The position numbers were made by a program, and so were the translations under genes. The notes below the pieces were generated by a model, which was given only the letters and a program-made list of their open reading frames with translations, was not told the DNA's origin and did no database searches. Shown piece after piece: positions 1-46,509 of a stretch of 46,509 bases of DNA (position 1 is the stretch's first letter; each line of letters begins with the position of its first letter). Source of the DNA: an uncultured Acidobacteriota bacterium (lineage in GTDB: Bacteria > Acidobacteriota > Vicinamibacteria > Fen-336); NCBI GenBank assembly GCA_902826455.1, contig CADEEV010000035.1:1-46509 (forward strand). The letters are read 5' to 3'.

Positions 1-47
1 CCGATGTTCACGTGGGGCTTCGACCTGTCGAACTTCTCCTTGGCCAT
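1..47 (-). CDS. tuf: Elongation factor Tu, N-terminal fragment
   Basis: Only the first 15 codons are inside the window; the gene runs off the left edge. The translation begins MAKEKFDRSKPHVNIG, the standard start of bacterial EF-Tu, the GTPase that carries aminoacyl-tRNA to the ribosome. The ATG is preceded by a GAGGAAAG ribosome-binding site. It lies 52 nt downstream of tRNA-Thr(GGT) on the same strand, so it is probably the last visible member of a tRNA-tuf operon. The start is unambiguous; the rest of the gene cannot be judged. Confidence 0.95.
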   Translation of the reverse strand, partial: MAKEKFDRSKPHVNI

Positions 48-99
48 GCTCTTTCCTCGAACTCCTCAGCTACCGTCCGCGTCTTCCGACCACTCGATC

Positions 100-175
<76 letters not shown>

Positions 176-218
176 CCTTACGACTGCACTCCCCGCGTCC
201 CTGACTTGCGTTCCCGAT

Positions 219-294
219 TGGAGCGGGCGACGGGATTCGAACCCGCGACGTCCAGCTTGGAAGGCTGGAGCTCTACCAGCTGAGCTACACCCGC
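219..294 (-). tRNA. tRNA-Gly(TCC)
   Basis: A 76-nt cloverleaf with a 5' GCGGGTG acceptor arm, a TTCCAAG anticodon loop (anticodon TCC), a GGTTCGAATCC T-arm and an encoded CCA at 219-221. It is the third tRNA of the cluster, equivalent in order to glyT of the E. coli thrU-tyrU-glyT-thrT-tufB operon. Confidence 0.96.
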
Positions 295-331
295 CTGGTC
301 ACGTTGCCGAATCCTGACTGCCCGACCGAGT

Positions 332-418
332 TGGTGGGGAGGGAAGGATTCGAACCTTCGAAGCCCCAGGGGCGACAGATTTACAGTCTGTTGCGTTTGA
401 CCGCTTCGCTACCTCCCC
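332..418 (-). tRNA. tRNA-Tyr(GTA)
   Basis: An 87-nt class II tRNA with a long variable arm. The acceptor stem is GGGGAGG/CCTCCCC, the anticodon GTA sits in CTGTAAA, and CCA is encoded at 332-334. The extra length over its neighbours is the expected tyrosine-type variable arm. It is the second tRNA of the cluster, equivalent in order to tyrU. Confidence 0.96.
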
Positions 419-446
419 GCCCGTTTTACCGCCGCGTCCTCATCGA

Positions 447-521
447 TGGAGCTGGCGGAGGGAATTGAACCCCCGACCCGCTGATTACAAATCAGCTGCT
501 CTACCGCTGAGCTACGCCAGC
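447..521 (-). tRNA. tRNA-Thr(TGT)
   Basis: A 75-nt cloverleaf with a GCTGGCG/CGCCAGC acceptor stem, a TTTGTAA anticodon loop (anticodon TGT), a GGTTCAATTCC T-arm and an encoded CCA at 447-449. It is the first tRNA of the operon. Its 5' end is 11 nt downstream of a well-formed -10 element, so it is close to the transcription start. Confidence 0.96.
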
Positions 522-532
522 GACAAACGCCG

Positions 533-561
533 ACTGTACCAAAGCGTCCAAGGGGTTGCAA
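533..561 (-). promoter_or_regulatory. Promoter of the tRNA-tuf operon
   Basis: On the minus strand TTGCAA (561-556) and TACAGT (538-533) are separated by 17 nt, the ideal sigma70 spacing. They fall in the 59-nt gap between the rlmB stop and the first tRNA. The predicted start is near 526, leaving a leader of about 5 nt. The bases just after the -10 are CGGCG. GC-rich discriminators are typical of stringently controlled stable-RNA promoters, so (p)ppGpp control is a reasonable inference. It gives the tRNAs a promoter separate from rlmB. Confidence 0.65.
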
Positions 562-580
562 GGGGAATGCCGAGAAAATT

Positions 581-1885
581 CTAGCGACGTCGGCGTCGAT
601 GTCGCTTCCGGCCCTGTCCACCGCCCTCGGGCGGCGCTCCGCCACCCTCACGAGGGGCGCTCTGCCCCTCCGCGCGCGGACTCCCACCCTCGGGAGCGGG
701 ACCGCCTGGCCGTGGCTGTCCCCCACCCCCTGGCCCCCGGCCACGGCGCCGGCGGTGTCTCTTGCCACGGCGCTCCCCGTCTCCCGCCGGCGGGGCCGAT
801 CCCACGGGGGCAGGGGGAGCGGCGTTCTCGCGGGGCGGGGCGTCCCGAGGGGGACCGTCGCGGCGCGGCCCCCGGTGGTCGCGTCGCTGGTGCCGGGCGG
901 GACGATCGCCACCGCCCCGGCGGTCGTGATCCCGGTGCTTCACGACGGTCGCGCCGCCCCAGGCAGCCTCTTCGTGGATGTCCACGATGCCCGCAGGCAA
1001 CGCTTCGTGATCGTCTTCGTCGAAGTCGCCGTCGTGTGACGGGGCAGGTCGATGGCCCGGTCGCGCTCCCGGATCCTGCTCGTTGTCGTCCGCCCCGGGC
1101 CCGACGATCGGCTCGGCCGGCTGCGTCCGCTTGATGGGGATCGGCTTCACGTGACTCGGTACGGCTCCGCGCTGCCGGACGACCTCGTACAACGCGATGC
1201 CCGCCACCACCGATACGTTGAGGGACGAGACGTGGCCGAACAGGGGGAGGGAGACGAGGTGGTCGCACCGCTCCCGGACGAGGCGGCGGATGCCGCGGCC
1301 CTCACCACCCAGCACGAGGGCGATGGGCTGCTTGAGGTCGACCTTGTCCCAGCGCTCGGTGCCTTCGGCGTCGAAGCCGACCACCCACAATCCCTTGGCC
1401 TTCAACTCTTCGATGGCCTGGGCCACGTTGCCGACGCGCGCGACCTTCACGTGCTCCAGGGCGCCCGCCGACGAGCGGCCGACGGCCTCGGAAAGCCCGG
1501 CGCTATGGCGCTCCGGAAGCACCACGCCGTCCGCACCCGAGCACTCGACCGTGCGCAGGACCGCGCCCAGGTTGCGCGGGTCCTCGACGCCGTCGAGCAC
1601 CACGACGAGCGCCGGTTGCCGGGCCTCGGCGACGAGCTGCTCGAGGGTGATGACGGGCTTCGCGGAGACCACCGCGACGACACCCTGGTGGGGCACGCCG
1701 CCCGACATGCGGTCGAGCGTCTCGCGCGCCTCGAAGCGCAGGGGAATTCCGTGCTGGCTGGCCTTGGCGATGGCTTCGTTCACGCGCCGGTTGCGGATCC
1801 CCTTCACGACGAGGAGGCGGTCGAAGTGCCGCGCACCCGCGCCCAGGGCTTCCAGGACGGGGTTGATGCCGCAGATGAGGTTCAT
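581..1885 (-). CDS. rlmB: 23S rRNA 2'-O-ribose methyltransferase (RlmB/TrmH family) with long arginine-rich tail
   Basis: A SpoU/TrmH-family methyltransferase that uses S-adenosylmethionine; RlmB methylates Gm2251 of 23S rRNA. Residues 1-75 form the L30e-like RNA-binding domain. The SPOUT knot shows motif 1 at 98-112 (EDPRNLGAVLRT, catalytic Asn and Arg), motif 2 at 190-199 (LVLGGEGRGI) and motif 3 at 213-234 (SSLNVSVVAGIALYE). The ATG at 1885 was chosen because MNLICGINPVLEAL is the family start and it lies 7 nt after the ispF stop, with an AAGGAT ribosome site inside the ispF end. The family is usually about 250 residues; this protein has 434. The extra 180 residues are Gly/Pro/Arg-rich low-complexity sequence containing KRHRRRR twice, the second time at the very C-terminus. 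The RlmB assignment over another TrmH paralogue is likely but not certain. Confidence 0.9.
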   Translation of the reverse strand: MNLICGINPVLEALGAGARHFDRLLVVKGIRNRRVNEAIAKASQHGIPLRFEARETLDRMSGGVPHQGVVAVVSAKPVITLEQLVAEARQPALVVVLDGVEDPRNLGAVLRTVECSGADGVVLPERHSAGLSEAVGRSSAGALEHVKVARVGNVAQAIEELKAKGLWVVGFDAEGTERWDKVDLKQPIALVLGGEGRGIRRLVRERCDHLVSLPLFGHVSSLNVSVVAGIALYEVVRQRGAVPSHVKPIPIKRTQPAEPIVGPGADDNEQDPGARPGHRPAPSHDGDFDEDDHEALPAGIVDIHEEAAWGGATVVKHRDHDRRGGGDRPARHQRRDHRGPRRDGPPRDAPPRENAAPPAPVGSAPPAGDGERRGKRHRRRRGRGPGGGGQPRPGGPAPEGGSPRAEGQSAPREGGGAPPEGGGQGRKRHRRRRR

Positions 1886-1892
1886 GGACTGC

Positions 1893-2381
1893 CTATCCTT
1901 TCCGGTACACGAGGGCCGTCGCGAAGGCGGCGATGCCTTCGCTCCGGCCCAACGCGCCGAGGCCATCGGTGCTCTTGGCCTTGATGGAAACGTCGGCGAG
2001 GGCCACGCGCAGCGCGTCGCTCACGACCCGTCGCATCTCGTCGAAGTAGGGCCCCAGCGGGGGCGCCTGCGCCACGATCGTGGCGTCGACGTTCTCGATC
2101 CCGAAACCGTTGTCCGCGACGACGCGCGCGGTCTCTTCGAGGAACAGGCGGCTCTCGACGCCCTTCCAGCGCGCTTCGCGGCTCGGAAAGTGGGCGCCCA
2201 TGTCGCCGGCGCCGGCGGCGCCCAGAAGGGCGTCGCAGATGGCGTGGATGGCGCAGTCGCCGTCGGAGTGACCCTCGAGGCCACGCTCGTAGGGAATGGT
2301 CACGCCCCCCAGGCGCAAGGGGCGTCCCGGCACGAGGCGATGGGCGTCGAAGCCGCTGCCGACCCGGAACCCGCTGCTCAC
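1893..2381 (-). CDS. ispF: 2-C-methyl-D-erythritol 2,4-cyclodiphosphate synthase
   Basis: The fifth enzyme of the MEP isoprenoid pathway. It cyclises CDP-methylerythritol 2-phosphate to the cyclodiphosphate with loss of CMP. The 162 residues match the family length. The metal ligands are visible as Asp12 and His14 in GFDAHR and His46 after the GHSDGD signature (37-42). The C-terminal KSTDGLG loop that contacts CMP is also present. Its ATG overlaps the ispD stop by 4 nt (ATGA), so the two are translationally coupled, and rlmB follows 7 nt later. IspD and IspF catalyse non-consecutive steps (IspE acts between them), yet pairing or fusion of the two is common. Confidence 0.97.
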   Translation of the reverse strand: MSSGFRVGSGFDAHRLVPGRPLRLGGVTIPYERGLEGHSDGDCAIHAICDALLGAAGAGDMGAHFPSREARWKGVESRLFLEETARVVADNGFGIENVDATIVAQAPPLGPYFDEMRRVVSDALRVALADVSIKAKSTDGLGALGRSEGIAAFATALVYRKG

Positions 2382-3064
2382 GCGCGGGCTTCTTCGCGCA
2401 ACAGGCTCTCTGCCCAGGCCATGTCCTCGGGCGTCGTCAGCTTGCGATTGCGCTGCGAACCCGCGACCACCACGACCGGCTCGCCCAGCCGTTCGACGGC
2501 CATGGCTTCGTCCGTCACGGTGAGACCCTCGCGAAACGCCTTCTCGTAGGCGCGCGCCAGCACGTCGAAGCGGAAGCCCTGGGGCGTCTGGGCCGCTCCG
2601 AGCTCCGTCCGATCCACGGTCTCGACGACCCGGCCATCCCGCAGGCGCTTGAGGGTGTCCACGACCGGCGTGACCGGAAGAGCGGCGCCCGCGGCCGCCG
2701 CCGCGGACACGACCGCGTCGATCAGGGCCGGCTCGACGAAAGGCCGCGCAGCGTCGTGGACCAGGACGACGCCCTGGAAGCCGTCCGGGGCCTGCTTCAT
2801 TCCTTCGAGCACCGAGTCCTGGCGGCGCTGGCCTCCGGGAACGACCGCGCTCAGCTTGCGCAAGCCCCGGAGCATCGTTCCGGCCGCCTCGACCTCCTCG
2901 ACCGGCACGACGGCGACAATGTGCGCGACCGAGCCCGCGGCCTCGAAGGCCTCCGCGCTGCGCAGGAGCAGCGGCCGGCCGGCTAGCGGCAGGAACGCCT
3001 TGGGTCGCGCGGCACCCATGCGCTCTCCGCGGCCCGCCGCGACGAGTATTGCGAGGCCATTCAT
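2378..3064 (-). CDS. ispD: 2-C-methyl-D-erythritol 4-phosphate cytidylyltransferase
   Basis: Transfers CMP from CTP to methylerythritol 4-phosphate in the MEP pathway. The 228-residue protein has the nucleotide-binding loop LVAAGRGERMGA near the N-terminus with the PKAF lysine just after it. It also has VHDAARPFV around residue 102 for metal and CTP binding, and the AAQTPQGF stretch typical of the family. It is the first gene of the ispD-ispF-rlmB unit. A perfect 9-bp inverted repeat sits directly upstream, and its 3' arm contains the only good Shine-Dalgarno-like sequence (GAGG), so translation may be structure-controlled. rmuC ends 60 nt upstream. Confidence 0.97.
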   Translation of the reverse strand: MNGLAILVAAGRGERMGAARPKAFLPLAGRPLLLRSAEAFEAAGSVAHIVAVVPVEEVEAAGTMLRGLRKLSAVVPGGQRRQDSVLEGMKQAPDGFQGVVLVHDAARPFVEPALIDAVVSAAAAAGAALPVTPVVDTLKRLRDGRVVETVDRTELGAAQTPQGFRFDVLARAYEKAFREGLTVTDEAMAVERLGEPVVVVAGSQRNRKLTTPEDMAWAESLLREEARA

Positions 3065-3068
3065 AGGG

Positions 3069-3091
3069 AAGCGCCTCGGAGAGAGGCGCTT
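3069..3091 (-). promoter_or_regulatory. Hairpin masking the ispD ribosome-binding site
   Basis: A perfect 9-bp inverted repeat AAGCGCCTC / GAGGCGCTT with a 5-nt loop lies between rmuC and ispD. Read on the minus strand, the 3' arm carries GAGG 10-13 nt before the ispD ATG and the stem ends 4 nt before it. No T-run follows, so it does not look like an intrinsic terminator. It could hide the ribosome site or serve as a processing site; which of these applies is unknown. Confidence 0.45.
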
Positions 3092-3124
3092 AGCGAGACA
3101 GCCTAAAGGCTCGCCCGCAGCAGG

Positions 3125-4195
3125 TCAATCCCGGTCGCCGACCGCCGCGGGCAGGCGCGCGACGGCCCGCAGCCGCTCCCTGTCGAGGTCGCCCTCGGAT
3201 TCCGTGGAGCGCAGCAGTCGCGCCGCGGTGTTCTGGGCGTCGATCACGTGTCCTCGCACGGCATCGCGGGCGTTCTGGATCTGGACGAGGCCCCGGGACA
3301 GGCGCCCTTCGACCTCGTCCCCCATCTGCCGCAAGGAGTCGTCGAGGGCATGGAGGCGCGAGGCGATCTGCTCGGAGTCGACGCTCACGCCGAAGCGCAG
3401 CGAGAGTCGATAGAGGGCGAGCACATACGGCAGCGCCAGCGAGTACGGAACCACGAGGACCCCGCCGCGATACGCCTCGGCATGGATCTCGGGCGCCGCC
3501 GTGTAGGCCGCATCGGGCACGGCCAGCACCGCCAGGGACAGGGTCCGCTCCGCGTCGAGGTACTTCGACAGCTCCTTGGCGCGAGCGCGCAGGTCGCGCG
3601 CCACCAGCTCCTGCAGACGGCGGCGCTCGGCGGTGTCGATGACCTCGCCCAACCGCTCGAGAGCGGGGACCGCCGGCCACTTGCTGTCGATGGGGAGCAG
3701 CCGGCCCCCCGGCAGGCGCAGGGCGTACTCGACCACCTTGTTGCCGAACGCCACGTTGATCTCGAGCAGGTCCGGAGGCAGCTGGGTGAGCGCCTTCGCA
3801 AGGATGTTCTCGCCGGCGGCACCACGGCTCGACGAGCCGGCCACGACGGCCTCGAGCCGCTTCAGCGACTGGCTCGCGAGCTCCATCTGGTTGGCACGGC
3901 CCTGGTCGAGGGCTTTGACCTCGGCCAGCGCCTTCTGGGCCGCTCCGATCTCGCCCTTGAGACCCATCGTGGCTTCGTGGAGCTGCTTCAGGGAGGCCTC
4001 GCGCGAGGCCTGCACGTCGCGCTTCAGGTCGTCGTGGGATCGCGCCGAGCGAGCGAGCTCCGACTGGATCTGGCCGAGGTTGCGGGACACTGCCTCCAGG
4101 GCCTGGAGCGCTGCGGGGTCGGAGGCAGGCTTCCGCGTGAGGAGCACGGCCGCCACGACGATCGCCAGGGCCAGCAACACCAACGCCAGTTCCAC
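3125..4195 (-). CDS. rmuC: RmuC-family DNA recombination protein
   Basis: RmuC-family proteins contain a nuclease-like domain and limit certain chromosome rearrangements in E. coli; the biochemical activity is poorly defined. The 356 residues begin with a membrane segment (about residues 1-20). A long predicted coiled coil follows (about 25-120, rich in Leu, Gln, Lys and Glu), then the RmuC domain with GAAGENILAKAL near 125 and LPIDSKWP near 167. Translation starts at GTG 4195, preceded by a strong AGGGGAGG. It follows the reductase gene by 60 nt on the same strand. Length and domain order match the family. Confidence 0.88.
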   Translation of the reverse strand: MELALVLLALAIVVAAVLLTRKPASDPAALQALEAVSRNLGQIQSELARSARSHDDLKRDVQASREASLKQLHEATMGLKGEIGAAQKALAEVKALDQGRANQMELASQSLKRLEAVVAGSSSRGAAGENILAKALTQLPPDLLEINVAFGNKVVEYALRLPGGRLLPIDSKWPAVPALERLGEVIDTAERRRLQELVARDLRARAKELSKYLDAERTLSLAVLAVPDAAYTAAPEIHAEAYRGGVLVVPYSLALPYVLALYRLSLRFGVSVDSEQIASRLHALDDSLRQMGDEVEGRLSRGLVQIQNARDAVRGHVIDAQNTAARLLRSTESEGDLDRERLRAVARLPAAVGDRD

Positions 4196-4255
4196 GGTCC
4201 TCCCCTTCCGAGCCTGCCCGACTCTGGCACGGGGACCGGCCCGCTCAGGTCCGAA

Positions 4256-5134
4256 CTACGCGCCAGCGGCCCGCTCGACGGCTTTCACGACCGCGGCAAT
4301 GTCCTCCTGGCCGAAGCCCTGGGCCCGGGCGGCCTGGTGGACCTCGCGGATCGCGGCCAGGCCCGGCATCGGGGCGCCGAGCCGCGCGCTCTCCGCCAGC
4401 ATCAGCGTCTGGTCCTTGACCAGGAGGTCGATCGAGAAGTGCTGCTCGAAGTCGCGTCGTGCGATCGCCCCGCCCTTGAAGTTGTAGTACGGCGACGCGA
4501 ACCCGGAAGCCATGATCACCTCGAGCATGGTCTCGATGGAGAGGCCGGCCTTCTGACCCACGACCAGGCCTTCGCACATCCCCTCGAGCATGAAGGAGAT
4601 CACGGTGTTCCCGATCAGCTTCATCGTCGCGGCCTGGCCGGTCTCGCCGCAGTAGATGGCCTTCGAGCCGAAGGCCATCATCACGGGCAGCAGCTCGTCG
4701 TGGAGTTCGCGGCGGCCCCCGGTCATCAGCAGCAGCGTGCCCTTCTCGGCGCCGAGCTTCGAGCCGGTGACCGGCGCCTCGAGGGCATCGGCGCCCACCG
4801 CCCGGAACGCCTCGGCCACGCGCTGCGACATCTCCGGAGAGATCGTCGACGTGTCGAGGTAGCGGAAGCCGCTCCGGGCGCCGGCGAGCAACCCGTCGGC
4901 GGCGAACACCAGGCGCTCGATGGCGGCGGGATCCGACACGCACGACACCACGACGTCCGAGGCCTGGGCCAAGGCCTTCGGGCTGGCGGCCCTGGCCGCC
5001 CCGGCGAGGACCAGCTCCTGAGCTTTCTCCGGCGTGCGGTTCCAGACGGTGAGGGGGAAGCCCTTCTCCAGGAAGTGGCGGGCCATGCGGCTGCCCATGA
5101 GGCCCAGTCCGGCAAAGCCGATGCGTGTCGTCAT
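4256..5134 (-). CDS. NAD(P)-dependent beta-hydroxyacid dehydrogenase (3-hydroxyisobutyrate / glyoxylate reductase family)
   Basis: A 292-residue member of the 6-phosphogluconate-dehydrogenase-like family that interconverts beta-hydroxyacids or small semialdehydes with their partners. The Rossmann motif GLGLMG is at residues 9-14, followed by the first beta-alpha unit ending VWNRT. The substrate-binding PVTGSK segment is at 121-126, the catalytic Lys is K172 in GQAATMKLIGN and the conserved Asn is N176. An Arg follows VWN at the position often used for the NADPH 2'-phosphate, which favours NADPH. Substrate cannot be assigned: glyoxylate/succinic semialdehyde reductase and 3-hydroxyisobutyrate dehydrogenase are both possible. 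The start overlaps the DUF3052 stop by 4 nt (ATGA), so the two are coupled. Confidence 0.88.
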   Translation of the reverse strand: MTTRIGFAGLGLMGSRMARHFLEKGFPLTVWNRTPEKAQELVLAGAARAASPKALAQASDVVVSCVSDPAAIERLVFAADGLLAGARSGFRYLDTSTISPEMSQRVAEAFRAVGADALEAPVTGSKLGAEKGTLLLMTGGRRELHDELLPVMMAFGSKAIYCGETGQAATMKLIGNTVISFMLEGMCEGLVVGQKAGLSIETMLEVIMASGFASPYYNFKGGAIARRDFEQHFSIDLLVKDQTLMLAESARLGAPMPGLAAIREVHQAARAQGFGQEDIAAVVKAVERAAGA

Positions 5135-5754
5135 GCTCTCCTCTGTGAAACCGGAATCACCATCTTCAGGCCCGACAACGTATCGGAAACGCTCGCGACC
5201 TTGACGTCCACGAGGCCGGCCTTCGGTCCGTAGCTCCGCACGTCGTCCTCGCGGAATTCCTTGCGTCCCTTGGGCCAGACAACCCAGATCGCGCCGTTCT
5301 CCCGGATGGCGCGGCGCAGGACCGTGAGTTTCGGCAGATCGGAGGGCGCGCGCATGGCCACGATCACGACGTCGGAGCCCTTCGCGGCACGGCCTCGCGT
5401 CACGTCAGCGGCTCGTGCGGCGAGCTCGGCGTCGAAGGCCGCCCCCAGTTCCCCAAGGACCGAGACCCGCGACTCGGGTTTCACGCCGAGCTTGTCCATC
5501 AGCCCCCGCGGGTAGCGGATCTTGAGAGCCCATTTCTCGGCGACCGCCTGGGCGCCGAGGTGGAGGCGCACCCGGCCCTGAGGCGACGTGAGGCTCAGCA
5601 CTCCGGCTTTCGCGGTCACCCCGGTCGCGGCCTGCAGGGGAACCTCGAAGCGCAGCGACGCGCCGCGGAAGGTCAGCACGGACGGTTCGAGCCGCGCCTT
5701 CCCCGCATCCCGTTTCGTACCGAACGAGGCCTCACAGGCGGCTTCGAGTCCCAT
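5131..5754 (-). CDS. DUF3052-like protein of unknown function
   Basis: A soluble 207-residue protein without signal peptide or membrane segment. The C-terminal half resembles DUF3052: an IRYPRGLMDKLG segment near residue 80, a VVIVAMRAPSDL strand, AIWVVWPKGRKEF near 155 and a closing GLVDVKVASVSDTLSGLKMV. That family is described as hypothetical, and no catalytic residues are recognisable. The N-terminal 75 residues (EPSVLTFRG, RLHLGAQAVAEKWALK) look like a separate small beta domain. A TATCAT -10 at 5777-5772 and a GGAGG site precede the ATG, so the pair with the reductase probably has its own promoter just after the helicase gene. Function is unknown. Confidence 0.72.
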   Translation of the reverse strand: MGLEAACEASFGTKRDAGKARLEPSVLTFRGASLRFEVPLQAATGVTAKAGVLSLTSPQGRVRLHLGAQAVAEKWALKIRYPRGLMDKLGVKPESRVSVLGELGAAFDAELAARAADVTRGRAAKGSDVVIVAMRAPSDLPKLTVLRRAIRENGAIWVVWPKGRKEFREDDVRSYGPKAGLVDVKVASVSDTLSGLKMVIPVSQRRA

Positions 5755-5794
5755 CAGCAGCCTCCGCGCGGATGATAGCGCCCTCCGGAGCGCC

Positions 5795-8743
5795 TCAGGC
5801 TTCGGCCTCGGGGCCTCGGGCCGTGAACGGACAGATGTCGCGGAAGGCGCAGAAGCCGCACGCGTTCCACGACGGCGTCGCCGGGAACTCGCGCCGTCGG
5901 ATGTGGCGCGATACGTCGCGGATCAGGGTCTCCGTCTCGGCCGCCCGCTCGAGGCTCGGCTCCTTGCCGCCGGCGACGCCGGACTCGAGGAAGCGTAGCT
6001 CGACCCAGTCGGGCAACCGGCCCTCGGTCTTGAGGTGGGCGAGCGCGTAGACGTCGAGCTGCAGGCTCTCCTCGGCGCGCTCACGCGCGCGCTTCGGGTC
6101 GTCGATGGCGCCCGTCTTGAAGTCGAGAATCGTCACGTGGCCGTCCTTCTCGATCACGAGGTCATAGCGCCCTTGAACCTTCGAGTGATCGACGTGGAAC
6201 ACGAACTCCTTCTCGACGGAGCTCGGCGACCACGGCTGCGCCGCCTCTTCCTTGTAGAAGCGCCGCAGCGTCTCCTCGCCCGCCGCCAGGCGCCGCTCCT
6301 CGTGCTCGCGCGACAGGAAGCCCTCCGAGATCCAGGCGTCGTGGAAGGCCGCGACCAGGTTCTCCTCCGTGAACGCGGCTCCCGCGAGGCGCGCCTCGAA
6401 CATCTGCTGGACGGCCTTGTGGATCGCGCTGCCGTAGACGATGCGGTGGTGGGTCAGGAGCGGCACGCGCAGGATGTGCACGTAGCGGTACTTGAGGGGG
6501 CAGGTGCGGTAGTCGTCGATCTGCGTCGCGGACAGGCGCAAGGTCTCGCGCTCGGGGATCGGGGCCTCGGGCAAGGCCGGCGGCTCCGGAGCGGGCTGGT
6601 GCCGCAGCAGGGCCTCGCGGGCCTGGCTCTTGCGTGGCGCGGGCGTGACGGCCGGCAGGTCGAGGGCCTCGACCACGAAGCGGGACAGCTTGCGCGGACG
6701 GGCGGTGCCGTAGTCGGCGGCCGAGGTCAGGATCAGCTCGTCCTTGGCCCGGGTCATCGCGACGTAGAACAACCGGCGCTCCTCGTGGACGTGGGCGTCG
6801 GCCGGCGCCAGCGTCTCGCGGACCAGCGCCTCGGGCAGCGGAATCGGATCGCGCCGTCGCTGGACCGGGAACTTCTGCTCCGCGCATCCCACGAGGAAGA
6901 CGGCCGGGAACTCGAGGCCCTTGGCCTTGTGCACGGTGAGCACCTGGACGGCGTCCTCGTCCACATCCGCTTCGGCCACGGCCGGATCGTCGCCCGCGTC
7001 GCGCAGCAGATCGAGGTGCGTGACGAAGGACGTGACGCGGTCGTGCTCGGCCACGTCGCCGTAGCCCTTCACGATGTCGAAGAAGCGCGCGATGTTCTTG
7101 ACGCGCGCCTCCGCCTCCGGTGTGGCGGCGCGGGCGAGCAGCGACAGGAGCCCGGACTCCTGGAGGAACTTGTAGAGCACCTCGCCGGTCCGCAAGGACC
7201 CCACGTCGGCCGCGGCCCGCTCGAGGTCGGCGCAGAAGCGGGCCGCTCCCTCCCGTGCCGCTCCCCCGACGCCGAGCAGGTCCTCGTTCTTCGGCAGGCC
7301 GCGCAGCACCTCGAGCAGCGGGCGCGACTTGCGTCGTGCGTACTGATTGAGGCGAAGGAGCTCGGACTCCGGAACGCCGTACAGCTCGGACGCCGCGAGG
7401 AAGAAGACCGGGACCGAATCGTCCGGGTTCGCGAGGGCGCGCAGGAACGACACGAGCAGCCGCACCTCCTCCCGGGCGTAGAGACCCCGGCTGCCGCTGA
7501 AACGATGCGGGATGCCCTTGACGTTGAGCGCCCTCAGGAACGCGTCGGCGTCGCCGTTGCTCCGCACGAGGATCGCGACGTCGCGAGGGCGGTAGCCCTC
7601 GAGCAGGAGATCCTGGATCTGCTCCGCGACGCCGTCGGCTTCGGCCGAGCCCGTGTCGTAGCGCACGTGGCGCACGGCACGCCCACCCACGCGCTGGGAG
7701 CGGAGCCGCTTGTCGATCTTCGCGACGACCTCGAGGCGGTAGGGGTTGTTGTAGGAGATGAGGCGCGCGGCGGCATCGAGAACGGGCTGCGTCGAGCGAT
7801 GGTTCTCGACGAGGATCACCTCACGGCAGCCCGGGTAGACCTCGCGGAACGCCAGCAGGTTCGCGGCCGCGGCGCCGCGCCAGCGGTAGATGGCCTGGTC
7901 GTCGTCGCCGACGACGGTGATGTTGGGCGACTCGGCGCCGGCGACGAGCCGCACCATCTCGAGTTGGGCGTGGTTCGTGTCCTGGAACTCGTCGACCAGG
8001 ATGTAGCGGTAGCGCCCCCGCAGCTTGGCGACGAGGGCCGGATTGGCGCGCAGCAGGGTGAGGGTCCGGAAGATCTGGTCGCCGAAGTCCACGACCCCTG
8101 CCGCCGCAAGCATCGACTGGCAGGCCTCGTAGAACGCGGCGAGCTCGAGCTGGGTCTCGGCCTCCTGGCGCGACTCGGGCGTCGCCGCCGCGGCGGCCTG
8201 GGCCTCGGCCCACACGCGATAGGCCTCGGGCGACACGTCCTCGTCCTTGGCGCGGCTCACGAAGGTGAGCAGCGCGTCGAGGTGGCGCGTGGGATCGCCG
8301 AGGGGACGGAAGCGTCGCAGCGGCAGGGCGAAGAGCCGCTCGCGCAGGAAGATGATCTGCTCGGCCCGGGTCAGGACCCGGAACTCGGGGTTCATCCCCG
8401 CCTCGAGCGCCGCCTCGCGCAGCACGTGGTCGCCGAAGGCGTGGAAGGTGCCGATCCAGGTCTCGGCGTAGCCGTACGGGATGAGCTGGTCGACGCGCTC
8501 GGCCATCTCGATCGCCGCCTTCTCGGTGAAGGTCAGGGCGAGGATCTCCTCGGGGCGGGCCCGCTTGCTGGCGATCAGGTGCGCGATGCGGCGCGTGAGG
8601 ACCGTCGTCTTTCCGGTGCCGGCGCCGGCGATGATGAGGAGCGGGCCGTCGCCGTGCAGGACGGCCTCACGCTGGGCGTCGGACAAGCCCTCGAGGATGC
8701 GGCTCTCGGCCGTGGGCGCCAGGTCGTTCGCGACGCTGCTCAC
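5795..8743 (-). CDS. UvrD/Rep-type helicase fused to an Fe-S RecB/AddB-type nuclease
   Basis: A 982-residue single-chain helicase-nuclease, similar in layout to AdnA/AdnB-type enzymes that process double-strand breaks. Walker A GAGTGKT is at 40-46, Walker B DEFQDT at 251-256, and motif III (VGDDDQAIYRWRG) at 278-290. Motifs V (VHKAKGLEFP) and VI (YVAMTRAKDELIL) follow near 640-710. The C-terminal nuclease has the TILDFKTGA core near 880. Four cysteines probably hold a 4Fe-4S cluster: one in DDYRTCPLKYRY (about 760) and three near the end (C962, C965, C971 in CGFCAFRDIC). It starts with GTG only 6 nt after a TAGAAT -10, so the mRNA is probably leaderless. No partner subunit gene is adjacent, so the enzyme may act alone or with a distant partner. 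Confidence 0.9.
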   Translation of the reverse strand: MSSVANDLAPTAESRILEGLSDAQREAVLHGDGPLLIIAGAGTGKTTVLTRRIAHLIASKRARPEEILALTFTEKAAIEMAERVDQLIPYGYAETWIGTFHAFGDHVLREAALEAGMNPEFRVLTRAEQIIFLRERLFALPLRRFRPLGDPTRHLDALLTFVSRAKDEDVSPEAYRVWAEAQAAAAATPESRQEAETQLELAAFYEACQSMLAAAGVVDFGDQIFRTLTLLRANPALVAKLRGRYRYILVDEFQDTNHAQLEMVRLVAGAESPNITVVGDDDQAIYRWRGAAAANLLAFREVYPGCREVILVENHRSTQPVLDAAARLISYNNPYRLEVVAKIDKRLRSQRVGGRAVRHVRYDTGSAEADGVAEQIQDLLLEGYRPRDVAILVRSNGDADAFLRALNVKGIPHRFSGSRGLYAREEVRLLVSFLRALANPDDSVPVFFLAASELYGVPESELLRLNQYARRKSRPLLEVLRGLPKNEDLLGVGGAAREGAARFCADLERAAADVGSLRTGEVLYKFLQESGLLSLLARAATPEAEARVKNIARFFDIVKGYGDVAEHDRVTSFVTHLDLLRDAGDDPAVAEADVDEDAVQVLTVHKAKGLEFPAVFLVGCAEQKFPVQRRRDPIPLPEALVRETLAPADAHVHEERRLFYVAMTRAKDELILTSAADYGTARPRKLSRFVVEALDLPAVTPAPRKSQAREALLRHQPAPEPPALPEAPIPERETLRLSATQIDDYRTCPLKYRYVHILRVPLLTHHRIVYGSAIHKAVQQMFEARLAGAAFTEENLVAAFHDAWISEGFLSREHEERRLAAGEETLRRFYKEEAAQPWSPSSVEKEFVFHVDHSKVQGRYDLVIEKDGHVTILDFKTGAIDDPKRARERAEESLQLDVYALAHLKTEGRLPDWVELRFLESGVAGGKEPSLERAAETETLIRDVSRHIRRREFPATPSWNACGFCAFRDICPFTARGPEAEA

Positions 8744-8749
8744 CTTGCG

Positions 8750-8755
8750 ATTCTA
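8750..8755 (-). promoter_or_regulatory. -10 element of the helicase-nuclease gene
   Basis: TAGAAT on the minus strand ends 6 nt before the GTG start at 8743, with no Shine-Dalgarno between them. No clear -35 is present. The spacing predicts transcription starting at or next to the start codon. Confidence 0.5.
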
Positions 8756-8792
8756 GGCGGCGGCGCCACCGTCAGGGGTCCGATCCGTGAGC

Positions 8793-8821
8793 TTGACGCT
8801 CCCGGCGACGGAGCGTAGCGT
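8793..8821 (+). promoter_or_regulatory. Promoter of the serine hydrolase-qor operon
   Basis: TTGACG (8793-8798) and TAGCGT (8816-8821) are separated by 17 nt in the 108-bp divergent gap. A CGAGGAGA ribosome site lies before the ATG at 8852. The -35 is good and the -10 weak. Confidence 0.45.
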
Positions 8822-8851
8822 GCCGTCGACCCATTCCACGAGGAGACCCGC

Positions 8852-10648
8852 ATGCTCCGTCGCCTGGCTCTCACCCTTGCCCTCTGCTTCGTACTTCCAG
8901 TGCACGCCGCCGAGGATCCGGCCGTCGCCAGGAAGCTCGTGGGCCTGGATGCGTTCATGACCAAGGTCGTCCAGGATTTCAACGTCCCGGGCATCGGTAT
9001 CGGCATCGTCGTGAAGGACAAGCTGGTCTTCGCGAAGGGCTACGGCTACCGCGACTACGGCAAGAAGCTGCCGTTCACGCCGAAGACCGTGGTGCCCATC
9101 GCGTCCAACACGAAGCTGTTCACGGCCACGGCCGCGGGCCTGCTGGTGGAGGACGGCAAGCTCGAGTGGGACACGCCGGTGCGCAACAAGGTCCCCACGA
9201 TCCGCTTCTACAACGACGCCCTCGACGCCACGATCACGCTGCGCGACATGCTGTCGCACCGCACCGGCATCACGCGCCACGACTCGATCTGGTACAAGTC
9301 GGCGCTGTCGCGCAAGGAGCTGTTCGAGCGCCTCAAGTATCTCGAGCCCCAGCAGCCCATGCGCCAGACGTTCCTCTACAACAACATGATGTACGCTGGC
9401 GCCGGCTACGTTGAGGAGCTCGCTTCCGGGAAGACCTGGGAGGCGCTGGTGCAGGAGCGCATCCTCACGCCGCTCGGCATGACCTCGACCGGCTTCTCGG
9501 TGGACGACCTGCTGAAGCACCCCGAGCCGGGCGTGCCCTTCACCGAGCGCCGCGACTCCGACGAGATCTACTCGATCCCGTACTACCACGACGACAAGGG
9601 CCTGGGGCCGGCGGGCTCCATGGTCTCGAACCTCGAGGACCTCTCGCGCTGGGTCCGAGCCCAGCTGAACGACGGGAAGCTCGACGGGAAGCAGGCCCTG
9701 TCCGCCAGCGCCATCAAGGAGACGATGGCCCCGAGCATCGCCATGGTGAACAGCCAGCTGCAGTCGCGCGGCTGGGGCGAGCTGCTGAACGCGGCCTACG
9801 GCACCGGGCGCTGGACCGCGTCCTACCGCGGGCACCTCGTCTCCTACCACGGCGGCGACCTGCCCGGCTTCCACTCGCAGGTCTCGGTGATGCCGCAGGA
9901 CGGCATCGGCGTGATCGTGCTGGTGATCGGCGATCACGCGGCTCCGATCTACAACCCGCTCACCTGGACCCTCTACGAGCGCATGCTCGGCCTCTCCGAG
10001 ACGCCGTGGATGAAGCGCGTTCTGGACATCCGCGTGAAGGGCAAGGCGGCCGGCACCGAATCCCGGGCCCGCGCCGGCGGCGGCCGCGTCGCCGACACGA
10101 AGCCCTCGCACCCCCTCGCCGACTTCGAGGGCGAGTACGAGCACCCGGCCTACGGCGTGCTCAAGATCCTGGGCAAGGAGGGCGGCCTTGCGTTCGACTA
10201 CCACACGATCGCGATGCCCCTGTCCCACTTCCACTACGACCGCTTCGACAGCCCCGACGACGAGCGGGAGGGCAAGTGGTCCTTCAACTTCCTCACGAAC
10301 CCGCAGGGCGAGATCGACCAGACCGTGATCTCCCTCGACGAGGCGCCCGTGACCTTCACGCGCCGCGTCCCGGCCGAGCTCAAGGCGCTCGAGACGCTGC
10401 GCCCGTACGCGGGCACGTACCTGACGCCGACGGGCGGGCGCTTCACGGTGGTCCTCAAGGAGGACGGCGCGCTCGGCATCGTGTTTCCGGGACAGCCGTT
10501 CTCGGCGCTCCTGCCCTGGAAGCCGCGGCGCTTCCGCTCGAAGGACTTCCCGGACGTGACGTACGAGTTCGTGTCGGCGGAGGGCAAGGTGACCGAGCTC
10601 AAGTCCACGGATCCCGCCGGCGAGGATCGCTTCCCGAGACAGCCCTAG
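8852..10648 (+). CDS. Secreted serine hydrolase of the beta-lactamase/DD-peptidase (class C, S12) family
   Basis: A 598-residue exported protein with signal peptide MLRRLALTLALCFVLPVHAA. The S12/class C active site is complete: Ser85-x-x-Lys88 (SNTK), Tyr176-x-Asn178 (YNN) and His333-Gly-Gly. The catalytic domain covers about residues 25-380. The last 200 residues form a lipocalin-like or DUF3471-type beta domain (ADFEGEYEHPAYGVLKI, then LRPYAGTYLTPTGG), which often follows this fold. Substrates in the family include D-amino acid peptides, peptidoglycan fragments, esters and lactams, so the substrate is not predictable. A TTGACG promoter and an AGGAGA ribosome site precede it, and qor follows after 7 nt, so the two form an operon. 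It is one of four such hydrolases in the window. Confidence 0.9.
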   Translation: MLRRLALTLALCFVLPVHAAEDPAVARKLVGLDAFMTKVVQDFNVPGIGIGIVVKDKLVFAKGYGYRDYGKKLPFTPKTVVPIASNTKLFTATAAGLLVEDGKLEWDTPVRNKVPTIRFYNDALDATITLRDMLSHRTGITRHDSIWYKSALSRKELFERLKYLEPQQPMRQTFLYNNMMYAGAGYVEELASGKTWEALVQERILTPLGMTSTGFSVDDLLKHPEPGVPFTERRDSDEIYSIPYYHDDKGLGPAGSMVSNLEDLSRWVRAQLNDGKLDGKQALSASAIKETMAPSIAMVNSQLQSRGWGELLNAAYGTGRWTASYRGHLVSYHGGDLPGFHSQVSVMPQDGIGVIVLVIGDHAAPIYNPLTWTLYERMLGLSETPWMKRVLDIRVKGKAAGTESRARAGGGRVADTKPSHPLADFEGEYEHPAYGVLKILGKEGGLAFDYHTIAMPLSHFHYDRFDSPDDEREGKWSFNFLTNPQGEIDQTVISLDEAPVTFTRRVPAELKALETLRPYAGTYLTPTGGRFTVVLKEDGALGIVFPGQPFSALLPWKPRRFRSKDFPDVTYEFVSAEGKVTELKSTDPAGEDRFPRQP

Positions 10649-10655
10649 GAGAGCC

Positions 10656-11624
10656 ATGAAAGCCATCCGCTTCCACGCGACCGGGGGACCCGAGGTCCTG
10701 AAGCTCGAGGACCTCGAGGCGCCCCAGCCGCCGGCCCGCCACGTGCGCGTGCGCCTCGCCGCGATCGGCGTCAATTTCATCGAGGTCTACCAGCGCACCG
10801 GCCTGTACACGGTGCCGCTGCCGGCGACCCCCGGGGGCGAGGGCGCAGGCACGGTGGTCGCGGTCGGGCCGGACGTGACGACGCTCGCGGTGGGCGATCG
10901 CGTCGCCTCCTTCAACCTCCAGGGCGCCTACGCGGAGGAGGCGCTCGTGGCCGAGGACCGCGCCGTCAGGGTGCCCGACGGCGTCGACCTGCGCCAGGCC
11001 GCCGCGGCCATGCTGCAGGGCATGACCGCCCACTATCTCGCGAAGTCCACCCGCCCCCTGAGGCCCGGCGACAGCTGCCTCGTCCATGCGGCCGCGGGCG
11101 GCGTCGGCCTGCTGCTCATCCAGATCGCCAAGGCGTGCGGCGCCCGCGTGTTCGGGACCGTCTCGACGGAGGAGAAGGCGGAGCTCGCCCGTGGGGCCGG
11201 CGCGGACCAGGTGATCCTGTACACGAAGGCGGATTTCGAGGCGGAGGTCCGGAAAGCCACGAGCGGGCACGGCGTCCAGGTGGTCTACGACAGCGTCGGC
11301 GCCACCACCTGGGAGAAGAGCCTCAACTGCCTGGCTCCCCTCGGCATGCTCGTGCTGTTCGGGCAGTCGAGCGGCGTCGTTCCCCCCTTCAGTCCGGCGC
11401 TGCTCGCCCAGAAGGGGTCGCTGTTCCTCACCCGACCGACCCTGGTCCACTACGCGGCCGACCGCAAGAGCCTCGAGTGGCGGGCGGGCGAGATCCTCCG
11501 GGGCGTCGCCGACGGCACGTTGAAGCTCCGTCTCGAGCACGACTTCCCCCTTGCGCGGGCGGCCGACGCCCACCGCGATCTCGAGGGGCGGAAGACCACC
11601 GGCAAGGTCCTGCTGATACCCTAG
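10656..11624 (+). CDS. qor: NADPH:quinone oxidoreductase (zeta-crystallin type)
   Basis: A 322-residue zinc-free medium-chain reductase that reduces quinones or related enones with NADPH. The N-terminal GroES-like domain starts MKAIRFHATGGPEVL and contains GVNFIEVYQRTGLY, typical of QOR. The nucleotide-binding signature HAAAGGVG is near residue 148 and the family signature QGMTAHYL near 121. The structural zinc cysteines of alcohol dehydrogenases are absent, as expected. The AGGAG ribosome site overlaps the stop codon of the hydrolase 7 nt upstream, so the two are co-transcribed. The physiological quinone is unknown. Confidence 0.92.
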   Translation: MKAIRFHATGGPEVLKLEDLEAPQPPARHVRVRLAAIGVNFIEVYQRTGLYTVPLPATPGGEGAGTVVAVGPDVTTLAVGDRVASFNLQGAYAEEALVAEDRAVRVPDGVDLRQAAAAMLQGMTAHYLAKSTRPLRPGDSCLVHAAAGGVGLLLIQIAKACGARVFGTVSTEEKAELARGAGADQVILYTKADFEAEVRKATSGHGVQVVYDSVGATTWEKSLNCLAPLGMLVLFGQSSGVVPPFSPALLAQKGSLFLTRPTLVHYAADRKSLEWRAGEILRGVADGTLKLRLEHDFPLARAADAHRDLEGRKTTGKVLLIP

Positions 11625-11684
11625 GTCGACCTCAACATTCGTTGCGCGTTGCGGAACGCGACGCGGCCGCGCCTGCCCGGTATG

Positions 11685-11693
11685 TGGAATAAT
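11685..11693 (+). promoter_or_regulatory. Extended -10 promoter of the OSBS/racemase gene
   Basis: TG-N-AATAAT matches an extended -10 (5 of 6 in the hexamer). The hexamer ends 8 nt before the ATG at 11702, with no Shine-Dalgarno, so a leaderless transcript is likely. No -35 is evident, which is usual for extended -10 promoters. Confidence 0.55.
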
Positions 11694-11701
11694 CCAGGCC
11701 C

Positions 11702-12865
11702 ATGACGGCTCCGGCCCGAGCATCGACTGTTGCGGACGTGGCAACGCCCGCTCCCCTGCGGCTCGACGCGCTGGAGTTGCGCCTGGTGCGCCTGCCCCTC
11801 CTCGAGCCCTTCGAGGTGAGCTTCGGGCGCCTCGATACGCGCCTCGTCTTCCTCGTGAGGCTCTGGGCGGGAGGGCACTCCGGATGGGGCGAGTGCGTCG
11901 CCTTCGAGGCGCCCCTGTTCAGCTACGAGACCGTCGGCACGGCGCTCCACGTGCTGCGCGACTTCCTGGGACCGGCGGTCCTGGGCCGGCCCGTCGGCAG
12001 CCTCGCCGAGCTCGGCGCGCGCCTCGCCGCGTTCCGGGGTCACCCCATGGCGAAAGCGGGCCTCGAGCTCGCGTTCGTGGACCTCGTGGCGCGCGTGCGC
12101 GGCGTGAGCGTCTCGCGCCTCGTCGGAGGGACGCGTCGTGCGGTCGAGGTGGGCGTGAGCCTCGGGCTGCAGCCGAGCGTCGATGCCCTGGACGAGCGGG
12201 TCAACCGCTTCCTCGCCCTCGGCTACCGCCGCATCAAGGTCAAGATCAAGCCCGGCGCCGACGTGGCCGTGGTCTCCGAGATCCGGAGGCGGCACCCGTC
12301 CATTCGCCTCTCGGTGGATGCCAACGCGGCCTACACCCTCGCCGACGCCGACCGGCTCCGTCAGCTCGACGCGTGCGGGCTGCTCATGATCGAGCAGCCG
12401 CTCGCCCACGACGACCTCCTCGACCACGCGCGGCTGCAGCAGGGCCTGGCCACGGCCCTCTGTCTCGACGAGAGCCTGACCGGCTACGACCGGGCCCGGC
12501 AGGCCCTCGAGATCGGCGCGTGCCGGATCGTCAACATGAAGATCGGGCGCGTGGGCGGCTACGGCGAGGCGCTGCGCATCCACGACCTGTGCGCCTCCCG
12601 GGGCGTGCCGCTGTGGTGCGGGGGAATGCTCGAATCGGGCATCGGACGCGCCCACAATGTGGCTCTCGCGAGCCTGCCGGGCTTCACCCTGCCCGGAGAC
12701 ATCTCGGCGAGCCGTCGCTACTTCGAGAGGGACGTGATCGTGCCGCCGGTCGAAGTGGCGTCAGACGGGACCGTCGCCGTTCCCGACACACCCGGCATCG
12801 GGTTCGAGGTGGACGTCGACTTCCTGGAGAGCCGGACCGAACGCGTGGAGCGCGTCGAGCCATGA
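11702..12865 (+). CDS. menC: o-Succinylbenzoate synthase / N-acylamino acid racemase (enolase superfamily)
   Basis: A 387-residue member of the OSBS/NSAR branch of the muconate-lactonising enolase subgroup. The catalytic lysines are the KIKP pair (K181, K183) and K280 in NMKIGRVGG. Metal ligands are D206 (DANAAY), E231 (IEQPL) and D256 (DES). The C-terminal GGMLESGIGRAHN and LPGDISASRRYF stretches are diagnostic of this branch. Enzymes here make o-succinylbenzoate for menaquinone, racemise N-succinylamino acids, or do both. No other men gene is nearby; instead the gene overlaps a membrane transporter by 4 nt (ATGA), which makes a role in D-amino acid conversion plausible. About 18 N-terminal residues precede the conserved start, and a -10 lies 8 nt before the ATG. 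Confidence 0.85.
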   Translation: MTAPARASTVADVATPAPLRLDALELRLVRLPLLEPFEVSFGRLDTRLVFLVRLWAGGHSGWGECVAFEAPLFSYETVGTALHVLRDFLGPAVLGRPVGSLAELGARLAAFRGHPMAKAGLELAFVDLVARVRGVSVSRLVGGTRRAVEVGVSLGLQPSVDALDERVNRFLALGYRRIKVKIKPGADVAVVSEIRRRHPSIRLSVDANAAYTLADADRLRQLDACGLLMIEQPLAHDDLLDHARLQQGLATALCLDESLTGYDRARQALEIGACRIVNMKIGRVGGYGEALRIHDLCASRGVPLWCGGMLESGIGRAHNVALASLPGFTLPGDISASRRYFERDVIVPPVEVASDGTVAVPDTPGIGFEVDVDFLESRTERVERVEP

Positions 12866-13959
12866 ACGACTTCTTCAGGCGTTACCTGCTGCCCGGCTTC
12901 GTGTTCGAGGCGGCCGTGATCGGCGGCGGCTACGCGACCGGCCGCGAGCTCGTGGAGTTCTTCCTGCCGGCGGGGCCGCTGGGCGGCCTCGTCGGGATGG
13001 TCGTGAGCATGGTCGTCTGGAGCGCCGTGCTCGCGATCAGCTTCGAGCTGGCCCGCGTCTCGCGCTCCTACGACTACCGCTCGTTCACGAAGCTCCTGCT
13101 GGGGCCCGCCTGGTTCCTGTTCGAGATCGCCTACGTCCTGCTCATCGTCGTGATCTTCGCGGTCATGGGCGCGGCCGCCGGCGAGATCGCCCACGACCTG
13201 CTTGGGCTGCCGAAGCTCGCCGGCACGCTGCTGATGATCGCCGGCGTCGCGACGGTGCTGTTCTATCCCTCGGCGGCCATCGAGAAGTTCCTGTCGCTCT
13301 CGGTGGGCTATCTCTACCTCGTGTACTTCGTGTTCCTGACCTGGAGCCTCGTCTCGTTCGGGGGCCGCGTCGAGTCGGCGCTCGCTTCGGCGCCGCTCGG
13401 CAGCCGCTGGTTCATGGCCGGGGTGACCTACGCGTCCTACAACGTCGCGACCATCCCGGCCGTGCTCTTCTGCATCCGCCACCTGACGACCCGCCGCGAG
13501 GCGGTGGTCGCGGGCCTCGTGGCCGGGCCGCTCGCGATGCTGCCCGGCTTCGCCTTCTACATCGCGATGGTCGGCTACTCCCAGGAGATCGGCAGCGCGC
13601 CGCTGCCCTCGGCCTTCCTGCTCGCCAAGCTGGGAGCGCCGTGGTTCGCGTGGGCGTTCCAGTTCGGCGTCCTGCTGACGCTGGTGGACACCGGCGTGCC
13701 GATCCTGCACTCCATCAACGAACGCGTCGCGAAGGTCTACGAGGAGCGCCGCAGGGTCATGCCCCAGGCGCTGCGGCCGGCGATCGCGGTAGGCGTCATG
13801 CTGCTCTCCGTCTTCGCCGCCTCCGCGGTCGGCCTCGTCGGGCTCATCGCGCGGGGCTACGGGCTGCTGACCTATGCCTTCATCGCGCTGCTCGTCGTGC
13901 CGGTCCTGACGATCGGGCTCTACCGGATCCGCGGCCTCACTTCTTCGGGGCGGGCCTGA
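12862..13959 (+). CDS. YkvI-like membrane protein (APC-superfamily transporter homologue)
   Basis: A 365-residue integral membrane protein with about ten hydrophobic helices. The N-terminal GGGYATGRELVEFF matches the conserved opening of the YkvI group (COG3949), distant relatives of LeuT/APC amino acid transporters; no member has a well-defined substrate to my knowledge. The broken first helix with Gly-rich residues is consistent with a transporter. The ATG overlaps the racemase stop by 4 nt (ATGA), so production is coupled and an acylated or D-amino acid substrate can be suggested but not shown. The 3' end overlaps the convergent serine hydrolase gene by 23 nt. Confidence 0.82.
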   Translation: MNDFFRRYLLPGFVFEAAVIGGGYATGRELVEFFLPAGPLGGLVGMVVSMVVWSAVLAISFELARVSRSYDYRSFTKLLLGPAWFLFEIAYVLLIVVIFAVMGAAAGEIAHDLLGLPKLAGTLLMIAGVATVLFYPSAAIEKFLSLSVGYLYLVYFVFLTWSLVSFGGRVESALASAPLGSRWFMAGVTYASYNVATIPAVLFCIRHLTTRREAVVAGLVAGPLAMLPGFAFYIAMVGYSQEIGSAPLPSAFLLAKLGAPWFAWAFQFGVLLTLVDTGVPILHSINERVAKVYEERRRVMPQALRPAIAVGVMLLSVFAASAVGLVGLIARGYGLLTYAFIALLVVPVLTIGLYRIRGLTSSGRA

Positions 13960-15529
13960 AGTCGAGGTCCTGGTAGTCGAAGCTGAAGTCCGCGAGGGGT
14001 GAGACCGCGCGCAGGGCGATGCGGGCCACGGCGCCGTCGGCGTCGAGGGCGAACGTCACGTAGGCCGGCTCGATGAGCGGGTCGCGCCACCTCGTCCGGA
14101 ACGTGTCGTACTGCCAGTGCGCGAGCTCTCCAGTCATGCCCGGCGTCTGCTTGAAGTCGATCGCCAGCTTCCCGTCGTGGAGCGCGATCGCGATCGGCCC
14201 GTACCAGGCGTCGGCGTAGTCGCCGGCGTAGCGCGCGAGCGGCAGCGACGGCCCCGCGCCGGCGGGAGCGCTCGTCTGCTTCTTCAGGAACGCGACCGCC
14301 TTCTCGTCCCGCTCGCGCACGAACTGCTGCCACGCGGCGCCCCAGTCGTAGGCCGGCTGGCCCAGGTAGTGGTCGAGAAGCTCGTAGGCGATCCCGAGGG
14401 CGGCTTCCCCGTCCTCGCAGTTGATGGCCACGGAGAGGCCGACCTCGCGCTCGGGAACCAGCATGATGATGGCCTGCGCACCGAAGACCGCGCCGGTGTG
14501 CGTCAGGAGGCGATGCCCACGGTAGTCGCGCTCCGACCAGCCGAGGGCGTAGGCGTCGAACTGCGGCGTCGCCGCCGCCACCGGCTTCGGGAGCGGCGAG
14601 ATGGGCAGCGGCACCCGCGGCCTCCACATCTCCCGCGAGGCCGCCTCGCTGAAGAGCCGGCCCGAGCCCCCCGGAAGCGCGCCGCGACCGAGCTGGATCA
14701 GCATCCAGCGGGCCATGTCGTGAGCGCTGGCGGCGATGGCTCCGGCCGGCGCCGCGTTCTGACCCAGCTCCGGGTCGAACTCGGCCCGGCCGCTGTCGTC
14801 GAGGGCCTTCTGCGTCCCCATGCCGTGCATCGGGCCGTCGAGACGGGCGTGGGGCCAGGCGCGGTTGAGCGTGGCGCGCCGATCGACGCGGTTGGAGGTC
14901 GCGGTCCGCAAGCCGGCGGGCACGAGGACGGCCTCGCGCACGAACTGTTCCCAGGTCTTCCCCGTCACCTCCTCGATGAGCTGCCCCGCGGCCGCGTACA
15001 GGACGTTGTCGTACGCGTAGGCGCTGCGGAAGCTGGTCGCCGGCTTGATGAAGCGCAGCCGGCGCACGGTCTCGACGCGAGAGAGGTTCGAGCGCGGCAC
15101 GAACATCAGGTCTCCGGCGCCCAGGCCGAGGCCGCTGCGATGCACGAGCAGGTCGACCACGGTCATCTCGCGCGTGACCCAGGGGTCGTACATCTGGAAC
15201 CAAGGCAGGTGCTTCGTGACGGGGTCGTCCCACGCGATCCGACCCTGGTCGACGAGCACCGCCAGCGCCGCCGTCGTGAACGCCTTGCCCACGGAGCCCA
15301 GCTGGAAGATCGTGTCCGCGTCGACGGGCGCCGCGTCGTCGAGGCGGCGCACGCCGTAGCCGCGCGCCAGAGCGAGGCTGCCGTGCTCGACGACCGCCAC
15401 GGAGATTCCCGGCACGCCGATGTCGGTGCGGAGCTTCTCGACGCGGGCGTCGAAGCCGGCGGGCACCTCGGCCTGGACGGCGCCGCTCAGCAGGCAGGCC
15501 GCGGCCGCGAGGATCACCGCTCTCGGCAA
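13937..15529 (-). CDS. Secreted serine hydrolase of the class C beta-lactamase/S12 family
   Basis: A 530-residue exported protein; the signal peptide ends at AVQA near residue 20. The active-site motifs are intact: S79-x-x-K82 (SVGK), Y173-x-N175 (YDN) and H344-T-G. A C-terminal beta domain follows from about residue 430 (YAGDYADAWYGPIAIALHDGKL). The gene follows the TonB-dependent receptor stop by 4 nt, so the pair forms an operon: the receptor would import what the hydrolase releases or accepts. The start is TTG at 15529; the alternative GTG at 15517 would remove the positive charge before the signal sequence. Substrate is unknown; peptides with D-residues and small esters are the usual options. 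Confidence 0.88.
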   Translation of the reverse strand: MPRAVILAAAACLLSGAVQAEVPAGFDARVEKLRTDIGVPGISVAVVEHGSLALARGYGVRRLDDAAPVDADTIFQLGSVGKAFTTAALAVLVDQGRIAWDDPVTKHLPWFQMYDPWVTREMTVVDLLVHRSGLGLGAGDLMFVPRSNLSRVETVRRLRFIKPATSFRSAYAYDNVLYAAAGQLIEEVTGKTWEQFVREAVLVPAGLRTATSNRVDRRATLNRAWPHARLDGPMHGMGTQKALDDSGRAEFDPELGQNAAPAGAIAASAHDMARWMLIQLGRGALPGGSGRLFSEAASREMWRPRVPLPISPLPKPVAAATPQFDAYALGWSERDYRGHRLLTHTGAVFGAQAIIMLVPEREVGLSVAINCEDGEAALGIAYELLDHYLGQPAYDWGAAWQQFVRERDEKAVAFLKKQTSAPAGAGPSLPLARYAGDYADAWYGPIAIALHDGKLAIDFKQTPGMTGELAHWQYDTFRTRWRDPLIEPAYVTFALDADGAVARIALRAVSPLADFSFDYQDLDFRPAPKK

Positions 15530-15533
15530 CGGC

Positions 15534-17873
15534 CTACGAGCCCCAGAACCGGGTGGAGAGCGAGATCCCGACGGTCCGCGGCCGGACGATGCCCAGGCCG
15601 ATGGCGCCGTTCGGCAGGCCTCCCGCCGGATTGATCTCGGTGACCCCCTGGTCGTTGGTGAGGTTCTTGGCGTAGAGCTCCACGGACCAGCGACCCAGGA
15701 AGGCTCCCGCGCGCAGGTTGAGCGTGGTGTAGCCGTCGAGCTTCCGGATGCTGCCGTTCGCCACGCGGCTGTCGAACTCGGCCGTGCGTTCGCCGGTGTA
15801 GCCGAGGCTGCCGCCGACGTAGGCGCGGGTGCTCCCCTTCAGGTTCCACTCGTAGTCCGCGTTGAGCCCGAAGCTCCACTCGGGGACGTACGGGAGGGCG
15901 TCGCCGTCCTTCCCGCCGACCACCGGATCGGTGTCCTCGGTGAGCTCCGCGTTGGTGTAGGCGCCGTTCACCGAGAGCGCCAGGCCGTTCGTCGGATAGA
16001 CGCTGGCCGCGAGCTCCAGGCCCTTGCTCGCCGCGGTGCCGCCGTTACCGTTGACGCCGAAGTCGTTCACGACCAGGAACAGCTGGACGTCCTCCCAGTC
16101 GAGGTAGAACGCGCTCAGGTCCAGCGAGAACTTGTCGGCGGGGCCGCCGGTCTTGAGGCCGAGCTCGTAGTTCGTGAGACGGTCCGAGTCGTAGCTGCGC
16201 GGGACGCCCGCCGGCGCCCCGGGAGGAAGCACGTTCGGGCCGCCGGGCCGGAAGCCGGTGGCGACTCGGCCATAGATCGAGGCGTTGCTTCCGATCTCGT
16301 AACGCGGCGCCACCGAGAACGTGAACGGGCTCTCGGACGACTCCACGTCGTCGAAGGTCGTGAGCCCGCCGACCAGCGGGCCGTCCGAGACCTGGGACGC
16401 GAGCTGCGTGTTGTGGCTCAGGCGTCCGCCCACGCCGATGTCGAAGCGGGGCGTCGCGTGCCAGGTCGCGTTCGCGAAACCGGCGAACTCCTCGTAGCTC
16501 GAGTCGAGGTTGATGGCGGCCAGCGCGGGAAGGCCGGCCGCGGTTCTCTCCGTGCCGGCTTCGACCGCGACGATGTCCTGATGGATGAGCGAGTCTTCCT
16601 TCGTGTAGTAGCCACCCACCAGCCACTCGAGCGTCTCGTTCCTGGCCGACACCAGCCGCAGCTCCTGCGAGAACTTGTCCGTGCTGGTCGTCTGGGGAAG
16701 CACGGCGCTCAGGGGACGCGTTTCGGGGTCGCCGAACAGGAGCGTGACGAGCGAGGCGAGGGGCGGACCGCCAGTGAGGTTGGTGGCGATCGCGAGGTCG
16801 CTGCGGAAGTCCGCTTCGAACTTTCCGAAGCTCGTGATCGATTCGAGGCTGGCGCCGCCGAGGTTCCAGTCGAGGCTCGCGTTGTAGACCCGGTACTTCG
16901 TGTCGTTCTTCTCGCGCTGGTAGCGCGACTGCACGGGGTCGCTCTCGAGGGGCTCCAGGCTCTCGGGATCGGCGTCGACGACGCTCGCGCCGTCGCTGTC
17001 GAGGTTCTGCAGCTGGAGCCCGAGGTTGACCGTGACCTTGTCGGAAGGCTTGAACAGGGCGGCGAAGCGGCCGCCGAAGCGGTCGATGGAGTTGAGCCCG
17101 TCGTCGACGAGCGTCCCGCGGAGCACGTTCACCCCCGGGTTCGTGAGGCTCGGGATGGGGTTGCTGCCGATCGAGTCGATGAAGCCGCTGTCGAAGCGGT
17201 AGAAGCCGCTGCCGCGCAGCGCCACCTTCTCGTTCAGCGGGAGGTTCACGAGCCCCGTCAGGGCGTAGCCGGGATCGCCGTTGTCGACGCTCTCGGCGCT
17301 GCCCTTGAAGCGCGCCTCGAAGCGCTCGGTGTTCGGGCGGTTCGGGACGTACTTGATGACGCCGCCCAGGGAGCTGGCGCCGTACAGCGTGCCCTGGGGC
17401 CCGCGCAGCACCTCGATCCGGGCCACGTCGAAGGTGTCGAAGTCGCCCGAGACGATCGCCCCGTTCGCGAGCCCGGTGCTCGAGCCGAACGGCACGTCGT
17501 CGAAGTAGACGCCGATGGTGGACGCGACGCCCCCGGTGTTGATGCCGCGCAGCGTCACGCGCGTCACACCGGGCCGGGTCGAGTTGGTGCTGAGGCCCGG
17601 TACCAGGGGAACGAGAGCCTGGAAGTCGTCGGCGCCCTGCTGCTCCAGGAGCTGGCCGCCCACGACGGTCACCGAGGCCGGGATGTCCTGGACCGTCTCG
17701 GTACGCTTCTGCGCGGTGACGACGACCTCTTCGCGAAAGCTCGGCCGCTTCCCCGCATCGTCGGCCGCCGCGTCCTTCTCCTGCGCCGGAGCCGGGGCCG
17801 TTTCCTGGGCCCGTGCCGGCGGCACGGCCAGCGATGCCGCAAGGGCGAGAACGCTCGTTCCATAGAGCCGCAT
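15534..17873 (-). CDS. TonB-dependent outer-membrane receptor
   Basis: A 779-residue outer-membrane active transporter. Signal peptide MRLYGTSVLALAASLAVPPARAQ is followed by an acidic, Ala/Pro-rich linker. The likely TonB box and plug start at EEVVVTAQKRTETVQD (about residue 49), and the plug contains VTLRGINTGG and VLRGPQGTLYGASSLGGV. A 22-strand barrel with alternating aromatic residues fills the rest, and the chain ends FWGS. The sequence type (TAQKR plug, LRGPQGTLYG) is that of proteobacterial receptors for siderophores, sugars or other small molecules, not the SusC or Oar types. The ATG has a strong GGGAGGTGG site. The promoter has a 16-bp operator exactly between -35 and -10. The cargo is unknown; the serine hydrolase 4 nt downstream is the best clue. 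Confidence 0.93.
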   Translation of the reverse strand: MRLYGTSVLALAASLAVPPARAQETAPAPAQEKDAAADDAGKRPSFREEVVVTAQKRTETVQDIPASVTVVGGQLLEQQGADDFQALVPLVPGLSTNSTRPGVTRVTLRGINTGGVASTIGVYFDDVPFGSSTGLANGAIVSGDFDTFDVARIEVLRGPQGTLYGASSLGGVIKYVPNRPNTERFEARFKGSAESVDNGDPGYALTGLVNLPLNEKVALRGSGFYRFDSGFIDSIGSNPIPSLTNPGVNVLRGTLVDDGLNSIDRFGGRFAALFKPSDKVTVNLGLQLQNLDSDGASVVDADPESLEPLESDPVQSRYQREKNDTKYRVYNASLDWNLGGASLESITSFGKFEADFRSDLAIATNLTGGPPLASLVTLLFGDPETRPLSAVLPQTTSTDKFSQELRLVSARNETLEWLVGGYYTKEDSLIHQDIVAVEAGTERTAAGLPALAAINLDSSYEEFAGFANATWHATPRFDIGVGGRLSHNTQLASQVSDGPLVGGLTTFDDVESSESPFTFSVAPRYEIGSNASIYGRVATGFRPGGPNVLPPGAPAGVPRSYDSDRLTNYELGLKTGGPADKFSLDLSAFYLDWEDVQLFLVVNDFGVNGNGGTAASKGLELAASVYPTNGLALSVNGAYTNAELTEDTDPVVGGKDGDALPYVPEWSFGLNADYEWNLKGSTRAYVGGSLGYTGERTAEFDSRVANGSIRKLDGYTTLNLRAGAFLGRWSVELYAKNLTNDQGVTEINPAGGLPNGAIGLGIVRPRTVGISLSTRFWGS

Positions 17874-17918
17874 GAACCACCTCCCAGGACTGCCGACGCC
17901 TTTGTTGACTTGGGCGCG

Positions 17919-17947
17919 ATCAAAGCATCACGTGTTGCATGTGTCAA
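17919..17947 (-). promoter_or_regulatory. Promoter of the TonB receptor-serine hydrolase operon
   Basis: On the minus strand TTGACA (17947-17942, perfect -35) and TTTGAT (17924-17919) are separated by 17 nt. The spacer is almost entirely filled by operator copy 1, which is the position expected for repression. The start codon is about 45 nt downstream. Confidence 0.65.
17924..17939. promoter_or_regulatory. Operator copy 1 (receptor side)
   Basis: AGCATCACGTGTTGCA. The core GCA-T-CACGTG-T-TGC is a 14-bp dyad with two mismatched positions. It matches operator copy 2 at 15 of 16 positions and fills the spacer between the -35 and -10 of the receptor promoter. Confidence 0.6.
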
Positions 17948-17964
17948 GCCCGTGCTGGACCGCC

Positions 17965-17993
17965 TTGACGCGTGGCCCGCTCCAGTGGGATAA
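17965..17993 (+). promoter_or_regulatory. Promoter of the membrane-anchored serine hydrolase
   Basis: TTGACG (17965-17970), 17 nt, then GGATAA (17988-17993); GATAAG with 18-nt spacing is equivalent. The predicted start near 18000 places operator copy 2 across the transcription start. Confidence 0.55.
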
Positions 17994-18001
17994 GACGGCC
18001 C

Positions 18002-18017
18002 AGCATCAAGTGTTGCA
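18002..18017. promoter_or_regulatory. Operator copy 2 (plus-strand side)
   Basis: AGCATCAAGTGTTGCA, identical to copy 1 except for one base in the centre. It is 78 bp from copy 1 in the same orientation and lies immediately downstream of the plus-strand -10, where a bound repressor would block initiation. Confidence 0.6.
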
Positions 18018-18052
18018 GCCGGCCTTCGGCGCCCAGGAGACAGGACACCGCC

Positions 18053-20047
18053 ATGATCTTCGCCTCACGCCGCCTCGAGCTTCTCTGCGGGACCGTGACG
18101 GTCGCGACCCTCGCCGCCGCCTTCGGGGGCGTGGCCGCCGCGGGCCGTCCTTTCTCGGGCTCTGCCGACGTGACGTATCGGCCGATCGCCTCCGCCGCAC
18201 CGCAGCCGCTGCCCGGGGGCGGGCTCAGGACGCGCGAGGAACTCGAAGCCTTCGTCGACGGCTTCGTCGGCGGCGAGCAGAAGGCCTACGAGCTCGCCGG
18301 CGCCACGGTCGCGGTCGTGAAGGACGGACAGCTCTTCTTCGCGAAGGGCTACGGCTGGGCCGACGTCGATCGCCACGTGCCCGTGGTCGCGGAGGAGACG
18401 CTGTTCCGCCCCGGCTCGGTCTCGAAGCTCCTGACCTGGACCGCGGTGATGCAGCTCGTCGAGCAGGGCAAGCTCGATCTCGACGCCGACGTGAACACGT
18501 ACGTCACCCAGTTCAAGGTCCCGCCGGCGTTCGACGGCCCGATCACGCTGCGCCACGCGCTCACACACACCGTCGGCATGGAGGACGGCGGCATCGGCTA
18601 CCTGATGGCGCGCAGCCCCCAGGACATCGTGCCCCTCGCGACGTCCCTCGCGGCTCACGTGCCGGCCCGCGTGCGCCCGGCCGGCACGAGCACCGATGGC
18701 CTCGGCGCGTCCTACTCGAACTGGGCGACGTCCCTCGCCGGCCTCGTCGTCGCGAACGTCTCCGGAGTGCCGTTCGAGGACTACGTGCAGCAGAACGTCC
18801 TGGGCCCCCTGGACATGCAGAGCAGCACCTTCAAGGAGCCGCTCCCCGAGGCGCTCCAGAAGCGCATGTCGAACGGCTACGCCTTCGAGGCGGGGGCGTT
18901 CAAGGCGAAGGGCTACGAGTACGTCGCGAACTTCGGGCCGGCAGGCTCCCTCGCGGCGACCTCCACGGACATGGCGCGCTTCATGATCGCGCACCTCTCC
19001 CAGGGGGCCATCGGCGATGCGCGCATCCTGAAGCCCGAGACGGTGCAGGCGATGCACGCGCGGGTCTTCAGCCCGAGCCCGGCGGTGGACGGCGCGGCGC
19101 TCGGCTTCTACGAGACGTACATGAACGGCCGGCGCGTGATCGGACACGGCGGCGACACGAACTACTTCCACACCGAGCTGGGACTGCTCGAGGCCGAAGG
19201 GGTCGGCTTCTTCTTCTGCGTCAACACCGGCGACAAGGCGGCCCTGGTCCCGAGGCACTTCGCGCGCGCCTTCATGGATCACTACTTCCCCGCGGCGCTG
19301 CCCGAGCTGAAGCCGCCCGCGGATTTCGCCTCGCGCGCCGGACGCTACGCCGGCCACTACCGCGCCCTCCGTCATTCCTACACGCGCTTCGAGAAGATCT
19401 TCGCCCTGCTGGGGGGATCGAGCGTGACGCCCACGGCGGACAACAAGCTCGTGATCCCCGGCCTGCTCGGGGACGTGAGGCAGTACGTCGAGGTGGCGCC
19501 CGGCGTCGTGCGCGAGGCGGACGGCGATCGCACCATCGCCTTCGTCGAGGACGGCAAGGGCGAGGTCGTCGGCATGGTCGGCCAGTTCGCCTTCATCCCG
19601 TTCTACAAGCTGCGCTGGTTCGAGGCCCCGCCCTTCCACTTCGCGCTGCTCGGCTACTGCGTGCTGTTCTTCCTGGTGGCGGTCGTCTCGGCCCTGCGGC
19701 ACTGGAAGAGCGACAAGGCGGGGCCGAGAAGCGCGCGCTCGGCCCGTCTAAACCTCGGCGCTCTCGGGGCCCTCAACCTGCTCTTCGTCGTGGGCTTCGC
19801 GTCGATCATCGCCGCCGGGCTCGACGAGCTGATCTTCGCGATCCCGAAGAGCCTCTACGCCGTGCTGACCCTCCCGCTCGTCGCGGGCGTTCTCGCGCTG
19901 GTGGCGGCGTTCCTCGTCGGACGCGTCTGGCGAGAGGGCTACTGGACGCGCGGCGCGCGCATCCTGCACACGGCCGGCGTCGTGGGGGCTATCGCGTTCC
20001 TCTGGTTCCTGAACTTCTGGAACCTGCTCGGCTACCGGATCGGATAG
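18053..20047 (+). CDS. Serine hydrolase (S12 family) with C-terminal four-helix membrane domain
   Basis: A 664-residue protein. An N-terminal hydrophobic segment (residues 8-30) exports the catalytic domain, whose motifs are complete: S122-x-x-K125 (SVSK), Y221-x-N223 (YSN) and H365-G-G. A beta-rich linker domain spans about 430-520. Four hydrophobic helices follow (about 528-550, 570-590, 600-623, 640-661), ending LGYRIG. The layout anchors a periplasmic hydrolase in the inner membrane, as in some PBP4*/LACTB-type proteins. The ATG at 18053 was chosen for its AGGAGA site and signal sequence; the frame extends upstream without support. It shares an operator with the divergent receptor operon, so it is probably co-regulated. 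The 3' end overlaps the rpiR-type gene by 59 nt. Confidence 0.88.
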   Translation: MIFASRRLELLCGTVTVATLAAAFGGVAAAGRPFSGSADVTYRPIASAAPQPLPGGGLRTREELEAFVDGFVGGEQKAYELAGATVAVVKDGQLFFAKGYGWADVDRHVPVVAEETLFRPGSVSKLLTWTAVMQLVEQGKLDLDADVNTYVTQFKVPPAFDGPITLRHALTHTVGMEDGGIGYLMARSPQDIVPLATSLAAHVPARVRPAGTSTDGLGASYSNWATSLAGLVVANVSGVPFEDYVQQNVLGPLDMQSSTFKEPLPEALQKRMSNGYAFEAGAFKAKGYEYVANFGPAGSLAATSTDMARFMIAHLSQGAIGDARILKPETVQAMHARVFSPSPAVDGAALGFYETYMNGRRVIGHGGDTNYFHTELGLLEAEGVGFFFCVNTGDKAALVPRHFARAFMDHYFPAALPELKPPADFASRAGRYAGHYRALRHSYTRFEKIFALLGGSSVTPTADNKLVIPGLLGDVRQYVEVAPGVVREADGDRTIAFVEDGKGEVVGMVGQFAFIPFYKLRWFEAPPFHFALLGYCVLFFLVAVVSALRHWKSDKAGPRSARSARLNLGALGALNLLFVVGFASIIAAGLDELIFAIPKSLYAVLTLPLVAGVLALVAAFLVGRVWREGYWTRGARILHTAGVVGAIAFLWFLNFWNLLGYRIG

Positions 20048-21014
20048 GAACCGTCGCCTCGTCGCGGCCCGGCGCCTCCTCGTACCAGCGCGGGCCCGCG
20101 AGGTATTCCTTCTCCGTCTGGCGCAAGAGCGCCAGGGCCCGGCTCGGCGCGATCTCGGCGCAGGCCAGGACGATCGCGTTCAGGAGCGCCATCGGCGCCA
20201 CGTACGAGCCGCTGAAGGTGGCGCCCGCCGTCGCCGCGACGAAGTAGTCGTCGCACTCCCGGGCCAGCGGCGTCGTGTCGCTGTCGGTGATCGCGACGGT
20301 CGCGACGCGCCGGCTGCGCGCGAGCTTGGCCGCCTCCACCGTCACTCGCAGGCAGCGGCCGAAGCTGATGGCCACGAGCAGGTCCTTGCGCGACAGGAGC
20401 CGCACCTTGTGCTGCAGGTTGCCGCCCGTGCCGGCCGGCGCCTCGGCGTCGAAGCCCAGGGGCAGCAACGCGTAGGCGAAGAAGGACGCGAGGGACGTGG
20501 CGAGATCGGAGCCGACGACCAGGATGCGGCGGGCCTGGTGGATGCGCCGCGCGAAGCTCACGACGCGCTCGGCGTCGAGCCCGCTCTGCAGCCGGTTCAG
20601 GTTGCCGAGGTCTCGCTCCAGGCTGTGGCGGACGTGGTCGGCGAGGCTCCGCTTCGCGTCGGTCGTCGCCTTCAGGATGCGGTAGGGCGTGAGCCGGGAG
20701 ACGAAGTGCTCGCGCAGGTCGGCCGCGAAGTCGGTGTAGCGCTCGTACCCGAGGGCCTGCACGGTGCGGACGATCGTGGCGGGGTCGACGCGGTAGCGGC
20801 GGGCGAGGGCGCGCGACGAGAGGAAGAACGTCTCGTCGGGGTTCTCCAGGGTCGCCTGCAGCAGCCGCCGGCGGTTCGGCGAGAGCCGGCTCTCGAAGCG
20901 GGCGATCCTCGTCTCGATGGCCGTGCGGGTCGGAATGCGCGCGTCCTTTCTCTGCGTCGAGGCCTCGCGATGATCGTCGCTTTCGCGGGGCGACGCAACG
21001 CGCCGCCCCGCCAT
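19989..21014 (-). CDS. RpiR-family transcriptional regulator (HTH + SIS domain)
   Basis: About 341 residues if started at the ATG at 21014. After a 35-residue charged leader come the RpiR helix-turn-helix (ETRIARFESRLSPNRRRLL to VDPATIVRTVQALGY) and a SIS sugar-phosphate-binding domain beginning ARRILVVGSDLATSLASFF. Members sense phosphorylated sugars; MurR, for example, responds to N-acetylmuramic acid 6-phosphate. The start is uncertain: the leader is atypical, and an ATT codon in frame near 20937 has a better AAAGGA site upstream. The gene follows the B3/B4 protein by 11 nt. The last 20 residues, rich in Arg, Ser and Gly, come from the stretch overlapping the convergent hydrolase. It is the nearest regulator to the twin operators and so a candidate, unproven, for binding them. 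Confidence 0.82.
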   Translation of the reverse strand: MAGRRVASPRESDDHREASTQRKDARIPTRTAIETRIARFESRLSPNRRRLLQATLENPDETFFLSSRALARRYRVDPATIVRTVQALGYERYTDFAADLREHFVSRLTPYRILKATTDAKRSLADHVRHSLERDLGNLNRLQSGLDAERVVSFARRIHQARRILVVGSDLATSLASFFAYALLPLGFDAEAPAGTGGNLQHKVRLLSRKDLLVAISFGRCLRVTVEAAKLARSRRVATVAITDSDTTPLARECDDYFVAATAGATFSGSYVAPMALLNAIVLACAEIAPSRALALLRQTEKEYLAGPRWYEEAPGRDEATVPIRSGSRAGSRSSGTRGTR

Positions 21015-21025
21015 CCCCGCCGCGC

Positions 21026-21688
21026 CTAGATCAGGCGCCGCTCGACCACCGCGCCGCCGCAGTGCCGCGTCAGGGTGCGCTCGGTGTCGTCGAGGACCGG
21101 GTTGAGGCGATTCGCGAGATAGGTGGCCGGCGCGTAGACGGTCACGAGCGCCCGTGTCGCGCCCAGGGCGATGCAGGTGCGGGCGGAGTCGGAGGTCGGG
21201 TTGCCGAAGGCGCCCCGGGCGTCGGAGAGCACCGGCCGGTCCTCGACGTTGACCGCGGCCTTGCGGATCCCCTCGTAGCTCTCGCCGGCCGTGCCCTTGC
21301 GCAGGACGACGGCGCCCTCGACGCGGTCGAGGTCGTAGAGGCCGAACGGGAGCTGGGCGCGGAGGGAGCACAGGTTGAGGGCGTCCACGAGGGTGTTGAT
21401 CCGGTAGAGCGCCTCGCCCTTCAGCGCACGGCGTGCGAGCGCCTCGCTGGAAGGCCGGGTCTTGGTGGGATCGAGGCCGAGCGCCTTGTAGAGCATGCGC
21501 GCGTCCTCGGCTCCGGGGATCTCGGCGCTCTTGCCGCCGCCGTAGCGGGCACGCAGCTCGGCGCAGTAGGCGTCCACCTCCGCGGCGAGGGCGGGATCGG
21601 CCTCGCGAACGGTGACGCCGTCGAGGACCAGCACGCCCAGGCGCGCCTTGCCGGCGAGGGAAGCGTCGATCGAGATCTCGAGGGACAT
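21026..21688 (-). CDS. Free-standing B3/B4 (PheRS beta editing-like) domain protein
   Basis: A 220-residue protein resembling the B3/B4 domain of the phenylalanyl-tRNA synthetase beta subunit, which in that enzyme hydrolyses Tyr-tRNA(Phe). Recognisable parts are the YKALGLDPTKTRPSSEALARR helix region near residue 90, RINTLVDALNLCSLRAQLP near 113, YDLDRVEG, and the late GNPTSDSARTCIALGATRAL. The ATG at 21688 was chosen for an AAGGGT site 8 nt after the previous stop. Stand-alone members (COG3382) are widespread but poorly characterised. It lies between a regulatory ATPase and an RpiR regulator, an unexpected place for a tRNA quality-control factor, so a small-molecule-binding role is also possible. 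Confidence 0.78.
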   Translation of the reverse strand: MSLEISIDASLAGKARLGVLVLDGVTVREADPALAAEVDAYCAELRARYGGGKSAEIPGAEDARMLYKALGLDPTKTRPSSEALARRALKGEALYRINTLVDALNLCSLRAQLPFGLYDLDRVEGAVVLRKGTAGESYEGIRKAAVNVEDRPVLSDARGAFGNPTSDSARTCIALGATRALVTVYAPATYLANRLNPVLDDTERTLTRHCGGAVVERRLI

Positions 21689-21696
21689 GGGACCCT

Positions 21697-22539
21697 TCAG
21701 GCCGTGTGCTTGATCAGGAGCACTTCGTTGCCCTGCTCGTTGTAGATCAGCTCGTTGACGACGTTCTTCGCGACCAGCAGGCCGAAGCCTCCGGGCCGCA
21801 GGCCCTTCTCCGCCCTCACCGCCATGTGGGCGATGGGATCCTCGGGAGGGTTCGAGACCGCGGCGTGAGGCAGCGCGTCGCGGCGGAAGCCGTGGCCGGG
21901 GTCGCGCACGTAGAACACGATCGCGCGCGCCGTGCGGATCGCCGTCACCTCCACGACCTTGTCGGGATCGAAGTGCGCGCCGTGCTCCATGGCGTTCAGC
22001 AGGATCTCCCGGAACGCCGTGAGCAGCTCCTCGCGCTCGGGCCCCGGCACGTCGGAGCGCAGCTCCTCGAAGTACTGGACGACGCGCTCGGCCGTGGCCG
22101 GGCTGCAGTTGACGCGCAGCGAGATCCACTCCGGCTCGGCCGTCACCACGTCGATGCCCTCGCGGGGGTCGGGGGTGTCGAGGGCGCTCTTCAGCATCGA
22201 GGCCAGCTCGGGTACCTCGAAGGGCACCGTGAAGCACGCGAAGACGTGGGCGCGCAGCGCCGCGATCACGTCCTCGGGGGTCGCCTTCGGGGCCAGGATC
22301 ACGACGCTCAGGCGCCGCCGCACGAGGAGCATCTCCTCCACCAGGTCGAGATCGTCCTCGACGCTCGTGTCCAGGCTCGTGACGACCGCGCCGAAGGAGC
22401 GTCGCCGCAGCTGCCTCAGGGCCGAGACGCTTCCCGAGGCGACCTCGATCTCGACGCCTTCGAGGTCGGGGTGGCGGGCGAGCTCGTCGCGGAGCGTCGG
22501 TCCCGGGGCGATGAGGAGGATGCGGCGGGGCGCAGTCAT
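21697..22539 (-). CDS. Degenerate receiver domain fused to RsbW-type histidine-kinase-like ATPase
   Basis: A 280-residue cytosolic protein with two domains. Residues 5-120 fold like a response-regulator receiver, but the acidic pair after strand 1 is replaced by Ala-Pro (residues 11-12) and the conserved Lys before Pro-Phe is Val105. Only D57 could accept phosphate, so it is probably a pseudo-receiver. Residues 150-280 are a GHKL ATPase of the RsbW/SpoIIAB anti-sigma kind: N-box EILLNAMEHG, G1 VRDPGHGF and G2 GLRPGGFGLLVAKN. Such proteins phosphorylate an anti-sigma antagonist or bind a sigma factor; no partner is visible here. A TAGGCT -10 ends 9 nt before the ATG with no Shine-Dalgarno. It is the first gene of the operon with the B3/B4 and RpiR genes. 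Confidence 0.85.
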   Translation of the reverse strand: MTAPRRILLIAPGPTLRDELARHPDLEGVEIEVASGSVSALRQLRRRSFGAVVTSLDTSVEDDLDLVEEMLLVRRRLSVVILAPKATPEDVIAALRAHVFACFTVPFEVPELASMLKSALDTPDPREGIDVVTAEPEWISLRVNCSPATAERVVQYFEELRSDVPGPEREELLTAFREILLNAMEHGAHFDPDKVVEVTAIRTARAIVFYVRDPGHGFRRDALPHAAVSNPPEDPIAHMAVRAEKGLRPGGFGLLVAKNVVNELIYNEQGNEVLLIKHTA

Positions 22540-22548
22540 GACGAAGAC

Positions 22549-22554
22549 AGCCTA
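22549..22554 (-). promoter_or_regulatory. -10 element of the pseudo-receiver ATPase operon
   Basis: TAGGCT on the minus strand, 9 nt before the ATG at 22539, in a 63-bp divergent gap. The spacing suggests a leaderless mRNA. No -35 was recognised. Confidence 0.4.
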
Positions 22555-22588
22555 CACCGCGCCGCGGCCTCCGCGCGCGATCGTCCTC

Positions 22589-22594
22589 TAGAAT
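22589..22594 (+). promoter_or_regulatory. -10 element of the GT39-like gene
   Basis: TAGAAT ends 8 nt before the GTG at 22603 and no Shine-Dalgarno intervenes, predicting a leaderless transcript. It is the same hexamer as upstream of the helicase and amidohydrolase genes. Confidence 0.5.
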
Positions 22595-22602
22595 GCGCGC
22601 GA

Positions 22603-23916
22603 GTGTTCACGCTGCCTCCGGCGCGCCGGTCCGTGCTGATGGCGGCGTGCGCCCTGGCCGCCGTCGTCGCCACGGCCGAGGTGCGCTACACCGGCTCGGA
22701 CGCCCGCGCCAGCCTGCTCGCGGCCCAGGTCCTCCTGCGCACGGGGTCGCTGCACCTCGAGGACGAGCTCGCGCGCGGCGGCGGCCGCCAGGCGGTGCTC
22801 GGTGGCGGCTGGATGGTCCACACGCAAGACGGCCACCTCGTCCCCTACTACCCCGTCGGACCGGTGCTCGCGGGCCTGCCGGCCGTGGCTCTCGCGAACG
22901 CCCTGGGCGCCGACATGGTCGTCGCGGCCCACGACGCCCGGCTGCAGATCGCTCTCGCCGCCGTCTCCGTCGTCGCCGTGTTCCTGGTCTTGCACGCGAT
23001 CGCGGCGCTCGCCCTGCCGGCGCCGGCCGCGCTGTGGCTGGCGCTGCTCCTCGTCCTCGGCACGTCGCTGACGAGCACGCTGGCGACGGCGTTCTGGACC
23101 CACGACGGCTTCGTCGTCTGCTGGAGCCTGGTCCTGCTGCTGCTCGCACGCAGCGAGCTCGGCGGGCGCCCCGAGGCTCCGTGGCGCGTCGGAGCGCTCC
23201 TGGCCGTCGCGCTCCTGTTCAGGCCCACGGCCCTGGTCCTCGCCGCCGCCACCTTCGCCTATCTCGCGACGCGGCCGTGGCGCGTGCTCGGGCAGGCCGT
23301 CCTCGGCTACGCGATCGGGCTCGCGGCGGTCGTGACGACGAACCTGGTCGTGATGGAGCGCGTCGTGCCCGCCTACTACCATCCGATGAACTGGCCGGGC
23401 GGCCGCCTGCTCACCGGGCTGGCCGGCGTCCTCGTGAGCCCGGGCCGCGGCCTCTTCGTGTTCAGCCCTTTCCTGCTCCTGGCTTTCCTCGGGCTCGCGC
23501 TGCCACCCGCGCGGCGCCGTCCACTGTTCTGGCTCGGCCTGGGATCCACGGCCGCGCTCGCGGTGCTCGTCGCGCGCCAGGGGAACTGGTGGGGCGGCTG
23601 GTGCTTCGGGCCCCGCCTGCTCGTCGACGCCGTGCCGGGGCTGGCAGTCGCCCTCGTGCTGACCCTCGCCTCGCTTCCGCCGGCTCCACGATGGCGGCGC
23701 GCGACGACGCTCGCGCTGATCGGGCTGGGCGGCGTGAGCGTCCTCGTCCACACGGGCCAGGGCCTCCATCAGCCCGCGACCTACGACTGGAACGATGCGC
23801 CGGCGATCGACGCGGCGCCGGAGCGGCTGTTCGACTGGCGCGACCCGCAGTTCCTCGCGACGCCGGCGCGCAACGCGCAGCGACGCGCTATCGCCGCGGA
23901 ACCGCCGCCTCGATGA
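22603..23916 (+). CDS. Polytopic membrane protein, GT39/PMT-like glycosyltransferase candidate
   Basis: A 437-residue integral membrane protein with about ten hydrophobic helices. The segment after the first helix (DARASLLAAQVLLRTGSLHLED) resembles the first extracytoplasmic loop of GT-C enzymes that use polyprenyl-linked sugars. The internal SPGRGLFVFSPFLLL motif recurs in a family of uncharacterised bacterial membrane proteins. The canonical catalytic acidic pair of GT39 is not obvious. The start is taken as GTG 22603 because a -10 lies just before it; ATG 22639 is the alternative. It lies at the edge of a polysaccharide locus and overlaps the convergent glycosyltransferase gene by 29 nt, so a role in surface glycan assembly is an inference. 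Confidence 0.65.
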   Translation: MFTLPPARRSVLMAACALAAVVATAEVRYTGSDARASLLAAQVLLRTGSLHLEDELARGGGRQAVLGGGWMVHTQDGHLVPYYPVGPVLAGLPAVALANALGADMVVAAHDARLQIALAAVSVVAVFLVLHAIAALALPAPAALWLALLLVLGTSLTSTLATAFWTHDGFVVCWSLVLLLLARSELGGRPEAPWRVGALLAVALLFRPTALVLAAATFAYLATRPWRVLGQAVLGYAIGLAAVVTTNLVVMERVVPAYYHPMNWPGGRLLTGLAGVLVSPGRGLFVFSPFLLLAFLGLALPPARRRPLFWLGLGSTAALAVLVARQGNWWGGWCFGPRLLVDAVPGLAVALVLTLASLPPAPRWRRATTLALIGLGGVSVLVHTGQGLHQPATYDWNDAPAIDAAPERLFDWRDPQFLATPARNAQRRAIAAEPPPR

Positions 23917-24946
23917 CCGCGAGGGTGAGCCGGGCCGTGCGCTCCCACGAGAACGCCGCGGCGCGCGACCGGCCGCGGGTCGCGAGCTCGGCGCGGAGCG
24001 ACGGCTCGTCGAAGACGCGGGCGAGAGCGGCGGCCCACGCGTCCACGTCGCGCGGCGGCAGGAGCAGCGCGGCCCCGCCCGCGACTTCCCGGAGAGCGTC
24101 CACCTCCGAGGCCAGGCAGGGCGTGCCGCACGCCATGGCCTCGAGGAGCGGCAGCCCGAAGCCCTCGTGGAGCGACGGCATCGCGAGGACGCCGGCGGCT
24201 GACAACAAGGCGACGAGGTCGTCGTCGTCCACGGGGCCCAGCGCCCGCACGCCGGAGGCGCGTGCGGTCGGGCTGGACCGGCCCGCAACGACGAGCGGGA
24301 TGTCGCGGCCGAGCCGCCGTGTGGCCTCGGCGAGTGTGGCGAAATTCTTGCGCGGCTCCCACGCGCCCACGGCGAGGACGAACCGCTCGGGAAGGGAGTA
24401 GCGCTCGCGGACGGCCCGGACGCGCTCGGCGGGGGCCGGTCGGAAACGCGGGTCGACGCCGGAAGAGATCGCGACGACGCGCGCCGCGTCGAGGCCGAGG
24501 TGACGCACGGCCGAGGCCCGGGTCGCTTCCGACACGGCGATCACGGACGTGGCGCGTGGAAGCCGCCGGGCCACGCGGCGCCAGTAGACGGCATGGCGCC
24601 ACGGCAGCAGGCCGGGCTCGTCGAGGAACGCCAGGTCGTGGAGCGTCGCGACGACGGGGCAACGCAGCCCCGGCACGGCGCCGAGGGGCGAGAAGAAGAC
24701 GTCGACGGGACCTCGGGCCAGGGTCCGCGACAGCGCTCGGTCTTCCCACCACCACCGGAGCAGCGCGGTCTGCGGCCCGGGCACGATGCGCGTCCGGGCC
24801 CACGCCTGTGACGGCGTCGCCGGAGCGTAGAAGCGAAAATCGATGGCCGGGGCGATGCGGAGCAACTCCGGCAGCAGTCCCTCGGCGTAGCGTCGTAGCC
24901 CGCCGCGCGGCTCCAGCAGTGGCCGCGCGTCGACGCCGACGATCAG
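23888..24946 (-). CDS. Glycosyltransferase family 4
   Basis: A 352-residue GT-B enzyme. The N-terminal half contains LEPRGGLRRYAEGLLP near the start and VVATLHDLAF; the C-terminal GT1/GT4 nucleotide-sugar domain has AVGAWEPRKNF, then PSLHEGFGLPLLEAMACGTPC with the EX7E motif. It resembles mannosyltransferases of O-antigen and exopolysaccharide loci. The frame has no ATG, GTG or TTG near the conserved start. The best initiator is CTG at 24946, which overlaps the preceding stop as CTGA, the same 4-nt arrangement used elsewhere in the window. It is the last gene of a three-glycosyltransferase operon. Donor and acceptor are unknown. Confidence 0.85.
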   Translation of the reverse strand: MIVGVDARPLLEPRGGLRRYAEGLLPELLRIAPAIDFRFYAPATPSQAWARTRIVPGPQTALLRWWWEDRALSRTLARGPVDVFFSPLGAVPGLRCPVVATLHDLAFLDEPGLLPWRHAVYWRRVARRLPRATSVIAVSEATRASAVRHLGLDAARVVAISSGVDPRFRPAPAERVRAVRERYSLPERFVLAVGAWEPRKNFATLAEATRRLGRDIPLVVAGRSSPTARASGVRALGPVDDDDLVALLSAAGVLAMPSLHEGFGLPLLEAMACGTPCLASEVDALREVAGGAALLLPPRDVDAWAAALARVFDEPSLRAELATRGRSRAAAFSWERTARLTLAVIEAAVPRR

Positions 24947-26094
24947 GCCCAGAGCGCCTCGAGGGCGGCGCCGGCGTCGGACCAGCGGAAGCGCGCGACG
25001 GCGAACGCCCGGCCGCGTGCGCCCAGGGCCGCGGCGCGCTCCGGGTCCTTCAGGAGCGTGAGCGTGCGATCGGCGATCTCGCTCGCGTCGCGCCCGATCC
25101 AGACCTCCTCGTCGCTCGCGCCGAGCGCGCGGCGGGCGGAAGGAGTCGTCACGCAGGGCACGGCCATGGCGAGGGCCTGCAGGAGCTTGTTCTGCAGGCC
25201 GGTGCCCATCGCCATGGGCGCCACGAACACGCGCGCGCCGGCATAGCAGGCGCTGATGTCGTCGACCCAGCCGGTCACGGTGACGCCGTCGCCCGCGAGA
25301 CGCCGCACGCGCCTCGTGGGCGAAGCGCCGGCGATCAAGACGCGGCACGACCGGTCCTGCCGCACCCGGGGCAGGATCTCCCGGACGAGCTTCTCGGCGG
25401 CCAGCACGTTGGGCGGGTAGGCCATGTTGCCGACGAAGAGCAGGTCGTGCTCCTTGGCGGCCGGGCGCGGCCGGAACGTCTCGAGGTCGACGCCGTTGCC
25501 CACGACGCGGATCGCGTCCCGGCCCGGGTGGCCGATGTGGTCGCGATCCTGTTCCGAGATGATCGCCGACTTCGGGAAGTGCTCGAGCAGGCCGGCCTCG
25601 TAGCGCGCGAGTCGCGCGGCCTCGAGGCGCAGCAAGCCTCCCAGCATGCCCGGCAGCAGTGCCGCGCGCTGCTCGAAGCCCCACGAGAACGCGTCCATGT
25701 AGTCGAAGGCGACCGGCACGCGCATCCGCTTCGCGTACTCCGCCGTCCGCACCAGCTGGCAGAACACCCGGTCGGGCCGCACCTCCTGGATGAGGGCATC
25801 GATGCGGCGTTGCGCACGCGCCGAGAGGAAGTAGCCGACCTGCAGCGGCAAGCCGGTCAGGGCGGCCCGCACGAGCCCGGCGGCCGTCTCGAGGGCACTG
25901 AACTGGATCACCTCCACGCGCGCGCAGAGCCTGTCGAGGACGGCCCGGGACTCGCGACCGACCGGGGCGTGGCTCAAGGCGCACAGGGTGATCTCGTGGC
26001 GAGCCGCGAGCTCGGCGATCTGGTGGAACGCGCGGAGCTTGTCGCCTTTGTCGAGCGGATGCGGGAAGCGCGAGACCAGGACCAGGAGCTTCAT
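24943..26094 (-). CDS. Glycosyltransferase family 4, PEP-CTERM/exosortase-locus type
   Basis: A 383-residue GT-B enzyme. The opening VSRFPHPLDKGDKLRAFHQI closely resembles the sugar transferases associated with PEP-CTERM/EpsH1 exopolysaccharide systems (TIGR03087 type). A NGVDLETFRP hinge follows, then DLLFVGNMAYPPNV and the donor-site stretch FVAPMAMGTGLQNKLLQALAMAVP. No exosortase or PEP-CTERM protein is visible in the window, so only the enzyme family is inferred. The ATG overlaps the upstream glycosyltransferase stop by 4 nt (ATGA), and its own stop overlaps the next start (CTGA). Probable role: adding a sugar to a lipid-linked repeat unit at the inner membrane. Confidence 0.85.
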   Translation of the reverse strand: MKLLVLVSRFPHPLDKGDKLRAFHQIAELAARHEITLCALSHAPVGRESRAVLDRLCARVEVIQFSALETAAGLVRAALTGLPLQVGYFLSARAQRRIDALIQEVRPDRVFCQLVRTAEYAKRMRVPVAFDYMDAFSWGFEQRAALLPGMLGGLLRLEAARLARYEAGLLEHFPKSAIISEQDRDHIGHPGRDAIRVVGNGVDLETFRPRPAAKEHDLLFVGNMAYPPNVLAAEKLVREILPRVRQDRSCRVLIAGASPTRRVRRLAGDGVTVTGWVDDISACYAGARVFVAPMAMGTGLQNKLLQALAMAVPCVTTPSARRALGASDEEVWIGRDASEIADRTLTLLKDPERAAALGARGRAFAVARFRWSDAGAALEALWA

Positions 26095-27281
26095 GCGGGC
26101 GGAGGCAGCGAATCATAGAGGCTGGAGAGCCGCCTCGCCAGCACCCGGCGGTCGAAATGGCGCGCGGCGAAGGCGTGGGCCGCCGTGCCCAGGCGCCGCA
26201 CCAACGCCGGCTCGTCGAGGCAGCGGCCGATGCGCTCGGCGAACTCTGCCGGGTCGTCGGCCTGGAGCAGCTCGCGGCCGTCCTCGGCACCGAGTCCCTC
26301 GGCGCCCCAGCGCGTCGTGACCACGGCCCGTCCCTCGACGAGCGCTTCCACGACCTTCACGCGCAGGCCGCTTCCCGAGCGCACGGGCGCCACGAGGATG
26401 GCACCCTGCCGCACGTACGCCCGGGCGTCCTCGACTTCGCCGTCGACGACCACGTTGGGCGCGACGTGGGCGGCGGCGAAGGCACCGACGCCTCGGCCCG
26501 CGAGATGCAGTCGCACCTGCGGATGGCGTCTCAGCACCAGGGGCCACGCTTGGGCCAGGAACCACGACACGCCCTCGGCGGTCGGCCCCCAGTCCATTGC
26601 CCCCAGGTGGAAGAGTTGCGCAGGCTCGAGGATCGGAGGTGCCGCCTCGGGCACCTCGAACCCGACCGGCAGATCCAGCACCGGTCCGCGCGCGACGGCA
26701 CGGCAGGCCTCGGCGACACCGGGAGAGATCGCCGCCACGGCGTGGGCGCTGCGCCAGCAGGCCCGCTCCAGCCGGCCGACGCGGCGCGCCTGGGCCGCGA
26801 GCCACGCCGAGACCAGCCCCTGGGCGCCCTCGGCGCGCTGACGCCACAGCTCCTCTTCCACGTTGTGCGCGCGGAACACGACCCGTGCTCCGGCCTGCAG
26901 GGCGAGGCGCTGGTACGGCGCGACCGGCAGGCCCTCGACCTGCACCACGTCCCAGGGCTGCTCGAGATGCGCCCGGAGCCGACGCTCGTACTCGCGGCTC
27001 ACGAAGCGCGCGACGGCGTACGGCAGCGTGCCCGCGACGTTCGCGAGCGCGGCGGCCGGGCGCAACCGGGTGTCGACCTCGACCGATTCCAGCGTGAGTC
27101 CCGTGATGGCCGATCGCCCTGCGCTTCGGTCGGGATGAGCAGCCGTCGCGACGCTCAGCGCGTGGACGGTGTGCCCTTCCTCCGCCAGGCCGGCCGCGAG
27201 CTCCCAGACCGCGCGCGTGCCGCCGTCGACGGGCGGGCAGGGCGGTTTCGGGCACAGCAGCAGGATCCTCAACCGGCGCAC
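26091..27281 (-). CDS. Glycosyltransferase family 4
   Basis: A 396-residue GT-B enzyme, first in the three-gene operon. The start RILLLCPKPPCPPVDGGTRAV, the VVFRAHNVEEELWRQ block near residue 135 and the late APVRSGSGLRVKVVEALVEGR resemble GT4 enzymes of the same type as the next gene. Initiation is at GTG 27281 or, more plausibly by Shine-Dalgarno spacing, TTG 27272 (GGAAGG lies 8 nt before the TTG but touches the GTG). The divergent polymerase-like gene begins 56 nt away. Substrates cannot be assigned. Confidence 0.85.
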   Translation of the reverse strand: MRRLRILLLCPKPPCPPVDGGTRAVWELAAGLAEEGHTVHALSVATAAHPDRSAGRSAITGLTLESVEVDTRLRPAAALANVAGTLPYAVARFVSREYERRLRAHLEQPWDVVQVEGLPVAPYQRLALQAGARVVFRAHNVEEELWRQRAEGAQGLVSAWLAAQARRVGRLERACWRSAHAVAAISPGVAEACRAVARGPVLDLPVGFEVPEAAPPILEPAQLFHLGAMDWGPTAEGVSWFLAQAWPLVLRRHPQVRLHLAGRGVGAFAAAHVAPNVVVDGEVEDARAYVRQGAILVAPVRSGSGLRVKVVEALVEGRAVVTTRWGAEGLGAEDGRELLQADDPAEFAERIGRCLDEPALVRRLGTAAHAFAARHFDRRVLARRLSSLYDSLPPPA

Positions 27282-27320
27282 CTTCCGTCAGGGGGCCGCG
27301 AAAGTCCAGCCCGCCCGGTG

Positions 27321-27326
27321 AATAAT
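27321..27326 (+). promoter_or_regulatory. -10 element of the polymerase/ligase-flippase operon
   Basis: AATAAT (5 of 6 to consensus) ends 11 nt before the ATG at 27338, with no Shine-Dalgarno. The opposite strand of the same bases offers CATTAT as a -10 for the divergent glycosyltransferase operon, so the two promoters may overlap. Confidence 0.5.
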
Positions 27327-27337
27327 GCGCGCCGACC

Positions 27338-28543
27338 ATGAGTCCTTCCGTCCTCCTGCTCGGAATCGCGCTCGTCGCGAGCGTGTGCGGCGAGCTCAAG
27401 CTGCCGGGACTCGGCATCGGCGTCCAGAACGTCGTGCTCCCGGCGTGCGGTCTCGGACTGTGGCTGCTCCATCGCTCCGGGACGCGAGCGTTGTTGTCGC
27501 GGCATCGGAGCCTTCTGGGAGCGTGCGCGGCGCTGCTCGCCTGGACGTTCGTCTCGGCCGCGGCCAGCTCCGAGCCCCGCCTCGCGCTGCGGACCGCGCT
27601 CAAGGCCGCGACGCTCGCTCCCCTGTTCCTCGGCTTCCTGGCACTCCTCGGCGAGCGGGAGCGGGCGAGGCTCGCCTTGCGCACGCTGTTCGCCTTCCTG
27701 CTGCTCCTCGCGCTCGGCGGCGTCTTCGAAGCGCTCTTCCCCGACGCGGCGCTGTGGCGCGCGTTCCGGTCGAGCGATTCCCTCGCGATCCAGCCACGCA
27801 TCGCGTCGTTCATGCCCTGGCCGAATCCCTTCGGCGTGATGATGGTCGGCGGCGTCGCCGTCAGCGCGGCCCTCGCGTTCCGCGGCTGGCTGGGCGCAGG
27901 CGCGGCCCTCGCGGCACAGGTCTTCTTCCTGACCCAGGTGGCCCAGTCCGGCAGCCGCAACGCCTGGGGCACGCTGGGCGTGACGCTCGTCGTGCTCGGG
28001 CTCTGGCGCGTCCTGAAGATCTGGCAGGTCGCGGCGCTGGCCCTCGTCTTCGGCGGCGCGCTGTTGCTGTTCCCGGTGGCCGCCTGGCAGGCGGGCCTCA
28101 AGGAGAAGGTGCCGGTGATCGAGGCGATGGTGCCCGAGGGCGCTCGCGAATCCCTCTCGATCGCGCCGGCGCGACTGTCGCTCTCGATGCGCGAGCAGCT
28201 CTGGAACGCCGCGAAGGCCGAGGTGCTGCGGCGGCCCCTCCTCGGCATCGGTCCCGGCGTCTTCTCGGTCGTCGTGTCGCAGCAGGTGCTCGGCAAGGTG
28301 GGCTTCAACACCCACTGCCTGCCCCTCAACCTGCTCGTCGAGCTCGGCGTCCCGGGAGTGCTGCTGGCGGGGCTCGCTCTCCTCTTCGCGTGGCACGGGC
28401 GTGACCCGCGGCCCGGGCCCGCCGGGCCCGCTCTCGTGCCGCTGTTCGTCGGCCAGGGCATCGACTGCTTCCTGTACGACCCCACGTCGGTCACGGTCCT
28501 GCTGCTCCTGATCGCGGCTCTCGCCTCGGGTCGGGAGGAGTGA
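27338..28543 (+). CDS. O-antigen ligase / polymerase-like membrane protein (Wzy/WaaL family)
   Basis: A 401-residue integral membrane protein with about ten helices. The long periplasmic loop typical of Wzy_C proteins contains QSGSRNAWGTLGV, a conserved Arg before helix 7, and LGIGPGVFSVVV with a following NTHCLPLNLLVELGVPG; the His in this last motif is characteristic of WaaL/Wzy. Such proteins join lipid-linked oligosaccharides to each other or to an acceptor in the periplasm; ligase and polymerase cannot be told apart by sequence. The stop overlaps the flippase GTG by 4 nt (GTGA), so export and polymerisation genes are coupled. The transcript is probably leaderless. Confidence 0.85.
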   Translation: MSPSVLLLGIALVASVCGELKLPGLGIGVQNVVLPACGLGLWLLHRSGTRALLSRHRSLLGACAALLAWTFVSAAASSEPRLALRTALKAATLAPLFLGFLALLGERERARLALRTLFAFLLLLALGGVFEALFPDAALWRAFRSSDSLAIQPRIASFMPWPNPFGVMMVGGVAVSAALAFRGWLGAGAALAAQVFFLTQVAQSGSRNAWGTLGVTLVVLGLWRVLKIWQVAALALVFGGALLLFPVAAWQAGLKEKVPVIEAMVPEGARESLSIAPARLSLSMREQLWNAAKAEVLRRPLLGIGPGVFSVVVSQQVLGKVGFNTHCLPLNLLVELGVPGVLLAGLALLFAWHGRDPRPGPAGPALVPLFVGQGIDCFLYDPTSVTVLLLLIAALASGREE

Positions 28544-29772
28544 TCCGGGGCGTGCTGTGGTCGGTCCTGCACCAGGGTGCGGGGCGGGCCGCGACGTTCC
28601 TGTTCTTCGCGAGCCTGCCGTGGCTGATTCCGCTCGAGGCCGTCGGCCACTTCAGCCTGACCTGGACCGCGCTCCTCCTGCTACTGCAGCCCGCCTTCGA
28701 CTCGGCCCTCGGCCTGCTGCTCGTGAAGGCGATCGCCCGCGGCGATCGCGAGCGCGCCGGCGCCGCGCTGCGTCAGGCCGCGCGGGCGTTCCTGCCCGCC
28801 GCCATCCTCGCGGGCGTGATCGTGGTCGCGCTCGGGGCGAACCCCGGCGTCACAGGACTGCTGGTCCTCGGCCTGGGCCTGAGCCTCCCGCTACAGGCGA
28901 CGTTCGCGCTCAGCCGCGGCGAGGGTGCACTCGAGCTGGAGGGGAGCGTCGGGACCCTCCAGAAACTGGCGCTCCTTCCGTTGGCGGCGGCGCTACACGC
29001 CGCCGGAGTCGGCGGCGAGTGGCTGCCGGCGCTGGCGCTGCTGTTCTCGGCCCTCGTGGGCTGGCTGCTGCTGGGCGCGCTCTTCGCCGGCCGGTTGCGA
29101 GCGCTCGGCGGCCTGCTGAACGTCGGCGCGACGGCACCGGGACTCGGCCGCGAAGCCGCGCTGCTGACCGGAACCGCCGTGGCCGTGCTGCTCTACCAGC
29201 GCCTCGACCTGTTCCTGCTCGGCTCGCTGCGCGAGGCCGCCGACGTGGGCCGGTACGCGACCGCTGTTCGCTGGGCCGAGATCGGCTATGTCGCAGCCCA
29301 TGCCCTCATGCTCGTCGCGTTTCCGCGCCTGGCCGCGAGCGCGCCGGCACACCGGCCAGGTCCGCGGGGCGCACTGGCCTTCGGCGCCCTCGGGCTCGTG
29401 GTCGGGGCCGGGGTCTGGAGCCTCGGCCGCTGGATCGCGCCCCTCGCCTACGGCGCGAATGGCGCCGCGATCGGCGGCCTCGTGACGGCCCTGGCGCCGA
29501 GCGTGCCTGCGGTGTTCGTCGGGGCGTTCGCGACGCAGTCCCTGGTCGCTGCCGACCGCTCGCACCTGGGCCTCAAGGTGGCGCTCGTCGGACTCGGCGC
29601 CAACCTCGCGGTGGCGCTCGTGGCGATCCCAGCCTGGGGCGCCCGGGGTGCGGCGCTCGCGACCGTCGTCACCGAGGCGGTGATTGCGCTGGCGGCGTTG
29701 CTGCTGCTGCATCGCCTGCGGCCAGGCCTCGCCTCAGGAGCTCCGGAAGCGTCGGCGTCGTCGTCGCGATGA
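28540..29772 (+). CDS. Wzx-like polysaccharide flippase (MOP superfamily)
   Basis: A 410-residue membrane protein with 12 or so hydrophobic helices and few charges. The layout and motifs (RGVLWSVLHQGAGRAATF near the start, YQRLDLFLLGSLREAADVGRYATAVRWAE in the middle) match polysaccharide biosynthesis flippases that move undecaprenyl-linked repeat units across the inner membrane. It starts with GTG inside the upstream stop (GTGA). Its last 34 codons overlap the convergent AlgX-like gene by 104 nt, the longest overlap in the window. The C-terminal tail (ASGAPEASASSSR) is unconserved and encoded in that overlap. Confidence 0.82.
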   Translation: MIRGVLWSVLHQGAGRAATFLFFASLPWLIPLEAVGHFSLTWTALLLLLQPAFDSALGLLLVKAIARGDRERAGAALRQAARAFLPAAILAGVIVVALGANPGVTGLLVLGLGLSLPLQATFALSRGEGALELEGSVGTLQKLALLPLAAALHAAGVGGEWLPALALLFSALVGWLLLGALFAGRLRALGGLLNVGATAPGLGREAALLTGTAVAVLLYQRLDLFLLGSLREAADVGRYATAVRWAEIGYVAAHALMLVAFPRLAASAPAHRPGPRGALAFGALGLVVGAGVWSLGRWIAPLAYGANGAAIGGLVTALAPSVPAVFVGAFATQSLVAADRSHLGLKVALVGLGANLAVALVAIPAWGARGAALATVVTEAVIALAALLLLHRLRPGLASGAPEASASSSR

Positions 29773-30829
29773 ACTGGAACACGAAGTAGCGCGTCCCGGA
29801 CGGCAGCGCGGCCAGGACGGCTTCGAGCGGCGCGTGGTGCAGGCGCGCCCGGTGCACCGAGACGAAATGCTCCTCGAACCCGGAGCTCATGAGGACGTCG
29901 AGGAAGGAATCGCCGAACAGCGTCACCGGCGGCAGATCCTCCGGCGTCGGCGCCTCGAGGCGATGCACGTACTCGAAGGGTCCGACACCGAACGCTCGCG
30001 CGGCAGGCCGAGGCTCCCAGGTGCGCCGGACGAAGAGCGCGCGTTCGTTGATCGGAGTGAACAGCGGCATGAACTCCGCTTCACCTCCCGAGAACAGCCG
30101 TTCCTCCGTCTCGAGGCGGAAGCGGAAGCCGCGCGGCGCGCCCGCGATCGCCGCCATGCGATCCACCAGCGCCCGGGCGATCTCGAACGCCGCGGGCTCG
30201 TTCCAGTGGAAGTCGGTGCGGTAGAAGGCCGGCCGCTGCCGTGCGACGTCGTGAAGGATCGGGCTCGCGTCGACGTAGGCCGGGCCGAGCGCGCCGTGCA
30301 GACACCGCCGGAACTCGGCGTACCGGGGCCGCGCACTACCGCGAGGCGCCGACGCGGGCAACGCGTCGGGATGAAACGCGTCCTTCAACTCGTTGTCGAA
30401 GACGACGAGCGTCACGCCGCGGTTCGCGAGACGCTGTTGCAGCCGCTGGAGATCCCGAACGATGCCGTCGAGCTGGCCGACGTCCATCGCCTCGACCCGC
30501 GGCTCCTCCACGTCGAGCAGGCTCCTGTAGAAGAGCCAGCCGTCGCGACCGATATGGACGCGGTCGGAATAGCCGAAGATCGAGTAGTCGATCTGGGTCT
30601 CGAGCCGGATCAGCAGATTGCGGCCGGGATAGCGGTCGCCGAACCAGTGCTGCCAGCCCAGCAGGTACTCCGTCAGGTCGGTGCGCGTCGCCCATGCGGG
30701 CGCCGCCGTCGGCGCGCGCTTCTCCGAGAGCGGCGCGTCGGGCAGCCAGCGCGTCAGCCCCTGCAGCGCCGGGAACAGGAACAGCAGCGCGAAGCCGGCG
30801 ATCGTGAGCAGCGGCCGGGTGCGCGTCAA
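29669..30829 (-). CDS. AlgX/AlgJ-like SGNH acetyltransferase of exopolysaccharide
   Basis: A 386-residue protein with one N-terminal membrane segment and a periplasmic SGNH-hydrolase-like domain. The catalytic triad appears as D206-x-H208 (TDFHW) and S308 (GDSF), the order found in AlgX and AlgJ, which move acetyl groups to alginate. Upstream conserved stretches are DRYPGRNLLIRLE and VHIGRDGWLFY. The TTG start at 30829 overlaps the AlgI-like stop as TTGA; no other start fits the signal-anchor sequence. With the MBOAT protein upstream it should form an O-acetylation module for a secreted polysaccharide, though the polymer need not be alginate. Confidence 0.87.
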   Translation of the reverse strand: MTRTRPLLTIAGFALLFLFPALQGLTRWLPDAPLSEKRAPTAAPAWATRTDLTEYLLGWQHWFGDRYPGRNLLIRLETQIDYSIFGYSDRVHIGRDGWLFYRSLLDVEEPRVEAMDVGQLDGIVRDLQRLQQRLANRGVTLVVFDNELKDAFHPDALPASAPRGSARPRYAEFRRCLHGALGPAYVDASPILHDVARQRPAFYRTDFHWNEPAAFEIARALVDRMAAIAGAPRGFRFRLETEERLFSGGEAEFMPLFTPINERALFVRRTWEPRPAARAFGVGPFEYVHRLEAPTPEDLPPVTLFGDSFLDVLMSSGFEEHFVSVHRARLHHAPLEAVLAALPSGTRYFVFQFIATTTPTLPELLRRGLAAGDAAAATPPAQSPPR

Positions 30830-32217
30830 AACTGGAAATAGATGAAGGGGTTGAAGCTCTTGGGCGACTGCGCGACCAGCGCCAGGGCCGTGACCGTGAG
30901 GGCGGCGAGCGATCGCAGCGGCAGGAGTGCCGGTCGGACCTGTGGCTCGTCGGGCCAGAGGGCGAGCAGGCTGGCGGCGGCGAGCGCGGTCACGTGGTTG
31001 GCGGTGAGGTAGTAGGCCGGCGTGAAGAGCGGATCGGGAGCCGCCGTCAGCCCGGCCAGCGCGCCGAAGTACGACACGGCGGCGGCCAGCGACGGGGAGC
31101 GGAAGAAGACCCACCCGAGCATCACCAGCGTGAAGGTCAGCGCCTGCCCCGCGAGGCCGCGCGTCACGAAGCCCCTGCGGCCGGCCACGCGCTCGAGCGC
31201 CAGCAAGCTCCCGTGGTAGAGCCCCCAGGCCACGAACGTCCACGCCGCACCGTGCCAGAGGCCGCACGCGAGGAACACGAGGCCAAGATTCACGGCCGTG
31301 CGCGCGGCTCCACGACGGTTCCCGCCCAGCGGGACGTAGACGTAGTCGCGGAACCACGTCGAGAGCGTCACGTGCCAGCGCCGCCAGAATTCGGTCACGC
31401 TGTGCGACCGGTACGGCTGCCGGAAGTTCTCGGGCAGCGTCAGCCCGAACACGCGCCCGAGGCCGATGGCCATGTCGGAGTAGCCGGAGAAGTCGAAGAA
31501 GATCTGGAACGTGTAGCAGAGCAGTCCCAGCCACGCCGTCCCGGCACCCAGCGACCCGCCGCCGGTCGCGAAGACCTGGTCCGCGACGCGACCCAGGGTG
31601 TCTGCCAGCAGCACCTTCTTCCCGAGGCCGAAGCCGAAGCGCGCGAGGCCTTCCTCGACCTGCGCGAGCGAGTGGGTGCGCTCCGAGAGCTGTCGCGCGA
31701 TCTCGTGGTAGCGCACGATCGGGCCCGCGATGAGCTGCGGGAAGAACGACTTGTAGAGCGCGAAGTCGCGGAGCGACCGGCACGGCGGGCTCTCGCCGCG
31801 ATACACGTCGACGACGTAGGACGTGCCCTGCAGCGCGAAGAACGAGATCCCGGCGGGCAGGAACAGCTGCGGGACAGTGAAGAGCGGCGCACCGCTCCAA
31901 CCGAGGGCCTGGTTCGCGATCGCGGTCGCGAAGGCCGCGTACTTGAAGAGTGCCAGCGGCAGCAGGTTCGCGACGCTGGCGACGATCAGCAGCGCGCGCC
32001 GTCGTCCTGGCTCCGCATCGGGCATGCGCAGCGCGATCCAGTGATTCACGACGATCGTCGCCGCCAGGACGATCGAGTAGAACCCGGCGCCGAGCACGTG
32101 GAAGACCAGGCTCGAGAGCAGGAGGAACGCGTTCCTCGCGAAGCGCGGGCAGAGGAAGTAGCCCACGACGACCGCCGGCAGGAACGCGAACAGGAACGCC
32201 GGCGCCGAAAAGACCAC
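30826..32217 (-). CDS. AlgI-like MBOAT O-acyltransferase
   Basis: A 463-residue membrane-bound O-acyltransferase that is expected to pass acetyl groups from the cytoplasm to the periplasmic partner. Conserved blocks include FFPQLIAGPIVRYHEI, FFDFSGYSDMAIGLGR, and TEFWRRWHVTLSTWFRDYVY. The essential histidine of the family is H322 in CGLWHGAAW; P. aeruginosa AlgI has its key His at the same number. About ten to eleven helices are predicted. The gene starts 3 nt after the GH18 stop and its own stop overlaps the AlgX-like start (TTGA), so the three form one operon. The substrate polymer is unknown. Confidence 0.92.
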   Translation of the reverse strand: MVFSAPAFLFAFLPAVVVGYFLCPRFARNAFLLLSSLVFHVLGAGFYSIVLAATIVVNHWIALRMPDAEPGRRRALLIVASVANLLPLALFKYAAFATAIANQALGWSGAPLFTVPQLFLPAGISFFALQGTSYVVDVYRGESPPCRSLRDFALYKSFFPQLIAGPIVRYHEIARQLSERTHSLAQVEEGLARFGFGLGKKVLLADTLGRVADQVFATGGGSLGAGTAWLGLLCYTFQIFFDFSGYSDMAIGLGRVFGLTLPENFRQPYRSHSVTEFWRRWHVTLSTWFRDYVYVPLGGNRRGAARTAVNLGLVFLACGLWHGAAWTFVAWGLYHGSLLALERVAGRRGFVTRGLAGQALTFTLVMLGWVFFRSPSLAAAVSYFGALAGLTAAPDPLFTPAYYLTANHVTALAAASLLALWPDEPQVRPALLPLRSLAALTVTALALVAQSPKSFNPFIYFQF

Positions 32218-32220
32218 CCG

Positions 32221-33330
32221 CTAGGGACGCAGGCCGTCGTGCAGCGTGCCGAGCAGCGCTCCGCTGCGATCGGAGAAGTACTCCCAGAACATGGCCCCCG
32301 CCAGACCGCGCTCGCGGATGTAGCGGCACTTCTCGCGCAGCGATTCCGGGTCGTCGTACGCGATGAAGAGCCGCTTCTCCCCGTTCCAGAGGTACGGCGC
32401 GTGCGCCGCGGCGTCCCAGCGCCGCGCGAAGCCGTTGCGGTTCACGAGCTCGGCCGCGAGCCGGTCGTAGTTCGTCTCCAGGCGTTCCTTCGGCTCGCTG
32501 CCGGACTGGTAGAGGCCTTCGTTCGCAGGCGTCACGTTCGCCCAGGCCCGGCCGTAGAACGGCACGCCGACCACGAGCCTGGCCGCGGGCACGCCCGCGG
32601 CGAGGAACTCGTTCACCGAACGATCGACGGACTGGCGGTCCGGGTCTGCGGGGTTCGCGTACAGGTTCGAATGGTGGCCGGCGAGGGGCCCGCCGACCCG
32701 GAAGTCGTACGTCATCAGGTTCACGTAGTCGACGACGGCCTGCACCTTGCCCATCTCGGTGTGCTCGAGGAAGTCGGAGCCGGCGCCGGCCGCGAACGTG
32801 AGCCAGTAGCGGCGCTTCGACGGCGCGCCCAGGGCATCGAGCGCCGTGCGCAGCTCGGACATCAAGGCCGTGAAGTTCGCCTTGTCCTCGGGGCGGTGGA
32901 CGTTGCCGAACCCTGGCAGCCCGGGGTACTCCCAGTCCACGTCGAACCCGTCGAGGTCGCGCTCGCGGACGAAGTCGACGGCGCTCTGCACGAAGCGCTT
33001 CCGGCTCTCGGCCGTGAGGGCTGCGTCCGAGAATCCGCCCGACCAGGTCCAACCGCCGACCGATACCAGCAGTTTGAGGTGAGGGTTCGCCGCCCGGAGC
33101 GCGCGCAGCGCCGCGTAGTTCTCCGGATCCTTCGCGAAGCCTTCCACGACGCGCCCGTCCTTGATGTTCGCGAACGCGTAGTTGATGTGGGTGAGACGCC
33201 GGGCGTCGATGGCCTTCGTGTCGATGCCCGCGTCGCGGGCGAACACGTACGCGATGATCGCCTTGCCGCCTTCCGCGGCGAGCGCCGGAACGGCGGCGAG
33301 GCCGAGCAGGAGCGCCAGGAGTCCCTTCAT
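32221..33330 (-). CDS. Secreted GH18 glycoside hydrolase (chitinase family)
   Basis: A 369-residue exported enzyme; signal peptide from MKGLLALLLGLAAVPALAA. The ATG at 33330 is chosen because the signal sequence begins there and a TATCCT -10 lies 8 nt upstream. The family signature D127-G-F-D-V-D-W-E134 is complete, with E134 as the catalytic acid; SVGGW near residue 92 and the late MFWEY also match. GH18 enzymes cleave beta-1,4 GlcNAc linkages by substrate-assisted catalysis that needs the N-acetyl group. Being first in the operon with the acetyltransferase pair suggests it trims or releases an N-acetylated exopolysaccharide, as dedicated hydrolases do in other secretion systems, instead of feeding on environmental chitin. 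No carbohydrate-binding module is seen. Confidence 0.92.
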   Translation of the reverse strand: MKGLLALLLGLAAVPALAAEGGKAIIAYVFARDAGIDTKAIDARRLTHINYAFANIKDGRVVEGFAKDPENYAALRALRAANPHLKLLVSVGGWTWSGGFSDAALTAESRKRFVQSAVDFVRERDLDGFDVDWEYPGLPGFGNVHRPEDKANFTALMSELRTALDALGAPSKRRYWLTFAAGAGSDFLEHTEMGKVQAVVDYVNLMTYDFRVGGPLAGHHSNLYANPADPDRQSVDRSVNEFLAAGVPAARLVVGVPFYGRAWANVTPANEGLYQSGSEPKERLETNYDRLAAELVNRNGFARRWDAAAHAPYLWNGEKRLFIAYDDPESLREKCRYIRERGLAGAMFWEYFSDRSGALLGTLHDGLRP

Positions 33331-33338
33331 GGGGCTGG

Positions 33339-33363
33339 AGGATAGCGCCAATTGCGCTAGGCT
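33339..33363. promoter_or_regulatory. Palindrome between divergent -10 elements
   Basis: A perfect inverted repeat TAGCGC-CAATT-GCGCTA occupies 33343-33359 in the 58-bp gap between the GH18 and MBL genes. TATCCT (minus strand, 33344-33339) and TAGGCT (plus strand, 33358-33363) flank it on either side as outward-facing -10 candidates. The palindrome would therefore lie in the -10/-35 spacer of both promoters. No good -35 is present on either strand. It is a likely regulator site. Confidence 0.5.
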
Positions 33364-33388
33364 CGAGGCCCAGCCGAGGAGATTCCGG

Positions 33389-34144
33389 ATGCGCATGACC
33401 TACGTCGGTGGACCCACTGCTCTGGTCGAGATCGGCGGCCTGCGTCTGCTGACGGATCCGACGTTCGATCCGGCCGGCGGCGAGTACAAGGCAGCCGCGT
33501 ACTCGCTGCACAAGACACAGGGACCGGCCGTGCCGCTCGCGTCCATCGGCGCGCTCGACGCCGTCCTGCTGAGCCACGACCATCACTTCGACAACCTCGA
33601 CACGAGCGGCCGCGAGCTCCTCGGTCGCGTGCCGCGCGTACTCACGACCGAGGCCGGCGCCGGCCGCCTCGGGGCTCCCGCCCTCGGCATGAAGCCGTGG
33701 GACGCCGCCGAGATCCCCCGCCCGTGCGGTGCGCCGTTGCGCATCGCCGCGACGCCCGCGCGCCACGGCCCCGCCGGCGGCGACCGCGGGCCGTGCGTCG
33801 GCTTCGTGATGAGCCTGGAGGGCGAGGGCGCCGTCTATCTCTCGGGCGACACCGTCTGGTACGACGAGCTGCTCGAGGTCGGCCGGCGCTTCGACGTGCG
33901 CGTGGCCGTGCTGTTCATGGGCGCCGCGCGCGTGGCCGTGGCGGGGCCGTCGCCACTGACCTTCACGGCGGAGGAGGGCGTCGCGGCCGCGCGTGCCTTC
34001 CCGGACGCGACGATCGTTCCGGTCCACTTCGAGGGCTGGGGGCACTTCACGGAATCGCGGCCGCAGATCGCCGCCTCCTTCGAGGCCGCTGGACTCACGC
34101 CGCGCCTGCGCTGGCTTCCCCCTGGCGTTCCGACAGAGCTGTAG
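33389..34144 (+). CDS. MBL-fold metallohydrolase (UlaG/YycJ-like)
   Basis: A 251-residue cytosolic metallo-beta-lactamase-fold protein. It begins MRMTYVGGPTALVEIGGLRLLTDPTFD, typical of the UlaG-like group. The zinc/manganese ligands are LSHDHHFDN near residue 66, the ARHGP His near 128, SGDTVWYDE near 153 and a late VPVHFEGWGHF. Such proteins hydrolyse phosphodiesters or lactones; the substrate here is unknown. A GAGGAG site precedes the ATG. It is divergent from the GH18 gene across a palindrome, and a serine hydrolase gene follows 54 nt downstream. Confidence 0.88.
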   Translation: MRMTYVGGPTALVEIGGLRLLTDPTFDPAGGEYKAAAYSLHKTQGPAVPLASIGALDAVLLSHDHHFDNLDTSGRELLGRVPRVLTTEAGAGRLGAPALGMKPWDAAEIPRPCGAPLRIAATPARHGPAGGDRGPCVGFVMSLEGEGAVYLSGDTVWYDELLEVGRRFDVRVAVLFMGAARVAVAGPSPLTFTAEEGVAAARAFPDATIVPVHFEGWGHFTESRPQIAASFEAAGLTPRLRWLPPGVPTEL

Positions 34145-34198
34145 ATCTCCCGGCCGCGGGCACGCGCCCTGCGTCTAAAGCGCGCAGGAGGACTCCTC

Positions 34199-35602
34199 AT
34201 GCTGCTGACGTTCCTGCTGGCCGCGCTGGCCGCCGGGCCGATCCCCGACACGCCGAAGGGCCGACAGGCCGCGGGCTTCGTCTCCGCCATCTCGACGGGC
34301 GAGCGGGGTGTCATCGAATCCTTCATCGCGGCCCACTTCGACGCGGACGACCTGAAGCGCCAGCCGGCGGCGCCGCGGGCCGAGCGCTGGACGCGGCTCG
34401 CGAGCGAGGTCGGGCCCCTGGAGGTGCGGCGCTACCGGGAGAGTCCCGAGGGAGCCGAGCTGCTGGTCGCGGCGCGCGCTGGTCAACTCCATGAACTGCG
34501 GATCGAGATGGCCGAGCAGCCGCCGTTCGGCATCCGCGGCGCCGATCTCGAGCCGGCCGACGCCGACGCCGGCGCCGATGTGGAGCCCGCGGCTGACGAC
34601 GACGCCTTCGTGGCGCGCGCGAGAGAGCTGGTGACTGGGCTCGCCGCCCGGAAGCTCTTCGCGGGCGCCGTGCTCGTGGCGCGGGACGGCCGCGTCGTGA
34701 TGCACGAGGCCTTCGGCCTCGCGGACCGCGAGTCCGGCACGCCGAACGGGCCCGAGACGAAGTTCAACATCGGCTCGATCAACAAGGTGTTCACGCAGGT
34801 CGCGATCGGCCAGCTGCTCGAGGCCGGCCGGATCCGTCTCGACGACACGATCCGCACGCACGTCCCCGACTATCCCGCCGACCCCGGCGACCGCATCACG
34901 ATCCGCCAGCTCGTCACCATGCGCTCGGGCCTCGGCGACTTCTTCGGCACGGAGTTCGACGCGTTCCCGAAGGCGCGGCTGCGCAGCGTGCGCGACTACC
35001 TGCCGCTGTTCGTCTCGCAGCCGCTGCGCTTCGAGCCCGGCGCGAGCCAGCAGTACTCCAACGCCGGCTACGTCGTGCTGGGCCTGATCGTCGAAGCCGC
35101 GAGCGGCCAGACCTACTACGATTACGTGCGCACCCACGTCTTCGAGCCCGCGGGCATGCGCGACACCGGCTCGTTCGCGATCGACGAGGCCGTGGCCGAC
35201 CGCGCGACGGGCTACACGGGCGAGCGCTCCAACCGTGAGCTGCTGCCGGCCCGTGGCAGCTCGGCCGGCGGCGGCTACTCGACCGCGGGCGACCTGCTGC
35301 GCTTCGTCCAGGCGCTGGCCGCGGACCGGCTGCTCTCGCCCGCGTACACCGACTGGATGCTCGACCGCGGCGAGCACGACCCGCGGCCGGCGGCGGCGGC
35401 GCCGCGCGGCCGGAGACGGGCCATGGCCACGGGGTGGGCGGGCGGCACCGTCGGCGTCAACGCGCTGCTGGAGGTCGACCTCGGCCGCGGCATCACCGTG
35501 GTCGTGCTCGCGAACCAGGATCCTCCCGCGGCCGAACGGCTCGGACGGCGGGTGCGCGACCTGCTGCCGCGCACGCCCGGCCCTCACCAGGCGATGCCGT
35601 AG
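34199..35602 (+). CDS. Serine hydrolase (S12 family) with N-terminal extension and altered third motif
   Basis: A 467-residue protein with a short signal sequence. Residues 20-110 form an extra alpha/beta domain of the kind often seen before S12 domains in such proteins (VSAISTGERGVIESFIAAHF), and an acidic linker follows (120-135). The catalytic part starts near 140 with S193-x-x-K196 (SINK) and Y286-x-N288 (YSN). The usual His-Gly of the third motif is replaced by Trp-Ala-Gly-Gly near residue 418, so activity may differ from its three paralogues. An AGGAGG site lies before the ATG within a short palindrome. The end overlaps the convergent GGT-like gene by 19 nt. Confidence 0.85.
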   Translation: MLLTFLLAALAAGPIPDTPKGRQAAGFVSAISTGERGVIESFIAAHFDADDLKRQPAAPRAERWTRLASEVGPLEVRRYRESPEGAELLVAARAGQLHELRIEMAEQPPFGIRGADLEPADADAGADVEPAADDDAFVARARELVTGLAARKLFAGAVLVARDGRVVMHEAFGLADRESGTPNGPETKFNIGSINKVFTQVAIGQLLEAGRIRLDDTIRTHVPDYPADPGDRITIRQLVTMRSGLGDFFGTEFDAFPKARLRSVRDYLPLFVSQPLRFEPGASQQYSNAGYVVLGLIVEAASGQTYYDYVRTHVFEPAGMRDTGSFAIDEAVADRATGYTGERSNRELLPARGSSAGGGYSTAGDLLRFVQALAADRLLSPAYTDWMLDRGEHDPRPAAAAPRGRRRAMATGWAGGTVGVNALLEVDLGRGITVVVLANQDPPAAERLGRRVRDLLPRTPGPHQAMP

Positions 35603-37413
35603 TCCTCGCCGTCGTTGCTCGAGCCGCCCCAGAGCGTGCCGTGCTCGGTGTCGAAGAAGATCGCGTTGATGGGTCCCGAGGTGAGGCGGTCGTAGTCGAG
35701 GGTGTAGCCCATCGCCGTCAGCTCGTTCCGCGTCCACGGCGGCATCGACTCGTTGAGCGTCAGGCGGCCGGGCTTGGACTCGTGGTTCCCGAACGAGTCG
35801 CGCATCTGGTAGCTCGTGACGTTCGGGGCCTCGGTCGCCTCCTGCACGGTCATCCCGAACTCCACGATGTTCAGGAAGAACTGCAGCAGGTTCTGGTCCT
35901 GGGTGTCGCCGCCTTGCACGGCGAAGGCCAGGAACGGCTTGCCGTCCTTCAGCGCGAGGCTCGGCGTGAGCGTCACGCGCGGGCGCTTGCCGGGTGTCAG
36001 GACGTTGAACGGGTTCTCGGCCGGGTCGAGCACGACGCTCTGCAGGCGCTGCGACAGGCCGATCCCCGTGCGGCCCGCGAGCACCGCCGGCTGCCAGCCG
36101 CCCGAGGGCGTCACCGAGACCACCCAGCCCTCCGCGTCGGCCGCTTCGATCGACGTCGTGCCGGCACGGAACGACTCGGCGTCGGGCCGCGTCGCGTCGG
36201 CGGCGCTTTTCGGTCCGCCGTCGGTGCGCCAGCGCGAGAGCACGTCGGCGAAGGGATTGGTCGCTCCCTGGAACGGGTAGGGATCCCCGGGCCGCACGTC
36301 GGGATCGTTGCGGTCCCATCGAATCTGCGCGTAGCGCTGCTTCGCGTACGCCTTCGACAGCAGGCCTTCGATCGGCTCCGCGGGCGGGAAGGCCGGATCG
36401 CCGTAGTAGAAGTCGCGATCGGCGAAGGCCAGGTTCATGGCCTGGTACAGCGTGTGGACGTAGCGCGCGGAGTTGTAGCCCATGGCCTTGAGGTCGGCGT
36501 TCTCGAGGATGTTGAGGGCCTGCAGCAGGGCCGGCCCTTGCGTCCACGTGTCGAGCTTGTAGACCTCGATGCCCTTGTACGTCGTCTTCCGCGGCTCCTC
36601 GAGACGCCACTTCCAGCTCGCGAGGTCCTCGAGGGTGATGAGGCCACCCTGCTCCTGCGTGCCGCGCACCAGCTCCTGCGCGATGTCACCCTTGTAGAAT
36701 CGGTCGTACGCGGCGAACAACGCTTCGCGCCGGCTCTTCTTCGCCTTCAAGGCCTGCTGCTCGGCCTCCACCAGCTTGCGCAGCGTCGCCGCGAGCTCGG
36801 GCTGCCGGAAGATCTCCCCCGCCTTCGGCGCCTCGAAGGCCTCGCCGGCGTGGGGCAGGAAGACGGCCTTCGAGTACGGCCACTGCTTGATCCACGACTT
36901 CTGCCGCTCGATCGTCCGCGAGAGCTGGCCTTCGATCGCGTAGCCGTCGGCCATCTCGATCGCCGGAGCCAGCACGTCCTTCAGGCTCAGGGTGCCCCAC
37001 TCGGCCAGCATCACGATCAGCCCTGCGGGCGTGCCGGGCGTGACCGCCGCCAGCGGGCCGTACTCGGGCGGGTAGTTCATGCCCTTCGCCCTGAAGAACT
37101 CCGGAGTCGCGCCGGTGGGCGCCATGCCCAGGGCGTTCAGCGCGATCACCTGCTTCGTGCGCGGGTTGTAGACGAGAGCCTGGGTCTCGCCGCCCCAGCT
37201 CAGGGTGTCCCACATCGTGCACGTCGCCGCCAGCATCGCGGCCGCGGCATCGACGGCGTTGCCGCCCTTCTGGAACATCATCGAGCCCGCCGTGGCGGCC
37301 AGGGGCTTGCCGGTGATCGCGACCCAGTGCCGGCCGTGGAGCGGCGGCTTCACGGTGGCGGCGTCGGCGCGGCTCGCCAGGAGCAGCGCAAGGACGACCC
37401 ATCGTCGCTTCAT
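35584..37413 (-). CDS. ggt: Gamma-glutamyltransferase-like Ntn-hydrolase
   Basis: A 609-residue exported protein; signal peptide ends near residue 18. GGT enzymes self-cleave before a Thr and hydrolyse or transfer gamma-glutamyl groups of glutathione and related peptides in the periplasm. The N-terminal block (AATAGSMMFQKGGNAVDAAAAM) and the nucleophile region FRAGTTSIEAAD match the family, placing the cleavage at T419. The next residues are Thr-Ser where classic GGTs have Thr-His, so substrate preference may differ. PSGGWQPAVLAGRTGIGLSQR supplies the glycine loop. The ATG overlaps the amidohydrolase stop by 4 nt (ATGA), so the two are made together. Confidence 0.87.
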   Translation of the reverse strand: MKRRWVVLALLLASRADAATVKPPLHGRHWVAITGKPLAATAGSMMFQKGGNAVDAAAAMLAATCTMWDTLSWGGETQALVYNPRTKQVIALNALGMAPTGATPEFFRAKGMNYPPEYGPLAAVTPGTPAGLIVMLAEWGTLSLKDVLAPAIEMADGYAIEGQLSRTIERQKSWIKQWPYSKAVFLPHAGEAFEAPKAGEIFRQPELAATLRKLVEAEQQALKAKKSRREALFAAYDRFYKGDIAQELVRGTQEQGGLITLEDLASWKWRLEEPRKTTYKGIEVYKLDTWTQGPALLQALNILENADLKAMGYNSARYVHTLYQAMNLAFADRDFYYGDPAFPPAEPIEGLLSKAYAKQRYAQIRWDRNDPDVRPGDPYPFQGATNPFADVLSRWRTDGGPKSAADATRPDAESFRAGTTSIEAADAEGWVVSVTPSGGWQPAVLAGRTGIGLSQRLQSVVLDPAENPFNVLTPGKRPRVTLTPSLALKDGKPFLAFAVQGGDTQDQNLLQFFLNIVEFGMTVQEATEAPNVTSYQMRDSFGNHESKPGRLTLNESMPPWTRNELTAMGYTLDYDRLTSGPINAIFFDTEHGTLWGGSSNDGEDYGIAW

Positions 37414-39197
37414 CGTTTCGCCTCCTGGGCCGCCACCACGGCCTTGAGCTCGTCGATCGTGCGCAGGACGCCGCCGCGCATCACCCGGTCGACGCGGCGC
37501 AGGTTGGCGACGTCCGCGGCGGGATCGGCCGTGAGCACGAGCAGGTCCGCGACCTTGCCCTTCTCGACCGTGCCGACCTCCTTGTCGCGGCCCATCGCGA
37601 GGCTACCGCCGCGCGTCGACGCCACGAGCACCTGCGCCGGCGTCAGGCCGGCCGCGACCATCGCTTCCATCTCCGCGTAGACCGAGGGGCCGTGAAGCGT
37701 CAGCGGATTGCCGGCGTCGGTCCCCATGGCCACGGGGATGCCGGCCTCGACGATGCGCTTCAGGTTGGCCGCCATGATCGGGTCGGCGGCGTCGATACGG
37801 GCTCGCCGCCTCGCCGCGGTCTCGAGGTCCCCATGCCAGGGGTTGTCCGCCGAGCTCGCGACGTGGGCCCGGGTCGTCGCGTCGACGCAGGCGTTCGGGT
37901 CGTCGATGACCGGCGCCGTGTGCTCTCCGGCGGCCACGGACATCCGGCGATAGCCGTCGAGAACGGTCAGCGTCGGGTTGTACACGGTACCCGCCTGCCG
38001 GGCGAGCTCCAGGAACTCCGGATCGACCGGCGCGTCGTCCACGCTGTGCACCAGCAGGTGCGCACCGGCGCGCAGGGCGACCTTCGCTTCCGCGAGGCCG
38101 GTCGCGTGGACGATCAAGGGGAGCCCGAGCTTCTTCGCTTCGTCGCCGGCGGCCAGCACCGCCGGCGCGTTCGCCTCGACGGTGAGCTCCGGCGTCACGA
38201 TGTACCAGACCTTCACGGCATCCGCGCCGATGGATTTCAGGTAGCGCACACCTGCGCGGGCGCTGTCCGGATCCTTCAGCAGCGCGAACTGCCGCGCGGC
38301 GGGGAGGGTCGTGCGCGCGGGCTCGAACGTGGAGAGGAGCGGGCCTGCCGCCGACACGCGGGGCGCCGTGAGGTCGAGGGCGTGGGCTCGCGCCATGGCG
38401 ACGGTCCACGGGTAGCCGCCCACGTCGAAGACGCTCGTGACGCCAGCGCAGAGGTAGGAGCGGAAGAAGCGCTCGGGGTGCGCTTCGAGATCCGCCTGCA
38501 CGGTCTCGTAGGGATGGATCGACCGGACGTCGAATGCGTCGGGCCGGCCGTCGGCCCACCCCGTCTGGCTGAAATGGACGTGGGCATCGATCAGGCCCGG
38601 CATCAGCCAGCGCCCCTCGAGATCCACGACGGCGACGCCGGGCGGGATCGCGCATGCCGCGCGAGTGCCGGCGCAGGTGATCTTCCCTTCGGCCACGAGC
38701 ACCACGGCGTCTGGCAGCGGCGGCGCGCCGGTCCCGTCGATCAAGGTCGCGCCGACCAGGGCCCGGGCCGGTGGGGGCGTCCCCGCGGGAGCGTCGAAGG
38801 CCGTGCTCACCGCGATCCGCCAGCCGGCCGGCGTCTTCAGGAACGTGCGCTCCGAGAGGCCCGAGTGCTCCTCGGCCCCATAGCGCACCCGGTATCGATA
38901 GGTCCCGTAGACGACGCCGTCGCGTACCGGCACGAGGCGCAGGTCGAGGGCCTCGAACGTGTCCGGCCAGGCCTCGCCCGCGTCCTTCTCGAGTCCCGCG
39001 TACCCGAGGTCGAAGCCGGCAGGGCCGGTGCGCGCGAGCGTCGGGGCGTTCAGGTAGCAGGACAGATAGGCCGCACGGTCGCGGTGGGCGATGGCGTCGA
39101 GGTTGAGTTGGAACAGGGCCCGCGCCGCAGCCACGTCGGGCGGCTCGGCGGCCGGAGCGGCCGCCTGGAGGACGAGGAACAACCCGAGAGCGAGCAT
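37410..39197 (-). CDS. SnoaL-like domain fused to secreted amidohydrolase
   Basis: A 595-residue exported protein. After a signal peptide (residues 1-18), an NTF2/SnoaL-type domain (about 20-135; RALFQLNLDAIAHRDRAAYLSCY) precedes a metal-dependent amidohydrolase of the imidazolonepropionase/prolidase-like group. Metal ligands are visible in MPGLIDAHVHF, AVKVWYI, LIVHATG, LLVHSVDD and AMGTDAGNP, and the end LADLLVLTADP is typical. ATG 39197 is used; GTG 39200 immediately before it is an equal possibility. A GGAGG site and a TAGAAT -10 (39230-39225) precede it. Coupling to the GGT-like gene suggests the two act in turn on peptide-like amides, which remains inference. Confidence 0.87.
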   Translation of the reverse strand: MLALGLFLVLQAAAPAAEPPDVAAARALFQLNLDAIAHRDRAAYLSCYLNAPTLARTGPAGFDLGYAGLEKDAGEAWPDTFEALDLRLVPVRDGVVYGTYRYRVRYGAEEHSGLSERTFLKTPAGWRIAVSTAFDAPAGTPPPARALVGATLIDGTGAPPLPDAVVLVAEGKITCAGTRAACAIPPGVAVVDLEGRWLMPGLIDAHVHFSQTGWADGRPDAFDVRSIHPYETVQADLEAHPERFFRSYLCAGVTSVFDVGGYPWTVAMARAHALDLTAPRVSAAGPLLSTFEPARTTLPAARQFALLKDPDSARAGVRYLKSIGADAVKVWYIVTPELTVEANAPAVLAAGDEAKKLGLPLIVHATGLAEAKVALRAGAHLLVHSVDDAPVDPEFLELARQAGTVYNPTLTVLDGYRRMSVAAGEHTAPVIDDPNACVDATTRAHVASSADNPWHGDLETAARRRARIDAADPIMAANLKRIVEAGIPVAMGTDAGNPLTLHGPSVYAEMEAMVAAGLTPAQVLVASTRGGSLAMGRDKEVGTVEKGKVADLLVLTADPAADVANLRRVDRVMRGGVLRTIDELKAVVAAQEAKR

Positions 39198-39224
39198 CAC
39201 GTGAGCCTCCGTCCGATGACGGGG

Positions 39225-39230
39225 ATTCTA
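39225..39230 (-). promoter_or_regulatory. -10 element of the amidohydrolase-GGT operon
   Basis: TAGAAT on the minus strand, 27 nt before the ATG at 39197 with a GGAGG site between, in the 86-bp divergent gap. It is the third exact TAGAAT in front of a gene in this window. A plus-strand TTGACA at 39247-39252 faces the other way, but its distance to the TATAT sequence at 39276 is longer than standard. Confidence 0.5.
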
Positions 39231-39283
39231 GGCCCGTGACGGCGGTTTGACATGAAAGGCCGGGTGCCCCGAGCATATATGTC

Positions 39284-40351
39284 TTGGCTTCTCGACCGAC
39301 GGAGATCCGTCTCGCGCTGACACCTGGGAGCCGCTTCGACGCGATCGACGTCACCCAGCGCCTGCGCGAGGACTTCGGCGACGTCCTCCGCAGCCACCCG
39401 CGCTTCCTGTACTCCTCGCTCCACACCACGGCCGGCTACATCGAGCACGGCCTGGCGACCCGGCTGCTCCACCATCGGGACCGTTTGTCGCAGTTCTTCT
39501 CGGCCTTCGGCGCGGTGTTCCCCGCGAACGCGCCCTACCGCCACGACGAGATGGACCAGCGCTCGGAGCTGAGCGAAGAACAGCGCCTCGTGGAGCCGAA
39601 GAACGGCGACTCGCACCTGACGTTCATCGGCGCCGGCATGCGCAACTGCGTCACATACCCGAGCCACGACGCGGCGCCCGTGTACTTCATCGACCTCGAC
39701 GGCGTGAACGAGGGGACGAAGCGGCGGCGCCTCACCGACATCCTCGGCTACGACCTCGAGACCAACGTCGACCGGAGGATCTTCAGCATCCCCGTGTCGC
39801 GCCACTCCATCGACTCGGTCAACCTGGCCGACCCGGGCCTGGGGCTGCTCGAGGCGGCGGACGACATGATCGCCCGCTCGGGCATCGAGAAAGGCCGGAT
39901 CGACATCGCGCTCCTGGCCACGGAGCGCAACGTCGGCCTCACGGTCAACGAGTACGAGACGCTGTTGATGCAGCACGATCTCACCGAGGTCCTCAAGGAC
40001 CCCCTGCGTTACGCCGCGCTCAAGGGGCGCCATGCCCTCGACGATCCGCTGGCGCTTCCCGGCAAGGCCCACGACTACGCCACCTACGACATGGTGCGCG
40101 TGATCAACACGCTGCTCGAGGCCCTCAAGGTCGACGAGTCCGTGGTGGAGCGCCTCGTGGCGAAAGCCATGGCCGTTCCGGCGCGGCGCTTCCTGCGGCG
40201 GCGGCGCGTGAGCTTCCTGGCGTCGGACCAGGCCCACGAAGGCCGTGCCCGGCTGGTGCGGGGAACCTACCAGAGCCCGATCCTGGTGCAGTGGCAGGCG
40301 GCCGAGAGCCGCACGCGCCAGGTCGAGCTGACGCTGACGCGCCTCTCCTAG
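39284..40351 (+). CDS. YjbQ/UPF0047-like protein with long C-terminal half
   Basis: A 355-residue soluble protein. Residues 1-145 resemble YjbQ (UPF0047), with the active-site-like SSLHTTAGYIEHGL at 44-57 and NGDSHLTFIGAGM at 107-119. YjbQ proteins are about 140 residues and have been linked to thiamine-phosphate synthesis. Here 200 more residues follow; part of them (RIDIALLATERNVGLTVNEY at 205-224, then QHDLTEVL) looks like a second, diverged YjbQ repeat carrying the conserved NE motif. The start is TTG at 39284, close behind a TATATG sequence; no ATG in frame fits the conserved N-terminus. The end overlaps the convergent DUF885 gene by 4 nt. Function is unknown. Confidence 0.72.
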   Translation: MASRPTEIRLALTPGSRFDAIDVTQRLREDFGDVLRSHPRFLYSSLHTTAGYIEHGLATRLLHHRDRLSQFFSAFGAVFPANAPYRHDEMDQRSELSEEQRLVEPKNGDSHLTFIGAGMRNCVTYPSHDAAPVYFIDLDGVNEGTKRRRLTDILGYDLETNVDRRIFSIPVSRHSIDSVNLADPGLGLLEAADDMIARSGIEKGRIDIALLATERNVGLTVNEYETLLMQHDLTEVLKDPLRYAALKGRHALDDPLALPGKAHDYATYDMVRVINTLLEALKVDESVVERLVAKAMAVPARRFLRRRRVSFLASDQAHEGRARLVRGTYQSPILVQWQAAESRTRQVELTLTRLS

Positions 40352-42042
40352 TTCCGGGCCGCGTCCAGGCTCGAGCGATCGTCCAGCAGCAGCCACTCGC
40401 TCACCGACAGCGGCAGGCTCCCGTTCGCGAGCAGCGCGTCGTGGAAGGCGCCGAGCTCGAAAGCGGCCCCCGCGTGATCGCGGTACTTGCCGAGCAGCCG
40501 CATCACCTGCCACTTCCCCACCATGTACGTGATCTTCTGCGACGGCGACGCGAGCGCTCCCGCCGCCTCGCCCTCGGCGGATTCCCGGTCGAGGCCGCCC
40601 GCCTCCATGAAGTACGTCACGGCCTGCTCGAACGTCCAGCGGCCCGTGTGCAGGTTCACGTCGACGCCGACGCGCGCCGCGCGATACCGCGACAGCCGCA
40701 GGATCTGGCCCTGGGCAGCCGAGCCTTCCGGATACAGGCCCGTCCGCATCAGCATCTCTTCCGTATAGAGAGCCCAGCCTTCGATCAGGACGCCGTCGCC
40801 GTGCTCGCGGCGGATCTCGTTCGTGAGGCCGTTGGCGATCGAGATCTGCAGGAAGTGTCCGGGGATGCCCTCGTGGCCCAGGATCGGCCGCGGGTCCTCG
40901 ATGGCGGCGCGGATGTAGAAGTTCGGGCTCTTCGGGTCGTAGGTCGGGATGAAGTAGAAGCCGCTCGTGTCGCGCTCGTACAGGCCCGGCGCATTCATGA
41001 AGCCGCCCGGCGCCGTGGGCTTGAAGGCCTCGGGGAGCTGACGGATCGAGAACGCCCCGAGCGTCGGCGGCAGCGTCACGAGAGCGCGCGCCTTCAGGAA
41101 CGCGATCATCTCCGTCTGCCGGCTCTCGTAGGCGGCGAGGAACGCCTGCTGGTCCTTCGGGATGCTTGCTGCTCGCGACGGGTCAGGGTTGGCCATCCGC
41201 GGATCGGGCAGCAGCGATTCGAGACCCCGGTAGCGCGCGAGCTCGGCTTCGCCCAGCATCGCGACCTGCGCTCCGTTCAACGGCAGCAGGTACACGTGGC
41301 GGAGCATCCAGTCGTACTTTTCCGGGCCCATCGCGACGAACTCGGGATTCTGGCCCTGCCGCGACTGCAGCCAGGCCGCGAACTCCTCGAGCGCACGCAG
41401 GGCCGCGTCGCGGGCCGACTGGAAGGCGGCGCGCTCCGTGGGCGAGAGATCGACCGTCAGGGTCGCGAGGCTGTCGCCGAACAGGGAGCCCATGGAACGC
41501 GCCGAGTCCGTCGCGAGGCGCGCGTAGAGGCCGTACGGTTTCGACAGGGCCCTGCGGCCGTCCGCGAGCATCGCCGGCATCGCCTTCAGCCGGGCCGTGG
41601 CCGCGAGGGCACGCTCGCGCTTCGGCGCGTACTCCTTCTTCAGCAGGGAGAAGATGGCGTTGCTGCACTCGCCCACGTAGACCTGGGGGTCCGTCTCCTC
41701 GCGCTGCAGCGTCCGCGAGAAGAAGTCGGCGCCCTCGAGCTGTGCCAGGAACAGGGCCTGGTCCACCTGGTCGTCCTTCGACCAGGCGCTCGTGTCGAGG
41801 GTCTTCACCTGCACGATCAGGTCCTTGACCCGCTGTCGACGCGCGGCGACGGCGCCGACGGAGTAGTCCGTCAGGCGGCTGTCACCCGTGTGCAGGCCCT
41901 GGTCGCTGCTCGAGACGGGGTACTGCTGGTTGCGCCAGACGTAGTAGGCCGAGGCGAGGGTCCGCAGTTCGGCGGGCTCGACCGCTCCGGCCACTGGCGC
42001 CCACAGCGCGAGCACGGCGAGGCACGTCGCGAGCAGCTTCAT
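40348..42042 (-). CDS. Secreted DUF885-family zinc peptidase-like protein
   Basis: A 564-residue exported protein; signal peptide from MKLLATCLAVLALWAPVAGA, which sets the ATG at 42042. The zinc-binding signature HEGIPGH (H390, E391, H396) with the third ligand E421 in IEGWALYTEEM marks the gluzincin-like DUF885 family. These proteins are often annotated as lipoproteins or carboxypeptidase-like enzymes; the activity is rarely shown. The rest is helical, as expected. The ATG overlaps the creatininase stop by 4 nt (ATGA); it is the last gene of the yacL-plsC-dacB-creatininase-DUF885 run. The protein probably hydrolyses peptides in the periplasm, but the target is unknown. Confidence 0.87.
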   Translation of the reverse strand: MKLLATCLAVLALWAPVAGAVEPAELRTLASAYYVWRNQQYPVSSSDQGLHTGDSRLTDYSVGAVAARRQRVKDLIVQVKTLDTSAWSKDDQVDQALFLAQLEGADFFSRTLQREETDPQVYVGECSNAIFSLLKKEYAPKRERALAATARLKAMPAMLADGRRALSKPYGLYARLATDSARSMGSLFGDSLATLTVDLSPTERAAFQSARDAALRALEEFAAWLQSRQGQNPEFVAMGPEKYDWMLRHVYLLPLNGAQVAMLGEAELARYRGLESLLPDPRMANPDPSRAASIPKDQQAFLAAYESRQTEMIAFLKARALVTLPPTLGAFSIRQLPEAFKPTAPGGFMNAPGLYERDTSGFYFIPTYDPKSPNFYIRAAIEDPRPILGHEGIPGHFLQISIANGLTNEIRREHGDGVLIEGWALYTEEMLMRTGLYPEGSAAQGQILRLSRYRAARVGVDVNLHTGRWTFEQAVTYFMEAGGLDRESAEGEAAGALASPSQKITYMVGKWQVMRLLGKYRDHAGAAFELGAFHDALLANGSLPLSVSEWLLLDDRSSLDAARN

Positions 42043-42863
42043 GGTTTCTCCGTCCGCGTGCGCACGGGAGCCTGGGAGAAGCCCCGGAGCGCTCGCAGCC
42101 ATTGTTCCGTCAGGATCGCGAGAGCCTTCTCGCCCTTGGCCGCCGTGGCCCGCGTCGGATCGCCGAAGACCCCGGTCTTCGTGTACTCGGGATCGGCAGG
42201 ATCGCGCGAGAACAGGCCCGGCTCGTAGCCGGGGTAGTCCTTCTCCCGGCCGCTCCCGTAGTCCGTGACGGCCTTGTCCATGTGGACGCGCTGCGGGTCG
42301 AGGAAGAGGTGGATCGACGTCTCGATCTCGTCGGCGTGGCCCCCGGCCTTCTGGGTCGCGAGGGCGCGCAGGGCGTCGGTCTCGAGGTCGTCCCAGGACA
42401 CGACCAGCGTCGGGACGCCGGTCTGCTCGCGAATGTCGCGGGCGACGATCGCGAGGGGAAAGCCTCCGGCCCGCGAGATGCTGGTGTTGAGGAAGACGAT
42501 GCGACGGGCGCCCGAGCGGATCAGCGAGCGCGCCACGGCGTCGACGTACTTGATGAAGACGGACGGATCTTCGACCTCGGTGCCGGGGAAGGCCCGGAAC
42601 GCCGGGAGCCAGCCGTGGGCGATGCGCGGCGCGACGACGACCGGAAGCGCCTCGACGGCGCGCGCCGAGAGATAGTCCGCGACCGTCGCGTCGGCGTTGA
42701 GCGGGAGGTGCGGGCCGTGTTCCTTCGCTTCGGGCCCGAAGGGCAGCACCACGAGGGGCGCCGCGGCCAACCGGGTCTCGGCTTCGGGCCAGGTCAGGTC
42801 CCCGAGGTAGGCGCCCGGGCTCGCGGCCGCGGCGCCGGCGAGGACGAGGGCGGGTAGCAGCAT
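42039..42863 (-). CDS. Secreted creatininase-family amidohydrolase
   Basis: A 274-residue protein of the creatininase fold, which hydrolyses cyclic amides and related substrates such as creatinine, mycofactocin-type peptides or formamidopyrimidines. Metal ligands appear in AKEHGPHLPLNAD near residue 47, the middle RIVFLNTS/GGFPLAI block and HADEIETSIHLF near 180. An N-terminal hydrophobic segment of about 18 residues suggests export, uncommon for this family. The start at 42863 overlaps the dacB-like stop by one base (TGATG), so translation is coupled. Its end overlaps the DUF885 start (ATGA). Placement among wall and peptide hydrolases suggests a lactam or peptide substrate. Confidence 0.85.
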   Translation of the reverse strand: MLLPALVLAGAAAASPGAYLGDLTWPEAETRLAAAPLVVLPFGPEAKEHGPHLPLNADATVADYLSARAVEALPVVVAPRIAHGWLPAFRAFPGTEVEDPSVFIKYVDAVARSLIRSGARRIVFLNTSISRAGGFPLAIVARDIREQTGVPTLVVSWDDLETDALRALATQKAGGHADEIETSIHLFLDPQRVHMDKAVTDYGSGREKDYPGYEPGLFSRDPADPEYTKTGVFGDPTRATAAKGEKALAILTEQWLRALRGFSQAPVRTRTEKP

Positions 42864-44302
42864 CACCGCGCGAGCAGGGTGACGATCTCGTCGATCGCCG
42901 CCGTGGTGTCGCGTCCCTTCAGCGTGTTGTGGTTCGCGACGATCGAGAACACGTACCGGTCGCCCGCGCGACTCGTCACGTAGCCCGCGAGGGCGTTGGC
43001 CTGCTTGAGGGTCCCGGTCTTCGCCTGGACCCGGCCCTCGGCCGGAGTGCCGCGCAGGCGCCTCTCGAGGGTGCCGTCGACGCCGGCCGTCGGCAGGCTG
43101 TCGCGAAACACCGCCGCCTGCGGGTGGCTCTCCATGGCCACGAGCAGGTCGACGAGGTCGTGGGGGCGCAGCATGTCGGTACGCGACAGCCCCGAGCCGT
43201 CCTCCAGCGCCGCCACGAGGCCCGGCACGCCCAGGCGCTGGGCGAAGTCGGCCACGACCTCCCGGCTCTTCTCGAGGCTGCCTTCGCCGCGGCCCGCGAC
43301 CCCGAGCAGCCGGCGCAGGATCTCGGCGTGCAGGTTGTTGCTCGGCTTGTTGACGCCCTTGACCAGCTCCCGCAGGGGCGGGCTCTCGCGGGAGGCGAGC
43401 ACGCGCGCCCCGGGTGGCGCGGGAGTCGCGGTGGTCGTGATCTCGCCCGTGACCTCGATGCCGCGGGTGCGGAGCAGCTCCGCGAAGACCGTGGTCGCAT
43501 AGCGGGCCGGATCCTCGAGGGCGACCTCGAGGTCGTCGCGGGCGCCTCCCAGCGGATAGGTGCCCGAGAGCTCGATGCGGCTGCTCCCGAGGGGCCGCAC
43601 CAGCGTCAGATCGCTCTCGACGCCCGCGAGCGCGGTCGTGACCGAGGAGACGACGGAGTAGTACGCGGACGCCGGCACGCGATCCACGACGGCGGGATCG
43701 CCGACCCGGCTGCCCGGCAGCACGCTCAGGGTCGCGCACGCGTCGTTCCACGAGAGCGCCGACACCTCGGCTCCGTAGCACCAGACGAGGTCGGCCCACT
43801 CCCAGTCCTCGGGGCGCCGGTCCCGCAGGAGGCTCTCGTCGCCCACGAGGCGGCCCTGGATCCGGCTCACGCCGGCCGCGATCAGCGCGTCCGCCAGCAC
43901 GTCGAAGCCGGTCCGGCCGTCGGGGTCCTTCCGCGCCAGCACGGGATCGCCACGGCCGACGAGGTAGAGATCGCCGAGGAGTCGTCCCTGGCCGTCGATC
44001 GGCGCGCTCGTCTCGAGGGTGGTGCGCATGCGGTACTCGGGCCCGAGCACGTCGAGGGCGGCGGCCGTCGTGACGAGCTTCATCGTGGACGCCGGCGTCA
44101 TGTTCTTGCGGGCGTTGCGCTCGTAGAGCACCTGGCCGGTCTTCCCGCTGCGGATCTCCGCGGCCCAGAACAACGGCTCGAACTGGGGCCGGTCCAGGAT
44201 CCTGTCCACGGCCTTCTTGAGGGCCGCCGGCGCCAGCTCGCGGCCCGAAGCGAGGGGCGCCGCCACCAACAGCGAAAGGACGATGAGCCTCGTCTTCGTC
44301 AC
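42863..44302 (-). CDS. dacB: D-alanyl-D-alanine carboxypeptidase/endopeptidase (PBP4, S13)
   Basis: A 479-residue periplasmic penicillin-binding protein of the DacB/PBP4 class that trims or opens peptidoglycan crosslinks. Signal peptide at residues 1-20. The penicilloyl-serine motifs are complete: S72-x-x-K75 (STMK), S321-x-N323 (SNN) and K428-T-G. The insertion between motifs 1 and 2 typical of PBP4 (residues about 95-300) is present, with GDLYLVGRGDPVL and ISALSWNDACATL-like blocks. The start is GTG at 44302, overlapping the plsC stop (GTGA), and its stop shares a base with the creatininase start. The operon joins lipid synthesis with wall maturation. Confidence 0.93.
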   Translation of the reverse strand: MTKTRLIVLSLLVAAPLASGRELAPAALKKAVDRILDRPQFEPLFWAAEIRSGKTGQVLYERNARKNMTPASTMKLVTTAAALDVLGPEYRMRTTLETSAPIDGQGRLLGDLYLVGRGDPVLARKDPDGRTGFDVLADALIAAGVSRIQGRLVGDESLLRDRRPEDWEWADLVWCYGAEVSALSWNDACATLSVLPGSRVGDPAVVDRVPASAYYSVVSSVTTALAGVESDLTLVRPLGSSRIELSGTYPLGGARDDLEVALEDPARYATTVFAELLRTRGIEVTGEITTTATPAPPGARVLASRESPPLRELVKGVNKPSNNLHAEILRRLLGVAGRGEGSLEKSREVVADFAQRLGVPGLVAALEDGSGLSRTDMLRPHDLVDLLVAMESHPQAAVFRDSLPTAGVDGTLERRLRGTPAEGRVQAKTGTLKQANALAGYVTSRAGDRYVFSIVANHNTLKGRDTTAAIDEIVTLLAR

Positions 44303-45003
44303 GCCTGGCCCTCGACACAGCCGCGCCGCACGATCGCCTCGACCTCGGCGGCGAAGGCGGCCGCGCCGTCCGCGTCGCGGCCCGCGCTCGACAGAGGCGG
44401 GTGGATCCGGAGCCGCACCGTGCCGGGGCGCAGCGTCTTGATGCCCCGGGGCACGACGCCCTTCACGCCCACGATCGACACCGGCACGACGGGCACCGCG
44501 GCCTCGACGGCGAGGCTGAGGGTTCCGCGCTTGAAGTGACCGACCTCGGCCGTGGCGCTCCGCGTGCCCTCGGGGAACACCGCGACGGGCGTACCGCGCT
44601 GGATGCGCTCGGCCGCGCGCGCGAGGCTGCGCCGGGCCCGGAACGCGTTGCCCCGGTCGATCGACACGTGCCCTCCCAGGAACAGATACCAGCCGAGGAA
44701 CGGGATCAGGTTGAGCGACTTCTTGTAGATGATCCGGAACGACACCGGAAGGTAGCCGAACAGGATGGGGATGTCGAGAGCGCTGCCGTGGTTCGCGGCG
44801 TAGACCGCCGGTCCCCGGGGAATGTGCTCGAGGCCCTCCACCACGACCTCGACGCCGCAGCTCACGAGGATGACGCGCGCCCAGTGCCGGGCGATGCGGT
44901 GGGCCGCGCGGCCGCTACGATCGAGGAGCCCCAGGAGCAGCGCCGGCCCCCCCATGACCAGGGTGTCGAGGGCGATGACGGGGACGGCGAGCAGCGCCCT
45001 CAC
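44299..45003 (-). CDS. plsC: 1-acyl-sn-glycerol-3-phosphate acyltransferase
   Basis: A 234-residue membrane-associated acyltransferase that makes phosphatidic acid from lysophosphatidic acid. One N-terminal membrane segment is followed by the catalytic H72-x4-D77 (NHGSALD), the FPEGTRS block at 143-149 and VVPVSIVGVKG near 170. Length and motif spacing are typical. It starts with GTG at 45003, 16 nt after the yacL stop. It overlaps the next gene by 4 nt (GTGA). Use of acyl-ACP or acyl-CoA cannot be decided. Confidence 0.93.
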   Translation of the reverse strand: MRALLAVPVIALDTLVMGGPALLLGLLDRSGRAAHRIARHWARVILVSCGVEVVVEGLEHIPRGPAVYAANHGSALDIPILFGYLPVSFRIIYKKSLNLIPFLGWYLFLGGHVSIDRGNAFRARRSLARAAERIQRGTPVAVFPEGTRSATAEVGHFKRGTLSLAVEAAVPVVPVSIVGVKGVVPRGIKTLRPGTVRLRIHPPLSSAGRDADGAAAFAAEVEAIVRRGCVEGQA

Positions 45004-45019
45004 GATCGCGTCGGGACGG

Positions 45020-46186
45020 CTAGTCGGCCGCCTTGGGCAACTCGCCCGCGGCCTCTTCGGTGACGCCCTCGCGCACGCTCTCGGCCGCCGCGCTCGGCGT
45101 CCCCACCGGACCCGTCACCGGCGGGAAGCGTTCGGTGCGCGTGCGCCCGTCGCGCAGCCGCTCCGCCCGCTCCGGGATGCGGAAGCGGCCGGTCTCCGTC
45201 TCGGCGGTGCCGGCCTCGGGCCAGCGGCAGAAGATCATCTTGCCGGCGGTCGTCTGCAGGACGCTCGTGACCGAGACCTCGATGGTCTTGCCCAGCGCGC
45301 GCTTGCCCTGGTCCACCACGACCATCGTGCCGTCGTCGAGGTAGCCGACGCCCTGGCCCTGCTCCTTGCCTTCCTTCAGGATGAAGACGCGCATGATCTC
45401 CCCCGGCAGCACCACGGGCTTGAGGGAGTTCGCGAGCTCGTTGATGTTCAGGACCGAGACGCCGCGCAGCTGGGCGACCTTGTTGAGGTTGAAGTCGGTG
45501 GTGACGATCTTGCCGCTCATCTTGCGCGCGAGCTCGATGAGCTTCAGGTCCACCTCGCGCACTTCCGGGAAATCGGTCTCCACGATCTGCACGTGGACGT
45601 TCCCCATCTTCTGGACCTTCTGCAGGATGTCGAGGCCGCGCCGCCCGCGGTTCCGCTTCAGCGAGTCCGTGGAGTCCGCCACCTGCTGGAGCTCGCGGAG
45701 CACGAACTGCGGGGCCACGAGGGTCCCCTCGAGGAAGCCGGTCTCGCAGATGTCCGCGATGCGGCCGTCGATGATGACCGACGTGTCGAGGATCTTGTAC
45801 TGGTGGAGGCTGGCCGAGTCGCGGAAGGCGGCGATGATGCGCGCCGGCTCGAACCACTCGCCGTGCTGGGCGCCGACCGCGATCCCCATGTAGATGAGGA
45901 TCACCACGAGCAGCACGTGGAAGAAGTGCTCCCCGAAGAGCTCGACGCCCCGCAGCGCCCCCCAGGTGAGGTGGGCGCCGATCAAGCCCGTGACGCCCCC
46001 GACGAGGGCGCCCACGAGCTGGTGGCCCGGCACGCTGCGGGTCTTGATCTCGAGGCCGATGACGATCAGCCCGGCCAAGGCTCCGAGCCCGGCGCCGACG
46101 ACCGGCCCCCAGGGGTTGGGAATGTAGAAGTAGCCGGCGTTCACGAGGACGAACAGCACGAAGATGCGGAAGAAGACGAGCCACAT
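45020..46186 (-). CDS. yacL: Membrane-anchored PIN/TRAM domain protein
   Basis: A 388-residue protein of the B. subtilis YacL type. Four hydrophobic helices occupy residues 1-105. A PIN nuclease domain follows with acidic residues D134 (ILDTSVIIDGRI), E165 and D231 (VTTDFNLNK). A TRAM RNA-binding domain covers about 257-320 (PGEIMRVFILKEGKEQGQGVG is its start). A 65-residue Thr/Glu/Arg-rich tail ends the protein. The ATG at 46186 was chosen because the first helix starts there; the open frame continues upstream without support. In Firmicutes yacL stands beside ispD-ispF; here those genes are about 42 kb away on the same strand. The RNA target is unknown. First gene of the envelope operon. Confidence 0.9.
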   Translation of the reverse strand: MWLVFFRIFVLFVLVNAGYFYIPNPWGPVVGAGLGALAGLIVIGLEIKTRSVPGHQLVGALVGGVTGLIGAHLTWGALRGVELFGEHFFHVLLVVILIYMGIAVGAQHGEWFEPARIIAAFRDSASLHQYKILDTSVIIDGRIADICETGFLEGTLVAPQFVLRELQQVADSTDSLKRNRGRRGLDILQKVQKMGNVHVQIVETDFPEVREVDLKLIELARKMSGKIVTTDFNLNKVAQLRGVSVLNINELANSLKPVVLPGEIMRVFILKEGKEQGQGVGYLDDGTMVVVDQGKRALGKTIEVSVTSVLQTTAGKMIFCRWPEAGTAETETGRFRIPERAERLRDGRTRTERFPPVTGPVGTPSAAAESVREGVTEEAAGELPKAAD

Positions 46187-46231
46187 GGGACAGGACCCTC
46201 GAGGCCGGGGCCGCCCGGCGCCCGCAATGAA

Positions 46232-46260
46232 GGGAATGATGCGCGGCCGGGGGGAATGAT
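46232..46260. repeat. Direct repeats GGGAATGAT upstream of yacL
   Basis: GGGAATGAT occurs at 46232-46240 and again at 46252-46260, exactly 20 bp apart, which is about two helical turns. A third AATGA is at 46226-46230. They lie 46-74 bp upstream of the yacL start and may be a regulator site; low confidence because the sequence is short. Confidence 0.3.
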
Positions 46261-46280
46261 AAACCCGGGCCGATCCGGGT
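46260..46280 (-). terminator. Possible weak terminator of the right-edge gene
   Basis: On the minus strand ACCCGG-ATCGGC-CCGGGT forms a 6-bp GC-rich stem with a 6-nt loop (46280-46263), followed by TTTATCATT. It lies 20 nt after the stop codon of the partial gene. The T-tract is short, so termination would be partial at best. Confidence 0.35.
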
Positions 46281-46299
46281 GCCATCGTGCGACGGCTGG

Positions 46300-46509
46300 C
46301 TAGGGGACCGCTGCCCCACACGACAGGTTGCGCGCTCGGCAGAAAGCTTCGAAGGCGGCCCGAATCTCGGGGTTGTCGGGCTGACTTCGCAGGGCGCCCT
46401 CGTAGAGAGCGACGATCTGCTCTGCCGGAATCTGCGACAGGTCGGCCAGGACCGGTGCGCCCGCGGGAGCCTGTTCGGCGCCGGCCAGCCGTGCCTGCGC
46501 CTGCTCGTT
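46300..46509 (-). CDS. Unknown protein, C-terminal fragment
   Basis: The last 69 codons of a gene that enters from the right edge, ending in TAG at 46302-46300. The visible part is Ala/Gln/Glu-rich at first (QAQARLAGAEQAPAGAP), then helical (DLSQIPAEQIVALYEGALR), and contains two Cys near the end (FCRARNLSCG). It could be a periplasmic or tetratricopeptide-like tail, but nothing recognisable is present. It lies 113 nt upstream of yacL on the same strand with a weak hairpin between. Confidence 0.6.
   Translation of the reverse strand, partial: NEQAQARLAGAEQAPAGAPVLADLSQIPAEQIVALYEGALRSQPDNPEIRAAFEAFCRARNLSCGAAVP

Follow-up and report, generated by a model that had tools for sequence, protein, structure and literature searches.

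A predicted RpiR-family regulon for D-amino-acid peptide scavenging in Acidobacteriota, with operators set in and around its promoters

Introduction

What reads the two almost identical words that lie in the gap between a TonB-dependent receptor gene and a divergent serine hydrolase gene of an uncultured acidobacterium, and which genes are switched through them? Acidobacteriota are abundant in soils, and their feeding is poorly known. The gap lies in a stretch of 46,509 nucleotides (the window), belonging to a genome of 5.26 Mb (G000), and next to the hydrolase gene lies a gene for an RpiR-family regulator, an orthologue of which occurs in three of 14 genomes of the family: G000 itself, G002 (cluster L027) and G010 (cluster L028).

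Genes of the locus

The genes around the gap, with their family assignments, are the following.

11702 to 12865, plus strand: N-succinylamino-acid racemase/OSBS family enzyme (TIGR01928, 328 bits, cut-off 200.65)
12862 to 13959, plus strand: multi-helix membrane protein, probably a transporter, 77% identical in the G002 cluster and 73% in that of G216
13937 to 15529, minus strand: S12B serine hydrolase with DUF3471, separated from the preceding receptor gene by 4 bp
15534 to 17873, minus strand: TonB-dependent outer-membrane receptor with Plug and barrel domains
18053 to 20047, plus strand: S12C serine hydrolase, with a family orthologue in G002 only
19989 to 20936, minus strand: RpiR-family regulator (HTH_6 and SIS domains), the single HTH_6 protein encoded in G000

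The structures in the PDB nearest to the racemase are 2zc8 and 1r0m, and given these and the TIGR01928 match the label "dipeptide epimerase" was dropped for this gene. The membrane protein encoded next to it, which has no Pfam or NCBIfam match, is probably YkvI-like; its structure model, at a confidence of 51, was left out of the argument. The regulator matches PF01418 (HTH_6) at 31.4 bits, the cut-off being 28.3, and PF01380 (SIS) at 59.7 bits, and its structure model (pLDDT 86) has a fold that matches NanR (4ivn), 3sho, RccR and MurR (7en5, 7en7). Its reading frame has no ATG, GTG or TTG near its start in the window; the proposed start is an ATT at 20936-20934 (minus strand), preceded by a purine-rich stretch resembling a ribosome site, and G002 and G010 have ATT or ATA at the same place, G002 with an upstream ATG as well. 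Directly upstream of the regulator gene and on the same strand lies a gene for a B3/4-domain protein (21026-21700), of which no counterpart was found in the G002 cluster. At the other end, a third S12 hydrolase with DUF3471 (8852-10648) and a zinc-binding dehydrogenase (10656-11624) adjoin the regulon as a pair with no site upstream.

Four sites of one palindrome

The two words that the first-pass annotation had reported, AGCATCACGTGTTGCA (17924-17939) and AGCATCAAGTGTTGCA (18002-18017), stand exactly at these positions, and a pattern search of the whole genome with up to two mismatches allowed returned these two 16-base words as its sole matches. Within the 179-bp gap the top non-overlapping pair of 16-mers is identical at 15 of 16 positions, the maximum over 300 Markov shuffles being 13 of 16. 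A weak third match at 11719 led to a second pair, and direct scans, from which all operator positions are taken, place four sites in the window, each a variant of one 14-bp palindrome, GCAWCRnnYGTTGC, with GCAACAnnTGTTGC as its ideal form. Neither this second pair nor the 14-bp palindrome was recorded in the first-pass annotation, which spoke of a near-palindromic core. The candidate operators are listed below.

17925 to 17938, plus strand: operator 1, GCATCACGTGTTGC, within the 17-bp spacer of the predicted TonB-receptor promoter; kept in G002 (L027 10281)
18003 to 18016, plus strand: operator 2, GCATCAAGTGTTGC, just 3' of the -10 of the predicted S12C promoter; same 14-mer in G002 (L027 10412)
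11632 to 11645, plus strand: operator 3, TCAACATTCGTTGC, upstream of the predicted racemase promoter, centred at about -63; kept, by alignment, at L027 2814 and L028 8363
11720 to 11733, plus strand: operator 4, GCATCGACTGTTGC, in codons 7-11 of the racemase gene; kept at L027 2904 and L028 8459

A leave-one-genome-out position weight matrix, to which the sites of the window did not contribute, ranks these four first to fourth in the 46.5 kb, at 15.2 against 11.3 for the next match. Pattern searches, from which the genome-wide counts derive, gave eight matches to KCAWCRnnYGTTGC in G000, four of them in the window cluster, and none to the reversed control; at the clusters of the two relatives lie four of five matches (G002) and four of seven (G010). 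Outside the clusters, each match examined in G000 and G002 occurs alone within a long open frame and was taken as chance; one off-cluster match in G010 (L115 1999) may be near a gene start. When the 14-mer was searched with one mismatch in 40 relatives, the counts were mostly not above those of reversed controls, so that the motif is a local one and not a genome-wide repeat. The single matches within coding frames are what one would point to in calling the window sites a chance repeat or a repetitive element; against that reading, to which we assign a negligible probability, stand the shuffles, the conservation of the sites at the clusters of both G002 and G010, and their near-fixed register at promoters.

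Operator placement at promoters

Three predicted promoter features accompany the sites.

17919 to 17947, minus strand: predicted TonB-receptor promoter TTGACA-17-TTTGAT with copy 1 inside its spacer; TTGACA-17-TGTGAT in G002, in the same register
17965 to 17993, plus strand: predicted S12C promoter TTGACG-17-GGATAA; similar in G002 (TTGACG/GGATAG)
11685 to 11693, plus strand: predicted extended -10 of the racemase, TGGAATAAT, 8 nt before the ATG

The placement of copy 1 in the 17-bp spacer of a TTGACA-TTTGAT promoter, already proposed in the first-pass annotation, was found as described (minus strand, 17947-17919). Copy 2, said there to cover the start region of a TTGACG-GGATAA promoter, lies just downstream of the predicted -10: with TTGACG at 17965 as the -35, the -10 can be read as GGATAA or GATAAG, and the copy begins about 10 bp downstream of it. 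As each promoter of the receptor/hydrolase divergon has a site of its own, uptake and both hydrolases can come under a single regulator, as had been envisaged. The other pair flanks the start of the racemase gene at 11702, and since the same sites thus also cover the racemase-transporter operon, the earlier idea of a self-contained scavenging system is not supported. Counterparts of the extended -10, picked by eye, are TGAGACAAT in G002 and TGGTATACA in G010, at 7-9 nt from the ATG, so that the racemase transcript is probably leaderless or nearly so, with operator 4 in its first codons.

Across the genomes compared, 12 promoters have the operator in their 17-bp spacer at a nearly constant position: it begins 3 nt past the -35 in G000 and G002 and 4 nt past it in other genomes, where the -10 begins on the last base of the operator. 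A degenerate version of this operator-in-spacer module has 13 matches in 23 loci and none in 20 shuffled sets; the strict version, searched in 396 genomes, has seven matches, which all fall in five of the ten genomes with a close RpiR orthologue; the remaining 386 genomes and the reversed controls have none (Fisher P 3.2e-9). Two of the seven lie away from RpiR, at a distance of about 10 kb in one case and on a different contig in the other, and both stand 5' of an S12 hydrolase gene on the right strand, a finding that worked as a blind prediction.

This placement bears on the sense of the control. The RpiR protein could be an activator, or a repressor at some sites and an activator at others, like RccR with KDPG; RccR responds differently at two types of site (PMC5489143), and some sites do lie upstream, such as operator 3 at about -63 and a site in L075 (10708) just 5' of a -35. 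Most, however, are found within the spacer or beyond the start point, which fits occlusion, and the -35 elements of these promoters are near consensus, so that no activator is needed; activation in either form strikes us as rather improbable.

DNA looping across the 78 bp between the divergon sites had also been suggested. The site spacings in the window amount to 7.4 and 8.4 helical turns (8.6 and 12.5 in G002, and near-whole to half turns elsewhere), and as those of the window are not whole, looping finds no support in the spacing and was not adopted; nor is looping between pairs needed. Paired sites 30-31 bp apart, or about three helical turns, occur before receptor or hydrolase genes in L076, L082 and L083.

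Conservation and the link to RpiR

The three family genomes with an RpiR orthologue are exactly those with paired sites. G002 has the same cluster as the window, with sites at 2814, 2904, 10281 and 10412 of L027, and G010 a different one, made up of an S12-VanX fusion, racemase, RpiR, M20 and a TonB receptor of another type, where the sites are at 8363, 8459, 11663 and 11704 of L028. The scan of the genome and its relatives proposed by the first-pass annotation thus finds the divergon pair to be unique in its genome at up to two mismatches and paired sites to recur in these two. Absence of the motif from the homologous gap in close relatives had been named as what would count against the twin operators; since S12C has its only family orthologue in G002, that gap can be compared in one genome alone, where both sites are present. 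A second racemase paralogue (51-56% identical) also occurs in genomes that lack RpiR and carries no site, which marks the RpiR-linked racemase as an extra, dedicated copy. In the fusion protein of G010 (L028 5917-8292), an AmpH-like S12 serine hydrolase and a VanX/DdpX-like D-Ala-D-Ala dipeptidase form one chain, and a similar protein, 58% identical, is encoded at L077 4190-6493.

Elsewhere in the class and in the phylum, the regulator has orthologues with 48-63% identity. With a matrix made from the three family genomes and applied to the 600 bp upstream of RpiR (P < 0.05 per locus), a site was found at 11 of 14 such held-out orthologues (combined P 3.7e-13, to be read as a guide, like the single P values, as the 14 loci are related and not strictly independent tests) and at none of seven distant RpiRs. 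One carrier outside the class, L082, has, on one strand, the exact sequence GCATCACGTGTTGC. The recognition helix reads T(I/V)(V/I)RT(V/I)QALGY in most carriers and TVLR(T/A)I.(G/S)(M/L)GF in non-carriers; L079, with a 54% identical RpiR and a full D-peptide gene set, has no upstream site and a differing helix, TILRATQVLGY, and L044 and L050 have no site upstream of RpiR and one elsewhere. In L046-L049 and L084-L086, distant RpiRs (30-38% identity) are encoded near SusC-type TonB receptors, with a different recognition helix seen in L046-L049, which suggests a second RpiR-receptor pairing with another operator.

The window has no site upstream of rpiR, as might be expected if the sites belonged to another, unlinked regulator and RpiR were a bystander gene. 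Site presence tracks both RpiR identity and the recognition helix across the phylum, however, and the distant loci mostly have their site in the gap upstream of rpiR, so that we give the bystander reading very little credence. On this comparative evidence, the repeated words are almost certainly operators of the adjacent RpiR protein.

Cargo and effector

The clusters of relatives extend the gene set: M20 peptidases occur in L027, L028 and L079, the last of which also has a DppA-like M55 D-aminopeptidase, an aminotransferase and a GNAT protein, and L082 has an M19 dipeptidase, an amidohydrolase and a GNAT protein. The NSAR/OSBS racemase family also includes OSBS enzymes of menaquinone synthesis, and the S12 hydrolases are a broad family. 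Judged by their families, the cluster genes probably form an outfit that imports and trims peptides with D-residues and converts D- to L-amino acids; in the window, neither M20 nor GNAT is adjacent to the racemase, and only the comparison with relatives completes the racemase route there. Peptidoglycan fragments had been put forward as the cargo; D-amino-acid peptides, possibly from peptidoglycan, describe it better than muropeptide sugars do.

The same operators and regulator could nonetheless serve a sugar-phosphate effector such as MurNAc-6-phosphate and a regulon for muropeptide recycling, as with MurR of Escherichia coli, and the first-pass annotation had pointed to known RpiR regulators that sense sugar phosphates. 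The RpiR fold matches those of MurR (7en5/7en7) and NanR (4ivn), and D-Ala-D-Ala type enzymes in G010 fit peptidoglycan. Against this, the RpiR of the window scores 29.6 bits with the MurR equivalog NF012026 (cut-off 408); no murQ above cut-off was found in the genome (best match to TIGR00274, 30.4 bits, cut-off 302); the clusters showed no sugar kinase or glycosidase in their family matches; and the phosphate loop of NanR, SSSGST (SxSGxT), aligns with ISFGRC (in ISFGRCLRVT) in the window RpiR, and throughout the close clade (ISFGRC/ISFRKC) with SFGRC, SFGRG, SFRKC or near variants. The lack of a murQ above cut-off and the replaced loop make a sugar phosphate, MurNAc-6-phosphate especially, a less likely effector, and we judge this reading unlikely. 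Our guess is an N-acyl amino acid or D-peptide. A wider proposal, which we hold tentatively and with somewhat less than even confidence, is that this Acidobacteriota RpiR clade gave up sugar-phosphate sensing, and that its SFGRC/SFRKC SIS domain responds to an N-acyl amino acid or D-peptide, with a widespread D-peptide regulon under its control through the near-fixed-register operator-in-spacer promoter.

Proposed mechanism

From the sites, their positions and conservation, the co-occurrence of the regulator and the gene families, we infer binding, repression, effector and substrate as follows: RpiR probably represses a D-peptide scavenging regulon through these operators, by blocking RNA polymerase. 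An RpiR dimer would bind the palindrome GCAACAnnTGTTGC. On the receptor promoter it would cover the spacer between -35 and -10 so that RNA polymerase could not bind, and on the S12C and racemase promoters it would sit just past the start point, the latter promoter having a second site upstream. The regulon would comprise, in the window, the TonB receptor, two S12 hydrolases, the racemase and the membrane transporter, and in relatives additionally M20 and M19 peptidases, a D-aminopeptidase, the S12-VanX fusion and GNAT. Its products would import and trim D-amino-acid peptides, and the freed D-amino acids would be N-acylated, racemised and deacylated to give L-amino acids, an intermediate, for instance an N-acyl amino acid or a D-dipeptide, presumably causing derepression.

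Relation to known systems and significance

The N-succinylamino-acid racemase route for D-amino acids is known from work on Geobacillus, with which the present system shares an NSAR/OSBS subfamily racemase and, in relatives, M20 and GNAT genes; it differs in its predicted placement under RpiR with outer-membrane receptors and S12 hydrolases, and in that M20 and GNAT are not adjacent in the window. An operator between -35 and -10 is a general repressor architecture, whereas here the register is kept before different receptor types and S12 genes across the phylum. With the solved RpiR/MurR repressors NanR, MurR and RccR, the regulator shares the HTH_6 and SIS architecture, the fold, and palindromic operators at catabolic promoters, but its operator sequence differs, the SxSGxT loop is not kept, and the predicted regulon is one for D-peptides with TonB receptors. 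The Pseudomonas regulators HexR and RccR are RpiR-family dimers that bind pseudo-palindromes (TTGT-N7-8-ACAA and TGTAGT/ACTACA, respectively), govern central carbon metabolism and respond to KDPG, with two 15-bp RccR sites lying before aceEF (PMC5489143). Those two sites are comparable to the paired sites here, while the operator words, the role in central carbon metabolism and the KDPG effector differ. A literature search found no report of RpiR with D-aminopeptidase or of acidobacterial RpiR with TonB, and for dipeptide epimerase with RpiR unrelated work only. What emerges would thus be a new regulon under a known kind of regulator, with comparative support across the phylum.

The system offers a testable set of regulator, operator and targets for the recovery of D-amino-acid peptides, for example from bacterial cell-wall debris, and its operator word by itself finds further regulon members in genomes. 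It also questions the habit of taking every RpiR/SIS regulator as a sensor of sugar phosphates.
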